DNA of 64,000 nt from Siphonodentalium dalli. Lineage: Eukaryota > Mollusca > Scaphopoda > Gadilida > Siphonodentaliidae. The stretch spans positions 2,294,001-2,358,000 of the forward strand of contig CP136061.1 in the NCBI GenBank assembly GCA_032622095.1, in the 5' to 3' direction. Of this stretch, positions 1 to 64,000 are shown in pieces; position 1 is the stretch's first letter, and each line of letters starts with the position of its first letter. The notes beneath the pieces were generated by a model. The model ran no database searches. It was not told where the DNA came from and was given only the letters and a program-made list of their open reading frames with translations. The translations under genes were made by a program, and so were the position numbers.

Positions 1-3000
1 GTTGAGGCGTATATAAAGGTCTCTAATAACAGCATGCTGGCATACTGAACCAGATGACCTACGACTAAACACATACTCAGAAGTGAACATTGAGACTTAT
101 ATAAAGGTCTCTAATAACAGCACGCTGACATACTGAATCAGATGACCTACGACTAAACACATACTCAGAAGTGAACAATGATGCTTATATAAAGGTCTCT
201 AATAACAGCATGCTGCCATACTGAATCAGATGACCTACGACTAAACACATAATCAGAAGTAAACATTGATGTTTATATAAAGGTCTCTAATAACAGCATG
301 CTGGCATAGTGAATCAGATGACCTTCAACTAAACACATACTCAGAAGTAAACATTGAGGCTTATATAAAGGTATATAATAACAGTATGCTGGCACACTGA
401 ATCAGATGACCTATAACACATAATCAGATGTGAACAGTGAGGCTTATATAAAGGTATCTATTAACAGCATGCTGGCATACTGAATCAGATGACGTGCGAC
501 TAAACACATAATCAGAAGTTAACAGTGAGGCTTATATAACGGTCTTTAATATCAGCATGCTGGCATACTGAATCAGATGACCTACGACTAAACACATAAT
601 CAGAAGTGAACATTGAGGCTTATATAAAGGTATATAATAACAGCATGCTGGCAAACTGAATCAGATGACATACGACTCAACACATACTCAGAAGTGAACA
701 TTGATGCTTATATAAGGGTCTCTAAAAACAGCATGCTGACATACTGAATCAGACCACCTACGACTAAACACATACTCAGAAGTAAACATTGAGGCTTATA
801 TAAAGTTCTCTAATAACAGCATAGTGGCATACTGAATCAGATGACCAACTGCTAAACACATAATCAGAAATGAACATTGATGTTTATATAAAGGTATCTA
901 ATAACAGTATGATGGCATACTGAATCAGATGACCTACGACTAAACACATATTCAGAAGTGAACACTGAGGCTTATATAAAGGTATATAATAACAGCATGC
1001 TGGCATACTGAATCAGATGACCTACGAATAAACACATAATTAGAAGTGAACGTTGAGGCTTATATAAAGGTCTCTAATAACAGCATGTTGGCAATCTGAA
1101 CCAGATGACCTACGACTAACACATAATCAGACGTGAACACTGATGCTTATATAAAGGTATATAATAACAGCATGCTGGCATACTGAATCAGATGACCTAC
1201 GAATAAACGCATACTCAGAAGTGAACATTGAGACTTATATAAAGGTCTCTAATAACAGCCCGCTGGCATACTGAATCAGATGATCTACGATTAAACATAT
1301 AATCAGAAGTGAACGTTGAGGCTTATATAAAGGTCTCTAATAACAGTATGCTGGCATACTTAATCAGATGACGTGCGACTAAACACATAATCAGAAGTGA
1401 ACATCGAGGCTTATATAAAGGTCTCTAATAACAGTATGCTGGCATACTGAATCAGATGACCTACGACTAAACACGTAATCAGACGTGAACATTGAGGCTT
1501 ATATAAAGGTCTCTAATAACAGCCCGCTGGCATACTGAATCAAATGACCTACGACTAAACACATAATCAGAAGTGAACATTGAGGTTATATAAAGGTCTC
1601 TAATAACATCAAGCTGGCATACTGAATCAGATGACCTACGACTAAACACATAATCAGAAGTGATCGTTGAGGCTTATATAAAGGTCTCTAATAACAGCAT
1701 ACTGGCATACTGAATCAGATGACCTACGACTAAACACATAATCAGAAGTGAACATTGAGGCTTATATAAAGGTCTCTAATAACATCAAGCTGGCATACTG
1801 AATCAGACGACCTACGACTAAACACATAATCAGAAGTGATCGTTGAGGCTTATATAAAGGTCTCTAATAACATCAAGCTGGCATACTGAATCAGATGATC
1901 TACGATTAAACATATAATCAGAAGTGAACACTGAGACTTATATAAAGGTCTCTAATAACAGCATGCTGGAATACTGAATCAGACGACCTACGACTAAAAC
2001 ATAATCAGAAGTGATCGTTGAGGCTTATATAAAGGTCTCTAATAACAGCATACTGGAATACTGAATCAGATGACCTACGACTAAACATATAATCAGAAGT
2101 GAACATTGTTGCTTATATAAAGGTCTCTAATAACAGCATGCTGGCATACTGAATCAGATGACCTACGACTAAACACATAATCAGAAGTGAACATTGAGGC
2201 TTATATAAAGGTCTCTAATAACATCAAGCTGGCATACTGAATCAGATGATCTACGATTAAACATATAATCAGAAGTGAACACTGAGACTTATATAAAGGT
2301 CTCTAATAACAGCATACTGGAATACTGAATCAGATGACCTACGACTAAACATATAATCAGAAGTGAACATTGTTGCTTATATAAAGGTCTCTAATAACAG
2401 CATGCTGATATACTGAATCAGATGACCTACGACTAAACACATAATCAGAAGTGATCTTTGAGGCTTATATAAAGGTCTCTAATAACAGCATACTGGCATA
2501 CTGAATCAGATGACATACGACTAAACACATAATCAGAAGTGAACATTGAGACTTATATAAAGTTCTCTAATAACTGTATGCTGGCATACTGAATCAGATG
2601 ACATACGACTAAACACATAATCAGAAGTGAACATTGAGGTTTATATAAAGGTCTCTAATAACAGCATGTTGGCATACTGAATCAGATGACCTACGACTAA
2701 TCACATAATCAGACGTGAACAGTGAGGCTTATATAAAAGTCTCTTATAACAGCATGCTGCATACTGAATCAGATTAACTACGACTAAGCACATACTCAGA
2801 AGTGAACATTGTTGCTTGTATAAAGGTCTCTAATAACAGCATGCTGATATACTGAATCAGATGACCTACGACTAAACACATAATCAGAAGTGAACATTGA
2901 GACTTATATAAAGCTCTCTAATAACAGCATGCTGGCATACTGAATCAGATGAACTACGACTAAACACATAATCAGAAGTGAACACTGAGACTTATATAAA

Positions 3001-4420
3001 GGTCTCTAATAACAGCATACTGGCATACTGAATCAGACGACCTACGACTAAACATATAATCAGAAGTGAACAGTGGGGCTTATACAAAGGTATATAATAA
3101 CAGCATGCTGCCATACTGAATCAGATAACCTACGACTAAACACATAATGAGAAGTGAACATTCAGGCTTATATAAAGGTATCTAATAACAGCACGCTGGC
3201 ATACTGAATCAGATGACCTACGACTAAACACATAATCAAAAGTGAACATTGAGACTTATATAAAGCTCTCTAATAACAGCATGCTGGCATACTGAATCAG
3301 ATGACCTACGACTAAACACATAATCAGAAGTGATCGTTGAGGCTTATATAAAGGTCTCTAATAACAGCATGCTGGCATACTGAAGGAGATGACCTACGAC
3401 TAAACACATAATCAGAAGTGAACATTGAGACTTATATAAAGCTCTCTAATAACAGCATGCTGCCATACTGAATCAGATGACCTACGACTAAACACATAAT
3501 GAGAAGTGAACATTGATGTTTATATAAAGGTCTCTAATAACAGCATGCTGGCATACAGAATCAGATGACCTACGACTAAACACATAATCAGAAGTGAACA
3601 TTGAGACTTATATAAAGCTCTCTAATAACAGCATGCTGGCATACTGAATCAGATGACCTACGACTAAACACATAGTCAGAAGTGAACACTGAGACTTATA
3701 TAAAGGTCTCTAATAACAGCATGCTGGCATACTGAATCAGATGACCTACGACTAAACACATAGTCAGAAGTGAACATTGAGGTTGATATAAATGTCTCTA
3801 ATAACAGCATGCTGGCATACTGAATCAGATGACCTATGACTAAACACATAATAATCAGAAGTGAACATTGAGGCTTATATAAAGGTCTCTAATAACATCA
3901 TGCTGACATACTGAATCAGATGACCTACGACTAAACACATAATCAGAAGTGAACATTGAGGCTTATATAAAAGTCTCTTATAACAGCATGCTGCATACTG
4001 AATCAGATTACCTACGACTAAGCACATAATCAGAAGTGAACATTGTTGCTTATATAAAGGTCTCTAATAACAGCATGCTGGCATACTGCATCAGATGACC
4101 TACGACTAAACACATACTCAGAAGTGAACATTGAGTCTTATATAAAGGTCTCTAATAACAGTATACTGACATACTGAATCAGATGACCTACGACTAACCA
4201 CATAATCAGAAGTGAACATTGAGGCTTATATAAAGGTCTCTAATAACAGCATGCTGGCACACTGAATCAAATGACCTACTACTAAACACATAATCAGAAG
4301 TAAAAATTGAGGCATATATAATGGTCTCTAATAACAGCATGCTGGCAGACTGAATCAGATGACCTACGACTAAACACATAATCAGAAGTGAACATTGAGG
4401 CTTATATAACGGTCTCTAAT

Positions 4421-7400
4421 AACAGCACGCTGGCATACTGAATCAGATGACCTACGACTAAACACATAATCAGAAGTGAACATTGAGGCTTATATAACGG
4501 TCTCTAATAACAGCATGCTGACATACTGAATCAGATGACATACGACTAAACACATATTCAGAAGTGAACATTGAGACTTATATGAAGGTATCTAATAACA
4601 GCATGCTGGCATACTGAATCAGATGACCTACGACTAAACACATAATCAAACGTGAACATTGAGACTTATATAAAGGTCTCTAATAACAGCATGCTGACAT
4701 ACTAAATCAGATGACCAACGACCAAACACATAATCAGAAGTGAACGTTGAGGCTTATATAAAGGTCTCTAATAACAGCATGCTGGCGTACTGAATCAGAT
4801 GACCTACGACTAAACACATAATCAAAAGTGAACATTGAGGCTTATATAACGGTCACTAATAACAGCATGCTGGCATACTGAATCAGATGACCTACGACTA
4901 AACACATATTCAGAAGTGAACATTGAGACTTATATAAAGGTCTCTAATAACAGCATGCTGGCACACTGAATCAAATGACCTACTACTAAACACATAATCA
5001 AACGTGAACATTGAGACTTATATAAAGGTCTCTAATAACAGCATGCTGACATACTAAATCAGATGACCAACGACCAAACACATAATCAGAAGTGAACGTT
5101 GAGGCTTATATAAAGGTCTCTAATAACAGCATGCTGGCACACTGAATCAAATGACCTACTACTAAACACATAATCAGAAGTGAACATTGAGGCCTATATA
5201 AAGGTCTCTAATAACAGTATACTGACATACTGAATCAGATGACCTACGACTAACCATATAATCAAAAGTAAACATTGAGGCTTATATAAAGGTATATAAT
5301 AACAGCATGCTGACGTACTCAATCAGATGACCAACGACCAAACCCATAATCTGAAGTTAACGTTGAGGCTTATATAAAGGTCTATAATAACAGCATGCTG
5401 GCACACTGAATCAAATGACCTACTACTAAACACATAATCAGAAGTGAACATTGAGGCATATATAATGGTCTCTAATAACAGCATGCTGGTATACTGAATC
5501 AGATGACCTACGACTGAACACATAATCAAAAGTGAACATTGAGGCTTATATAAAGGTCTATAATAACAGCATGCTGACATACTGAACCAGATGACCTACG
5601 ACTAAACACATAATCAGAAGTGAACATTGAGGCTTATATAAAGGTCTAAAATAACAGCGTGCTGACATACTGAATCAGATGACCAACGACCAAACACATA
5701 ATCAGAAGTGAACGTTGAGACTTATATAAGGGTCTCTAATAACAGCATGCTGGCATACTGAATCAGACGACCAACGACTAAACACGTAATCTGAAGTGAA
5801 CATTGAGGCTTATACAAAGGTCTCTAATAAATGTATGCTGGCATACTGAATCAGATGACCTACGACTAAACACATAATCTGAAGTGTACAATGAGGCATA
5901 TGTTAAGGTCTCTGAAAACGGCATGCTGGCATACTGAATCAGATGACCTGCGACTAAACACATAATCAAACGTGAACAGTGCGGCTTATATAAAGGTCTC
6001 TAATAACAGCATGCTGGTATACTGAATCAGATGACCTACGACTAAACACATATTCAGAAGTGAACATTGAGGCTTATATAAATGTCTCTAATAACAGCAT
6101 GCTGGCGTACTGAATCAGATGACCTACGACTAAACACATATTCAGAAGTGAACATTGAGGCTTATATAAAGGTCTCTAATAACAGCATGCTGGCGTACTG
6201 AATCAGATGACCTACGACTAAACAGATATTCAGAAGTGAACATTGCGACTTAAATAAAGGTCTCTAATAACAGCATGCTGGCATACTGAATCAGATGACC
6301 TACGACTGAACATATAATCAAAAGTGAACATTGAGGCTTATATAACGGTCTCTAATAACAGCATGCTGACATACTAAATCAGATGACCAACGACCAAACA
6401 CATAATCAGAAGTGAACGTTGAGTCTTATATAAAGGTCTCTAATAACAGCATTCTGACATACTAAATCAGATGACCAACGACCAAACACATAATCAGAAG
6501 TGAACGTTGAGTCTTATATAAAGGTCTCTAATAACAGCATTCTGACATACTAAATCAGATGACCAACGACTAAACACATACTCAGAAGTGAACATTGAGG
6601 CTTATATAAAGGTCTCTAATAACAGCATGCTGGCACACTGAATCAAATGACCTACTACTAAACACATAATCAGAAGTGAACATTGAGGCCTATATAAAGG
6701 TCTCTAATAACAGTATACTGACATACTGAATCAGATGACCTACGACTAACCATATAATCAAAAGTAAACATTGAGGCTTATATAAAGGTATATAATAACA
6801 GCATGCTGACGTACTCAATCAGATGACCAACGACCAAACACATAATCTGAAGTTAACGTTGAGGCTTATATAAAGGTCTCTAATAACAGCATGTTGTCAT
6901 ACTGAATCAGATGACAAACGACTAAACACATAATCAGAAGTGAACATTGAGGCTTATATAACGGTCTCTAATAACAGCATGCTGGCAGACTGAATCAGAT
7001 GACCTACGACTAAACACATAATCAGAAGTGAACATTGAGGCTTATATAAAGGTCTCTAATAACAGCATGCTAACATACTGAATCAGATGACCTACGACTA
7101 AACACATATTCAGAAGTGAACATTGAGGCTTATATAACGGTCTCTAATAACAGCCCGCTGGCATACTGAATCAGATGACCTACGACTAAACACATAATCA
7201 GAAGTGAACATTGAGGCTTATATAACGGTCTCTAATAACAGCATGCTGACATACTGAATCAGATGACATACGACTAAACACATATTCAGAAGTGAACATT
7301 GAGACTTATATGAAGGTATCTAATAACAGCATGCTGGCATACTGAATCAGATGACCTACGACTAAACACATAATCAAACGTGAACATTGAGACTTATATA

Positions 7401-9880
7401 AAGGTCTCTAATAACAGCATGCTGACATACTAAATCAGATGACCAACGACCAAACACATAATCAGAAGTGAACGTTGAGGCTTATATAAAGGTCTCTAAT
7501 AACAGCATGCTGGCGTACTGAATCAGATGACCTACGACTAAACACATAATCAAAAGTGAACATTGAGGCTTATATAACGGTCACTAATAACAGCATGCTG
7601 GCATACTGAATCAGATGACCTACGACTAAACACATATTCAGAAGTGAACATTGAGACTTATATAAAGGTCTCTAATAACAGCATGCTGGCACACTGAATC
7701 AAATGACCTACTACTAAACACATAATCAAACGTGAACATTGAGACTTATATAAAGGTCTCTAATAACAGCATGCTGACATACTAAATCAGATGACCAACG
7801 ACCAAACACATAATCAGAAGTGAACGTTGAGGCTTATATAAAGGTCTCTAATAACAGCATGCTGGCACACTGAATCAAATGACCTACGACTAAACACATA
7901 TTCAGAAGTGAACATTGAGGCTTATATAAAGGTCTCTAATAACAGCATGCTGGCACACTGAATCAAATGACCTACTACTAAACACATAATCAGAAGTGAA
8001 CATTGAGGCCTATATAAAGGTCTCTAATAACAGTATACTGACATACTGAATCAGATGACCTACGACTAACCATATAATCAAAAGTAAACATTGAGGCTTA
8101 TATAAAGGTATATAATAACAGCATGCTGACGTACTCAATCAGATGACCAACGACCAAACACATAATCTGAAGTTAACGTTGAGGCTTATATAAAGGTCTA
8201 TAATAACAGCATGCTGGCACACTGAATCAAATGACCTACTACTAAACACATAATCAGAAGTGAACATTGAGGCATATATAATGGTCTCTAATAACAGCAT
8301 GCTGGTATACTGAATCAGATGACCTACGACTGAACACATAATCAAAAGTGAACATTGAGGCTTATATAAAGGTCTATAATAACAGCATGCTGGCACACTG
8401 AATCAAATGACCTACTACTAAACACATAATCAGAAGTGAACATTGAGGCATATATAATGGTCTCTAATAACAGCATGCTGGTATACTGAATCAGATGACC
8501 TACGACTGAACACATAATCAAAAGTGAACATTGAGGCTTATATAAAGGTCTATAATAACAGCATGCTGACATACTGAACCAGATGACCTACGACTAAACA
8601 CATAATCAGAAGTGAACATTGAGGCTTATATAAAGGTCTAAAATAACAGCGTGCTGACATACTGAATCAGATGACCAACGACCAAACACATAATCAGAAG
8701 TGAACGTTGAGACTTATATAAGGGTCTCTAATAACAGCATGCTGGCATACTGAATCAGACGACCAACGACTAAACACGTAATCTGAAGTGAACATTGAGG
8801 CTTATACAAAGGTCTCTAATAAATGTATGCTGGCATACTGAATCAGATGACCTACGACTAAACACATAATCTGAAGTGTACAATGAGGCATATGTTAAGG
8901 TCTCTGAAAACGGCATGCTGGCATACTGAATCAGATGACCTGCGACTAAACACATAATCAAACGTGAACAGTGCGGCTTATATAAAGGTCTCTAATAACA
9001 GCATGCTGGTATACTGAATCAGATGACCTACGACTAAACACATATTCAGAAGTGAACATTGAGGCTTATATAAATGTCTCTAATAACAGCATGCTGGCGT
9101 ACTGAATCAGATGACCTACGACTAAACACATATTCAGAAGTGAACATTGAGGCTTATATAAAGGTCTCTAATAACAGCATGCTGGCGTACTGAATCAGAT
9201 GACCAACGACTAAACAGATATTCAGAAGTGAACATTGCGACTTAAATAAAGGTCTCTAATAACAGCATGCTGGCATACTGAATCAGATGACCTACGACTG
9301 AACATATAATCAAAAGTGAACATTGAGGCTTATATAACGGTCTCTAATAACAGCATGCTGACATACTAAATCAGATGACCAACGACCAAACACATAATCA
9401 GAAGTGAACGTTGAGTCTTATATAAAGGTCTCTAATAACAGCATTCTGACATACTAAATCAGATGACCAACGACCAAACACATAATCAGAAGTGAACGTT
9501 GAGTCTTATATAAAGGTCTCTAATAACAGCATTCTGACATACTAAATCAGATGACCAACGACTAAACACATACTCAGAAGTGAACATTGAGGCTTATATA
9601 AAGGTCTCTAATAACAGCATGCTGGCACACTGAATCAAATGACCTACTACTAAACACATAATCAGAAGTGAACATTGAGGCTTATATAAAGGTCTCTAAT
9701 AACAGTATACTGACATACTGAATCAGATGACCTACGACTAACCATATAATCAAAAGTAAACATTGAGGCTTATATAAAGGTATATAATAACAGCATGCTG
9801 ACGTACTCAATCAGATGACCAACGACCAAACACATAATCTGAAGTTAACGTTGAGGCTTATATAAAGGTCTCTAATAACA
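4421..9880. repeat. Higher-order repeat, two copies about 2.7-3.0 kb
   Basis: Within the satellite, a block from about 4.42 to 7.1 kb is repeated from 7.15 kb onward. Diagnostic variant monomers recur at offset 2728 bp (31 monomers: 4421 and 7149), then 2816 bp (32 monomers: 5323 and 8139), then 2992 bp (34 monomers: 5778 and 8770). The growing offset means the second copy gained whole monomers, including an extra two-monomer (176-bp) duplication near 8.34-8.57 kb. This points to unequal exchange. The outer ends are approximate. Confidence 0.85.
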
Positions 9881-11189
9881 GCATGCTGGCACACTGAATC
9901 AAATGACCTACTACTAAACACATAATCAGAAGTGAACATTGATGCATATATAATGGTCTCTAATAACAGCATGTTGGCGTACTGAATCAGATGACCTACG
10001 ACTAAACACATAATCAAAAGTGAACATTGAGGCTTATATAACGGTCTCTAATAACAGCATGCTGGCATACTGAATCAGATGAACTACGACTAAACACATA
10101 ATCAGAAGTGAACAATGAGACTTATATAAATGTCTCTAATAACAGCATGCTGGCATACTGAATCAGATGACCTACGACTAAACACATAATCAAAAGTGAA
10201 CATTGAGGCTTATATAAAGGTATCTAATAACAGCATGCTGGCATACTGAATCAGATGACCTACGACTAAACACATAATCAGAAGTGAACATTGAGACTTA
10301 TATAAAGGTCTCTAATAACAGCATGCTGGCACACTGAATCAAATGACCTAATACTAAACACATAATCAGAAGTGAACATTGAGGCCTATATAAAGGTCTC
10401 TAATAACAGTATACTGACATACTGAATCAGATGACCTACGACTAACCACATAATCAGAAGTGAACATTGAGGCTTATATAAAGGTATATAATAACAGCAT
10501 GCTGACGTACTCAATCAGATGACCAACGACCAAACACATAATCTGATTTTAACGTTGAGGCTTATATAAAGGTCTCTAATAACAGCATGCTGGCACACTG
10601 AATCAAATGACCTACTACTAAACACATAATCAGAAGTGAACATTGAGGCATATATAATGGTCTCTAATAACAGCATGCTGGCGTACTGAATCAGATGACC
10701 TACGACTAAACACATAATCAGAAGTGAACATTGAGGCTTATATAACGGTCTCTAATAACAGCATGCTGGCATACTGAATCAGATGACCTACGACTAAACA
10801 CATATTCAGAAGTGAACATTGAGACTTATATAAAGGTCTCTAATAACAGCATGCTGGCACACTGAATCAAATGACCTACTACTAAACACATAATCAGAAG
10901 TGAACATTGAGGCTTATATAAAGGTCTCTAATAACAGCATGCTGGCGTACTGAATCAGATGACCTACGACTAAACACATATTCAGAAGTGAACATTGAGG
11001 CTTATATAAATGTCTCTAATAACATCATGCTGGCGTACTGAATCAGATGACCTACGACTAAACACATATTCAGAAGTGAACATTGAGGCTTATATAAAGG
11101 TCTCTAATAACAGCATGCTGGCGTACTGAATCAGATGACCTACGACTGAACATATAATCAAAAGTGAACATTGAGGCTTATATAAAGGT

Positions 11190-13780
11190 CTCAAATAACA
11201 GCATGCTGACATACTGAATCAGATGACCTACGACTAAACACATAATCAGAAGTGAACATTGAGGCTTATATAAAGGTCTCTAATAACAGCATGCTGGCAT
11301 ACTGAATCAGATGACCAACGACCAAACACATAATCAGAAGTGAACGTTGAGGCTTATATAAAGGTCTCTAATAACAGTATACTGACATACTGAATCAGAT
11401 GACCTACGACTAACCACATAATCAGAAGTGAACATTGAGGCTTATATAAAGGTATATAATAACAGCATGCTGACGTATTCAATCAGATGACCAACGACCA
11501 AACACATAATCTGAAGATAACGTTGAGGCTTATATAAAGGTCTCTAATAACAGCATGCTGGCACACTGAATCAAATGACCTACTACTAAACACATACTCA
11601 GATGTGAACATTGAGGCATATATACTGGTCTCTAATAACAGCATGCTGGCGTACTGAATCAGATGACCTACGACTAAACACATAATCAAAAGTGAACATT
11701 GAGGCTTATATAACGGTCTCTAATAACAGCATGCTGGCATACTGAATCAGATGACCTACGACTAGACACATATTCAGAAGTGAACATTGAGACTTATATA
11801 AAGGTCTCTAATAACAGCATGATGGCACACTGAATCAAATGACCTACTACTAATCACATAATCAGAAGTGAACATTAAGGCCTATATAAAGGTCTCTAAT
11901 AACAGTATACCGACATACTGAATCAGATGACCTACGACTAACCACATAATCAGAAGTGAAAATTGAGGCTTATATAAAGGTATATAATAACAGCATGCTG
12001 ACGTACTCAATCAGATGACCAACGACCAAACACATAATCTGAAGTTAACGTTGAGGCTTATATAAAGGTCTCTAATAACAGCATGCTGGCACACTGAATC
12101 AAATGACCTACTACTAAACACATAATCAGAAGTGAACATTGAGGCATATATAATGGTCTCTAATAACGGCATGCTGGCGTACTGAATCAGATGACCTACG
12201 ACTAAACACATAATCAAAAGTGAACACTGAGGCTTATATAACGGTCTCTAATAACAGCATGCTGGCATACTGAATCAGACGATCAACGACTAAACACGTA
12301 TTCTGAAGTGAACATTGAGGCTTATACAAAGGTCTCTAATAAATGTATGCTGGTATACTGAATCAGATGACCTACGACTAAACACATATTCAGAAGTGAA
12401 CATTGAGGCTTATATAAATGTCTCTAATAACAGCATGCTGGCGTACTGAATCAGATGACCTACGACTAAACACATATTCAGAAGTGAACATTGAGGCTTA
12501 TATAAAGGTCTCTAATAACAGCATGCTGACGTACTGAATCAGATGACCTACGACTAAACAGATATTCAGAAGTGAACATTGCGACTTATATAAAGGTATC
12601 TAATAACAGCATGCTGGCATACTGAATCAGATGACCTACGACTGAACATATAATCAAAAGTGAACATTGAGGCTTATATAAAGGTCTCAAATAACAGCAT
12701 GCTGACATACTGAATCAGATGACCTACGACTAAACACATAATCAGAAGTGAACGTTGAGGCTTATATAAAGGGCTCTAATAACAGCATGCTGACATACTA
12801 AATCAGATGACCAACGACCAAACACATAATCAGAAGTGAACGTTGAGGCTTATATAAAGGTCTCTAATAACAGTATACTGACATACTGAATCAGATGACC
12901 TACGACTAACCACATAATCAGAAGTGAACATTGAGGCTTATATAAAGGTATATAATAACAGCATGCTGGCATACTCAATCAGATGACCAACGACCAAACA
13001 CATAATCTGAAGTTAACGTTGAGGCTTATATAAAGGTCTCTAATAACAGCATGCTGGCACACTGAATCAAATGACCTACTACTAAACACATACTCAGAAG
13101 TGAACATTGAGGCATATATACTGGTCTCTAATAACAGCATGCTGGCGTACTGAATCAGATGACCTACGACTAAACACATAATCAAAAGTGAACATTGAGG
13201 CTTATATAACGGTCTCTAATAACAGCATGCTGGCATACTGAATCAGATGACCTACGACTAGACACATATTCAGAAGTGAACATTGAGACTTGTATAAAGG
13301 TCTCTAATAACAGCATGCTGGCACAGTGAATGAAATGACCTACTACTAATCACATAATCAGAAGTGAACATTGAGGCCTATATAAAGGTCTCTAATAACA
13401 GTATACTGACATACTGAATCAGATGACCTACGACTAACCACATAATCAGAAGTGAAAATTGAGGCTTATATAAAGTTATATAATAACAGCATGCTGACGT
13501 ACTCAATCAGATGACCAACGACCAAACACATAATCTGAAGTTAACGTTGAGGCTTATATAAAGGTCTCTAATAACAGCATGCTGGCACACTGAATCAAAT
13601 GACCTACTACTAAACACATAATCAGAAGTGAACATTGAGGCATATATAATGGTCTCTAATAACAGCATGCTGGCGTACTGAATCAGATGACCTACGACTA
13701 AACACATAATCAAAAGTGAACATTGAGGCTTATATAACGGTCTCTAATAACAGCATGCTGGCATACTGAATCAGATGACC
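11190..13780. repeat. Higher-order repeat, offset 1496 bp (17 monomers)
   Basis: Variant monomers at 11345, 11483 and 12011 recur at 12841, 12979 and 13507, all at offset 1496 bp (17 x 88). The similarity fades after about 12.28 kb in the first copy, so each copy is about 1.1 kb. A part of the same material (13.75-14.47 kb) recurs near 17.35-18.05 kb at offset about 3598 bp. Confidence 0.8.
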
Positions 13781-15249
13781 TACGACTAAACACATATTCA
13801 GAAGTGAACACTGAGACTTATATAAAGGTCTCTAATAACAGTATACTGACATACTGAATCAGATGACCTACGACTAACCACATAATCAGAAGTGAACATT
13901 GAGGCTTATATAAAGGTATATAATAACAGCATGCTGACGTACTCAATCAGATGACCAACGACCAAACACATAATCTGAAGTTAACGTTGAGGCTTATATA
14001 AAGGTCTCTAATACCAGCATGCTGGCACACTGAATCAAATGACCTACTACTAAACACATAATCAGAAGTGAACATTGAGGCATATATAATGGTCTCTAAT
14101 AACAGCATGCTGGCGTACTGAATCAAATGACCTACTACTAAACACATAATCAGATGTGAACATTGAGGCATATATAATGGTCTCTAATAACAGCATGCTG
14201 GCGTACTGAATGAGATGACCTACGACTAAACACATAATCAAAAGTGAACATTGAGGCTTATATAACGGTCTCTAATAACAGCATGCTGGCATACTGAATC
14301 AGATGACCTACTACTAAACACATATTCAAAAGTGAACATTGAGACTTATATAAAGGTATCTAATAACAGAATGCTGGCATACTGAATCAGATGACCTACG
14401 ACTAAACACATAATCAAACGTGAACATTGAGACTTATATAAAGGTCTCTAATAACAGCATGCTGACGTACTAAATCAGATGACCTACGACTAAACACATA
14501 ATCAGAAGTGAACATTGAGGCTTATACAAAGGTCTCTAATAAATGTCTGCTGGCTTACTGAATCAGATGACCTACGACTAAACACATAATCAGAAGTGAA
14601 CAGTGAGGCTTATATAAAGGTCTCTAATAACAGCATGCTGGTATACTGAATCAGATGACCTACGACTAAACACATAATCAAACGTGAACATTGAGACTTA
14701 TATAAAGGTCTCTAATAACAGCATGCTGACGTACTAAATCAGATGACCTACGACTAAACACATAATCAGAAGTGAACATTGAGGCTTATACAAAGGTCTC
14801 TAATAAATGTCTGCTGGCATACTGAAGCAGATGACCTACGACTAAACACACAATCTGAAGTGAACATTGAGGCTTATATAAAGGTCTCAAATAACAGCAT
14901 GCTGGCATACTGAATCAGACGACCAATGACTAAACACATAATCTGAAGTGTACAATGAGGCATATGTAAAGGTCTCTGAAAACAGCATGCTGGCATACTG
15001 AATCAGATGACCTGCGACTAAACACATAATCAAACGTGAACAGTGCGGCTTATATAAAGGTCTCTAATAACAGCATGCTGACATACTGAATCAGATGACC
15101 TCCAACTAAACACATAATCAAACGTGAACAGTGCGGCTTATATAAAGGTATCTAATAACAGTATGCTGGCATACTGAATCAGATGACCTACGACTAAACA
15201 CATAATCAGAAGTGAACAATGCGGCATATATAAAGGTCTCTAATAACAG

Positions 15250-18200
15250 CATTCTGACACACTGAATCAAGTGACCTACGATTAACACATAATCAAACGT
15301 GAAGAGTGCGGATTATATAAAGGTCTCTGCTAACAGCATGCTGGCATACTGAATCAGATGACCTTCGACTAAACACATAATCAGAAGTGAACATTGAGTC
15401 CTATATAAAGGTCTCTAATAACAGTATACTGACATACTGAATCAGATGACCTACGACTGAACACATAATCAAAAGTGAACATTGAGGCTTATATAAAGGT
15501 ATCTATTAACATCATGCAGGCATACTGAATCAGACGACCAACGACTAAACACAAAATCTAAAGTGAACATTGAGGCTTATATAAAGGTCTCTAATAACAG
15601 CATGCTGGCATACTGAATCAGATGACCTACGGCTAAACACATAATCAGAAGTGAACACCGAGGCTTATATAAACGTCTCTAATAACAACAAGCTGGCATA
15701 CTGAATCAGATGCCCAACGACTAAACACATAATCAGAAGTGAACATTGCGGCCTCTATAAAGGTCTCTAATAACAGCATGCTGGCATACTGAATCAGATA
15801 ACCTACGACTAAACACATAATCAGAAGTGAACATCGAGGCTTATATAAAGGTATATAATAGTAGCATGCTGACATACTGAATCAAATGAACTACGACTAA
15901 AATCATAATCAGAAGTGAACATTGAGGCTTATATAAAGGTCTCTAATAACAACATGCTGGCATACTGAATCAGATGACCAACGACTAAACACATAATCAG
16001 AAGTGAACATTGAGGCTTATATAAAGGTATCTAATAACATAATGATGGCATACTGAATCAGATGAATTACGACTAAACACATAATCAGAAGTGAACATTG
16101 AGGTTTATATAAAGGTCTCTAATAACAGTATGATGGCATACTGAATCAGCTGACCTACGACTAAACACATAATCAGAAGTGAACATTGAAGCTTATATAA
16201 AGGTCTCTAATAACAGCATGCTGGCATACTGAGTCAGATGAATTACGACTAAACACATAATCAGTAGTGAACATTGAGGCTTATATAAAGGCATCTAATA
16301 ACAGCATGTTGTCATACTGAATCAGATGACCTACGTCTAAACACATAATCAGAAGTGAACATCGTGGCTTATATAAATGTATCTAATAACAGCATGCTGA
16401 CATACTGAATTAGATCACCTACGACTAAACACATAATCAGAAGTGAACAGTGAGGCTTATATAAAGGTCTCTAATAACAGCATGCTGGCTTACTGAATCA
16501 GATGACCTACGACTAAACACATAATCAGAAGTGAACAGTGAGGCTTATATAAAGGTCTCTAATAACAGCATGCTGGCATACTGCATCAGATGACGTACGA
16601 CTAAACACATAATGAGAAGTGAACATTGAGGCTTATATAAAGGTCTCTAATTACAGCATGCTGGTATACTGAATCAGATGACCTACGACTAAACACATAA
16701 TGAGAAGTAAACATTGAGCCTTATATAAAGGTCTCTAATAACAGCATGCTGGCATACTGAATCAGATGACGTGCGACTAATACATAATCAGAAGTGAAAA
16801 GTGCGGCTTATATAAAGGTCTCTAATAACAGCATGCTGTTATACTGAATCAGATGACCTACGACTAAACACATAATCAGAAGTGAACAGTGTGGCTTATA
16901 TAAAGGTTTCTAAAAATATAATGCTGGCATACTGAATGATTGATTGATTGGGGTTTATTGTCGCTTTAGCCACTAAGGCCATATCACGACATTGCCAGTT
17001 TTAGTGGTGGAGGAAATCCGCACACTTGCGACTAATCTAACAGTGATTTCAATGGATGATAAACCCGTCAACCATGTGCGGCAAACCACCGGCCATCGGC
17101 GAGTAACTGGTAACTCCACCAGTTAACGATTTCGAGTTACAAAGTCCACGATGGAAACATGTGGATTTGAACCCTAATCGCCAGCATACTGAATGAGATG
17201 ACCTACGACTAATACATAATCAGAAGTGAACAGTGCGGCTTATATAAAGGTCTCTAATAACAGCATGCTGTCATACTGAATCAGATGACCTACGACTAAA
17301 CACATAATCAGAAGTGAACATTGAGGCTTATATAAATGTCTCTAATAACAGCATGCTGTCATACTGAATCAGATGACCTACGACTAAACACATATTCAGA
17401 AGTGAACACTGAGACTTATATAAAGGTCTCTAATAACAGTATACTGACATACTGAATCAGATGACCTACGACTAACCACATAATCAGAAGTGAACATTGA
17501 GGCTTATATAAAGGTATATAATAACAGCATGCTGACGTACTCAATCAGATGACCAACGACCAAACACATAATCTGAAGTTAACGTTGAGGCTTATATAAA
17601 TGTCTCTAATACCAGCATGCTGGCACACTGAATCAAATGACCTACTACTAAACACATAATCAGAAGTGAACATTGAGGCATATATAATGGTCTCTAATAA
17701 GAGCATGCTGGCGTACTGAATCAAATGACCTACTACTAAACACATAATCAGAAGTGAACATTGAGGCATATATAATGGTCTCTAATAACAGCATGCTGGC
17801 GTACTGAATCAGATGACCTACGACTAAACACATAATCAAAAGTGAACATTGAGGCTTATATAACGTCTCTAATAACAGCATGCTGGCATACTGAATCAGA
17901 TGACCTACGACTAAACACATATTCAGAAGTGAACATTGAGACTTATATAACGGTATCTAATAACAGAATGCTGGCATACTGAATCAGATGACCTACGACT
18001 AAACACATAATCAAACGTGAACATTGAGACTTATATAAAGGTCTCTAATAACAGCATGCTGACATACTGAATCAGATGACCTCCAACTAAACACATAATC
18101 AAACGTGAACAGTGCGGCTTATATAAAGGTATATAATAACAGTATGCTGGCATACTGAATCAGATGACCTACGACTAAACACATAATCAGAAGTGAACAT

Positions 18201-19650
18201 TGAGGCTTATATAAATGTCTCAAATAACAGCATGCTGGCATGCTGAATCAAGTGACCTACGACTAAATACATAATCAGAAGTGAACAATGCGGCATATAT
18301 AAAGGTCTCTAATAACAGCATTCTGACACACTGAATCAAGTGACCTACGATTAACACATAATCAAACGTGAAGAGTGCGGCTTATATAAAGGTCTCTGCT
18401 AACAGCATGCTGGCATACTGAATCAGATGACCTTCGACTAAACACATAATCAGAAGTGAACATTGAGGCCTATATAAAGGTCTCTAATAACAGTATACTG
18501 ACATACTGAATCAGATGACCTACGACTGAACACATAATCAAAAGTGAACATTGAGGCTTATATAAAGGTATCTAATAACATCATGCAGGCATACTGAATC
18601 AGACGACCAACGACTAAACACATAATCTAAAGTGAACATTGAGGCTTATATAAAGGTCTCTAATAACAGCATGCTGGCATACTGAATCAGATGACCTACG
18701 GCTAAACACATAATCAGAAGTGAACACCGAGGCTTATATAAACGTCTCTAATAACAACAAGCTGGCATACTGAATCAGATGCCCAACGACTAAACACATA
18801 ATCAGAAGTGAACATTGCGGCCTCTATAAAGGTCTGTAATAACAGCATGCTGGCATACTGAATCAGATAACCTACGACTAAACACATAATCAGAAGTGAA
18901 CATCGAGGCTTATATAAAGGTCTATAATAGTAGCATGCTGACATACTGAATCAAATGAACTACGACTAAAATCATAATCAGAAGTGAACATTGAGGCTTA
19001 TATAAAGGTCTCTAATAACAACATGCTGGCATACTGAATCAGATGACCAACGACTAAACACATAATCAGAAGTGAACATTGAGGCTTATATAAAGGTATC
19101 TAATAACATAATGATGGCATACTGAATCAGATTATCTACGACTAAACACATAATCAGAAGTGAACATTGAGGCTTATATAAAGGTCTCTAATAACAGTAT
19201 GCTGGCATACTGAATCAGCTGACCTACGACTAAACACATAATCAGAAGTGAACATTGAGGCTTATATAAAGGTCTCTAATAACAGCATGCTGGCATACTG
19301 AGTCAGATGAATTACGACTAAACACATAATCAGTAGTGAACATTGAGGCTTATATAAAGGCATCTAATAACAGCATGTTGTCATACTGAATCAGATGACC
19401 TACGTCTAAACACATAATCAGAAGTGAACATCGTGGCTTATATAAATGTATCTAATAACAGCATGCTGACATACTGAATTAGATCACCTACGACTAAACA
19501 CATAATCAGAAGTGAACAGTGAGGCTTATATAAAGGTCTCTAATAACAACATGCTGGCTTACTGAATCAGATGACCTACGACTAAACACATAATCAGAAG
19601 TGAACAGTGAGGCTTATATAAAGGTCTCTAATAACAGCATGCTGGCATAC
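15250..19650. repeat. Segmental duplication in satellite, offset 3069 bp
   Basis: Rare monomer variants (for example one reading GGTCTCTGCTAAC, and one with CATCGTGGCTTATATAAATG) at 15301 and 16351 recur at 18370 and 19420, both at exactly 3069 bp. The constant offset over more than 1 kb shows one duplication event with no later indels in between. The offset is not a whole number of monomers because shorter monomers and the first SINE lie inside it. Confidence 0.85.
16940..17183 (-). mobile_element. tRNA-derived SINE, 5'-truncated, copy A
   Basis: A 244-bp non-satellite insert. On the minus strand it opens with a B-box-like GGTTCAAATCC just inside the right end, continues through a GC-richer body, and ends in CAATAAACCCCAATCAATC, a tail type common in molluscan SINEs. 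No A box is present, so the tRNA head is truncated. A 13-bp direct repeat, GCATACTGAATGA, flanks it (16927-16939 and 17184-17196), as expected of a target-site duplication by LINE machinery. Confidence 0.8.
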
Positions 19651-21591
19651 TGAATCAGATTACCTACGACAAAACACATAATCAGAAGTGAACATCGAGA
19701 CTTATTATAAAGGTCTCTAATAATAGCATGCTGGCATACTGAATCAGATGACGTGCGACTAAACACATAATCAGAAGTGAACATTGAGGCTTATATAAAT
19801 GTCTCTAATAACAGCACGCTAGCTTACTGAATCAGATGACCTACGACTAAACATATAATCAGAAGTGAACAGTGAAGCTTATATAAAGGTCTCTAATAAC
19901 AGCATGCTGGCATTCTGAATCAGATGACATACGACTAAATACATAATCAGAAGTGAACATCGATACTTATTATAAAGGTCTCTAATAATAGCATGCTGGC
20001 ATACTGAATCAGATGACGTGCGACTAAACACATAATCAGAAGTGAACATTGAGGCTTATATAAAGTACTCTAATAACAGCATGCTAACATACTGAATCAG
20101 ATGATCAGCGACTAAACACATAATCAGAAATGAACATTGAGGCTTATATAGGTCTCTAATAACAACATGCTGTCATACTGAATCAGAAGACATACGACTA
20201 AACACATAATCAGAAGTGAACAATGAAGCTTAAATAAAGGTATCTAATAACAGCATGCTGGCATACTGAATCAGATGACCTACGACTAAACACATAATCT
20301 GAAGTGAACATTGAGGCTTATATGAAGGTCTATAATAACAGCATGCTGGCATACTGAATCAGATGATCTACGACTAAACACATAATGAGAAGGTAAACAT
20401 TGAGCCTTATATAAAGGTCTCTAATAACAGCATGCTGGCCTACTGAATCAGATGACGTGCGACTAATACATAATCAGAAGTGAACAGTGAGGCTTATATA
20501 AAGGTCTCTAATAACAGCATGCTGGCATTCTGAATCAGATGACATACGACTAAACACATAATCAGAAGTGAACATCGATACTTATTATAAAGGTCTCTAA
20601 TAATAGCATGCTGGCATACTGAATCAGATGACGTGCGACTAAACACATAATCAGAAGTGAACATTGAGGCTTATATAAAGTACTCTAATAACAGCATGCT
20701 AACATACTGAATCAGATGATCAGCGACTAAACACATAATCAGAAATGAACATTGAGGCTTATATAGGTCTCTAATAACAACATGCTGTCATACTGAATCA
20801 GAAGACATACGACTAAACACATAATCAGAAGTGAACAATGAAGCTTAAATAAAGGTATCTAATAACAGCATGCTGGCATACTGAATCAGATGACCTACGA
20901 CTAAACACATAATCTGAAGTGAACATTGAGGCTTATATGAAGGTCTATAATAACAGCATGCTGGCATACTGAATCAGATGATCTACGACTAAACACATAA
21001 TGAGAAGGTAAACATTGAGCCTTATATAAAGGTCTCTAATAACAGCATGCTGGCCTACTGAATCAGATGACGTGCGACTAATACATAATCAGAAGTGAAC
21101 AGTGCGGCTTATATAAAGGTCTCTAATAACAGCATGCTGTCATACTGAATCGGATGACCTACGACTAAACACATAATCAGAAGTGAATATTGAGGCTAAT
21201 ATAAAGGTATCTAATAACAGCATGCTGGCATACTGCATCAGATGACGTACGACTAAACACATAATCAGAAGTGAACATTGAGGCTTATATAAAGGTCTCT
21301 AATAACAGCATGCTGGTATACTGAATCAGATGACCTACGACTAAACACATAATGAGAAGTAAACATTGAACCTTATATAAAGGTCTCTAATAACAGCATG
21401 CTGGCATACTGAATCAGATGACGTGCGACTAATACATAATCAGAAGTGAACAGTGCGACTTATATAAAGGTCTCTAATAACAGCATGCTGTCATACTGAA
21501 TCAGATGACCTACGACTAAACACATAATCAGAAGTGAACAGTGTGGCTTATATAAAGGTTTCTAAAAATATAATGCTGGCATACTGAATGA
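17184..21591. repeat. 88-bp satellite array, segment 2
   Basis: Same monomer family as the first segment, about 50 copies. It includes the second copy of the 3069-bp duplication and a 615-bp (seven-monomer) tandem duplication. A few monomers have lost 3-4 bp in the TATA-like part (reading TTATATAGGTCTC at about 20146 and 20760). Confidence 0.97.
19861..21090. repeat. 615-bp tandem duplication of seven satellite monomers
   Basis: 19861-20475 and 20476-21090 are near-identical. Shared rare variants include CGATACTTATTATAAAGG, the shortened TTATATAGGTCTC monomer and GAAGCTTAAATAAAGG, all at offset 615 bp. High identity suggests a recent event. Confidence 0.88.
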
Positions 21592-21834
21592 TTGATTGAT
21601 TGGGGTTTATTGTCGCTTTAGCCACTAAGGCCATATCACGACATTGCCAGTTTTAGTGGTGGAGGAAATCCGCACACTTGCGACTAATCTAACAGTGATT
21701 TCAATGGCTGATAAACCCGTCAACCATGTGCGGCAAACCACCGGCCATCGGCGAGTAACTGGTAACTCCACCAGTTAACGATTTCGAGTTACAAAATCCA
21801 CGATGGAACATGTGGATTTGAACCCTAATCGCCA
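21592..21834 (-). mobile_element. tRNA-derived SINE, 5'-truncated, copy B
   Basis: Nearly identical to the copy at 16940-17183: two substitutions and a 1-bp deletion were seen. It has the same 13-bp flanking repeat and the same unusual flanking monomers (GGTTTCTAAAAATATAATGC on the left). Identical breakpoints show it arose by duplication of a satellite segment that already held the SINE, not by a second insertion. Confidence 0.82.
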
Positions 21835-22260
21835 GCATACTGAATGAGATGACCTACGACTAATACATAATCAGAAGTGAACAGTGCGGCTTATATAAAG
21901 GTCTCTAATAACAGCATGCTGTCATACTGAATCAGATGACCTACGACTAAACACATAATCAGAAGTGAACATTGAGGCCTATATAAATGTCTCTAATAAC
22001 AGCATGCTGTCATATTGAATCAGATGACCTACGACTAAAAACATAATCAGAAGTGAACAATGAGGCTTATATAAATGTCTCTAATAACAGCATGCTGGCA
22101 TACTGAATCAGATGACCTACGACTAAACACATAATCAGAAGTGAAAAGTGCGGCTTATATAAAAGTTTCTAATAACAGCATGCTGACAAACTGAATCAAA
22201 TGACCTTCGACTAAACACATAATCAGAAGTGAACATTGAGGCTTATATAAAGGTCTCTAA
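21835..22260. repeat. 88-bp satellite array, segment 3, up to capsid-cluster junction
   Basis: About five monomers. The last one stops after GGTCTCTAA at 22260, where AT-rich coding sequence of the capsid cluster begins without a spacer. Confidence 0.95.
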
Positions 22261-22394
22261 TTTTGATTTTGTATTTCATGAACGAAACATTTCTCGAAAG
22301 TTTTCCGAATTTTGTCAAGGATAGAAACATATGGAATGAAATCGAGTCCTCCAACTTCCAGTCTCAATTTTTCCTCCAAATGCAATCGATCCAT
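22257..22394 (-). pseudogene. Start of an unidentified ORF cut by satellite junction
   Basis: An ATG at 22394, just after the capsid gene's stop, opens a 45-codon frame (begins MDRLHLEEKLRLEVGG). Its stop codon TAG is formed across the junction with the satellite, so the natural 3' part is missing. It follows the dense packing of its neighbours and is probably the first 45 codons of a longer gene of the same element. The fragment is too short for a family call. Its truncation is direct evidence that the cluster is incomplete on this side. Confidence 0.5.
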
Positions 22395-22398
22395 GTTT

Positions 22399-23703
22399 TT
22401 AATAATCTGTTATCATTTCTCGCAAACTGTTGATTTCAATTTGATTATCGAACTCAGCATAGACTATCACGTTGATCACTGAAGCTAGAGCTGCCGCAAA
22501 CTGAAGCTCTAACCTTATGTTACCGGTTTTTATAGGATGCAAATGTCCTTCCTCTGCTCCTTGGTCAGGTGTGAGGTTGTAACCCCTGAAACAATAACCA
22601 TTCATGTATTTTTCGAGATTCAAACCAAAGGATTTGTTTTGTCCAAACATACCCGAAGACTGATACAGTGATACATAAGATCTTAGGCATTGTTCTGATT
22701 CAAAGTTTGGTTCAAATGGTCGGTTATGGATGGTATGTCCGTCCTGACTAACTTCAAGTTTTCTCAGATTGAAGTGTTGGAAATGAAATGGGTTCGTTTC
22801 AATATCGCCATTCATATCTTTGTTTGATACCAAGCCTATGAAAAGTCTCTTTGGCAATTGTCCTTGAAAAGGTGATCTTCAATTTTTGATCTAAGCCCTG
22901 CACCAATAGTGAATGTTTTTACTTCAACTCTTCGAATCGGTACTTTCATATTTTTCTGTATTATTGTTTGGTTCAAGTTATTTGCTACTACTGGCATCAG
23001 CGTAATTGTACGAACATTGAAAACTGCCGTTTCAAATACTATTTTTCCGTTGGCCTGACCAATTAAAGAGAATTTTGGATTCGCTCTATTGAGACGAATT
23101 CTTATCTCAATTCCATTTGGTAAGTATTTCTCTTGTAGAAATATATCTGTGTGTAAACGACCACACAATTCTACCGTTTTACTACCTGCTATGATTGCTT
23201 GGCGAGATTTCAATCCATCATTACCACCAGCTTTAGTGTTTTCGGTGAACTGTTTAGCGGTATCAGGGTACCACATTTCTAGTGCGGCAAGTTGATTTTC
23301 TTTACATTCACCAGAATAAGCCAAGAGATTTTCCATGTAGGCTCGATAAGGATAGGTATCTCCGTGTGCCGTTACAAGTTTGTTATTTAGGTAAATATCG
23401 ATACTACTGAACATGCATTGGAAAAAAGTTGTTAATAGGCGCAATTTCATCAGTACCATCAACCAAGTTTGTTCCATCTGCTTTTGTGATTTTGAATTTC
23501 AGGTACAAATATGATTGATTTACATCTGTCCATTTTTCAGTTTGAGGCGGAATTACAAATGCTATCGGTGCGGAATTATTCAAAGAGCTAATCGGGTGAT
23601 GTTCTATCCATTGTGATTCCAACATCGTTGTCATTGTTGGTGGAACATCAGAAGCATCTAACTCGGACTTGCTGCATTCGCATGATCCATTTTGCATCAT
23701 CAT
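22399..23703 (-). pseudogene. Probable major capsid protein (F54H12.2-like), two frameshifts
   Basis: Three overlapping minus-strand frames cover one protein: 23404-23703 (N-terminal), 22836-23477 (middle) and 22399-22857 (C-terminal), about 430 residues in all. The first break coincides with a six-A run at 23422-23427. The second lies close to 22855-22870. The sequence resembles the invertebrate F54H12.2-like family, which sits in Polinton/adintovirus-type clusters. A typical motif is LPNGIEIRIRLNR in the middle part. I infer a double-jelly-roll capsid role from family and neighbours; no structure could be tested. Without repair no full-length protein would be made, unless the breaks are assembly errors in homopolymers. 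It lies downstream of the small basic protein with almost no gap. Confidence 0.68.
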
Positions 23704-23705
23704 GA

Positions 23706-24086
23706 TTAATCAAATATATCGAGAGATCGTTTTGATTTCTTTACAGGCGTTTTAATGGACTTACTTCTAACTCGTTTGCGAGAAGAATGATTTTTCAAAG
23801 GTCGCGATGATCTATTTATGCCATTTGGTGTTGACATTTTCTTTATTGTTTCCCTTCCAAAAGATTTCAATGCTTCTTTACCTTGTTTCAAAAATACTTC
23901 TTTTGGACTTTTACCATGATGAATGATATCTTCGACTGCAGCAAGTCCATGCTTGAATACTTGTTGTTTAGCAATCTGACCAATAGGTTTTAGAAACGGT
24001 ATTACTGTTCTCATTGGAGATTTGAATAGTGAACCAATTCCATTTCCATACTGTCTAGATACGCCTCTATACACGGGAATCATCAT
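23706..24086 (-). CDS. Small basic virion-like protein
   Basis: 126 aa. The N-terminus has a glycine-rich stretch, YRGVSRQYGNGIGSLF. The C-terminal third is very basic with Lys/Arg clusters (SRKRVRSKS, PVKKSKRS) that look like nuclear-localisation or DNA-binding signals. Proteins of this size and composition sit between capsid genes in adenovirus- and Polinton-related elements (pVI/pX-like core proteins); the match here is by composition and position only. Its start overlaps the stop of the upstream penton-like gene by 4 bp (24083-24086), and the capsid gene follows 2 bp after its own stop. The frame is intact. Confidence 0.6.
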   Translation of the reverse strand: MMIPVYRGVSRQYGNGIGSLFKSPMRTVIPFLKPIGQIAKQQVFKHGLAAVEDIIHHGKSPKEVFLKQGKEALKSFGRETIKKMSTPNGINRSSRPLKNHSSRKRVRSKSIKTPVKKSKRSLDIFD

Positions 24087-24907
24087 AAATACAAATTACT
24101 TCGGCGTCGGAATTGCAACTTTACCATAGACTTTCCACCAATAAACTGAATTGGTTTCCCAGTATCATCAGTTATATATACATTTATGGTATCAAAGCTA
24201 GACTTTGATACTGGTACATAATATAAGTTTTTGAATTCATGCCTAATATGTTTACCATCATGTATTCTTTTACTCTCGAATGATGTCACTCGTAATATCG
24301 GTGCTTCAACATCACTACGAATTGTAAAATCAGCAATGTCAGAATAAACAAACAATTGATTATGCTCCGCATTTAAATCAACTCCATATGGAAATGTTAT
24401 CGAAGGAGTAGCAAATGTGACAGTGTTTGATTCTGTTCTGTAACCAAGTTTATCCAAACGAGCTCTGGGGAGTACAAGACCTACTTTGGTATAACTATTG
24501 GTTGAAATTTTAACTCGTTGTTGTGCTTTGGAATATCCGATTTCGAATTCCAGTTCTGGAATCATTCTGCTTACTGTACTATCAATTACACCTTGAATTG
24601 TATCTGTCAAATTTGGTCCACCAGAATATGCTCCTTCTGGTATTTTTAATTCTATACCATTTTCTGGTTTTGAAATTACTACATCACTCATTGGTATCTT
24701 ATTCAAATATTGTAAAATTCTTGGAACAGAAGTTTTTATTTTTATTTTGCAGGCATCTCCAATAATGTTGTATGTTTCTGATGGTACAATTAGTTCAACC
24801 ATTGCAACTTCCCAAAGCTCTTTATCAATATGTATGGTTTTTGGTAATTTCACTGTGAAACAACATTGTGAGTTGGCTGGGTAAAGTGACATTGAACTAT
24901 CACTCAT
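24083..24907 (-). CDS. Penton-like single-jelly-roll capsid protein (probable)
   Basis: 274 aa, intact. Begins MSDSSMSLYPANSQCCFTVK; it is rich in alternating hydrophobic/polar strands with no transmembrane segment or enzyme motif, as expected of a beta-sheet virion protein. Size and location next to the capsid gene fit the minor capsid (penton) protein of Polinton/adintovirus-type elements. The phrase LWEVAMVELIVPSE near residues 32-45 and the C-terminal FIGGKSMVKLQFRR recall this family. Function is inferred from context. It is preceded by the two-TM gene (stop at 24928) and overlaps the basic protein gene by 4 bp. Confidence 0.6.
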   Translation of the reverse strand: MSDSSMSLYPANSQCCFTVKLPKTIHIDKELWEVAMVELIVPSETYNIIGDACKIKIKTSVPRILQYLNKIPMSDVVISKPENGIELKIPEGAYSGGPNLTDTIQGVIDSTVSRMIPELEFEIGYSKAQQRVKISTNSYTKVGLVLPRARLDKLGYRTESNTVTFATPSITFPYGVDLNAEHNQLFVYSDIADFTIRSDVEAPILRVTSFESKRIHDGKHIRHEFKNLYYVPVSKSSFDTINVYITDDTGKPIQFIGGKSMVKLQFRRRSNLYL

Positions 24908-24927
24908 GAGAGTTATGTAGAATGAAT

Positions 24928-25185
24928 TCAGTTTTTCTCAGTATTTTTCAATAATTTCAGTCCAGGTGTTGGTAGAATATAACCTAGAGAACTACTTAGA
25001 AGAATAAGCCACAATTCTTTGTTTGCGCTCTGGATACTAATGTGTACAATAGATGTAATTAGTATGATATAAATAATAATTATCTGCGTGAAGTAGGTGA
25101 CTTGGTTCTTAGCAACTTTTTCACCACAGAACTTAAATTGTGACGGTTCATCGAGATTAATTCAAACTGAATGATTTTCCAACAT
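24928..25185 (-). pseudogene. Small two-membrane-segment protein, one in-frame stop
   Basis: An 85-codon frame from ATG at 25185 to TGA at 24928, interrupted only by TGA at 25162-25164 (codon 8). After a Cys-Gly-Glu-Lys motif (FKFCGEKVAKNQVTYFTQ) come two hydrophobic segments: IIIIYIILITSIVHISI, and LWLILLSSSLGYILP. Small proteins of this kind recur beside the integrase and capsid genes in related invertebrate clusters, from my memory of the family. The role may be in the membrane, but that is unknown. Translation could also begin after the stop, though no nearby ATG is in frame. It lies between integrase and the penton-like gene. Confidence 0.6.
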
Positions 25186-25198
25186 GGTAAATTCTGTT

Positions 25199-26284
25199 TT
25201 ATACTAAATTTGAAGCTGGGATCCAACTGTCAAACTTTTTTGGATATCCAAGCCAATGAACTTTAATTTCTTTTACTGTTTTACCACCCACTCTTCTCGT
25301 TCTTTTATCAATAACTGATTCTATTTCATACACCTTACTGTCTTTTATATGCTGGATTTCATGTTTGTAGAATGATCCAGCAATCTCTTCACCATCAAGA
25401 TCAGAAACTTTGTATGTTACTGGATTAGTTTTACAAATTATATCAACTTTGAAAATGTCACGAGTCCAGTTTGGTAAATAACCCTTTTCAAATGTTCTTT
25501 TGGTTTTGTTGATACGAACCAAGTCACCCACTTTCAGTGTAGATTTTCCTTTTTTATTCCCTGTTCCATATAGATTTTTGGAAATTTCAGCTTCAGTTTT
25601 CAAAGTAACTGCCGACGGTTTCGATTTTATGCTGCGGTGATAACTATTGTTGTAAGAATCGACTAGGGGCTGTAAAACATCAATATATCTTGAAGTTTTA
25701 TTGTGTGTGAAATACTTCCACATACGAGTTTTTAAAGTTCTTTGAAATCGTTCGACAATACTTGCTTTAGTCTCTGGATTCTCAGTTGTGAAGAAATTAA
25801 TGTTTTCTGATCGCAGAAATTTCAAAAACTTTTCATTTTTGAATTCAGAACCTTTATCAGCTTGAAACGATTTTGGTTTACGTTTTGAAGATTTCAAATT
25901 TTTCCTCAATGATTCGATCAAAGTTTGTCCAGATTTATCGTGGATTGGCACTACCCACGCAAATTTTGAAAAAACGTCTATCACACACAACATATATCTG
26001 TAATTATCATTATGTTTTTTCAAATTCTGAAGATCAGCTAAATCTGCCTGCCATTGAATATCAATCCCAGCCACAATAGTCTTTCTACGTTGGAATTTTT
26101 GAATTATTGGTTTGTGTAAAGTATATGTCGACTGACCTTACAACCATTTCTTCACATCTATGAGTTTAATTTTTTTATTTTGCTTTTTCGCTTCATCAAA
26201 AAGCTTCTTTACACCGCCATAACTTCCAACTTTCTTCGGATTATAGAAAATTTTAGATAACTGCTCATCTAGTATGGATCCCAT
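25199..26284 (-). pseudogene. Polinton-type integrase with chromodomain, one in-frame stop
   Basis: A 361-codon frame from ATG at 26284, broken only by TAA at 26138-26140 (codon 49); the remainder (25199-26137) is open. The N-terminal part before the stop holds a conserved NPKKVGSYGGVKKLF-like region. The catalytic core has Asp in WQADLADL, Asp in FQADKGSEF and Glu in IVERFQRTL, with 34 residues between the last two. The C-terminal about 45 residues form a chromodomain (VYEIESVIDKR...VHWLGYPKKFDSWIP). It resembles the F54H12.3-like integrases of Polintons, which insert the element into host DNA; the chromodomain may direct it to chromatin. The start overlaps the upstream 146-aa gene by 16 bp. 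Confidence 0.88.
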
Positions 26285-26709
26285 TGTGTTTTTTCTGCTT
26301 TAATACCCTTTGGTGTCAACCTATCTGCTATTTTAGTTTTTGAATGTCTTGCTTTTATACCTTTCATTGGTGTGAATCGTTGAGAATCAAATCGTTTTGG
26401 TGTTATGCTTTGTACCGGAGTTTCAAAATCATCATCCAAATCATCTTTCAAATGTTTTTTAATCCAAAGCCAGCGGTTTCTGTTCCCTACAAAATATTGA
26501 GGTACATTAAGCTCGCTCAATCCTTGTGAAAAGGTTTGCCAACCTGTTGGTTCGAAACCATTTCTTTGTCGTACAATATCATTGAGGAGATCAACAATAT
26601 TTGATCCTCTAATAACTTTCTCACCATATTTTAATTGTCCATGTTCATCAAACTTCATTTGTGGATGTTTTGAAATCAGTTGTAAAAGTTGTTCAGCTTT
26701 GTTTCTCAT
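26269..26709 (-). CDS. Conserved small protein of the capsid cluster
   Basis: 146 aa, intact. The first about 80 residues are a compact region (LLQLISKHPQMKFDEHGQL, GSNIVDLLNDIVRQRNG) that I recognise as recurring in invertebrate clusters with F54H12.2-like capsid genes. The tail is basic and repeats TPK/TPMKGIK motifs. No enzyme motif or membrane segment is seen. It starts 2 bp after the upstream 99-aa gene stops and overlaps the integrase start. Function unknown; a virion or DNA-binding role is possible. Confidence 0.6.
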   Translation of the reverse strand: MRNKAEQLLQLISKHPQMKFDEHGQLKYGEKVIRGSNIVDLLNDIVRQRNGFEPTGWQTFSQGLSELNVPQYFVGNRNRWLWIKKHLKDDLDDDFETPVQSITPKRFDSQRFTPMKGIKARHSKTKIADRLTPKGIKAEKTQWDPY

Positions 26710-26711
26710 CT

Positions 26712-27011
26712 TTAACGGATATACTTTCTTATCACATCCCTATGATGATGATTAAATGGTTGTTCTGTTTTCGGGGTTGAAATAGCTCTAACTGATTTTT
26801 GAGAAGTTTTCAATTTGTGTAAAGTTGTACCATATAATTGAACCTTCTCAGATTCTGACAAATTTTGATCAGAAACTGAATTCAATTCTCTGCTTAGTTT
26901 TGAAATAGTCGTAATTTCAGGATTAGGTGGTAATTTCGGATTAGTTAGACTCATTCTCCATTTTTTAATGTCATCCAACATTTTGAAGGGAACAGCGACC
27001 ATTTTCTTCAT
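26712..27011 (-). CDS. Conserved small protein, function unknown
   Basis: 99 aa, intact. A helical middle region (ISKLSRELNSVSDQNLSESEKVQLYGTTLHKL) follows a short proline-rich stretch (NPKLPPNPE). The same architecture occurs in related clusters as far as I recall. It ends in basic and histidine residues. It is packed with 2-bp gaps between the 73-aa and 146-aa genes, suggesting shared transcription. No catalytic motif. Confidence 0.58.
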   Translation of the reverse strand: MKKMVAVPFKMLDDIKKWRMSLTNPKLPPNPEITTISKLSRELNSVSDQNLSESEKVQLYGTTLHKLKTSQKSVRAISTPKTEQPFNHHHRDVIRKYIR

Positions 27012-27013
27012 GT

Positions 27014-27235
27014 TTAACCGCGAAGTATTCCAGCGAGTGCTTTACCAAGCAACGGTGCTAGCATAAGAAGTGGTAAAAAACCTCCTTTCTGGTTTAAAAT
27101 TAGTTTTTTTCGTTTCAAAGATGTTGATTTACTTGCAAGTTCTCTGAGATGTCTACACCTCGGACGAAGTTTGCGCTTCTGAGCTTCTGTTAGTTTTACA
27201 TTGCCTTTTAAAATATTTTTACAGCATTCTGGCAT
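27014..27235 (-). CDS. Small basic/hydrophobic peptide (GGFLPLL type)
   Basis: 73 aa, intact. The first 50 residues are strongly basic with a conserved pattern (LRELASKSTSLKRKKLIL); the end is a glycine-rich hydrophobic helix (GGFLPLLMLAPLLGKALAGIL). The larger protein at 27392-28027 contains the same two-part pattern, so the two are probably paralogues. Basic plus amphipathic architecture suggests membrane or capsid-interior interaction like small adenoviral core/lytic proteins; this is inference. Its ATG directly follows the TGA of the 39-aa ORF. Confidence 0.58.
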   Translation of the reverse strand: MPECCKNILKGNVKLTEAQKRKLRPRCRHLRELASKSTSLKRKKLILNQKGGFLPLLMLAPLLGKALAGILRG

Positions 27236-27355
27236 TCAATCAATCACTCTCTTTGGGGCATCTTTTATCATTTTTTTCCGAAAATGAGTTGGTGCCTGAT
27301 TCATAGCCATTACAAAACTACCATATTTTTTAATCAGTGGAGTTCTTTTCGCCAT
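27236..27355 (-). CDS. 39-aa basic ORF (MAKRTPLIKKYG...)
   Basis: ATG at 27355, TGA at 27236-27238, 39 aa. The sequence is basic (MAKRTPLIKKYGSF, THFRKKMIKDAPKRVID). Its stop abuts the ATG of the 73-aa gene, and it begins 37 bp after the 211-aa gene ends, matching the tight packing of the cluster. That packing, and the good fit in the gap, support it as real despite its size. Function unknown. Confidence 0.5.
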   Translation of the reverse strand: MAKRTPLIKKYGSFVMAMNQAPTHFRKKMIKDAPKRVID

Positions 27356-27391
27356 CTTTACTCTTCAAAGGTTGAATGTCAAATGACTGAA

Positions 27392-28027
27392 TTACTTTTT
27401 ACTTTTACGTTTATTAAAATTACGATCAAATGCCATCAAAGCTAATTTCGATGGGTTTGAAAGATTCATCATTTTTGAGTATCGTTGAACCAACGGGTAA
27501 TGTTCTGCTTCTTGAATTGATGGAATTGGTTGCGGACCATTATCGTTAAGTGGTTGAAATCTAGCAAATGTAGAATTTAATCCAGTAGAATATAATCTAG
27601 CTGGAGTAGTTCGCTGTGCACTTGTAGAATTTACTCTGACTGGACTAGCTCGCTGTGCAATCGTAGAATTTACTCTGACTGGACTAGCTCGCTGTGCAAT
27701 CGTAGAATTTACTCGAGTAGCATTTACTCTATTTGATCTAACTCGTGCAATTGATTTATTTTCTTTTTGTCTGAGAAGACTTCTGATCAAAACTCCACCG
27801 AGAAAACCACCTCCACCAGTTTTTAAAAGTATTTTCTTTTTTGAATCGATATGAGTTCTACTGTCAGCTATTTTCTTCAGCTCTTTTTTGTGTTTTTGCA
27901 GGAATGTTCGTGTCTGCTTTGGAAGCTTTAAGTGATCATCAAGTATTAATTTAGCGATAGTCGAAAATACACTCAAGACTGCTTCATGCGACTCCATGAT
28001 TGGAAATGAAATATTATGTTGATACAC
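27392..28027 (-). CDS. Basic/hydrophobic protein with tandem 13-aa repeats
   Basis: 211 aa (or 201 if the ATG of MESHEAVLS is used). Residues about 40-85 hold a basic helix then GGGGFLGGVLIRSLL, the same pattern as the 73-aa protein. Next comes a 13-residue repeat (RVNSTIAQRASPV) in about three copies plus degenerate ones, encoded by a 39-bp minisatellite at about 27590-27715. The Arg/Ser/Thr-rich repeat suggests a flexible, possibly DNA-binding, tail. It begins just after the ATPase gene. Function unknown. Confidence 0.6.
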   Translation of the reverse strand: MYQHNISFPIMESHEAVLSVFSTIAKLILDDHLKLPKQTRTFLQKHKKELKKIADSRTHIDSKKKILLKTGGGGFLGGVLIRSLLRQKENKSIARVRSNRVNATRVNSTIAQRASPVRVNSTIAQRASPVRVNSTSAQRTTPARLYSTGLNSTFARFQPLNDNGPQPIPSIQEAEHYPLVQRYSKMMNLSNPSKLALMAFDRNFNKRKSKK

Positions 28028-28033
28028 TTATCT

Positions 28034-28735
28034 TTATACCGATGAATATATTACCGCACCTCGATCGTCATTTGTGAGCCACCGATGGAAAATATCAGTT
28101 CTAAGTCTCAACGATTTATCCGTTTTAGTGTGAAAATCGAGTAGTAAATAACCATGATTGGTTGAAGTTGCATCATCATATGCCTGCATTAAATGAGGTA
28201 TTTGCATTTGAGAGGCAAGAATTTTTATTTGGCCTTTATCACGCACACTTTGAAATAATACCATGTAATGTGTATTCAAACTCAAAGTTCTACTCGCTTT
28301 AGATTTCTGAAACATGTTTTGGGTTATGTAAATAACAGACGTATTTCTGTGATGTCCTTTTCTTGTAAACCACAACATAATTTTTTCTTCATCTTTACCA
28401 CCTAGCATGTCATCAAAAACGATGAGGTGCGGTAAGTGTGTGTCATCGACAAGTTCATTGTCATCATCCGGTATTCCATTTATAAATTGAATATTGTGAA
28501 ATTCTTGCATCTGACTATAGGTATTTTGCCATTCTTTGTAACACCAAACGACTTTGTATGGAACAGGTTTGAACAAGTCATCTTTATATTCGATTAATTT
28601 CTTAACAAAATCTGTTTTACCACAACCACTTGGTCCCGATATGAAAATGTTACAGGGATGTTTGAACAACAATGATTCGTCCATCTTTACCCTGAGACAG
28701 ATCATGTAAGACTGATTAGGATTGTTCGGAATCAA
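28034..28735 (-). CDS. DNA-packaging ATPase (A32/FtsK-HerA-like)
   Basis: 233 aa, intact. Walker A is GPSGCGKT at residues 34-41; Walker B is LIVFDDM at 104-110. A further conserved STOP-like polar segment, VIYITQNMF, follows, as in packaging ATPases of the A32 family. These enzymes pump genome DNA into capsids of Polintons, adintoviruses and large DNA viruses. The start may be the internal Met at residue 18 (MDESLLFKHP), nearer to the conserved domain. The ORF overlaps the upstream 161-aa gene by 20 bp, another argument for the internal start. Presence beside capsid genes is strong evidence that the element once made virus particles. Confidence 0.88.
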   Translation of the reverse strand: MIPNNPNQSYMICLRVKMDESLLFKHPCNIFISGPSGCGKTDFVKKLIEYKDDLFKPVPYKVVWCYKEWQNTYSQMQEFHNIQFINGIPDDDNELVDDTHLPHLIVFDDMLGGKDEEKIMLWFTRKGHHRNTSVIYITQNMFQKSKASRTLSLNTHYMVLFQSVRDKGQIKILASQMQIPHLMQAYDDATSTNHGYLLLDFHTKTDKSLRLRTDIFHRWLTNDDRGAVIYSSV

Positions 28736-29201
28736 CCTTTTTTATTTTTAATGAAGAATCACCATAACTCCATACTATTCCAAATGTCCATACGAGTTCA
28801 TAATCTAAATCTGAAATAGGTCTAGTGTTTTTTACAATATAATCAAAAGACACTTTTTCTTCAAATAACTTTTCAACAGTGAAAATTGTACATGGTTCTC
28901 GGAGAATAATGTATCCATATATTCTCGTCACCTCTTCAAATTTCAAAGTTTTTTCATTGAGAATCCTGTCTTGATATTCAGCAAAGCGAGTAAAATTATT
29001 TCCAACTAATTCACGAATTGCGTTTATTTCGTTTTTAGGAACACCATGAAATATCCAATAATCTGAAAACATTTGATCCAATATATCCATTAAGAAATCA
29101 GTTTCAAATTCTGATCTCTCAATCAAACATCTCAGACGACTCTGTCCCTCAGAGAAATGTCCGTTCAGCAAAGTCTCCATTATAATTCTACTTTCCCTCA
29201 A
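28716..29201 (-). CDS. Unidentified 161-aa protein
   Basis: 161 aa, intact, acidic and rich in Phe, Ile and Glu; predicted mostly helical. No signal peptide, membrane segment or known motif was seen. A likely start is the Met at 29180 region (METLLNGHFSEG), giving about 154 aa. It is the second ORF of the cluster; the histone-like stem-loop lies 36 bp upstream, so it needs its own promoter or a shared transcript. Function unknown. Confidence 0.55.
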   Translation of the reverse strand: MRESRIIMETLLNGHFSEGQSRLRCLIERSEFETDFLMDILDQMFSDYWIFHGVPKNEINAIRELVGNNFTRFAEYQDRILNEKTLKFEEVTRIYGYIILREPCTIFTVEKLFEEKVSFDYIVKNTRPISDLDYELVWTFGIVWSYGDSSLKIKKVDSEQS

Positions 29202-29218
29202 AAACCATACAGAGCGTA

Positions 29219-29260
29219 TCTTTCGTGAATTTTAAGTGGCCCTGAAAAGGGCCGTTTAAA
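29219..29260 (-). promoter_or_regulatory. Histone-mRNA-type 3' stem-loop with downstream purine element
   Basis: Read on the minus strand, 29253-29238 is GGCCCT TTTC AGGGCC: a 6-bp stem and 4-nt loop matching the metazoan histone stem-loop consensus (GGYYYU UHUH ARRRCC), followed by AC. Ten nucleotides later is CACGAAAGA (29227-29219), like the histone downstream element that pairs with U7 snRNA. It lies 20 nt after the stop codon of the 126-aa ORF, the normal place in histone mRNAs. The flanks extend the palindrome (TTTAA/TTAAA). Function is inferred. Confidence 0.7.
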
Positions 29261-29272
29261 ATAATATAAAAA

Positions 29273-29653
29273 TCATTTCTTTTGTTTCTTCATCACTGTT
29301 AAATCTGTCCCGATTGATCCAAATGTTGCTCGCTTCGTAGGTTCTTTCTTGAAACCATGTACCTCAATTGGTATGTAAATCGTGTGAGGTTTCAAGTTGA
29401 TTGTACATTCAGTCGGTTTTTGTGTTAATTGTTTTCGTAAATCCTTCATTTCCTGCCAAATATTCCGTAACAATTTTGTCTGTTCTTCCCATTGTGAACT
29501 GTTGATAACTTGGTATATAACAGGTTGAGTCATTTGTTGTGTTTTCACCGGCGGTGTATACACTGGTTGTTGATCCGTTCGCGGATACACCATTGGTACC
29601 TGTTGCTGTTCCACACGTGGCGTCACATTTCCTGCATACAGTGGAGTCGACAT
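29273..29653 (-). CDS. Unidentified Pro/Gln-rich first ORF of cluster
   Basis: 126 aa, intact. Residues 1-50 are rich in Pro, Gln, Val and Tyr and look disordered. Residues 52-75 (WEEQTKLLRNIWQEMKDLRKQL) could form an amphipathic or coiled-coil helix. The C-terminal part has beta-like and basic segments (MKKQKK at the end). It is the most upstream gene. Its stop is followed within 20 nt by a histone-type stem-loop, so its mRNA may end there. Its sequence is not a histone. Function unknown. Confidence 0.55.
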   Translation of the reverse strand: MSTPLYAGNVTPRVEQQQVPMVYPRTDQQPVYTPPVKTQQMTQPVIYQVINSSQWEEQTKLLRNIWQEMKDLRKQLTQKPTECTINLKPHTIYIPIEVHGFKKEPTKRATFGSIGTDLTVMKKQKK

Positions 29654-30062
29654 TTGCGTTGTTGCAGGAACATGGTCGTACTGTACATCAATAGTCTTGA
29701 GAAATTCCGTTACTGGATCAATGATTCAAAATAACGTTAACGTTACAATTTACGCATCTAATGACGTTAACATTTTTCGAGGATCAAGTATATGGGACGC
29801 GCGGGCCTCGTTGACGACGTCATGCGTATTTCACCAAATTTCTCCGAACGTCAAATCAGATGTGTTTCTTTTTTGTCAAAAACATCATATTTCTATGAAT
29901 AAAACACCGATTTGACTCGGGAAAATTTTATCTGTACCATTTTACCATTATCTTATAACATATTTCACTGAAAGGTAACTTCTGCAAGTGCATTTTACAA
30001 CGCTATCGTCTTCGAATTTATTCGAAGACTTTCGCTTTTGTTAAATATGCACTGGTAAAGTA

Positions 30063-30196
30063 ACACAATTTACCAACACATCTATTTTTTCTCGGTATTA
30101 TTCTAAGTTCAGTTAGTCCAGCGAAGGGGAGCGCCCTTCGCTTACCACACTGACATTAGAATCCGAGAAAAAATCGATACATTGGTAAATTGTGCT
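30063..30196. repeat. Imperfect palindrome, about 65-bp arms
   Basis: The left arm begins ACACAATTTACCAA and the right arm ends TTGGTAAATTGTGC. Matching inner blocks are TATTTTTTCTCGG / CCGAGAAAAAATC and the perfect central hairpin CGAAGGG-GAGCG-CCCTTCG. It could be two element termini fused head to head, a replication hairpin, or a small foldback insertion. Confidence 0.75.
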
Positions 30197-30926
30197 CTTT
30201 TCTGTCAAAAAAATCCCTTCGAAGCGCTCACCTTACTCATTGGAATCTAACACAACCTCTAGACCGATCCTGGGCTGTTACTCTGGCCCAACCCCTCGCT
30301 CGATGTCACTCTGGCCCATGGACATACATAACAGGTTTGTCCAGGTCATATTATTATTCCTCACAGGTAGCTCAATTACTATAGTATATGCTGGTTCACA
30401 CATATATTAATAATCGCACTAATAGAAGTAATTTACTCGTGAGTAATCCATCACTATTTTATGCAATACTTATTCCCTTAATATAGTGCGTACAGATTGT
30501 TCATCTTGTTGTCATAGCTTTGAATATACAATATTATTCTGGTCATTGTAAATAAATCATAGCATTTTATACTGGTCTCTACTTTTGTTATGCTGGTCAA
30601 CTCATATGGATTTGGGTGTTGTATTTATCATGCTCACAGTGTAAGTTATAATCTAGTCCGCCAGTTAGTAACACTCAGGTAATACCAGGTATATAGACAA
30701 CCCAGGTGTACTACGTCCAGCTTACTCGTGAATATTGATGTCGTCATCCAGCCATGCAGTGTCGACGATCCGGTCGTTGTACCGCCCTATCCACTGCTCG
30801 TCAGATGTCTTGGTTGACACGTTACTCATCCATTCAGAGATGTCAGATCTGGTCGTTGTACTTCACTGTCAGTCCAGCTAATAACATGCATACGAGCCTA
30901 TCCTACCAGCTAACCTATATTGATAT

Positions 30927-31103
30927 AGGTCAGTTCGTGAACGAGGTCAGAGGTCACAGTGCCAGCTACCGCTACCAATCTGATACATAGTTATTACAGA
31001 CATGGGTATACAGTTACATACCAGCCATCCTGTAGGTATATAGGTCACGTCATGAATGAGGTCAAAGGTCAGAGTATCAGCTACCGCTGCCAATCCGATA
31101 CAG
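30927..31103. repeat. Two-copy direct repeat, period 115 bp
   Basis: AGGTCAGTTCGTGAACGAGG at 30927 and AGGTCACGTCATGAATGAGG at 31042 begin two related blocks of about 61 bp, each ending in CAGCTACCGCTRCCAATCYGAT. The intervening sequences are more weakly similar, so this is a degenerate 115-bp tandem duplication. Confidence 0.7.
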
Positions 31104-31325
31104 ATATATATACCAACTGGCTTATGCATATTAATGATATGGTAATTATGTAATGAGTTGACCAGTGGTCCATGGTATGGCACTCCCTCAGTATAACTAT
31201 AACGCTACCACTTGTAATTGGGAAACAGTTAGTTTCACGTGTGGCATTGGGGTATATATTATGTCAGGTTTCCGCTCGGCCTATTTAGGACATTTATATA
31301 GGTACCCCTCCCCCAGCACGCCACA

Positions 31326-34300
31326 CTGACATACTGAATCAGATGACATACGACTAAACACATAATCAGAAGTGAACATCGAGGCTTATATAAAGGTCTC
31401 TAATAACAGTATGCTGGCATACTGAATCAGATGACCTACGACTAAACACATAATCATAAGTGAACACTGAGTCTTATATAAAGGTCTCTAATAACAACAT
31501 GCTGGCATACTGGATCAGATTACGGCTAAACACATAATCAGAAGTGAACACTAAGGCTTATATAAAGATCTCTAATAACTCCATACTGACATACTGAATC
31601 AGATGACATACGACTAACACATAATCAGAAGTGAACATTGAGGCTTATAAAAAGGTCTCTAATAACAACATGCTGGCATACTGAATCAGATTACGACTAA
31701 ACGCATAATCAGAAGTGAACACTGAGACTTATATACAGGTCTCTAATAACAGCATGCTGGCATACTGAATCAGATGACCTACGACTAAACACATAATCAG
31801 TAGTGAACATTGAGGCTTATATAAAGGTATCTAATAACAGCATGCTGTCATACTGAATCAGATGACCTACGACTAAACAGATAATCAGAAACGAACATTG
31901 AGGCTTATATAAAGGTCTCTATTAACAGCATGCTGGCATACTGCATCAGATTACCTACGACTAACACATAATAAGAAGTGAACATTGAGGATATATTAAG
32001 GTCTCTAAAAACAATATGCTGGCATACTGAATCAGATGAACTACGACTAAACTCATATCCAGAAGTGAACATTGAGGCTTATATAAAGTCTCTAATAACA
32101 GTATGCTGGCATACTGAATCAGATGACCTACGACTAAACACATAATCAGAAGTGAACATTTAGGCTTATATAAAGGCCTCTAATAACAGCATGCGGGCAT
32201 ACTGAATCAGAAAACCGGCGACTAAACACATAATCAGAAGTGAACATTGAGGCGTATACATGTATAAAGGTATCTAATAACAGCATGCTGGCATACTGAA
32301 TCAGATGACCTACGACTAAACACATAATCAGTAGTGAACATTGAGACTTATATGAAGGTCTCTAATAACAGCATGCTGGCATACTGAATCATATGACATA
32401 CGACTAAACACATAATCAGAAGTGAACATTGAGGCTTATATAAAGGTATCTAATAACATCATGCTGGTATACTGAATCAGAGGACCTACGAATAACACAT
32501 AATAAGAAGTGAACATTGAGGCTTATAGAAAGGTCTCTAATAACAGTATGCTGGCATACTGAATCAGATGAAATACGACTAAACACATAATCAGAAGTGA
32601 ACACTGAGGCTTATATAACGGTATCTAATAACAGTATTCTGGCATACTGAATCAGATGAACTACGACTAAACACAAAATCAGAAGTGAACAGTGAGGCTT
32701 ATATGAAGGTCCCTAATAACAGCATGCTAACACACTGAATCAGATGACCAAGGACTAAAGACATAATCAGAAGTGAACATTGAGGCTTATATAAAGGTCA
32801 CTAATAACAGCATGCTGACATACTGAATGAGATGACCTACGACTAAACACATAGTCAGAAGTGAACATTGAGGCTTATATAAAGGTCTCTAATAACAACA
32901 TGCTGGCATACTGAATCAGATGAACTACGACTAAACACAGAACCAGAAGTGAACAATGAGGCTCATATAAAGGTCTCTAATAACAGTATGCTGGCATACT
33001 GAATCAAATGACCAACGACTAAACACATAGTCATAAGTGAACATTGAGGCTTATATAAAGGTATCTAATAACAACATGCTGGCATACTGAATCAGATTAC
33101 TACTAGACACATAATCAGAAGTGAACACTGAGGCTTATATAAAGGTCTCTAATAACTGCATGCTGACATACTGAATCTGATGACATACGACTAACACATA
33201 ATCAGAAGTGAACATTGTGGCTTATATAAAGGTCTCTAATTACAGCAAGCTGGCATACTGAATCAGATGACCTACGACTAAGCACATAATCAGAAGTGAA
33301 CATTGAGGCTTATATAAAGGTCTCTAATAACAGAATGCTGGCATACTGAATCAGATGACCTGCGACTAAACACATAATCAGAAGTAAACATGATGGCTTG
33401 TATAAATGTCTCTAATAACAGCATGCTGGCATACTGAATCAGATTATCTACGACTAAACACATAATGAGAAGTGAATAATGAGGCCTATACACGTTTAAA
33501 TGTCTCTAATAACAGCATGCGGGCATACTGAATCAGAAAACCAGCGACTAAAAACATAATCAGAAGTGAACATCGAGGCGTATACATGTATAAAGTTATC
33601 TAATAAAAGCATGCTGGCATACTGAATCAGATGACCAACGACTAAAAACATAATCAGAAGTGAACATTGAGGCGTATATAAAGGTCTCTAATAACAGCGT
33701 GCTGGCATACTGAACCAGATGACGAAACACATAATCAGAAGTGAACAGTGAGGCTTATACATGTATAAATGTCTCCAATAACAGCATACTGGCATACTGA
33801 ATCAGATGACCAACGACTAAACACATAATCAGAAGTGAACATTGAGCCTTATACATGTATAAAGGTATATAATAACAGCATGCTGGCATACTGAATCAGA
33901 TGATCAACGACTAAACACATAATCAGAAGTGAACATTGAGGCTTATATAATGGTCTCTAATAACAGCATGCTGGCATACTGAATCAGATGACCTACGACT
34001 AAACACATAATCAGAAGTGAACAATGATGCTTATATAAAGGTATATGATAACAGTATGCTGGCACACTGAATCAGATGACCTACGACTAAACACATAGTC
34101 AGAAGTGAACATTGGGACTTATATGAAGGTATCTAATAACAGAATGCTGGCATACTGAACCAGATGACCTACGACTAAACACACAATCAGAAGTGAACAT
34201 TGGGACTTATATAAAAGGTATCTAATAACAGCATGCTGGCACACTGAATCAGATGACCTACGACTAAGCACATAATCAGAAGTGAACATTGAGGCTTATA

Positions 34301-34647
34301 TAAAGGTCTCTAAAAACAGCATGCTGGCATACTGAATCAGATGACCTACGACTAACACATAATAAGAAGTGAACATTGAGGCTTATATAAAGGTCTCTAA
34401 TAACAGCATGCTGGCATACTGAATCAGATGACATACGACTAAACACATAATCAGAAGTGAACATTGAGACTTATATAAAGGTCTCTAATAACAGTATGCT
34501 GGCATACTGAATCAGATGAACTACGATTAAACACATAATCAGAAGTGAACGTTGAGGCTTATAAAAAGGTCTCTAATAACAGCATGCTGACACACTGAAT
34601 CAGATGACCTACGACTAATAAGAAGTGAACATTGAGTCTTATCTAAA
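31326..34647. repeat. 88-bp satellite array, right block
   Basis: About 38 monomers of the same family, more diverged than the left block. Some have a 6-bp insertion giving CTTATACATGTATAAAG (for example near 32251, 33591 and 33763). The block ends in a truncated monomer before CTAAAATATGGATTG. Minus-strand ORFs here are repeat by-products. Confidence 0.95.
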
Positions 34648-35633
34648 ATATGGATTGTAAATACCATCCGAAAAAAGCTATGCCGAAACGGATTAAGGAA
34701 GACTACTAAAAGTGATCCATGGTATGCGGCTGTGACATAATTATGGAGATGACATTTCGGTGATAATTGCATTAAAACGGGTCAAGTCACATCAATGTAA
34801 AATATGTACACGTATGCCCGCATCACATTCGACAAAGTCGCTGTGTGTTTCTATATACACAAGCTGGGCAACCCGTTGTTGCTCGGGTAAATATGTGTAA
34901 CATACTAGGGCCCAACAAGTCATTTAAACTAATTATTAGTCACCGGAGGTAAACATCACCTATTGCATGACATGTTTCGGATAAATTAATCTCTATAACA
35001 TTACCTCTATCGCTTTAGTGGATATAGTCCAGGATATATTGGTCGACCTCTGCACCCCCCCAGGACTTAACTTCACCCAACTAATTTTCTTCCTTAAGGT
35101 CTCCTCTAATTTTTTTCACTTGTTAACATTTTTTTTAAATGCACCAGGTCTCTTTGATCGCCGTTATAGTAAAGATGATGTCACATGCCGTCTTGTTTTC
35201 CGCTCGATTCGTTATGCTAATATACAACCCTTACAAATTAGCCAAAAATCGGACACCATAATCCAATATGGCGGCCAAGATGGCCGCCGAAATGTGAAAA
35301 TATGCTATTTTTCTGACATGTTACCACCTTTCGACTGTCTCTGTTGGAAAATGTTAGAATGTTTGCGTCATGTTATACATTTATCATATAGAGGCGTCAT
35401 TGGCGAACACATGGGGACCATAATATGCATTCACTGCTGGATATTTTTGTCCGATATCACGTTTTCCCAAATGCCGGTATCATAGGTCAAAGCCGAATCT
35501 CCGTTAATAACGCGATGTTATGTTTCGAATCAATGAATGTCATTGCTATTATAACAACACCCATGCATATATATGTGCAGGAGATACTCAAGCTAGGATC
35601 CTCTTATACCTAAGTTGAGGAATATTTACCCAA
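34648..35633. other. Unannotated spacer left of palindrome
   Basis: No supported gene. One degenerate unit of the GGCGGCCAARATGGCC motif family is at about 35271-35296, similar to units inside the adjacent palindrome. A 155-codon plus frame (35018-35485) has low-complexity hydrophobic composition and no recognisable domain. Confidence 0.5.
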
Positions 35634-38600
35634 ATCCAAGATGACGGCCAAAATGGCCACCATAAATAAAAAATCGCCGAAAATCGCCGATTTTAACATC
35701 AGTGAACATTTATTGTCATGAAAACTCCACACCTGCTTACTATTGTGAGTTGGGAACACTTAGGCGAAGAACTTTGCTTGTACCATATCCAAATAAAAGT
35801 CCCCCAAATCCAAAATGGCGCCCACAATGGCGGACATATTTTGAAAAATCACCGAAATTCCCTCATATTCACATCATTGGGCATTATTGTCGAGACAACT
35901 CCACCCATGCTTACAATTGAGTTGGAAATACTGAGGTGAGGTAATTACATCACATTTCATGCAAGAAATTGTTTTCCAAATCGAAGATGGCGGCCAAAAT
36001 GGCGACCGAAATTTGAAAACAAGTCTACATTCCTTTACTTTCTTACGATGGGCGTTATTGTTTCGCGATTTCTATCCACCATTACATGTTGATATGGAAT
36101 AGTAACATGAAGTATTCATTCATTCGGGTTTGGCAATTGATACTCACAGCCAAGATCGCTGCTAAATTGGCGTCTAGAAATTGAAAAGAAATCGATAATT
36201 TCACATATTAATTTCAACTTTTTGTCATAATATCGGTATGTATCCTCGTATCCTTCTGGAAAGATGAAAAAACACCATTAATATCGCGATGTGGCATTTC
36301 GAAATCCAGTCTCCACTTAGCGCCGATAATGGCCGTAAGCGTAGGTGCGCCGAATAGTTATATCAGAACAATTACCTGATAACAGATTCTGATTTGCCAC
36401 GTCACGTCCATAATTATCTGGACCAGCTTCCATTTCTTTGTCTGATAAATCTAGGTCGCTCACACCGACAAAGTATTCACCACTTCCTGGGAGTAGGGTC
36501 CCTCTAATCATAACGTTTCAAACAATTCATTTTCCGGTGTCTAGCTTACGATTTTAAATATTTGCTAAATATTATATTTGTCCGTCATCTTGAACTAGGA
36601 AGGCATATGGCCGATGAGTACAAGCTTACATAAGGTCATATCTATGTATGTGTCTCATACCCCATGGGATAACGACATGTACACCTGGCGAACCAGTTAG
36701 CTAGTCACTTCTCAATAGATGGTTCGTCAACACACACTCAGCGAACGCATTGGCATATGTGGACAACATCGACAGTGTTTCGAAGGTTGCTAGCTGTCTC
36801 ATTCCATTGGACAGATGTCTATTGGCTAAAGAGAAGACCATAGTGTACAGACTACCCACACTTCTTTACCATTACCATTATCCGAAGCAAACTGTGTGAC
36901 GCCCCGCAGTTGTCTCGTCGAATATCTCCCAGCAGACAAGAACAATGCTCGCGGTGCTAGTTTGTGGACATGCGCCATGATAGTGGGAATAAAATGGGCC
37001 ACTGTATACACCACACCTACACCTGGTGTATGTTTAATATATCGAATGTCATGCGTGTCGGTTTTATTTGGTGTGGTAAGATTGTATTTCCACATCCGTT
37101 TCGAAGCCTTTCTGATTCAACTACGTACACTTTTGTCTGGATAATACTATGCTAGCCTCCCTCAAAACATGTCTTTATAGCATGAATATATGCGTGTTTT
37201 GTTATCCTCTCTCGCGGTTAGTGTCAGTATGTGGGCGGTATTATTCAAGAAAATGTCAGGAACTGTTGTGCATTTATTTCACTATGTATTTAAAGAACAA
37301 TTTACAGTCTCGATGGCAATGGCTGTGGACGTTGGGGAACGCGACCTTTATGATCATATAGCTTTATATATATAACTTTAGAATATAGTAGTTAATGTCT
37401 CGTGCAGGAAATGGTCGCAATGGTGATGTTACCAAGAAATCACTTGGTGTACCAACGTTTGTTGAACTGAATGCAAGAGCTCATCAACGTAACATTCCTC
37501 TGGATGTACTTCCCGTTGAACATTTCACCCTTTTGTTGATGGCATTTGTACTTTCTTGAACCATACCACCCAGCGTGAGTATGACATACAAATGTATCAA
37601 CCAACTGTCAAAGGTATCGCCTTTAAGACTACACCCAGTCTTGGTGGGGCTTATACAACAGTAGCCAATGGCATACTCCTGGTCCAGTTGTTTAAGAACG
37701 GCTTCCGAACGGATGGGAACATACAATCTTAGCATACAAGTAAAGCAAAGCCACACATGAGATCCTGTCTGAATCTAAAACATGACAAAATAAGGGGCGG
37801 TGTAGTCATGGTCCAATTTCATTTCAACTATCATGACACATACCCAAAAACTAGCACCGTGTGTATTGTTATCATCTGCTTGGATCTGTTCGGTGAGACG
37901 ATTGCTGGACGTCAACAAGCTTGTTCTTATGATCATGTTCAATGAGTTTGGGTATGTTATGCATTATGGTCTTCTACGCCTTAGCAGAAATGCATCCGTC
38001 AACTGTCGGGCTTTCAACATTCGAAGCCATGTACAGAAGTTGTCCGGGTACGTCAGTGCATTAGATGAGTATGTGAATTGATGAACCATATATTGAGAAG
38101 TGGCTGTTTGGGAAGATCACCAGGTGTGCACGTTGTTATCCCCATTAGGCCACCAAAGCTGACAATACGCAGATAGATAGGTCCTTCTGAAAGCTAGTAT
38201 ACGCATCGACCGAATACCTTTATAGTGTATCGCACAAGATGACGCATATACCCCATATATAGCATCTGAATTATACCATGAGCTATACCACGAATGCAGC
38301 TCGCTAAGAATTCCAAGCTTTCGAAACAAACACGTGAGCTGAACACCGGCATATGTATTGTTTGAAACATTCCGATTAGTGACACCCTTCTACAAAGAAG
38401 AGTAATGAACTGTTGTTGTGAGTGAGATAGATTAATCTGACGAAGAGACGGAAACGAGTCTAGATAATGTTGAATGTGGCAATTCAGAATAAGCTCAGGT
38501 ACTATTGTTTTGATTCTTGGAAGTCATAATATGACTATTCGGCGCACCTATATACGGTTACGGCCAGTATGAGCCCTTAGTGGAGAATGGATTTTGAAAT

Positions 38601-39284
38601 ACCACATCGCGATTGTGAGTTTTCATCCTTCCAAAAGGCTACGATTTACATTGGAACTAATAGATGGCTTATATTATGTACCGTTTCGTTTATAAAAATC
38701 AATATTATGACATAAAGTTGAAATTAATATGTGATAATATCGGCTTCTTTTCAATTTCTGCCCGCCAGTTTGGCCGCCATATTGACTGTGAGTATCACTT
38801 ACCAAACCCTAATGAATACTTCATACATATCAACATGTAATGGTGGATAGAAATCGCGAAACAATAAGGCCCACCCTAAGAAAGTAAAGGAATGTATGCG
38901 TATTTTCAAATTTCGGTCACCATTTTGGCCGCCATCTTCGATTTGGAAAACCACTTCTTGCATGAGATGAAAGGTAATTACTTCACCTCAGTATTTCCAA
39001 CTCAACTGTACGCATGGAGGGACAATCGACAATAATGCCCAATGATGTGAATATGAGGGAATTTCGGTGATTTTTCAAAATCTGTCCGCCACTGTGGGCG
39101 CCATTTTGGATTTGGGGGACTTTTATTTGGATATGGTACAAGCAAAGTTCTTCGCCTAAGTGTTCCCAACTTACAATAGTAAGCAGGTGTGGAGTTGTCA
39201 TGACAATAATGCTCACTGTTGTTAAAATCAGCGATTTTCGGCGATTTTTTATTTCTGGTGGCCATTTTGGCCGCCATCTTGGAT
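35634..39284. mobile_element. Foldback-like element: 3.65-kb degenerate palindrome
   Basis: The left half is the reverse complement of the right half. Tie points: 35634 with 39284, 35981 with 38940, 36345 with 38547, 36956 with 37855, and 37079 with 37730; the centre is near 37.4 kb. Outer arms (about 730 bp) are best conserved; inner parts are more diverged. Within the outer arms a motif like AAGATGGCGGCCAAAATGGC recurs about every 170-180 bp (35637, 35810, 35984, 36152). No transposase is encoded; short ORFs in both arms mirror one another and are not genes. It could be a nonautonomous foldback transposon. Confidence 0.75.
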
Positions 39285-39954
39285 GTAACAGTTTTGTCGC
39301 CGGACGCCACAAATGACTTGAAATTAGGTGACTTATTGGTGACGTCGTGGAAAATTTATTTATTTTTCCATTGTTGAGATTGTAGTGTGTGATTGATCAG
39401 GTTAGATCTGACTTTGAAATTTTTTCAGTTGACGTCAGATAGCGAGCGGAAATAGGTGACTTGAATATTTAATCGCAGATTAATTTTGAATTTTGATGCG
39501 ACTTGTAGGTATTCGCTTGGTAGTCAAATTGTAGGTGAGTTACAGTGTTCTGAGTTACAGTGAACTTGATAAATATTTTTTTTCAGAAATTTTCTTACGT
39601 AGTTGGACTTGAGAATTTTTCTTGAATTAAATTTTTTGCGCAGAAATTTTTGAGTTGGTTTGCAGAAAATACTTAGGTTTTTCTGTATAAATTTCAGCGC
39701 GTCGGTTTTTCAGATATTGAGTTTATTCTATTTTCACTTGACGTTTTCAGCGTTCAGCAAGGTTATTACTTTGAACTTTACACTTAGTGATTATTTTCCC
39801 CGCCTTCTCTTGTAAGTTTCGACTTGAATTATTTTTTATTCCAGTTAGTTAAAGCGACATTTGTTTTTTTTCAGAGATATTTCTTAGAATTTGTAGGTCG
39901 ATCGTGGTTGAAATACTTTCAAATTTTTCCTAGCTACTTGCGAGTTAGTGGAAG
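39285..39954 (+). other. AT-rich leader upstream of gypsy element 1
   Basis: 670 bp with no ORF. T-rich blocks alternate with GAGTT/ACTTG motifs. It may contain a remnant of the 5' LTR and untranslated leader of the next element, but there is no 3' LTR to compare with and no clear primer-binding site, so boundaries cannot be set. Confidence 0.4.
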
Positions 39955-41361
39955 ATGGCGTCACAGATTTCAGAGGAAGTTATGTTGAAGATACAGGCTG
40001 AGATATTGGAATTGACAGTTCGGATAGAGGAGTTGAAGAGAAATAGTGAAAATAGTTATGATAATAATTACAGCACTGATGATTATTACAGAAATGATAA
40101 TTATAACAGTGGTTATAACTCTTACTCCAGACGGTGTGTGCAGAGATATCGGAATAGGAATCGCAGAAAGCAGTATACTGAGAGAAGCGATAATGCTCAT
40201 TATTTTCAGAAGGAGTCAGATAATGTTTCAGATGAGAGAAATGATTATAGTAATCACACAAATGATAGGTTACAAGGAGAGTATGTATCTGGTAGATACA
40301 CCGGATGTTGGAAATGTGGTGATTTAACGCATAAAGCATTTGGTTGTAGGAAAGGTGGATACTATCGCTACTATGATAGAGATAAATGTTTTCGTCCACA
40401 GGATAGATCCCGGAGATTTATTAACAAATCTCAATTTGTTAATGATTCCAGTAAGGAACATTGTATAAATGGAAATGCTACAGAGTCAGATATTATTGTT
40501 TCAGGTTACAATACTAAGGCTCTTGTTGATACAGGTTCGACTTGCTCCACAATTTGCGAGCAATTTTACAGCACTTTCTTGAAACATATTCCATTGCAGC
40601 CCTTGTCTGTTATACTTAATATAGAGTGTGCTGATGGCAAGAAACTTCCTTACCTTGGATACATTCAGTGTCCTATTACAGTTCCTTCCTTAGGACAAGA
40701 TTCCAGTAAAGAGTTCATTTTTCTTGTAGAGCCAAACAGTTCTTATAACATGTCAGTGCCAGTTTTGCTAGGAACTAATATTCTTTCAGAACTCATGCAG
40801 TTGTGCAAAGATGCACATGGTAACAGGTTTTTACAGAATGCAAACTTGTCATCATCTTGGTTCATGGCATTCAGATGCATGATTTCTAGGGAGAAAGAAC
40901 TTGCTAAACACAACTTTGTTCTAGGTCATGTAAAGTCTGCTGAGAATACTCATGTTATTCTCCATCCTAATACTAAGAAAGTTGTTACTGGTTTTATTGA
41001 TCATAAGATTCCTTACCAACCCACATGTGCTATTTTACAGCCTATTCCAGATGATGAATGGTTCAAATTTTTAGAGATAGGTCCATATATTGTGAAATAT
41101 GATTTCAAGAGCACTGATACTGTTGATGTTCACTTGTCAAATATTTCTTCTAGGACTATTATAATAGCACATAACTCTGTTATTTGTCAGGTACAGCCAG
41201 TCTCTGTTGAGCAAGATATTGAAACCTCCACAGGTTCAGAGACTACTTCTTCATTTCTTGATAAAATTACTATGGATGTTTCTTCTCTTGATGATGCAAA
41301 GGATATATCTGTTGCATTGAATCTTATCAAAGAGTTTTCAGATGTTTTTTTCACAGCATGA
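39955..41361 (+). pseudogene. Gypsy element 1: Gag zinc knuckle and aspartic protease
   Basis: 468 codons. The N-terminal 110 residues are polar and rich in Asn, Tyr, Arg and Ser. A CCHC knuckle, CWKCGDLTHKAFGC (CX2CX4HX4C), lies near residue 120. The retroviral-type protease active site is ALVDTGSTCSTI near residue 193. The frame ends in TGA 10 codons after a T7 run (41345-41351), while reverse transcriptase continues in the +1 frame. Since protease and RT normally share one polyprotein in such elements, the T-run change is probably a disabling indel. The unusually short Gag lacks an obvious capsid domain. Ty3/gypsy family, clade uncertain. Confidence 0.82.
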
Positions 41362-42490
41362 TCTTGACTTAGGTTTTTACAGTGCAGTTAAACATAGGAT
41401 CGACATGTGTGATTCTACGCCTTTCAAGGATCGTCCGAGATGTTTACCTCAAAGCATGATTGATGAAGTGAGAAATCATCTTCACCAATTGTTAGCTGCC
41501 GGCATTATACGCCGATCTCACAGTCCATATTCTTCTAATGTTGTTTTAGTTAGGAAGAAGGGTTCAAATGACCTTCGTATGTGTACAGATTTTAGAATTT
41601 TAAACAAACGCACTATTCCAGATAATTATGCACTCCCTAGGCCTGAAGACCTTTTTGATTACTTAGCAGGTGCCAAGTACTACTCAGTTCTCGACCTCAA
41701 ATCTGGTTTTCATCAATTGGAGATTGCAGAGGAACACAAGGAGAGAACAGCTTTTACTGTTGGAGGTCTAGGATTCTATGAATGTAATAGATTAGCATTT
41801 GGTTTGAACAATAGTCCTTCTAGCTTTCAGAGAATGACGGAAGACTGCCTCGATGGTCTTAACAGGAATATATGTAATATTTATGTTGATGACGTCATTG
41901 TATGGTCAAAATCTGTTCCAGAGATGTTGGAGCGACTTAGACTTGTTTTTGACAGGCTCAGAGAATGCGGTTTGAAACTGGCCCCAGCAAAGTGTAAATT
42001 TTTCATGCGCCGTGTCTCATATGTAGGCCATGTAGTTTCAGAGAAAGGTATCGAGACAGATCCTGCGAAAGTTGACAAAATTGTCAACTGGCCAGTTCCC
42101 AAGAACTCTGATAAATTGCGATCATTTCTTGGCTTTACAGGGTACTACAGAAAATATTGTCCAAATTTGTCCAGGATTGCTAAGCCCTTGACAGATTTAC
42201 TTCCCCCTACAAATACAAAGAAGCCAAAGAACAAGGTTAAATCCTCTTTTACAGGGAAATGGAAATGGGAGCATGAGCAGCAGTCTGCTTTTGATACTTT
42301 GAAAGATCGTCTTTCTAATCCCCCAATTTTAGGTTACCCCGATTACAGCAGGCCCTTTGAAGTCCATACTGATGCGTCCCGTCATGGTTTAGGTTGTGTC
42401 CTTTACCAAGAGATCGATGGCGTGAAGAGAGTTATTGCGTATGGCAGCCGAGGAACCACAGCAGCAGAACAAAATTACCCAGCACATTAG
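41342..42490 (+). pseudogene. Gypsy element 1: reverse transcriptase and start of RNase H
   Basis: 382 codons. RT motifs are all present: SPYSSNVVLVRKK, LRMCTDFRILNKRT, YYSVLDLKSGFHQ, LAFGLNNSPSSFQR, the catalytic YVDD at about 41883, and the thumb/connection LRSFLGFTGYYRKY. RNase H begins at FEVHTDASRHGLGCVL and is stopped by TAG at 42488-42490. In the same frame RNase H continues after the stop (LEFLALKW...VVYTDNNPL), so this is a nonsense mutation. It copies element RNA into DNA when intact; here it is inactive as encoded. Confidence 0.92.
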
Positions 42491-43430
42491 TTAGAATTTT
42501 TAGCTTTAAAGTGGGCAGTTACAGCAAAGTTTTATGACTATTTATATGGTAATTATTTTGTAGTGTATACTGATAACAATCCTTTAACATATGTTTTAAC
42601 TTCAGCCAAATTAGATGCTACTGGACAGATATGGTTAATATAATACCGATGCAGATGCCTTATCTAGGTTGGATACACTTCTCCAGATATGATTACAAAT
42701 GATTCAGTTCAAGTTATTTGTAATTCACTACAGGTGCAGCAACCTTTTGTTGAAAGATTATTTTGCAGCACTGATGTTTTAAATTCTGTTCAAGATGATG
42801 TAGGTCATGATCTTGATGAAATGAATTATAGGGATTGGAGAAGATTGCAGGAAAGAGATGATGTATTGTCCGTATGGTTATCAGCCGTGAGAAGAAATAG
42901 TTGCTCAAAGAGAAAGTCCCTTCCCCCTTCTAAGCTTCATTCAGCATTTTTAAGACATTTTTCTAAGCTTAGGTTGCAGTGAGGAGTTCTTTATAGAGAG
43001 TCCACTTTTAATGGTAAAACCACCACTCAGCTTGATTGACCACATTCACAGATTTCTTTTGTTCTAAAATCATTACATAATGATATAGGACATCCAGGTC
43101 GTGACAGAACAGTTTCACTTGTGAAATAAAGATTTTATTTTCCAGGTATCGACAGTGCTGTCGATGATTGGATAAAGCATTGTCATAGATGTTTACGAGT
43201 TAAAACTAATCCGAATTTCAGAGCCCCTTTGGTATCCATTACTACTTCTCAACCTCTTGAACTTGTTTGTATTGATTTTCTTACTCTTGATTGTTCTAAA
43301 GGTGGTTACCAATATGTTCTTGTTATGACAGATCATTTTACTAAATATGCACAGGCTTATCCTACAAGGAACATGACTGCAAAGACTACTGCTGATGTAT
43401 TGTTTAACAATTTCTTTATTCGATCGGTCC
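42491..43430 (+). pseudogene. Gypsy element 1: RNase H remnant and truncated integrase
   Basis: RNase H sequence (TDNNPLTYVLTSAKLD) continues to about 42635. A deletion then removes the segment before NTDADALSRL at about 42645. The integrase zinc finger (HNDIGHPGRDR, then HCHRC) is at about 43075-43195, with stops at TGA/TAA codons around 42980, 43036 and 43126. The core domain starts with VCIDFLTLD and ends at FNNFFIR (43424), before the second catalytic Asp and the Glu. The element is cut there; no 3' LTR follows. Confidence 0.85.
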
Positions 43431-43460
43431 TATCTCTGAAACGTTCGGGCAAGATGGTGC

Positions 43461-43937
43461 TTAAAGGTACTCAACCCGTAAAGAGGGTCCCCATCTCAAC
43501 AGATTCCAACAACAACAATCCGATCAGAGGGTCCTATATTACTATTTCTTTGGCTTTGGGGGTAAAAAATATTTGATTCGAGTCGAGGAACACATCAAAC
43601 AAAGCTCAGAGTTATTAGATATTGATTTTTGAAAATTCTTATGTTCTCGAGATGAGTACTTATAACTGCCGTCAATTTGGTAACATGCTCGAGATTTTAC
43701 GCCAAAATTCTATTCAAACAGACAAGGATGGATAACTCTATAATCAAGTGGTAATAATTGACTACGTACTGGGCCAGTAAGAATTCCCGATAATGAAAAA
43801 TAATAGATTTCTAAAATCGATATCTAACAAATCTGAGCTTTGATGGGTGACTTCCTCGACTCGAATCAAATTTTTTGGACCCCCGAAGCCATTGAAATAG
43901 TAATTGAGAGGAGTTTTATCGGGTTGAGTACCTTTAA
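43461..43937. repeat. Palindrome of two LINE 3' ends, tail to tail
   Basis: TTAAAGGTACTCAACCCG at 43461 pairs with its reverse complement ending at 43937. Further matches include TTTGATTCGAGTCGAGGAA with TTCCTCGACTCGAATCAAA. The centre is near 43699. The right arm is the 3' end of the LINE on the minus strand, including its last codons. The left arm is thus a second, 5'-truncated LINE copy on the plus strand, lying directly at the cut end of gypsy element 1. Confidence 0.72.
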
Positions 43938-46652
43938 GTAACGAGGTGCGTTATTATTTATTATCTTGTGAAGGGTGGGTAACCGTTTAACGGTTCTTCT
44001 GTCCTCTAGACTATCCCAGCCTACCTCAGTCATTAATCTGGCATCTGATACATAACGAGTGCAACCAGTCACGATTCTGGATGCATCTAACTGAATATCA
44101 TTAAGGTTTTTAAGCAGGTAATTCGGAGCGCCAAACCACACTGGGCTTGCATATTCGAGAAGTGGTCTTAGGTATGTCAAGTACATTGTTTCTAAGTCTT
44201 TCTGCTTAGTATACATTTAAGTTTCCTTATTTGGGACAATCTCGCATTAGCACGTTTACACGTGTTGTCAATACACATATTCCATTTGAGATCACTCTGC
44301 AGTTCAATGCCTAAATGCTTGTGATTTTCGGTGTATTCCAGGACTTCACCATTGAATTTAACCACGGCCCTAGTATTTTCAGGGAAACTTCCAAAAAACA
44401 TTAGATTGGTTTTTGATGGATTGAATTTCACCATCCATTGCCTCGACCAATTGTTCAGCTTAATCATATCATTATTCAGTGAGATTTCAAGTGTGTTTAG
44501 GTCAGGACTATTCTTCATTAGACAAGTATCATCTGCATAGAGACACGTATTATCGGCTATATCGTTAATGTTGAGCTAAAATAGGAGAGGACCGATAACG
44601 GACCATGGGGCACATTGACCCTAACCCTTTGTTGGCGATTGCTAAGATAACTCTTAAACCATAAACGAAGTTTGCCTTGAATCCCATATTTCTTCATTTT
44701 GTGTAAAAGTCCTTCTTGCCAAACTTTAACGAACGCTTTGGACACATCACAGAAAAACCGCACAGGTGTTACATCCTTCATCTAGTGCTTCTGCTATACT
44801 ATTAACTATTTCAATAAGCTGATATTCGGTACTATGTTTAGGAAGGAACCCAGACTGATAATCATACAACAGGTTATTTTCTTGTAAATGCTCAAGTAAT
44901 TTATTATGGATAGTTTTTTCTAATATTTTACCGAGAACGCTCAGAAGTGAAACTGGCCTATAATTATTAGGATCTTTTTGGTCTCCTTTTTTGAAAAGAG
45001 ATATAACATCCGCTTTTTTCCATTCATCCGGGAACTGACAAAGGTCTATCGATTTCTGAAATAATATACTAAGTGGTTTGTATACAGTAGCATGTGTTTC
45101 TTTAAGCATGCGATGACTAATACCATCTGACCCACAAGCTTTTTTCGTTGAAATTTTAGACTCGCTAATCGGTATTTCAGTGATAACTTCATCTGTTTTA
45201 TTCAACAAAAATCGGCAAACATTTCGCTTTCATTCCTAATGAGCTATTTGCAACAAAGATACTATTTAAAATTTCAGCTTTGTCTTTGTCATCGCAGAAC
45301 ATTTTGTTTGTATATGAGAGAGGCGGGATTCCTTGGTTAGAATTGTTACCCACAAATGTTTTAACAACATGCCAAAACTGTTTTGGGTTATTATTCATAA
45401 CAAGAGATTCATGCAAGTGAGTCATATACTCATTTGTTGCGTGTTTCTTGGCATTATTAACTTGATTTCGAGCTTTCTTATATTTCGACCACGTGAAACT
45501 CGTATTACATTTTAGAGCTTTTCTTCTAAAGCGGTCGCGTTGGCGGATTAGTCTTCTGACTGTCCTATCAAACCACGGTTTATCATTTCTACGTACCAAT
45601 ACATCTCGGCGTGGTATGAAAGATTCGGCCATCTTCAAACACGTATATCTGAAATGCTCAACAGATTCGTTGATGTCAAAACGGTTTACTTCATTATTAA
45701 GACATGCGGACCAGTTAGTTTCTTTTATTACTCTATTTAAGCCTGTAAAGTCGGCGGCAGAATAACTCCACACTGTTCTTCTGTAGGCTTGTGTCACCCG
45801 GGTGTCCTTTTTAGTTCGACAGACGTCGCATAGTGATCAGACTTCAAGGTCTACAATGGAGGGGTTCATCGCTGTTAACGCTTCAGATATAATTATTGGG
45901 TCTAAGAGCGTTTGTGACGTTGACGTTACTCGTGTTGGTTCTTTAATGACGTTAGACATGCCAACATATTTGTTAATTATGGTATGTAGTGGGTTATCGC
46001 GTATCAACATCTTACAATTCAAGTCACCAACGACAACAACTGATGGGTTAATATCTAATGCTTCTCCAATTTTGTCATCAAGCATTTCACAGAAGTTATT
46101 TACACATTCCCTATCTGATCTATAGGTAACACATAGTGAAAACTTTTTTACAGACCCTACTTCAAACCAGAGGATGTCATCATTAAACTGCAAACCTGAC
46201 ATTTCTCTGTATGGAATTTTATCTGAAAAGTATACTATGATTCCCCCGCCGTACATATTTCGATCTTTACGTACAGGGTGTTGGAAACCTGAGATAAGCA
46301 ATTTTTCATTTGGATTATTATTATCATCAAGATGAGATTCAGTAAAGCATAGAATATCGTAATCATCGATAATATCTGAAATCTTGTGAATTTTGTTTCT
46401 TATGCTTCTTACGTTACAATGAAAAATAGAGATTGAAGTGGTAACTGGTGCGTCTAACTGACCTGGGTTCGGGTGTATATCCCCAGCTAGAGCAAGAAGA
46501 GTAAATGCCAGAAATGCGACTATTACAATATGAAAAGCTAGTAGACGCAAACGAGTTGGTTTATGGGTAGCATGTGTATACATGTTACATGGACATGTTA
46601 TGTGTAGATAAATGCCATGAAATATTCCAAATGTTAGTCTGCATTGAGCCAC
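43866..46652 (-). pseudogene. CR1/L2-like LINE: endonuclease and reverse transcriptase, decayed
   Basis: A minus-strand non-LTR retrotransposon spread over several frames: 45837-46652 (apurinic endonuclease: NVRSIRNKIHKI, ILCFTESHLD, GGGIIVYFSD, VVVVGDLN), 45198-45797 (linker), 44747-45208 (RT: ACGSDGISHRML, NNYRPVSLLSVLGKILEK), 44557-44781 (RT: FFCDVSKAFVKV), the LYADD catalytic box at about 44526-44546 in a shifted frame, 44192-44518 and 43866-44216 (C-terminal). Frameshifts near 45.8, 45.2, 44.77, 44.55 and 44.2 kb make it inactive. The N-terminus has a hydrophobic segment followed by a 2A-like motif. Conserved ends such as YLRPLLEYASPVWFG fit the Jockey/CR1 group. Confidence 0.88.
46458..46535 (-). 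other. Hydrophobic leader plus 2A-like motif at LINE N-terminus
   Basis: Residues about 38-56 of the endonuclease ORF are hydrophobic (LAFHIVIVAFLAFTLLALA), directly followed by GDIHPNPGQ (46458-46484). The 2A ribosome-skipping consensus is D(V/I)ExNPGP. Here the Glu is His and the final Pro is Gln, so skipping is unlikely as encoded. Combined signal-peptide/2A leaders are known from non-LTR elements of sea urchins and molluscs. Confidence 0.6.
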
Positions 46653-47162
46653 ACTAACTCACGTGACTAGTTGTACAGGACGTCAGCAAGGCGCACGACA
46701 GGCAAACAGTTAAACATAGATGACGTAGGCTGCCCAAGAACATTGACCGACGGGTGGTGAATCATATATGTTTACATGAATGTTTCAGATAAGAGGTGTG
46801 AGATTCAGACATAAAGAGGTAAACAATAACATTAAGTATGTAAAATTAACCATTTTATAATGGAAATTACGGAAGTCTGTCAAATATATAACTTAGGTAT
46901 AAATTTGGAGTGTATGCCTTTAGCAATCCATCCAAGCGCCAACAACGCCTATTTTATTTAGGTTCAAGCAATGTGTATATTTAAATATGCGAAAAGACTG
47001 CATCCAAGAGCTTTGGCCTGTTGCATGTACGCGATATACATCTAGCTCAATCTCATAAATATTTTGCGGAATTATTAGCGGATTACCAGACACTGTTGAC
47101 GGAGACATCGCAGGCGTCGATCGCGACATGAACGGTGCGGGCACAGCGAAGGTCTATGAATT
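46653..47162. other. Noncoding, LINE 5' flank
   Basis: About 500 bp with no supported gene; probably LINE 5' untranslated sequence grading into unique DNA. A 74-codon minus ORF at 46920-47144 has no recognisable features. Confidence 0.45.
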
Positions 47163-47232
47163 GTATATATATATATATATATATATAATGATATAATGAT
47201 ATGCAAATTATATATACATATATATATAAATG
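47163..47232. repeat. (TA)n microsatellite
   Basis: Uninterrupted TA dinucleotides from about 47165 to 47187, followed by related ATATATACATATATATA sequence. Confidence 0.9.
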
Positions 47233-47239
47233 CCCCACT

Positions 47240-47930
47240 AATTGTGGGGTATTAAGTAGTGGGGCATTTGAATATAAGTGACGCCGTTGTTGTCAGGGCA
47301 GAAAAAGTAAGTGGCGCTGTTGTTGTCAAGGAGAGAAAAGGGGAGGGGCAGAAAAACTTTCGTCGCCGATTTCCACGAAATTTACATATAGTCATCCCCA
47401 TGATATAAGGAATCTGATAGTGTGGTTTAATTATGTCAAAAGGGGCGCTGTTTGAGTCAGCGATGCACGGAAGGGGAGAGCGGCACCAACATTTATAACA
47501 CTAATTTTAGCGCAGAGTGTCTATCCAGGTTGCACCAAAGGGGTCTACTATATAGCATTAACCTTTTACGAGAAAGATAATGGTGCGGGTTAGAATTTTC
47601 TAAAGTGACGATGTTGATGTCAGGGCATAAAAGGGAAGTGGCAGAAAACTAATTTGTCGCCGATTGCCTCGAAACTTACACATAGTCATCCCCATGATAT
47701 GAGGAATCTGATAGCGTGGTTTAAATATGTCAAAAGTGGCGCTGTTCGAGTCAGGTATGCACGGAAAGGGAGAGGGGAACCAACATTTATAAAGCTAATT
47801 TTTAACACAAGGTGGCGTTGTTCGAGTCAGGGCTTCATTGAGAGGCAGAGGGGAACCAACATTGCTACGCAATAACTTTAGAGCCAATATCCACCAAAGT
47901 GATACACATATCTCAGTTCAATATAATAAA
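47240..47930. repeat. Dispersed repeat with 294-bp internal direct repeat
   Basis: GTCGCCGATTTCCACGAAA at 47362 and GTCGCCGATTGCCTCGAAA at 47656 head two similar blocks, both continuing through AGTCATCCCCATGATAT and GGAATCTGATAG. The block GGTCTACTATATAGC...TTTTACGAGAAAGATAATGG recurs at 55395-55460, so this is a dispersed family. No coding potential is seen. Confidence 0.75.
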
Positions 47931-47989
47931 CGTATGCCCGAATTTAAGTGATAGTTTATCACGTCTCGTTGAAGGGTCCATGTCACTTT

Positions 47990-48120
47990 ATGATCAGATG
48001 GCCTACCACACTGTAGCGTCCATGTGATCCCGGCATACGATGGCCTACCACACTGTAGCGTCCACGTGATCCCGCCATCAGTTGGCTTACCACACTAGCG
48101 TCCATTTGATCCCGGCATCG
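47990..48120. repeat. Three-copy 42-bp minisatellite
   Basis: Units start ATGGCCTACCACACTGTAGC or variants; the third has ACTAGC and is 2-3 bp shorter. Each contains GTGATCCCGGCAT or a close variant. Confidence 0.8.
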
Positions 48121-50065
48121 TCCCATTGTGTCAAGAAAAAACATTGCATGCATCATCATATGCTTGTCACTATATACAAGAAAACCATAATCAGAAATAG
48201 TAACGCAAAATAGTATTACGCATAGATATAAATTATAAAAAAAAATGTAAAATACATTGGTTACATGAATGCACTGCCTCAGAATTCCGATAACACAACT
48301 ATTCCTTCAAATTATTACAAAAACTACGCCTTATCACTGCATGTTTCTAATTCACCACACCAGAAGTCTCTAAATGCGGATCAAAAATCGGAGTCAATGT
48401 GTTCCTGCTATAAATCGTGTCGTTATTTGTTTCAAATACGTATCAATTAACATATACGCACCCGTTCCTTAATTAAAATCATCATATTTCGACAATTTTA
48501 GGGGAACTCCGCGAATTCGGGGACCTCCGCAAATAGACTCCGCAAATAGGGACCTACTGCGAATTGTCAAAACCGGAAAAAACGATTATCTATTTATAAC
48601 ACGTCCACAGACAGACAGCGATATAAAATTTGCACACCAGTATACACCCGGTGGGCGTTAATAAATATATGTTTTATATTTTGATCTGCATGGCAACTAT
48701 TGCAATCCATTCATGTATGTGTACATGTAGATAGAACATTTGTGTCTCTGAGAACAATACAACATATGACCAAAGTTATTTCCGGAATATGTATGTCCCA
48801 ACACTGTATCATATATACATGAATATGTGTAATCGTAAGATATTGTTTGATTGAATACGCTTCTCTTCTCCTGTCGTAAAGCCTCTCAGTAAAACATGAA
48901 ACAACTTTTTTTTGGAAAAGTAAATTGGTCACTAACGAATTGCACTGGTCCCAAGGTTCAAACAATCGAAGTGGTTCAGCACTTATTCCCTATACGGGTC
49001 ACTTCTACCTACATGTGTTCAATTGGGAAAGGACCTGTCTCTGCTATCACATAATGTATATGTCATAACAGTATGTTGTGGTGTTTATACTGATAAGACT
49101 GATTATAATGTGATTATGAATTGATTTGTAACAGTCCACTTGTCCCTGATAAAACAAATCGGGAAACCGCTCGGTTGGTCCTTGTTCAGTAAGTATCCTG
49201 CGACAGCAGATACAATAAAACTACCAGCCCTAAACAACTGATTTACAATTTACATTAAATTTGACTATGGTTCAGAATTCTTGACGTCCAAATACTGAAT
49301 ATGACTGTCACACATATGCATGTGCCTCCTCGACAAGACAGTTAGTCAACATATTGGCCCGGTTTGCATGTAATACAAATGGCCATACAGATAACAAAAT
49401 GTATAAGCAGTGTTTGTCCATCTGTACCATGTAACACAATTGCCAAGTAAATGCAATGGGGTAATGGAGCAAACCCCATGTCGACAAAAAGGTCACACTG
49501 TACTTGTGTGACCGACAAATTCACACACAATCCCCATAATGCAATCAACTGAACATTGGGTTCGCGGACAAATATCAACAGTGAAGTGAAAGTTATGAAT
49601 ATTAATTTATTTCGCTGTAAAAAATATTAAACTTACTGGTGCAAACATTATTGCCTCAATATATTCAATGACGACTATCCGCTGTACAGTAAACCAGTAG
49701 TAATTGCATGTTTTACATTTTCAGGCATTCGAACAAACCTTTAACACAAATACATCATAAATCAACATTTATCCATGGACTTACATGTATACCGGTATAT
49801 AATAGTAAACAACACTATCATGTACTTTAGTCCACACCCTTGACGTGATGTATCTTTTCAACAGAAATACAGCCATGTTGACGTGGTCGCCAAGGAATTT
49901 GACATACATTACGTCAACACTTCTCTTCGGGTGATGTCCGACCGTTACTGGTTATTCATCAGACTTAATTCATAATAAAAGTGACAGTCGTGGTTTTAAT
50001 TCATCTGACACAGCAGTGTAGAATACATACAGAACAAAACTTTCCTTATTTTCGAAACTCGTTGC
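48121..50065. other. Unannotated noncoding spacer
   Basis: About 1.9 kb, AT-rich. No supported gene, RNA or clear repeat beyond a short degenerate CTCCGCRAAT cluster at 48505-48560. The ORFs here are under 85 codons and lack recognisable domains. Confidence 0.45.
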
Positions 50066-50069
50066 GGAT

Positions 50070-50664
50070 GGAACATAGTAACATTTGTAAATAAATATAT
50101 CACTGAGCCATCCGCAACTAACTCGATAATGGATTATCGAGTAAGATGCGTGTTGTGTTCTAGTTATGTTGTATTTGTTTCAACGTCACTCTCGCAATCA
50201 CAGGTCAAGGAAATGAGATGAAATGCTCTTCACAATGGGCCACATGCCCCACATATCTTCTGAGCTGATAACAAAACGCTCTTCATTGACCATCTATGTT
50301 AATAAAAAAAAATTGGCGCCTATCCCGTAATATCTCCCTGGTCACGTGAGCCATGTGTACCAATGTTCCTACATATCATCTAAGAAGATAAGAACATTTC
50401 TGTATTGCTCACATATGATAATATCAGTTTTAAGTTGATCCCCAGCTATCCCGTGACAATCATCGGGTCAATTTGCCCATGCTAATCAATGTTGCTGTTG
50501 GCACATAGTAACATTTGTAAATAAATAGATCATTGCGCCATCCGCGTCTTATTCGATAATGGATTATCGAGTAAGATGCGTGTTCTGTTCTAGTTATGTT
50601 GCATTTGTTTCAAGGTCACTCTCACATTCACAGATCAAGGAAATGAGATGAAATGCTCTTCACG
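50070..50664. repeat. Direct duplication of about 165 bp with internal hairpin
   Basis: Copies at about 50070-50235 and 50502-50664 share ACATAGTAACATTTGTAAAT, ATGGATTATCGAGTAAGATG and GGAAATGAGATGAAATGCTC. The first copy has the inverted repeat CTCGATAAT-GG-ATTATCGAG; in the second copy the left arm has one change. The 270 bp between are unrelated. Confidence 0.8.
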
Positions 50665-50959
50665 AGACGTTGCATCGTTTTAGTTATATACAAGGGAGAT
50701 GATGTGGTATAAATGTTTTTATGTGTAAGCAATATTTGCTAAGTGGGTGTCTGACCGGGTAAACAAGTCAAAGTGAGATGCCGGCAGGTAGACCATAGGC
50801 CTTTTGGAAAGTCAAATGAGGATAAGAGCAAAAAACGGCTTAAAACATATTTGTCAAAAGAATCGTTCACGCAATACTGCTGGACACAAAATACACGGGC
50901 TATATATGTTGCAATGTCTCCTCTACACAACACTATGCTTGGCAATATTTTAAGTTCCC

Positions 50960-51255
50960 GTCCCGATGACTCAGTAAGTAAGGCACACGGTACTAAATGG
51001 AGGGGACCTCGATGACCCAGTCGGCAAGGCGCACAAACTCCCACGCGGAAACCCCGATGTCCCAGTCATCAACGTGTATGGCCCTCTTACGGGTTGGATC
51101 CCGGTGCCTCAACCATTAAGGTGCATGGTATTCTCATGGAAGGACCCGGGTGATATAATTAGTAAGTCGTATACAACCTTATGGAGGGGACCCCGGTGTC
51201 CAATATTACTACGGAGGCGGCCCCGGTGCTTCAACCAGCAAGGCGCATGGCCATA
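50960..51255. repeat. Degenerate 42-50-bp minisatellite resembling tRNA A-box
   Basis: About seven units beginning CCCGATGACYCAGTMAGYAAGG or variants (50963, 51007, 51053, 51101, 51147, 51190, 51222). The core GATGACCCAGTCGGCAAGGC resembles a tRNA 5' half with A box, also present in the SINE at 55107. It may have grown from a SINE head. Confidence 0.6.
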
Positions 51256-51535
51256 AACCTTAATTTCTTATCTGGTACCCAACATAAATCAGTTTGTGGT
51301 GTATCTATGACACCAAGGTTTGTCAGCCACCAAGTAATGTAATTATATATATATTTATAATATCAAATAACATATATGTAGTGGGGTCGTATATAGTCCA
51401 AAGCAACCCCGAAACTCAACACTAGGATGTGATACTAACATAAGATAATAAATTGTTTGTATATTATATTAATAAATTTGTTAAAGTCTATACATATTAA
51501 TAATGCCATATAGGCAGTGTGCTTGTTAAAAATAA
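51256..51535. other. Unannotated noncoding spacer
   Basis: AT-rich, about 280 bp, nothing recognised. Confidence 0.45.
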
Positions 51536-51536
51536 T

Positions 51537-51603
51537 AACAGGTAGTAAAGTTCCTCAAAGTAGTAACAGGTAGTAAAGTTCCTCAAAGTAGTAACAGGTA
51601 GAC
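51537..51603. repeat. 28-bp tandem repeat, 2.4 copies
   Basis: TAACAGGTAGTAAAGTTCCT recurs at 28-bp spacing, ending with a partial third copy. Confidence 0.85.
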
Positions 51604-52060
51604 TAGTTTATAGAATTTATAGTTAATAAGTGATGGAAAAGTCTAGTTTATAACTATGCCCTTGTTGTTATCGGGTGGTATCTGAATCCAACGAGATCGC
51701 ATTGCGCGTATAAATTCCCACATTTTAAATATTTCCGCGCTATCATATATGCGAATTTTACATATTAAATATCGGTATACACAAATTATGGCATCCAGGT
51801 GAGACATAAAAATCTCTTGCGGAAAACAGACGAACACGGGTGGAAAGGCGGACTGAACAATCGGCAGACACGGAATGTCGGCCACAAAACGTTATCCGAC
51901 ATTATTACGCCACACCGTGGTGTTGCTTGGTACGCAGATTTTCATATTCTGTGGTCGATCGATAATCCACTGGGCGACTGTATTATTATGGTTACCGATA
52001 GAGTCACGATAGTACAACAAAGATTAGCACATGTGTTTACGTCACCGGTGTACTTGTGGG
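51604..52060. other. Unannotated noncoding spacer
   Basis: About 450 bp without a supported gene. Plus frame 51799-52182 (127 codons) runs into the adjacent CCGAAGGT repeats and has no recognisable domain. Confidence 0.4.
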
Positions 52061-52077
52061 GGCATGTTTCTATTATG

Positions 52078-52835
52078 AAGGTTCGCTATCCCGAAGGTCC
52101 GCTATTCCGAAGGTTCTCTATTCCGAAGGTTTTTGTTATTTTTAGGTTAATTCTATATTCTAAAGTATTGAGACTAATTTGAGAGGGTTCATTATCACAA
52201 AGATTCTTTTTACGGAGTGTGCGCTCACATCCGAACTGATCCTGCGCGCATACCGATACAGATACAGGAGGAAATAACTTAACTTAGAACATTAAATGTG
52301 ATTTTGTTTTGTTTTCGCGGGTTTTCTTGAGATTTAATGTCATTACGTGGGCCCATACTTTTGAATTCTTGGCATATAATATGAATGTTGTGGTATATTG
52401 TGGACCCTCCCCCATTGGGACATGACACAGGTACAGTTGACTTAAGTGATGTTCTCTGTGGGCTCCAATTTGGAGTTCAATATTTTAAGGGCCAAATTTA
52501 GGATTTTATGGGCCCATACCTTTGAACTCTGGGCATATAATATGAATATTGGGGGCATGTCTCTAATCCGAAGGTTCACTATCCAGAATGTCCACTATTC
52601 CGGAAATTTCTCTGAATGTTCGCTATTCCGAAGGTTCACCAATTAGAAGGTTCGTTATTCCGAAGGTTCTGTATTCCGAAGGTTTTTGTTATTTTAATTC
52701 TATATTCTAAAGTATTGGGAGGGTTCATTATCACGAAGATTCTTTTTATGAAGGAAATAACTTAAAACATTAAATGTGATTTTGTTTTGTTTTCGCGGGT
52801 TTTCTTGAGTTTAATGTCATTACGTATGACTTTAT
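52078..52835. repeat. Duplicated block with CTATTCCGAAGGTT microrepeats
   Basis: GGTTCGCTATCCCGAAGG-type 14-16-bp units occur at 52078-52125 and again at 52565-52680. Each cluster is followed by related sequence (TTTTTGTTATTTT, TTCATTATCAC, GATTTTGTTTTGTTTTCGCG). The first copy has about 80 bp more. GGGCCCATACYTTTGAA also occurs twice (about 52350 and 52512). Confidence 0.75.
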
Positions 52836-53295
52836 TTCTCATTAAATATTCACGCCAAGCAGCCCACACAATTTCTATGTTTCCATGCGATTTAATGTCA
52901 CTACGTGTGACCTAATATCTCAATAATCTGAGGCAAGAGTACGCCTGCTAAAGGCGAATTATAACAGTGGGGCTATAACGCTCAATGAATACTGTGAACT
53001 ATAACAAACTGCACAGCAGAATATCGCTGATTAAACGAGTATGAGATGAGCCTAACTGCAATTGTGACTTCGTTTAAAGGCCCACTTAATTTTCGAGTCA
53101 TTCATTTTTGTTATAGTATATACGGTTTTAATAACAATTTATGCCATAAAATTTGAATAAATTACTATAATTCATCACCATTTGAAACGCAGAATCCTTC
53201 TATCTCCTAGTTTGAAACACCTTTAAAATACCGCGACAAGTCGTGCGTCGTATATCTAGCAATTAGCAACTAACATGTCCTCTTCGGCTTTGCAT
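52836..53295. other. Unannotated noncoding spacer
   Basis: About 460 bp; nothing recognised beyond AT-rich unique sequence. Confidence 0.4.
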
Positions 53296-53298
53296 AGA

Positions 53299-53815
53299 TT
53301 TCAACGTAATTTGATACTTAGGGGTATTTGTGTCCGGGAAGTGTTTTGGACGGGTCAAATCGTGAGCCCGACCTGACCTTTAAAACTGTCAATGCAAGGT
53401 CAATTTGGGTAAAACGGACAAATTTCGGCGAAATTTGATACCTAGGGATACTTTTGTCCGGGGAGTGTTTTGAACGGGTCAAATCGTGACATCGGCGTGA
53501 CCTTGACCTTCAATGTGGTCAATCAAAGGTCAAATCGGGTAAAACGGATGGATTTCGACGAAATTTGATACCTATTGGTGCTTTTGTCGGGGGAGTGTTT
53601 TGGACGGGTCAAATCATGACTCCGACCTTACCTTGACCTTCAAAATTGTTAATTAAAGGTCAAGTGGGGTAAAACGGACGGATTTCGACGAAATTTGATA
53701 CCTAGTGGTACTTTTCTCCGGGTGGGGGTGTTTCGGACGGGTCAAATCATGACCCTGACCTGACCTTGACTTTCGAAATAGTCAATTGAAGGTCAAATCG
53801 CGCCTTTCGCCGGAA
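53299..53815. repeat. Four-copy tandem repeat, 124-130 bp
   Basis: AAATTTGATA recurs at about 53307, 53431, 53561 and 53691. Each unit contains GTTTTGGACGGGTCAAATC and ends with AAGGTCAA next to GGTAAAACGGA. Most units contain TGACCTTGACCTT, that is AGGTCA half-sites in series. Confidence 0.88.
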
Positions 53816-54318
53816 ATCAGATGGGAAACATCCCGGACGAAGTCGGGCCCATCAGCTTGTGTAATAAAGAAGACAGTTTGAAGAAAGTAATGTATAACAC
53901 GAGAAACGGGAAAACTTGAAATATAGAAGTATGCAAATTTCCCAGATAAAATTTGAAAGCTAGTTTATAGAATAATTGTATTATAATTTATATTTATGGC
54001 TAATAATATGATCTTGGTGGCGTTACCATTTCTGACTATGGTTTTCTTGTATTAAATATGTATTAGCGACTTTTATGTGTCAAGGAGTTGATTGTATGCG
54101 TGGCTGGAGCTGGAGCGTTGGAGTCCGCACAACCAACGCTATCCATTTACATGCACACGCACGTGTTTACATGCTTGACACTCTGGGGTCCGGAGCCCCC
54201 GTCTTTGTATAAATATGTAAACCATAATATTTATATACTTATTAAAAGATACACTGAAAAAACAAACTTAGTCAAAAGTAACTAAGTTACCTTAGTCAGA
54301 ACCCCCCGTCTCAAAACT
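53816..54318. other. Unannotated noncoding spacer
   Basis: About 500 bp without a supported feature. Confidence 0.4.
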
Positions 54319-54321
54319 AAG

Positions 54322-54440
54322 GAAGATGATGTGGTATAACTGTACCACGTGTACCATATTATTAACTTAAGGGAGGTGGTGTGGTATAACTGTACCACGT
54401 GTACCGTATTATTAAATTAAGGGAGGTGATGTTGTTAATT
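54322..54440. repeat. About 60-bp tandem repeat, 2.3 copies
   Basis: GATGTGGTATAACTGTACCA with CGTGTACC and TATTATTAA recurs at about 60-bp spacing; a third copy is partial. Each of the first two copies contains CACGTG. Confidence 0.8.
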
Positions 54441-55106
54441 GTGTAATGGTCAAGCACTGTGTATAAATACAAGATTACACATCTAAGTAATAAGAGCATA
54501 CCTTAATTGTCGATGAGCAGGAGTGAGTCGAGGAGAATGGAATGTAGAATATTCCATGCAGTAACAATTGTGTGATATACGCTATGGTAAACGTATATAT
54601 AACATGGCTATCATGATTCCTCAGACACACCAGGGAGTATGTGCATGGTCACAATTAGTTTCACAAATGTGACTCGAGATGGGGGAAACGCTGCTAAAAA
54701 GTATAAAATGGAACAAAAATATTCCTTACTGGAAAGAGTAATTGTTTTTGAATCAACATTTAAACACACATTTTGACTAAGTTATGTGGGCATAAATTTG
54801 AATTAAATGTATGATATTCTCTAAGATGTTGCTAGTTAAATGTCTTTTTGTTTTGTCCCTAAATAGTTCCACTCATAATGCGTATCTATATACTTCATAA
54901 TCACATACCTACCACTATATTACTAATTTGACCAATATTATATATGAAACTAGGAATATAGAGCCCGGAGTTCTGAACGGCATACCCATCGGATAGTATC
55001 CATACTCAGGGACATCTTATGTAAGAGCCCAAAATCTAACAAAATTACTGTATTGTCTGTGTTTTTATCAATTCATTTAAATGTATTTGTCACATAATCA
55101 TGCTTA
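54441..55106. other. Unannotated noncoding spacer
   Basis: About 665 bp of AT-rich sequence, nothing recognised. Confidence 0.4.
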
Positions 55107-55300
55107 AGGGGCATCGGTGGCTCAGTCGGTAAAGGGTACAAATCCAAAGCTATTCGCCTTCATGCAGTGATGGCGATAAGGGTTCAAATCCACATAGTGG
55201 ACATTGTAACTCAAACTTGTTATAAGGTAGAGTTGCCATTTATTCGTCGATTGCCGGTGGTTTGCCGCCCATGGTCGAGTAGTTAATCAGCAAATGAAAT
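55107..55300 (+). mobile_element. tRNA-derived SINE with complete head, 3' part missing
   Basis: A-box-like TGGCTCAGTCGG at 55118-55129 and B box GGTTCAAATCC at 55181-55191. The body continues GTTGCCATTTATTCGTCGAT and TGCCGGTGGTTTGCCGC, matching the body of the SINEs in the satellite array (GGCCGGTGGTTTGCCGCACA there). The conserved tail with AATCAATCAATC is absent. It is therefore the same SINE family and shows the tRNA head lost from the satellite copies. Confidence 0.8.
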
Positions 55301-55327
55301 ACCTATCTATATCTATATTTGCGAATG

Positions 55328-55352
55328 TCTGTCTGTCTGTCTGTCTGTCTGT
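55328..55352. repeat. (GTCT)n microsatellite
   Basis: About six GTCT units. Confidence 0.9.
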
Positions 55353-55379
55353 GTTCTATAGAAATTTACAGGGGACCAT

Positions 55380-55460
55380 CTAGATGATGCCAAAGGGGTC
55401 TACTAGGAGTAGCTTTTTACGAGAAAGATAATGGTCGGGGTTAGAATTTTCTAAAGTGAC
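55380..55460. repeat. Dispersed-repeat fragment interrupted by gypsy element 2
   Basis: CCAAAGGGGTCTACTA, TTTTACGAGAAAGATAATGG and TTAGAATTTTCTAAAGTGAC match the repeat near 47.53-47.61 kb. The LTR begins immediately after AAGTGAC, whereas the other copy continues AAGTGACGATG, so the retroelement inserted here. Confidence 0.75.
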
Positions 55461-56261
55461 TGTGCCAAGACAACCCCAGGGACATAACTTTCAACCTGGG
55501 AAGAGGAAGGCAATATCTTAGTCGCGGGAGCCGCTAGTTTACCATACATATCTAGCGCCCCTGCTGACCGCATCAACATTGCGACATCAAAACGAATTGG
55601 CGGACATCTAGCAGTAACCAGGCCGATACATACATACATACACAGTAAGACAGCTGTGAAGCAAACAGAACGTTTAAGGGATTAGCGAGACGAGATACTT
55701 TACCTACAGCGCCCATTGAAACCTAACGCAGCACGCAGACAGAGATAGGATACCTGAAGAACACATAGGAAAATCACCTCGCATGAGCAGCCCAGGAACG
55801 CCCCATCCGATGGATCATGAAATGCGGATCCAGGCGGAATAACACCATGGTCCTATTTAGAAGCAAGCAAAATTGAGACCTACACACAGTTCTAGCCAAC
55901 CCCGCAGCGAACACTAGGAACTCTCAGACACGCAGGAAAGCAGTTGGAAGCTATGGACGAAGATGCAAGGTAAACATTATGAGCTTGTATTCTTAACCAC
56001 GTCCTACTGATGCGCCGACGAAGACGGAAGAAGAGCAGACGACAGGAAGGTGAACTCAACCGGAACTCAACCGAGTAGAAGACCAGAAGATACACACAAT
56101 CCATGAAGACGGAAGAAGGCCCCAAACCGAGCAGACGACAGGAAGAGAAACTCAACCAGGAGAAACCCAGATGCTGATGATTGAACATTATTGACTTTGT
56201 TGTAAATAAATAATCAAACCGTTCTGATAGCCTAAGAGTTATATGTACCCTTATTGGCACA
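55461..56261 (+). repeat. 5' LTR of gypsy element 2
   Basis: 801 bp bounded by an 8-bp inverted repeat, TGTGCCAA at the start and TTGGCACA at the end. A polyadenylation signal AATAAA is at 56205-56210, about 50 bp before the end. A short TACATACATACA microsatellite is inside. Minus ORFs overlapping it are shadows. Confidence 0.93.
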
Positions 56262-56272
56262 TGTCTCTTAAC

Positions 56273-56290
56273 TGGTGCCTTCGAGCCAGG
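56273..56290 (+). other. Probable primer-binding site of gypsy element 2
   Basis: TGGTGCCTTCGAGCCAGG starts 11 nt after the LTR. Its reverse complement ends in CACCA and looks like a tRNA 3' end. The 11-nt gap is longer than usual, and the tRNA was not identified. Confidence 0.5.
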
Positions 56291-56397
56291 ATCTGAACGC
56301 TAATCACAGACACAACGTGAAGCCAGAAGAAGAACAGTGTGAACAGAAACAGTGTGGGAAAATTCGCAAAACGTGAGTCTAATTGTTTGTTATCATA

Positions 56398-57483
56398 ATG
56401 GCTACCCAATCTACATCTGCCGGCGTTCTCGCCCCATTGACAGAGTCTATCAATTCTCAAATTGCTGCAATGGCCATGACTACGGTGACACAGGTAGTGA
56501 CGTCATTTGACGGGGACCCCACGAAATACCATGGGTGGGTCAAGTCGATAGAAAAATGCGCAATCCTAACCGGCGCTAACGAAGCAAAGAAGCCCTACAT
56601 GGCATTCCAGTCCGCGACAGGCCCCGTTTCAGATTTTTTACAAAGATATTTGGCCACAAACCCGGACGCCACGTGGCAAGATACGAAAACCGAATTATCT
56701 AGTCGATTTGCCGAAATAAATGACAATCAATTCGCCTTTTCGATGCTAAGAAAAATCAAGCAAAAACATAACGAAAACTTACATGTGCTTGCCGAACGAA
56801 TCTTGGAAATCGCGACGGTGGCATATCGAGATCAGCCAGGCGGGATCAACTCGGTCGAAGGCCAACTCGTAGGATTTTATATTGACGCTTTAAGAAGCGA
56901 CAGTTTGAAAATGAAGTTGATAAGGGATGCGCCAAAAACACTAAAAGCGGCAGCCGAAATCGCCATGCGGGAAATGGGGATCCGACGGGTATTCAACCTA
57001 CGAACGGGCCGCGAAAATTACAACGAAAACGAACCGGAAGCAATGGAAATCGATAGTTTCAGAAACAAACGCGCGAGGGCGACCTGCGATATATGCGAAC
57101 GCGACAACCACACGACCCGAGAACACCGATCACGCCCGAGACAGGTGCATGTCGAAGCGGTGGTTAAACCACGAACAGTCGAATGTTGGACGTGTCAAGG
57201 TGACCATTTCGCTCGCGACTGCCCCTTTAAGACCGAAAACCGAAGGCACGTATCTTGCTGGGTTTGCGAAGGTAATCACTTGGCTAGAAATTGCCCCTCT
57301 AAATCCGGAGATTCGAAGCACAAGCAGTGGAACGCGCCAGTAACGCCACCTAGGGAAATCCGCCGAGATCAGCCGAACCGACCACGTGACATATCCCATG
57401 ATACACCGCGACACAGCCGGAGATATCCGACATTAAACGAACCACCACGAATGATGACCCCGCCCACATATGCAAAAAACTAA
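56398..57483 (+). CDS. gag: Gag of gypsy element 2
   Basis: 361 aa from the ATG at 56398, which has A at -3 and G at +4; an in-frame upstream codon at 56383 is less likely. Residues about 30-210 form a helical capsid-like region (FDGDPTKYHGWVKSIEKC, then LSSRFAEINDNQFAFSMLRK) typical of Ty3/gypsy Gag. Three zinc knuckles follow: CDICERDNHTTREH (CX2CX4HX4H, residue 230), CWTCQGDHFARDC (263) and CWVCEGNHLARNC (287), the latter two with CX2CX3HX4C spacing. The C-terminus is basic and proline-rich. It packages element RNA into particles. It ends at TAA right after the frameshift heptamer. Confidence 0.92.
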   Translation: MATQSTSAGVLAPLTESINSQIAAMAMTTVTQVVTSFDGDPTKYHGWVKSIEKCAILTGANEAKKPYMAFQSATGPVSDFLQRYLATNPDATWQDTKTELSSRFAEINDNQFAFSMLRKIKQKHNENLHVLAERILEIATVAYRDQPGGINSVEGQLVGFYIDALRSDSLKMKLIRDAPKTLKAAAEIAMREMGIRRVFNLRTGRENYNENEPEAMEIDSFRNKRARATCDICERDNHTTREHRSRPRQVHVEAVVKPRTVECWTCQGDHFARDCPFKTENRRHVSCWVCEGNHLARNCPSKSGDSKHKQWNAPVTPPREIRRDQPNRPRDISHDTPRHSRRYPTLNEPPRMMTPPTYAKN

Positions 57484-57515
57484 GAAATCCTCTCATTGGG
57501 GCCACAAATGGGAGG
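57474..57515 (+). promoter_or_regulatory. -1 ribosomal frameshift signal between gag and pol
   Basis: Slippery heptamer A AAA AAC at 57474-57480, positioned with AAA AAC as the last two gag codons before TAA. After an 8-nt spacer comes a hairpin: CCTCTCATT (57489-57497), 9-nt loop, AATGGGAGG (57507-57515), nine pairs including one G-U. The loop's GGGG could also pair with CCCC at 57542-57545 to form a pseudoknot. Shifting by -1 enters exactly the open frame that leads into protease. Confidence 0.85.
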
Positions 57516-60500
57516 AAATATAGCATAAATATTGTAGGGAACCCCAGCTCATGTTTAGTTAGAATAGGTAAAAATAAATACCGCTCATTAGTAGATAGTG
57601 GCGCGGAAGTCTCATTGATTCACAAACGCGTCTATGACGCATTACAGTTTCGACCAAAACTAACTAGGGAACACATTAACCTTAGCTCAGTAAATGGGAA
57701 ATCATTGGGCGTGCTTGGTAGCGTGGAATTAACCTTCAGAATGTCGACTTTAAAATTAACCCATAAATTTTATGTGGTGAATGACATGACCCGGAACATG
57801 ATATTGGGGAGGGATTGGTTGACCTCTCGGGGGGTCAGACTATATTATGACCTGGGATGTCTCAAGGTCAATGACGTGTACGTCCCCTTGGAATCGGACG
57901 CGCACATAGCTTCACTGCTGAGGTTGACCTGCAAGGTTAATTTAAAGCCCCAAACGTCAACTTTATGCCTGGGAAAATCGAAAAACTTGGCCTCTCTTCA
58001 CAAGTCAACATTAGTAGAGGTGGCCCAAATCGAAAAAGGCTACCTAGCGTCGGAACCCGGTCTGGAACTTGGCAGCTCCGTGTCAGGGGTGGGCAAGAGG
58101 AACAAGGTCCCGGTATTACTCGTCAATAACACCAACAAAACGTTTCGCCTACGACGGGGCAGTGTAATCGGCAAGACGGTAGTGTGTGACCCTGGAACCA
58201 GCCGCGAAATTAACTCTTTGTCACAAAGCTCCCAGTTCCCGACGACCCGTAATTACCGCGACGATGGCTACGCCCTTAGACGCGCCGGCCATAACAGGGT
58301 AGACAACTCTAGGTCAGCGCGCGCTACCGGCGAGAAAAGATTAAATTTGGCCGAAGTTTCGTGCCCAGAGCGATACCGAGAAACACTGATAAAATTGTTG
58401 AAGTCCAACTCGGACATCTTTGCCGACAAAGATACCGAGCTGACACAGACGAGCACAGTCAAAATGCATATCGACACGGGAAACCACCCTCCGATAAAAC
58501 TTCGCCCGTATCGCACCCCTTTGAATAAACGACCGTTGGTTGACGTTGCCATAAATGATATGCTAGAAGCAGACATTATCAGGCCGAGTTCGAGTCCTTA
58601 CTTAAGTCCGATTGTTATGGTTGATAAGCGCGATGGCACCAAACGATTTTGCGTCGACTTCAGGCAATTAAATGCCGTAACCAAACCGATGTCATACCCA
58701 CTTCCGGTTATCGACGATATTTTGGCACTTCTTGGAAAATCTAAATTCTTCACCGCTATCGATCTCAAAAGCGGTTATTGGCAGTGCCAGGTCGCAGAGG
58801 AGGACAAGCAAAAGACGGCATTCGCTTGCCACCGAGGTCTCTTTGAATTCAACTCCATGCCTTTTGGGCTCCGGAACGCCGGAGGGGTTTTCTCCCAGCT
58901 GATGGCCCAGGTGTTATGTGGGATGGGTGATTACGCCATTGCCTACTTAGACGACGTCCTCATATACAACGAGTCCCTAGAATTACACTTGGAACATATC
59001 CAGAAAGTCTTTGACAGGTTGCGCCAACATATACTGAAATTAAAATTAAAAAAGTGCCAATTCCTAAAGCAAGAAACACAGTATTTGGGTTTTATAATTG
59101 ATACCGACGGCGTCCGACCTGACCCCGACAAGGTCAGGGCCATCCGGTCGCTTGTACCCCCAACATCAGTCAAGGAAGTACGTTCATTCATTGGCATGAG
59201 CAACTACTACCGCCGATTTGTCCCCTCATTTTCGCAGATCGCTGAACCTTTGGTACAGCTTACAAAAAAATATGCCAAATTCAAATGGGACCAAGCTTGC
59301 CAAATTTCGTTTGACAAACTAAAAGAAAATCTGACGGCAGTGCCTCTCTTGGCCTACCCAAATACGGCCACGCCCTATACATTGTATACTGATGCAAGCG
59401 ACCTTTGCATCGGTGCCTGTCTGACCCAGTTGGGCTCAGATGGCGTTGAAGAACCAATTTATTATCTCTCACACAAACTTAGTGATACTCAAACCCGATG
59501 GCCAACTGTGGAGAAAGAGGCATATGCAATTCACTTCGCATTACAAAGGTTGGACCATTACCTTCATAACGCCACTTTCACAATAAAAACAGATCATAAA
59601 CCGTTGAAGTATATCTTAGAATCCCCCATGCAGAACAAGAAAATTCAACAGTGGGCTTTGGGCATAACTGGGTATAACTGTAACATCGAGTACATAGCTG
59701 GCCCAGATAATCACTGCGCAGACCTACTCAGTCGAACGCCACCTAATGCTTATACAGAACGAGAAAAGGCAGAAGTAGAGGTAGATATAAACGACAATAA
59801 CCTTACCATCGCCGAGACCCGAACGGAAATCGCCGCATTGAACTCGTCTCGATTTGAACCCAAACACTTCGCAAGCTGCGAGGTGACCCCGAAAGAGCTG
59901 CCGAATAAAACTCAAATTGGGCAGGCCTACCAACCCACTAACCTACTGTTCAACAAGCCAGGCTTCAGCATGCTTGATGAACAAAAGAAAGACCCGGAAA
60001 TTGCGTCAGTCCTGGAGGCCCTCGACAAAGGCGAGGGCACCCGGAATGACAAACACTTGATGATTGACGGGGTACTCTATTACCTCTCGAGTGCTGACGC
60101 AGAACCGACCCCGCGCCTTTGGGTGCCCGCACACCTTCAAACCAACATAATCAAACAATACCATGATGATAACGGCCACATGGGAGTAGACAAAACGCAT
60201 GATGCGATTAAGTCGAAATATTTTTGGCCCAGACTGTACAAGGAACTAAACTGTTACGTGGGAAAGTGCGTGACCTGCCAAGTCAGGTCGCTGCAAAAAC
60301 AATCCCCTAAAATGCAGATAACGGACACGCCCCCCTATCCTTTCGCCAAAATCGGTTTGGACCTATCAGGCCCCTACCCCACGTCGCTATCGGGTAACCG
60401 CTACATTATCAGCTTCATAGACTTATATAGCGGGTGGGCAGAAGCGTTTCCGGTCAAGGACAAGTCAGCCGAGAACGTTGTTCATCTCTTGATCGACGAA

Positions 60501-61712
60501 ATATTCCCGCGCCATGGATGCCCTCTGGAAATAATTACCGATAATGGCAGTGAGAACATTAATTACAAGGTCAGGGACACCCTGAAGGCCCTGAACATTC
60601 ACCACGTGACCACGTCTTATTATCACCCCCAGAGCAATAGCAGAGTGGAGAGGTTTCATCGGTCTTTTAAAGACGTTGTCTCAAAGAAAGTGGCAGACCA
60701 AATAAACACGTGGGACGTCCATTTAAATCAAGCACTAGCTGCGATTCGATTTAACAAAAATGAAACTTCAAAATTCTCCCCCTTTTTCTTGTTATACAAC
60801 CGAGACGTCGTGTTCCCAATCGACAATCTCCTAAAACCCCGGCGTAAATACGCAGGAGAAGATTACCATCAGATAGCTCTGCAACAACAGCACAAATCCT
60901 TTATGATGGTACACAAACACGTGAAACAGGCGAAACGCCAACAAGCCGAGAAATTTAACAAAAAGGCCACAGACACCAAATTCGAGATTGGCGAGGCCGT
61001 CTATGTAAAGAACCATTTACGAAAAAGCAAACTTGAAAGCAAATGGAAACCCTACTTCCGCATAACCGAGCAAATAACGCCCGTTACTTTCAAGTTGAGG
61101 AACCAATTAACTGGGAAAGTCACACAATCCCACGCTGAACATATGCGCAAAGCCAACCTAGAATGGGAAATCCCCAAAACTGACAACAACAAGCGTGCTC
61201 AAACGTATGTTGTTCCCCCCGAAGACGAAGGTAGCGACATCCCTGCCCCTAACCATGTGGGTGGGTCTTCTGGCGATGAAACTGAACCATTACCGGATGA
61301 CGTAATCGCTCGATATCGGAGACAATGTTCCGACTCCGATGACGAAGATGTCCCTTTAAGCGAGCTTAAGGTGCGCTTACAGCGTAGAAAAATGCGACTC
61401 GCGCGCTCAGCGCCGCTACAAAACCCTAACTCGTCCACGGACGAGAAATCAGAGCCGAGTGCGAAGGCACAACGCGCCTCAGCGCCTCGTCGACACGGGC
61501 GCAAAGTAACAAGGATGGTTACGAGTGATGACAGCTCAGGGGATGAGTTAATGGAAGTGGCCGCCATTGAACAAACTCCTCGTGAATGTAAGCCCGTACC
61601 GGCCCCACGCAAGAGTAAGCAGCTCATCAATGGAGCGAACAGCAACTTAATAGGCAAACCGTCGTTTCGAGCCCTGCTATCAGCGATAATAATAGAGTGC
61701 TCGAAACAGTGA
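57480..61712 (+). CDS. pol: Pol of gypsy element 2 (PR-RT-RNase H-IN), by -1 frameshift
   Basis: About 1410 codons, no interruptions. Protease DSGA is at 57594-57605. RT holds FCVDFRQLNAVT, FFTAIDLKSGYWQ and YLDD (58944). RNase H begins at YTDAS (59385) and includes TDHKPL. Integrase has an HHCC finger (HDDNGH at 60162; CVTC at 60267), catalytic Asp at 60360 and 60540, Glu at 60648 (35 residues between the last two) and a GPY/F-like module (WKPYFRITEQ). A tail of about 180 residues is rich in Ser, Asp, Glu and Arg and looks disordered; there is no chromodomain. No ATG exists near the protease start, so frameshift expression as Gag-Pol is required. Confidence 0.95.
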   Translation, partial: LRNPLIGATNGRKYSINIVGNPSSCLVRIGKNKYRSLVDSGAEVSLIHKRVYDALQFRPKLTREHINLSSVNGKSLGVLGSVELTFRMSTLKLTHKFYVVNDMTRNMILGRDWLTSRGVRLYYDLGCLKVNDVYVPLESDAHIASLLRLTCKVNLKPQTSTLCLGKSKNLASLHKSTLVEVAQIEKGYLASEPGLELGSSVSGVGKRNKVPVLLVNNTNKTFRLRRGSVIGKTVVCDPGTSREINSLSQSSQFPTTRNYRDDGYALRRAGHNRVDNSRSARATGEKRLNLAEVSCPERYRETLIKLLKSNSDIFADKDTELTQTSTVKMHIDTGNHPPIKLRPYRTPLNKRPLVDVAINDMLEADIIRPSSSPYLSPIVMVDKRDGTKRFCVDFRQLNAVTKPMSYPLPVIDDILALLGKSKFFTAIDLKSGYWQCQVAEEDKQKTAFACHRGLFEFNSMPFGLRNAGGVFSQLMAQVLCGMGDYAIAYLDDVLIYNESLELHLEHIQKVFDRLRQHILKLKLKKCQFLKQETQYLGFIIDTDGVRPDPDKVRAIRSLVPPTSVKEVRSFIGMSNYYRRFVPSFSQIAEPLVQLTKKYAKFKWDQACQISFDKLKENLTAVPLLAYPNTATPYTLYTDASDLCIGACLTQLGSDGVEEPIYYLSHKLSDTQTRWPTVEKEAYAIHFALQRLDHYLHNATFTIKTDHKPLKYILESPMQNKKIQQWALGITGYNCNIEYIAGPDNHCADLLSRTPPNAYTEREKAEVEVDINDNNLTIAETRTEIAALNSSRFEPKHFASCEVTPKELPNKTQIGQAYQPTNLLFNKPGFSMLDEQKKDPEIASVLEALDKGEGTRNDKHLMIDGVLYYLSSADAEPTPRLWVPAHLQTNIIKQYHDDNGHMGVDKTHDAIKSKYFWPRLYKELNCYVGKCVTCQVRSLQKQSPKMQITDTPPYPFAKIGLDLSGPYPTSLSGNRYIISFIDLYSGWAEAFPVKDKSAENVVHLLIDEIFPRHGCPLEIITDNGSENINYKVRDTLKALNIHHVTTSYYHPQSNSRVERFHRSFKDVVSKKVADQINTWDVHLNQALAAIRFNKNETSKFSPFFLLYNRDVVFPIDNLLKPRRKYAGEDYHQIALQQQHKSFMMVHKHVKQAKRQQAEKFNKKATDTKFEIGEAVYVKNHLRKSKLESKWKPYFRITEQITPVTFKLRNQLTGKVTQSHAEHMRKANLEWEIPKTDNNKRAQTYVVPPEDEGSDIPAPNHVGGSSGDETEPLPDDVIARYRRQCSDSDDEDVPLSELKVRLQRRKMRLARSAPLQNPNSSTDEKSEPSAKAQRASAPRRHGRKVTRMVTSDDSSGDELMEVAAIEQTPRECKPVPAPRKSKQLINGANSNLIGKPSFRALLSAIIIECSKQ

Positions 61713-62062
61713 CCTGGGGTCCATTACCGAAGAAATGCGACCCTACCCTTAACTGGCTTATTGACAAACCTAACCTGGCTCCGTAATATTTAACCCAGTG
61801 GCCCAAACCGAGTCGAAATAACTAGTCGTGCCCCTATCGATCACAGGTCGCGCGTCCCCATGAAACCCGGCACGTGCGCGCGGCAATTCAATAACTAAAC
61901 TTTTAAACGTTACAATCACGCGCCGAGAGATAACGAGCACCACGGCGACGTGCACACCGCCACCCTTAGGGTTACTACGTTTAAGCGCACCCCGCTCAAA
62001 TAAACACGATCGAAAATATGCTCACGACTGACTTTGTGAACGAAAAAGTATTACCCCGATGA
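61713..62062 (+). other. Spacer between pol and accessory ORFs
   Basis: 350 bp without a supported gene. It might hold splice signals for a subgenomic RNA, but none can be called with confidence. Confidence 0.4.
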
Positions 62063-62353
62063 ATGGTAGAGATGGCCAGGGTGGTATTTTGCCCTAGTAA
62101 CGTAGTTACAGTAGTAATTTTCATTATCTTAACCCACCGATTCTGGTGGAAATTTGTTAAACGACATTTACCAAGGTTAGCCATTATGTATAATAAGCAG
62201 TTAGACCAGCGACCTGAGGATATCCCGAATTCCGTGTTCAAAGAGCCCATAGACGAAACAATGGAGACGGATGCACCAAAGCCGTCTGCGCTATTCCGGG
62301 ACTACACTCAGGAACGCCTACATGTATATCCAATTATAGCCGTCAGAGGCTGA
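62063..62353 (+). CDS. Accessory ORF with one membrane segment
   Basis: 96 aa (ATG at 62063 or 62072). Residues 7-25 are hydrophobic (VVFCPSNVVTVVIFIILTH), followed by basic residues (RFWWKFVKRH), as in a single-pass membrane protein with a cytoplasmic basic stop-transfer. The remaining 60 residues are polar and acidic. It is too small for a typical envelope glycoprotein; no signal cleavage, cysteine pattern or fusion peptide was seen. Located after pol, where env-like genes sit in some gypsy elements. Function unknown. Confidence 0.5.
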   Translation: MVEMARVVFCPSNVVTVVIFIILTHRFWWKFVKRHLPRLAIMYNKQLDQRPEDIPNSVFKEPIDETMETDAPKPSALFRDYTQERLHVYPIIAVRG

Positions 62354-62820
62354 CCACATCTGTGGCGGATTTGGATTAGTATTAATTATGTATCATATAT
62401 AAATGTGTTCCGCATTTCCCCCGTAATTATTGTTGCGCGGATATTAGAATCGTTGCATGTATATAGACATTTATGCATTTCATATATTTCAAATATTAAT
62501 TGTTGCGTAACGATGTCCATGGTATTATAGTTGTATAATTATCAGAATTATTATAGCAAGCGTTAAATAGGGACTATAAATCCCGACATTCAGTCATACG
62601 TTTTGATGATTGAAATCAATCACCCCGACTTATCTTGTGTTTAACTGTTCGTCAACCGCTCCATCTATATAATTAGTTGTAAATTCCATTTTCGTATTGG
62701 GCCGATCTGACGACCCTCAAGCGATACCGATAAATTGGAAAAGTAACCATTGTGTATACTGACTGTGTCATTTGTTCTCAAACCTCACACAAATATCCGT
62801 TTGAGTATTACAGGCCGACC
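62354..62820 (+). other. AT-rich spacer between accessory ORFs
   Basis: About 465 bp. No gene. TATAAAT-like sequences at about 62396 and 62575 could be promoter elements. Confidence 0.4.
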
Positions 62821-63342
62821 ATGGCGGTGGAACAAGGGTCGACCAGTTGTCAGAACCTACCCCCATACTCGGACATTGAGGACGAAAATACCTCGACATC
62901 CGATGATGACGATATGACACCCAATTCAGATGCACGATCATCCACCAGCAGGCGGCCGCATGAAAGCTACCTCGACATGATGCCGCGCATGCAGTCACCC
63001 ACGTCCTACAACCAGCCATGGGAACAGCCTTACAACGAGCATAGACGATATTACGCAATGCAGTCACCTCCCCCGCCTTACAGCCCGCCCAGAGAAACTG
63101 AAGATGCACTCATCGACATCGACCCCGATTGGTACTACTTCACGGACGAACACCGACAGCCGATCCAGACTCGCCAGCGAACCTACGCTAGAGCACGACA
63201 GCAGCCGTACCAACGACACCGACGGACATACGAACAACGGAGGCCTCTCATTCACCGATGCCGCTGTTGCGAACTACTCCGACGAATCATCAACCTGCTA
63301 CGCAGCGACGGATTGGACTTGCGATTTCAGGATCAACTTTAA
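62821..63342 (+). CDS. Accessory ORF with PPPY motif and basic Cys-rich end
   Basis: 173 aa from ATG at 62821, which has A at -3 and G at +4; the frame is open 69 bp further upstream. Residues 1-60 are acidic/Ser-rich (DIEDENTSTSDDDDM). PPPPY (63067-63081) gives a PPxY motif of the type that recruits Nedd4-like ubiquitin ligases and acts as a late domain in retroviral Gag. Residues about 110-150 are Arg/Gln-rich; the end has HRCRCCELLRRIINLL, Cys-rich and helical. It resembles no known protein to me. A role in particle release or RNA binding is conjecture. Confidence 0.55.
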   Translation: MAVEQGSTSCQNLPPYSDIEDENTSTSDDDDMTPNSDARSSTSRRPHESYLDMMPRMQSPTSYNQPWEQPYNEHRRYYAMQSPPPPYSPPRETEDALIDIDPDWYYFTDEHRQPIQTRQRTYARARQQPYQRHRRTYEQRRPLIHRCRCCELLRRIINLLRSDGLDLRFQDQL

Positions 63343-63540
63343 AATCAAAAAAGTCACAGCCAGTAGGTCGGAGTTGTCTGAGAGACGCCCAGACGACCCG
63401 ATCTACACGAGACGGCCGACATCGAACCAGCTATCCATCGCCGATGCCGCTGTTGCGAAACACTTCGACGAATCATCGACCTGCTGCGCAGCGACGAATT
63501 GGACTTGCGATTTCAAGATCAACTTTAAATCGAAAAAGCG
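63250..63540 (+). repeat. 186-bp-spaced direct duplication at end of accessory ORF
   Basis: GATGCCGCTGTTGCGAA at 63257 and 63443 begins two similar blocks of about 100 bp, both ending near GATCAACTTTAAA. In the accessory-ORF frame, both copies encode the Cys-rich helical end with its stop; only the first is joined to the ORF. Confidence 0.8.
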
Positions 63541-63549
63541 AAGGAGTAA
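63531..63549 (+). other. Polypurine tract before 3' LTR
   Basis: AAAAAGCGAAGGAGTAA lies directly before the 3' LTR, in the expected position for priming plus-strand DNA; it is interrupted by C and T, so its exact limits are uncertain. Confidence 0.55.
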
Positions 63550-64000
63550 TGTGCCAAGACAACCCCAGGGACATAACTTTCAACCTGGGAAGAGGAAGGC
63601 AATATCTTAGTCGCGGGAGCCGCTAGTTTACCATACATATCTAGCGCCCCTGCTGACCGCATCAACATTGCGACATCAAAACGAATTGGCGGACATCTAG
63701 CAGTAACCAGGCCGATACATACATACATACACAGTAAGACAGCTGTGAAGCAAACAGAACGTTTAAGGGATTAGCGAGACGAGATACTTTACCTACAGCG
63801 CCCATTGAAACCTAACGCAGCACGCAGACAGAGATAGGATACCTGAAGAACACATAGGAAAATCACCTCGCATGAGCAGCCCAGGAACGCCCCATCCGAT
63901 GGATCATGAAATGCGGATCCAGGCGGAATAACACCATGGTCCTATTTAGAAGCAAGCAAAATTCAGACCTACACACAGTTCTAGCCAACCCCGCAGCGAA
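63550..64000 (+). repeat. 3' LTR of gypsy element 2 (first 451 bp)
   Basis: Identical to 55461-55911 apart from one base (ATTCAGACC here, ATTGAGACC at the 5' LTR). Cut by the end of the window. Confidence 0.95.

Follow-up and report, generated by a model that had tools for sequence, protein, structure and literature searches.

The element and its surroundings

We analysed a 64-kb stretch of DNA (hereafter, the window), in which an 88-bp satellite occupies positions 2-22261 (approximately 253 copies) and resumes at 31326-34618 (approximately 37 copies). The 9.06-kb segment between these blocks is embedded in the array, with no target-site duplication obvious by eye at the two element/satellite junctions, and all of its recognised genes lie on the minus strand. 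The segment and its main genes are:

22262..31325, minus strand: Polinton/adintovirus-like remnant, 9.06 kb, inside the 88-bp satellite, recognised from the ATPase, the integrase and the repeats
22399..24907, minus strand: presumed minor and major capsid ORFs, the presumed major capsid split across several ORFs in different frames (from the ORF list; identity presumed)
25199..26074, minus strand: rve integrase with a C-terminal chromodomain (rve, E = 3e-11; Chromo, E = 4.1e-07)
28034..28705, minus strand: A32-type packaging ATPase (Pox_A32, E = 7.7e-07, 29.3 bits, cutoff 22.8)

In the protein collection, 207 sequences are related to the ATPase at E <= 0.001; among the 120 of these that were listed, one is named by its source as a protein from a MAG of Candidatus Thiodiazotropha, a group of symbionts of lucinid clams, which may point to a marine invertebrate as host. 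The A32-type packaging ATPase, the chromodomain rve integrase and the location of the ORFs on one strand are shared with Polinton/Maverick elements and adintoviruses, whereas the element differs from them in its decay, in the absence of PolB from the 12 ORFs scanned in the segment (which may be truncated) and in that no terminal inverted repeats were seen. An excerpt of PMC11071296 lists an integrase with a chromodomain among the traits of adintoviruses.

The ORFs at 22399..24907 are presumed to encode capsid proteins. Pfam searches on pieces of them and a PDB sequence search on one piece gave no usable result, nor did fold prediction: for the double jelly-roll (hexon-like) major capsid protein of the group, the model of the 274-aa ORF had a mean pLDDT of 33 and was unusable for fold search. 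The capsid label is therefore presumptive. The original prediction had described a capsid-bearing mobile element; the mobile element stands with the ATPase and the integrase, whereas the capsid part gained no usable family, PDB or fold match.

A single copy of the element was seen, and it is decayed. None of the longest 25 of the 32 inverted-repeat pairs (at least 16 nt) joins the edges near 22262 and 31325, for which reason we term the element a remnant only. This result, together with the splitting of the presumed major capsid gene between frames, marks the copy as decayed and probably truncated.

A 201-aa ORF of the element (27392-27997) matches Pfam NAD_binding_4 over residues 60-123 (E = 1.3e-05, 24.9 bits, cutoff 20.1), possibly spuriously through a glycine-rich stretch; within the ORF, a 39-bp unit is repeated in tandem and in frame (3.3 copies, 27585-27714). 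Further along the window lies a large foldback (35634-39284) of nested inverted repeats, four pairs of which measure 77-197 nt with a complementarity of 83-98%; units resembling AAGATGGCGGCC are abundant in it. Two reverse-transcriptase retroelements are located at 39955-42490 and 56383-61712, the latter with Ty3-type gag, RT, RNase H and integrase, and a LINE-like remnant with an Exo_endo_phos endonuclease domain (45837-46583) occupies 44747-46583 on the minus strand.

The stem-loop and the gene in front of it

The part of the segment upstream of the ATPase gene deserves a closer description. It contains, in the order of the coordinates:

28716..29180, minus strand: ORF154, the next ORF downstream of the stem-loop, its ATG 57 nt past it (from the ORF list)
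29213..29258, minus strand: match to the Rfam covariance model RF00032 (Histone3), model positions 1-46 of 46, 33.8 bits
29219..29227, minus strand: CACGAAAGA, candidate histone downstream element (HDE; U7 snRNA pairing site) with the purine core AAAGA (from the sequence, the 9-mer count and an excerpt of PMC7026596)
29228..29237, minus strand: spacer ACTTAAAATT, 10 nt between the stem and CACGAAAGA
29238..29253, minus strand: histone-type stem-loop GGCCCT-TTTC-AGGGCC, 6-bp stem and 4-nt loop (from the sequence, the RF00032 match, the consensus count and folding)
29273..29653, minus strand: ORF126, a 126-codon non-histone ORF directly 5' of the stem-loop (from the ORF list and codon usage)
29654..29722, minus strand: 23-codon in-frame extension of ORF126 without an ATG, with coding-like codon usage

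The stop codon of ORF126 (TGA, 29275-29273 on the minus strand) is followed by 19 nt and then by GGCCCTTTTCAGGGCC at 29253-29238, which is read directly between the flanks AAAC (5') and AC (3'). The letters and coordinates of the stem-loop had been given correctly in the original prediction, as had its sense orientation relative to the adjacent gene, the minus-strand stem-loop lying 3' of the ORF126 stop; the distance from stop to stem was to be corrected, from 20 to 19 nt. The exact fit to the metazoan histone stem-loop consensus that had been claimed is also found: GGYYYTTYTNARRRCC, which we take to be the degenerate 16-nt form of this consensus, is matched at 29253-29238.

The predicted U7-type element is likewise in place, CACGAAAGA being purine-rich and lying at 29227-29219, 10 nt past the stem, i.e., at U7 distance. 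The 9-mer differs by one mismatch from CAAGAAAGA, which is presumably the sea-urchin form of the HDE. Only 6 of the 18110 element positions on both strands, CACGAAAGA included, hold a 9-mer within one mismatch of CAAGAAAGA, so that finding one 10 nt past the stem is unlikely by chance.

With the metazoan histone 3' end (RF00032; SLBP/U7) the signal shares the GGCCCT/AGGGCC stem, the TTTC loop, an A-rich 5' flank, an AC 3' flank, a purine-rich AAAGA element downstream and nearness to the stop codon. It differs in the non-histone ORF upstream, in the adjoining mobile-element genes, in a possible AU outer stem and in the bases after the stem, which are ACTTA here and ACCCA in histone mRNA. The H3 mRNAs of Caenorhabditis elegans end in AACGGCCCTCTTTAGGGCCACAT, as given in an excerpt of PMC1924863, with the same stem, similar flanks and a different loop. 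According to a section of PMC7026596, the purine core AAAGAG pairs with CUCUUU of mouse U7 and the U7 snRNP cuts 4-5 nt past the stem; the cut would here be expected after ACTT or ACTTA, within ACTTAAAATT.

The codon usage of ORF126 is coding-like. Together with its extension it scores 0.16 bits per codon, within the range of 0.08-0.35 obtained by a leave-one-out calculation for nine further ORFs of the segment, and the 23-codon extension on its own reaches 0.22 bits; the latter possibly belongs to the gene as a 5' portion that is joined by splicing or has suffered damage. No protein family or solved structure was matched by ORF126 above chance, its homologue search returned no candidates and that of the extended form three, none with E <= 1, and the predicted fold of ORF126 with its extension (mean pLDDT 41) is uninterpretable. 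Queries with H2A, H2B, H3 and H4 gave in the window only tblastn matches of E >= 0.58, the best of them in the satellite and the sole one at the end of ORF126 with E = 9.7; a histone remnant in the window was rejected accordingly. The family scan, the homologue search and tblastn thus agree with the statement, made beforehand, that the gene 5' of the stem-loop is not a histone.

These results bear on the idea of a passive fossil, in which a stem-loop and HDE from a replication-dependent histone gene came by recombination or retro-copy to lie beside an unrelated ORF, with no role in the element. Such a fossil would be expected to have a hairpin that fits the histone consensus perfectly, and an Rfam match that spans the HDE region as well; moreover, the element is decayed and ORF126 is not established as one of its genes. 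Since the four core histones left nothing better than E = 0.58 in the window and the signal sits where a functional one would be expected, 19 nt past the stop codon of an ORF that is open and coding-like, we regard this origin as unlikely.

That ORF126 is an element gene, and its transcript the element's 'first', is plausible. Against a firm assignment stand the missing homologue, the single decayed copy, the lack of an edge-linking pair among the 25 longest inverted repeats and a third-position G+C of 0.37, a little higher than in the other ORFs of the segment (0.21-0.36). The 92 nt that separate the stop codon of ORF126 from the start of ORF154 contain neither AATAAA nor ATTAAA. From ORF126 to the 274-aa ORF, the gaps between successive listed ORFs of at least 90 aa (the integrase ORF counted from 26074) are 92, 10, 36, 380, 2, 194 and 291 nt. 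Three of them (194, 291 and 380 nt) are wider than that behind ORF126 and, by eye, hold shorter or broken ORFs, so the width of the 92-nt gap is no argument for the signal.

The same neighbourhood admits another use of the hairpin, as a binding site for SLBP or another protein in a longer ORF126-ORF154 transcript, for translation control or RNA packaging, and not as a cleavage site. The stem-loop stands 57 nt before the ORF154 start, with ORF154 and the ATPase close behind on the same strand, and an excerpt of PMC6827988 offers a precedent in loop 27 of PSTVd, whose sequence is identical to the histone hairpin loop and whose roles are replication and trafficking, not 3' cleavage; unlike the signal of the element, it is without the extended stem. 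An HDE-like element at a fitting distance favours cleavage, and we consider this use quite improbable.

Strength of the match

In the 64-kb window GGYYYTTYTNARRRCC is matched once, with both the 6-bp stem and the 4-nt loop satisfied. Shuffling gave a mean expectation of 0.01 matches per window (one of 100 shuffles held one), and a second-order Markov model gave 0.020 for the whole window, 0.0014 for a single strand of the element and, once the flanks AAAN and AC are required as well, 5.9e-5 for the window. The covariance model RF00032 is matched with E = 2.4e-6 in a scan of 26 kb against all 4227 Rfam families, and with E = 2e-7 when 2.2 kb are scanned; of the seven Rfam matches in the 26-kb scan, the second best reaches E = 1.5. 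The score of 33.8 bits lies 0.2 below the curated gathering score of RF00032, which is 34, so that an Rfam scan in gathering mode reports nothing. Folding of the stem-loop RNA gave a z-score of -4.3, with none of 200 shuffles equally stable.

A chance match would draw on that score just below the cutoff and on the choice of a single site in a single window by a reader seeking oddities. It would have to produce a core expected only 0.01-0.02 times, an E-value of 2.4e-6 over all Rfam families in 26 kb, and a position on the sense strand just past a stop codon; a coincidence of this kind is very improbable. On the level of sequence there is good support for a genuine match of this signal to the metazoan histone 3' end, with chance very unlikely.

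A 7-bp AU outer stem can lengthen the hairpin, whereas histone flanks are usually unpaired. A comparable extension was obtained in 850 of 20000 flank shuffles, at 250 of 8982 element positions and at 6 of 91 similarly AT-rich positions. The extended stem was considered as the mark of a different palindrome and rejected as not significant (850/20000 flank shuffles).

Other palindromes exist upstream. An imperfect palindrome of approximately 145 bp occupies 30057-30201, where the element is non-coding towards its end, with arms at 30057-30095/30163-30201 and 30100-30128/30134-30162; it may represent an inserted foldback or a structure related to replication. Two more hairpin-forming stretches upstream of ORF126 are located at 29833-29930, which matches a microRNA precursor model weakly (E = 0.27), and at 29999-30038. 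With palindromes also present at 29999-30201, what is rare in this region is the histone consensus and not the hairpin per se.

This distinction matters for the possibility that the structure is a terminator hairpin of a generic type, or a palindrome at the end of an mRNA, that resembles the histone hairpin by accident. Mimiviridae mRNAs end at hairpin-forming palindromes, are cleaved there by a viral enzyme and are polyadenylated, according to the opening of the abstract of PMC4402537, and they share with the element a hairpin at the mRNA 3' end. The AU stem that can extend the hairpin and the palindromes at 29999-30201 would suit such a terminator. However, among the distinct hairpin sites found with a stem of 6 bp or more, 4 or more of them G-C pairs, and a loop of 3-8 nt, GGCCCTTTTCAGGGCC is the only one located where a listed ORF ends. 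The element thus shows a histone consensus that is sequence-specific and follows a single ORF, and the loop, stem order, flanks and HDE-like 9-mer agree with this consensus far more closely than would be expected of a random hairpin. We therefore hold a generic terminator to be distinctly unlikely.

Relatives of the element were sought in collections of contigs, which may leave out records of the window's own genome. Among viral contigs, the ATPase query gave 1 stretch fitting the peptide pattern, the ATPase profile 82, the integrase query 1, the 274-aa ORF 4 and the presumed capsid piece 7, and among contigs of prokaryote genomes the ATPase profile gave 61; none of them was confirmed by tblastn. 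The ATPase found no match in annotated phages. Scans for the stem-loop gave no hits in viral contigs in one scan and three in another, and four in prokaryote contigs; all seven were judged chance hits, none having a CACGAAAGA-like downstream sequence by eye. In the searched papers on Polintons and adintoviruses, no histone-type 3' end is described for the group, from which the element differs in bearing one. Where the histone stem-loop or SLBP was sought in combination with Polintons, transposons, viruses or non-histone genes, the titles, abstract openings and term counts among the papers listed report no such signal either. The nearest precedent of mimicry found is the viroid loop identical to the histone loop, with another function (PMC6827988, in excerpt).

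Proposed histone-type processing of an element transcript

Overall, with somewhat better than even confidence, we read the locus as a histone-type 3' end behind a non-histone gene in a Polinton-type remnant. The signal works like a histone 3' end on paper and is not assigned as a curated member of RF00032, as its score is below the gathering score and its context is not that of a histone gene. Where the original prediction proposed histone-type processing, the signal itself is borne out, with sequence, structure, flanks, HDE, orientation and distance from the stop all fitting. The subsequent steps, namely processing by SLBP and U7, the lack of poly(A), S-phase timing and a benefit to the element, are what we infer from it.

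A Polinton/adintovirus-like element may have acquired or evolved the histone-type 3' signal. In the host nucleus, SLBP would then bind the GGCCCT-TTTC-AGGGCC hairpin and the U7 snRNP would base-pair to CACGAAAGA, while cleavage 4-5 nt past the stem would be the work of CPSF73. The product would be a short, non-polyadenylated mRNA, the accumulation and translation of which would track S phase. The downstream genes (ORF154, the ATPase and others) would in that case depend on a separate promoter or on transcripts that remain uncleaved. With a genuine histone-type processing signal in place, the ORF126 mRNA would be cleaved through SLBP and U7, without poly(A) and linked to S phase. The full proposal, in which the element ends a non-histone mRNA of its own via the host SLBP/U7 pathway, poly(A)-minus and tied to S phase, so that the protein is made during host DNA synthesis, is put forward tentatively, at somewhat less than even confidence.

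If true, a mobile DNA element with a complete histone-type signal would be a natural exception. It would also represent a simple route by which a gene of a selfish element could be coupled to the DNA synthesis of its host, and poly(A)-selected RNA data would miss such element transcripts.
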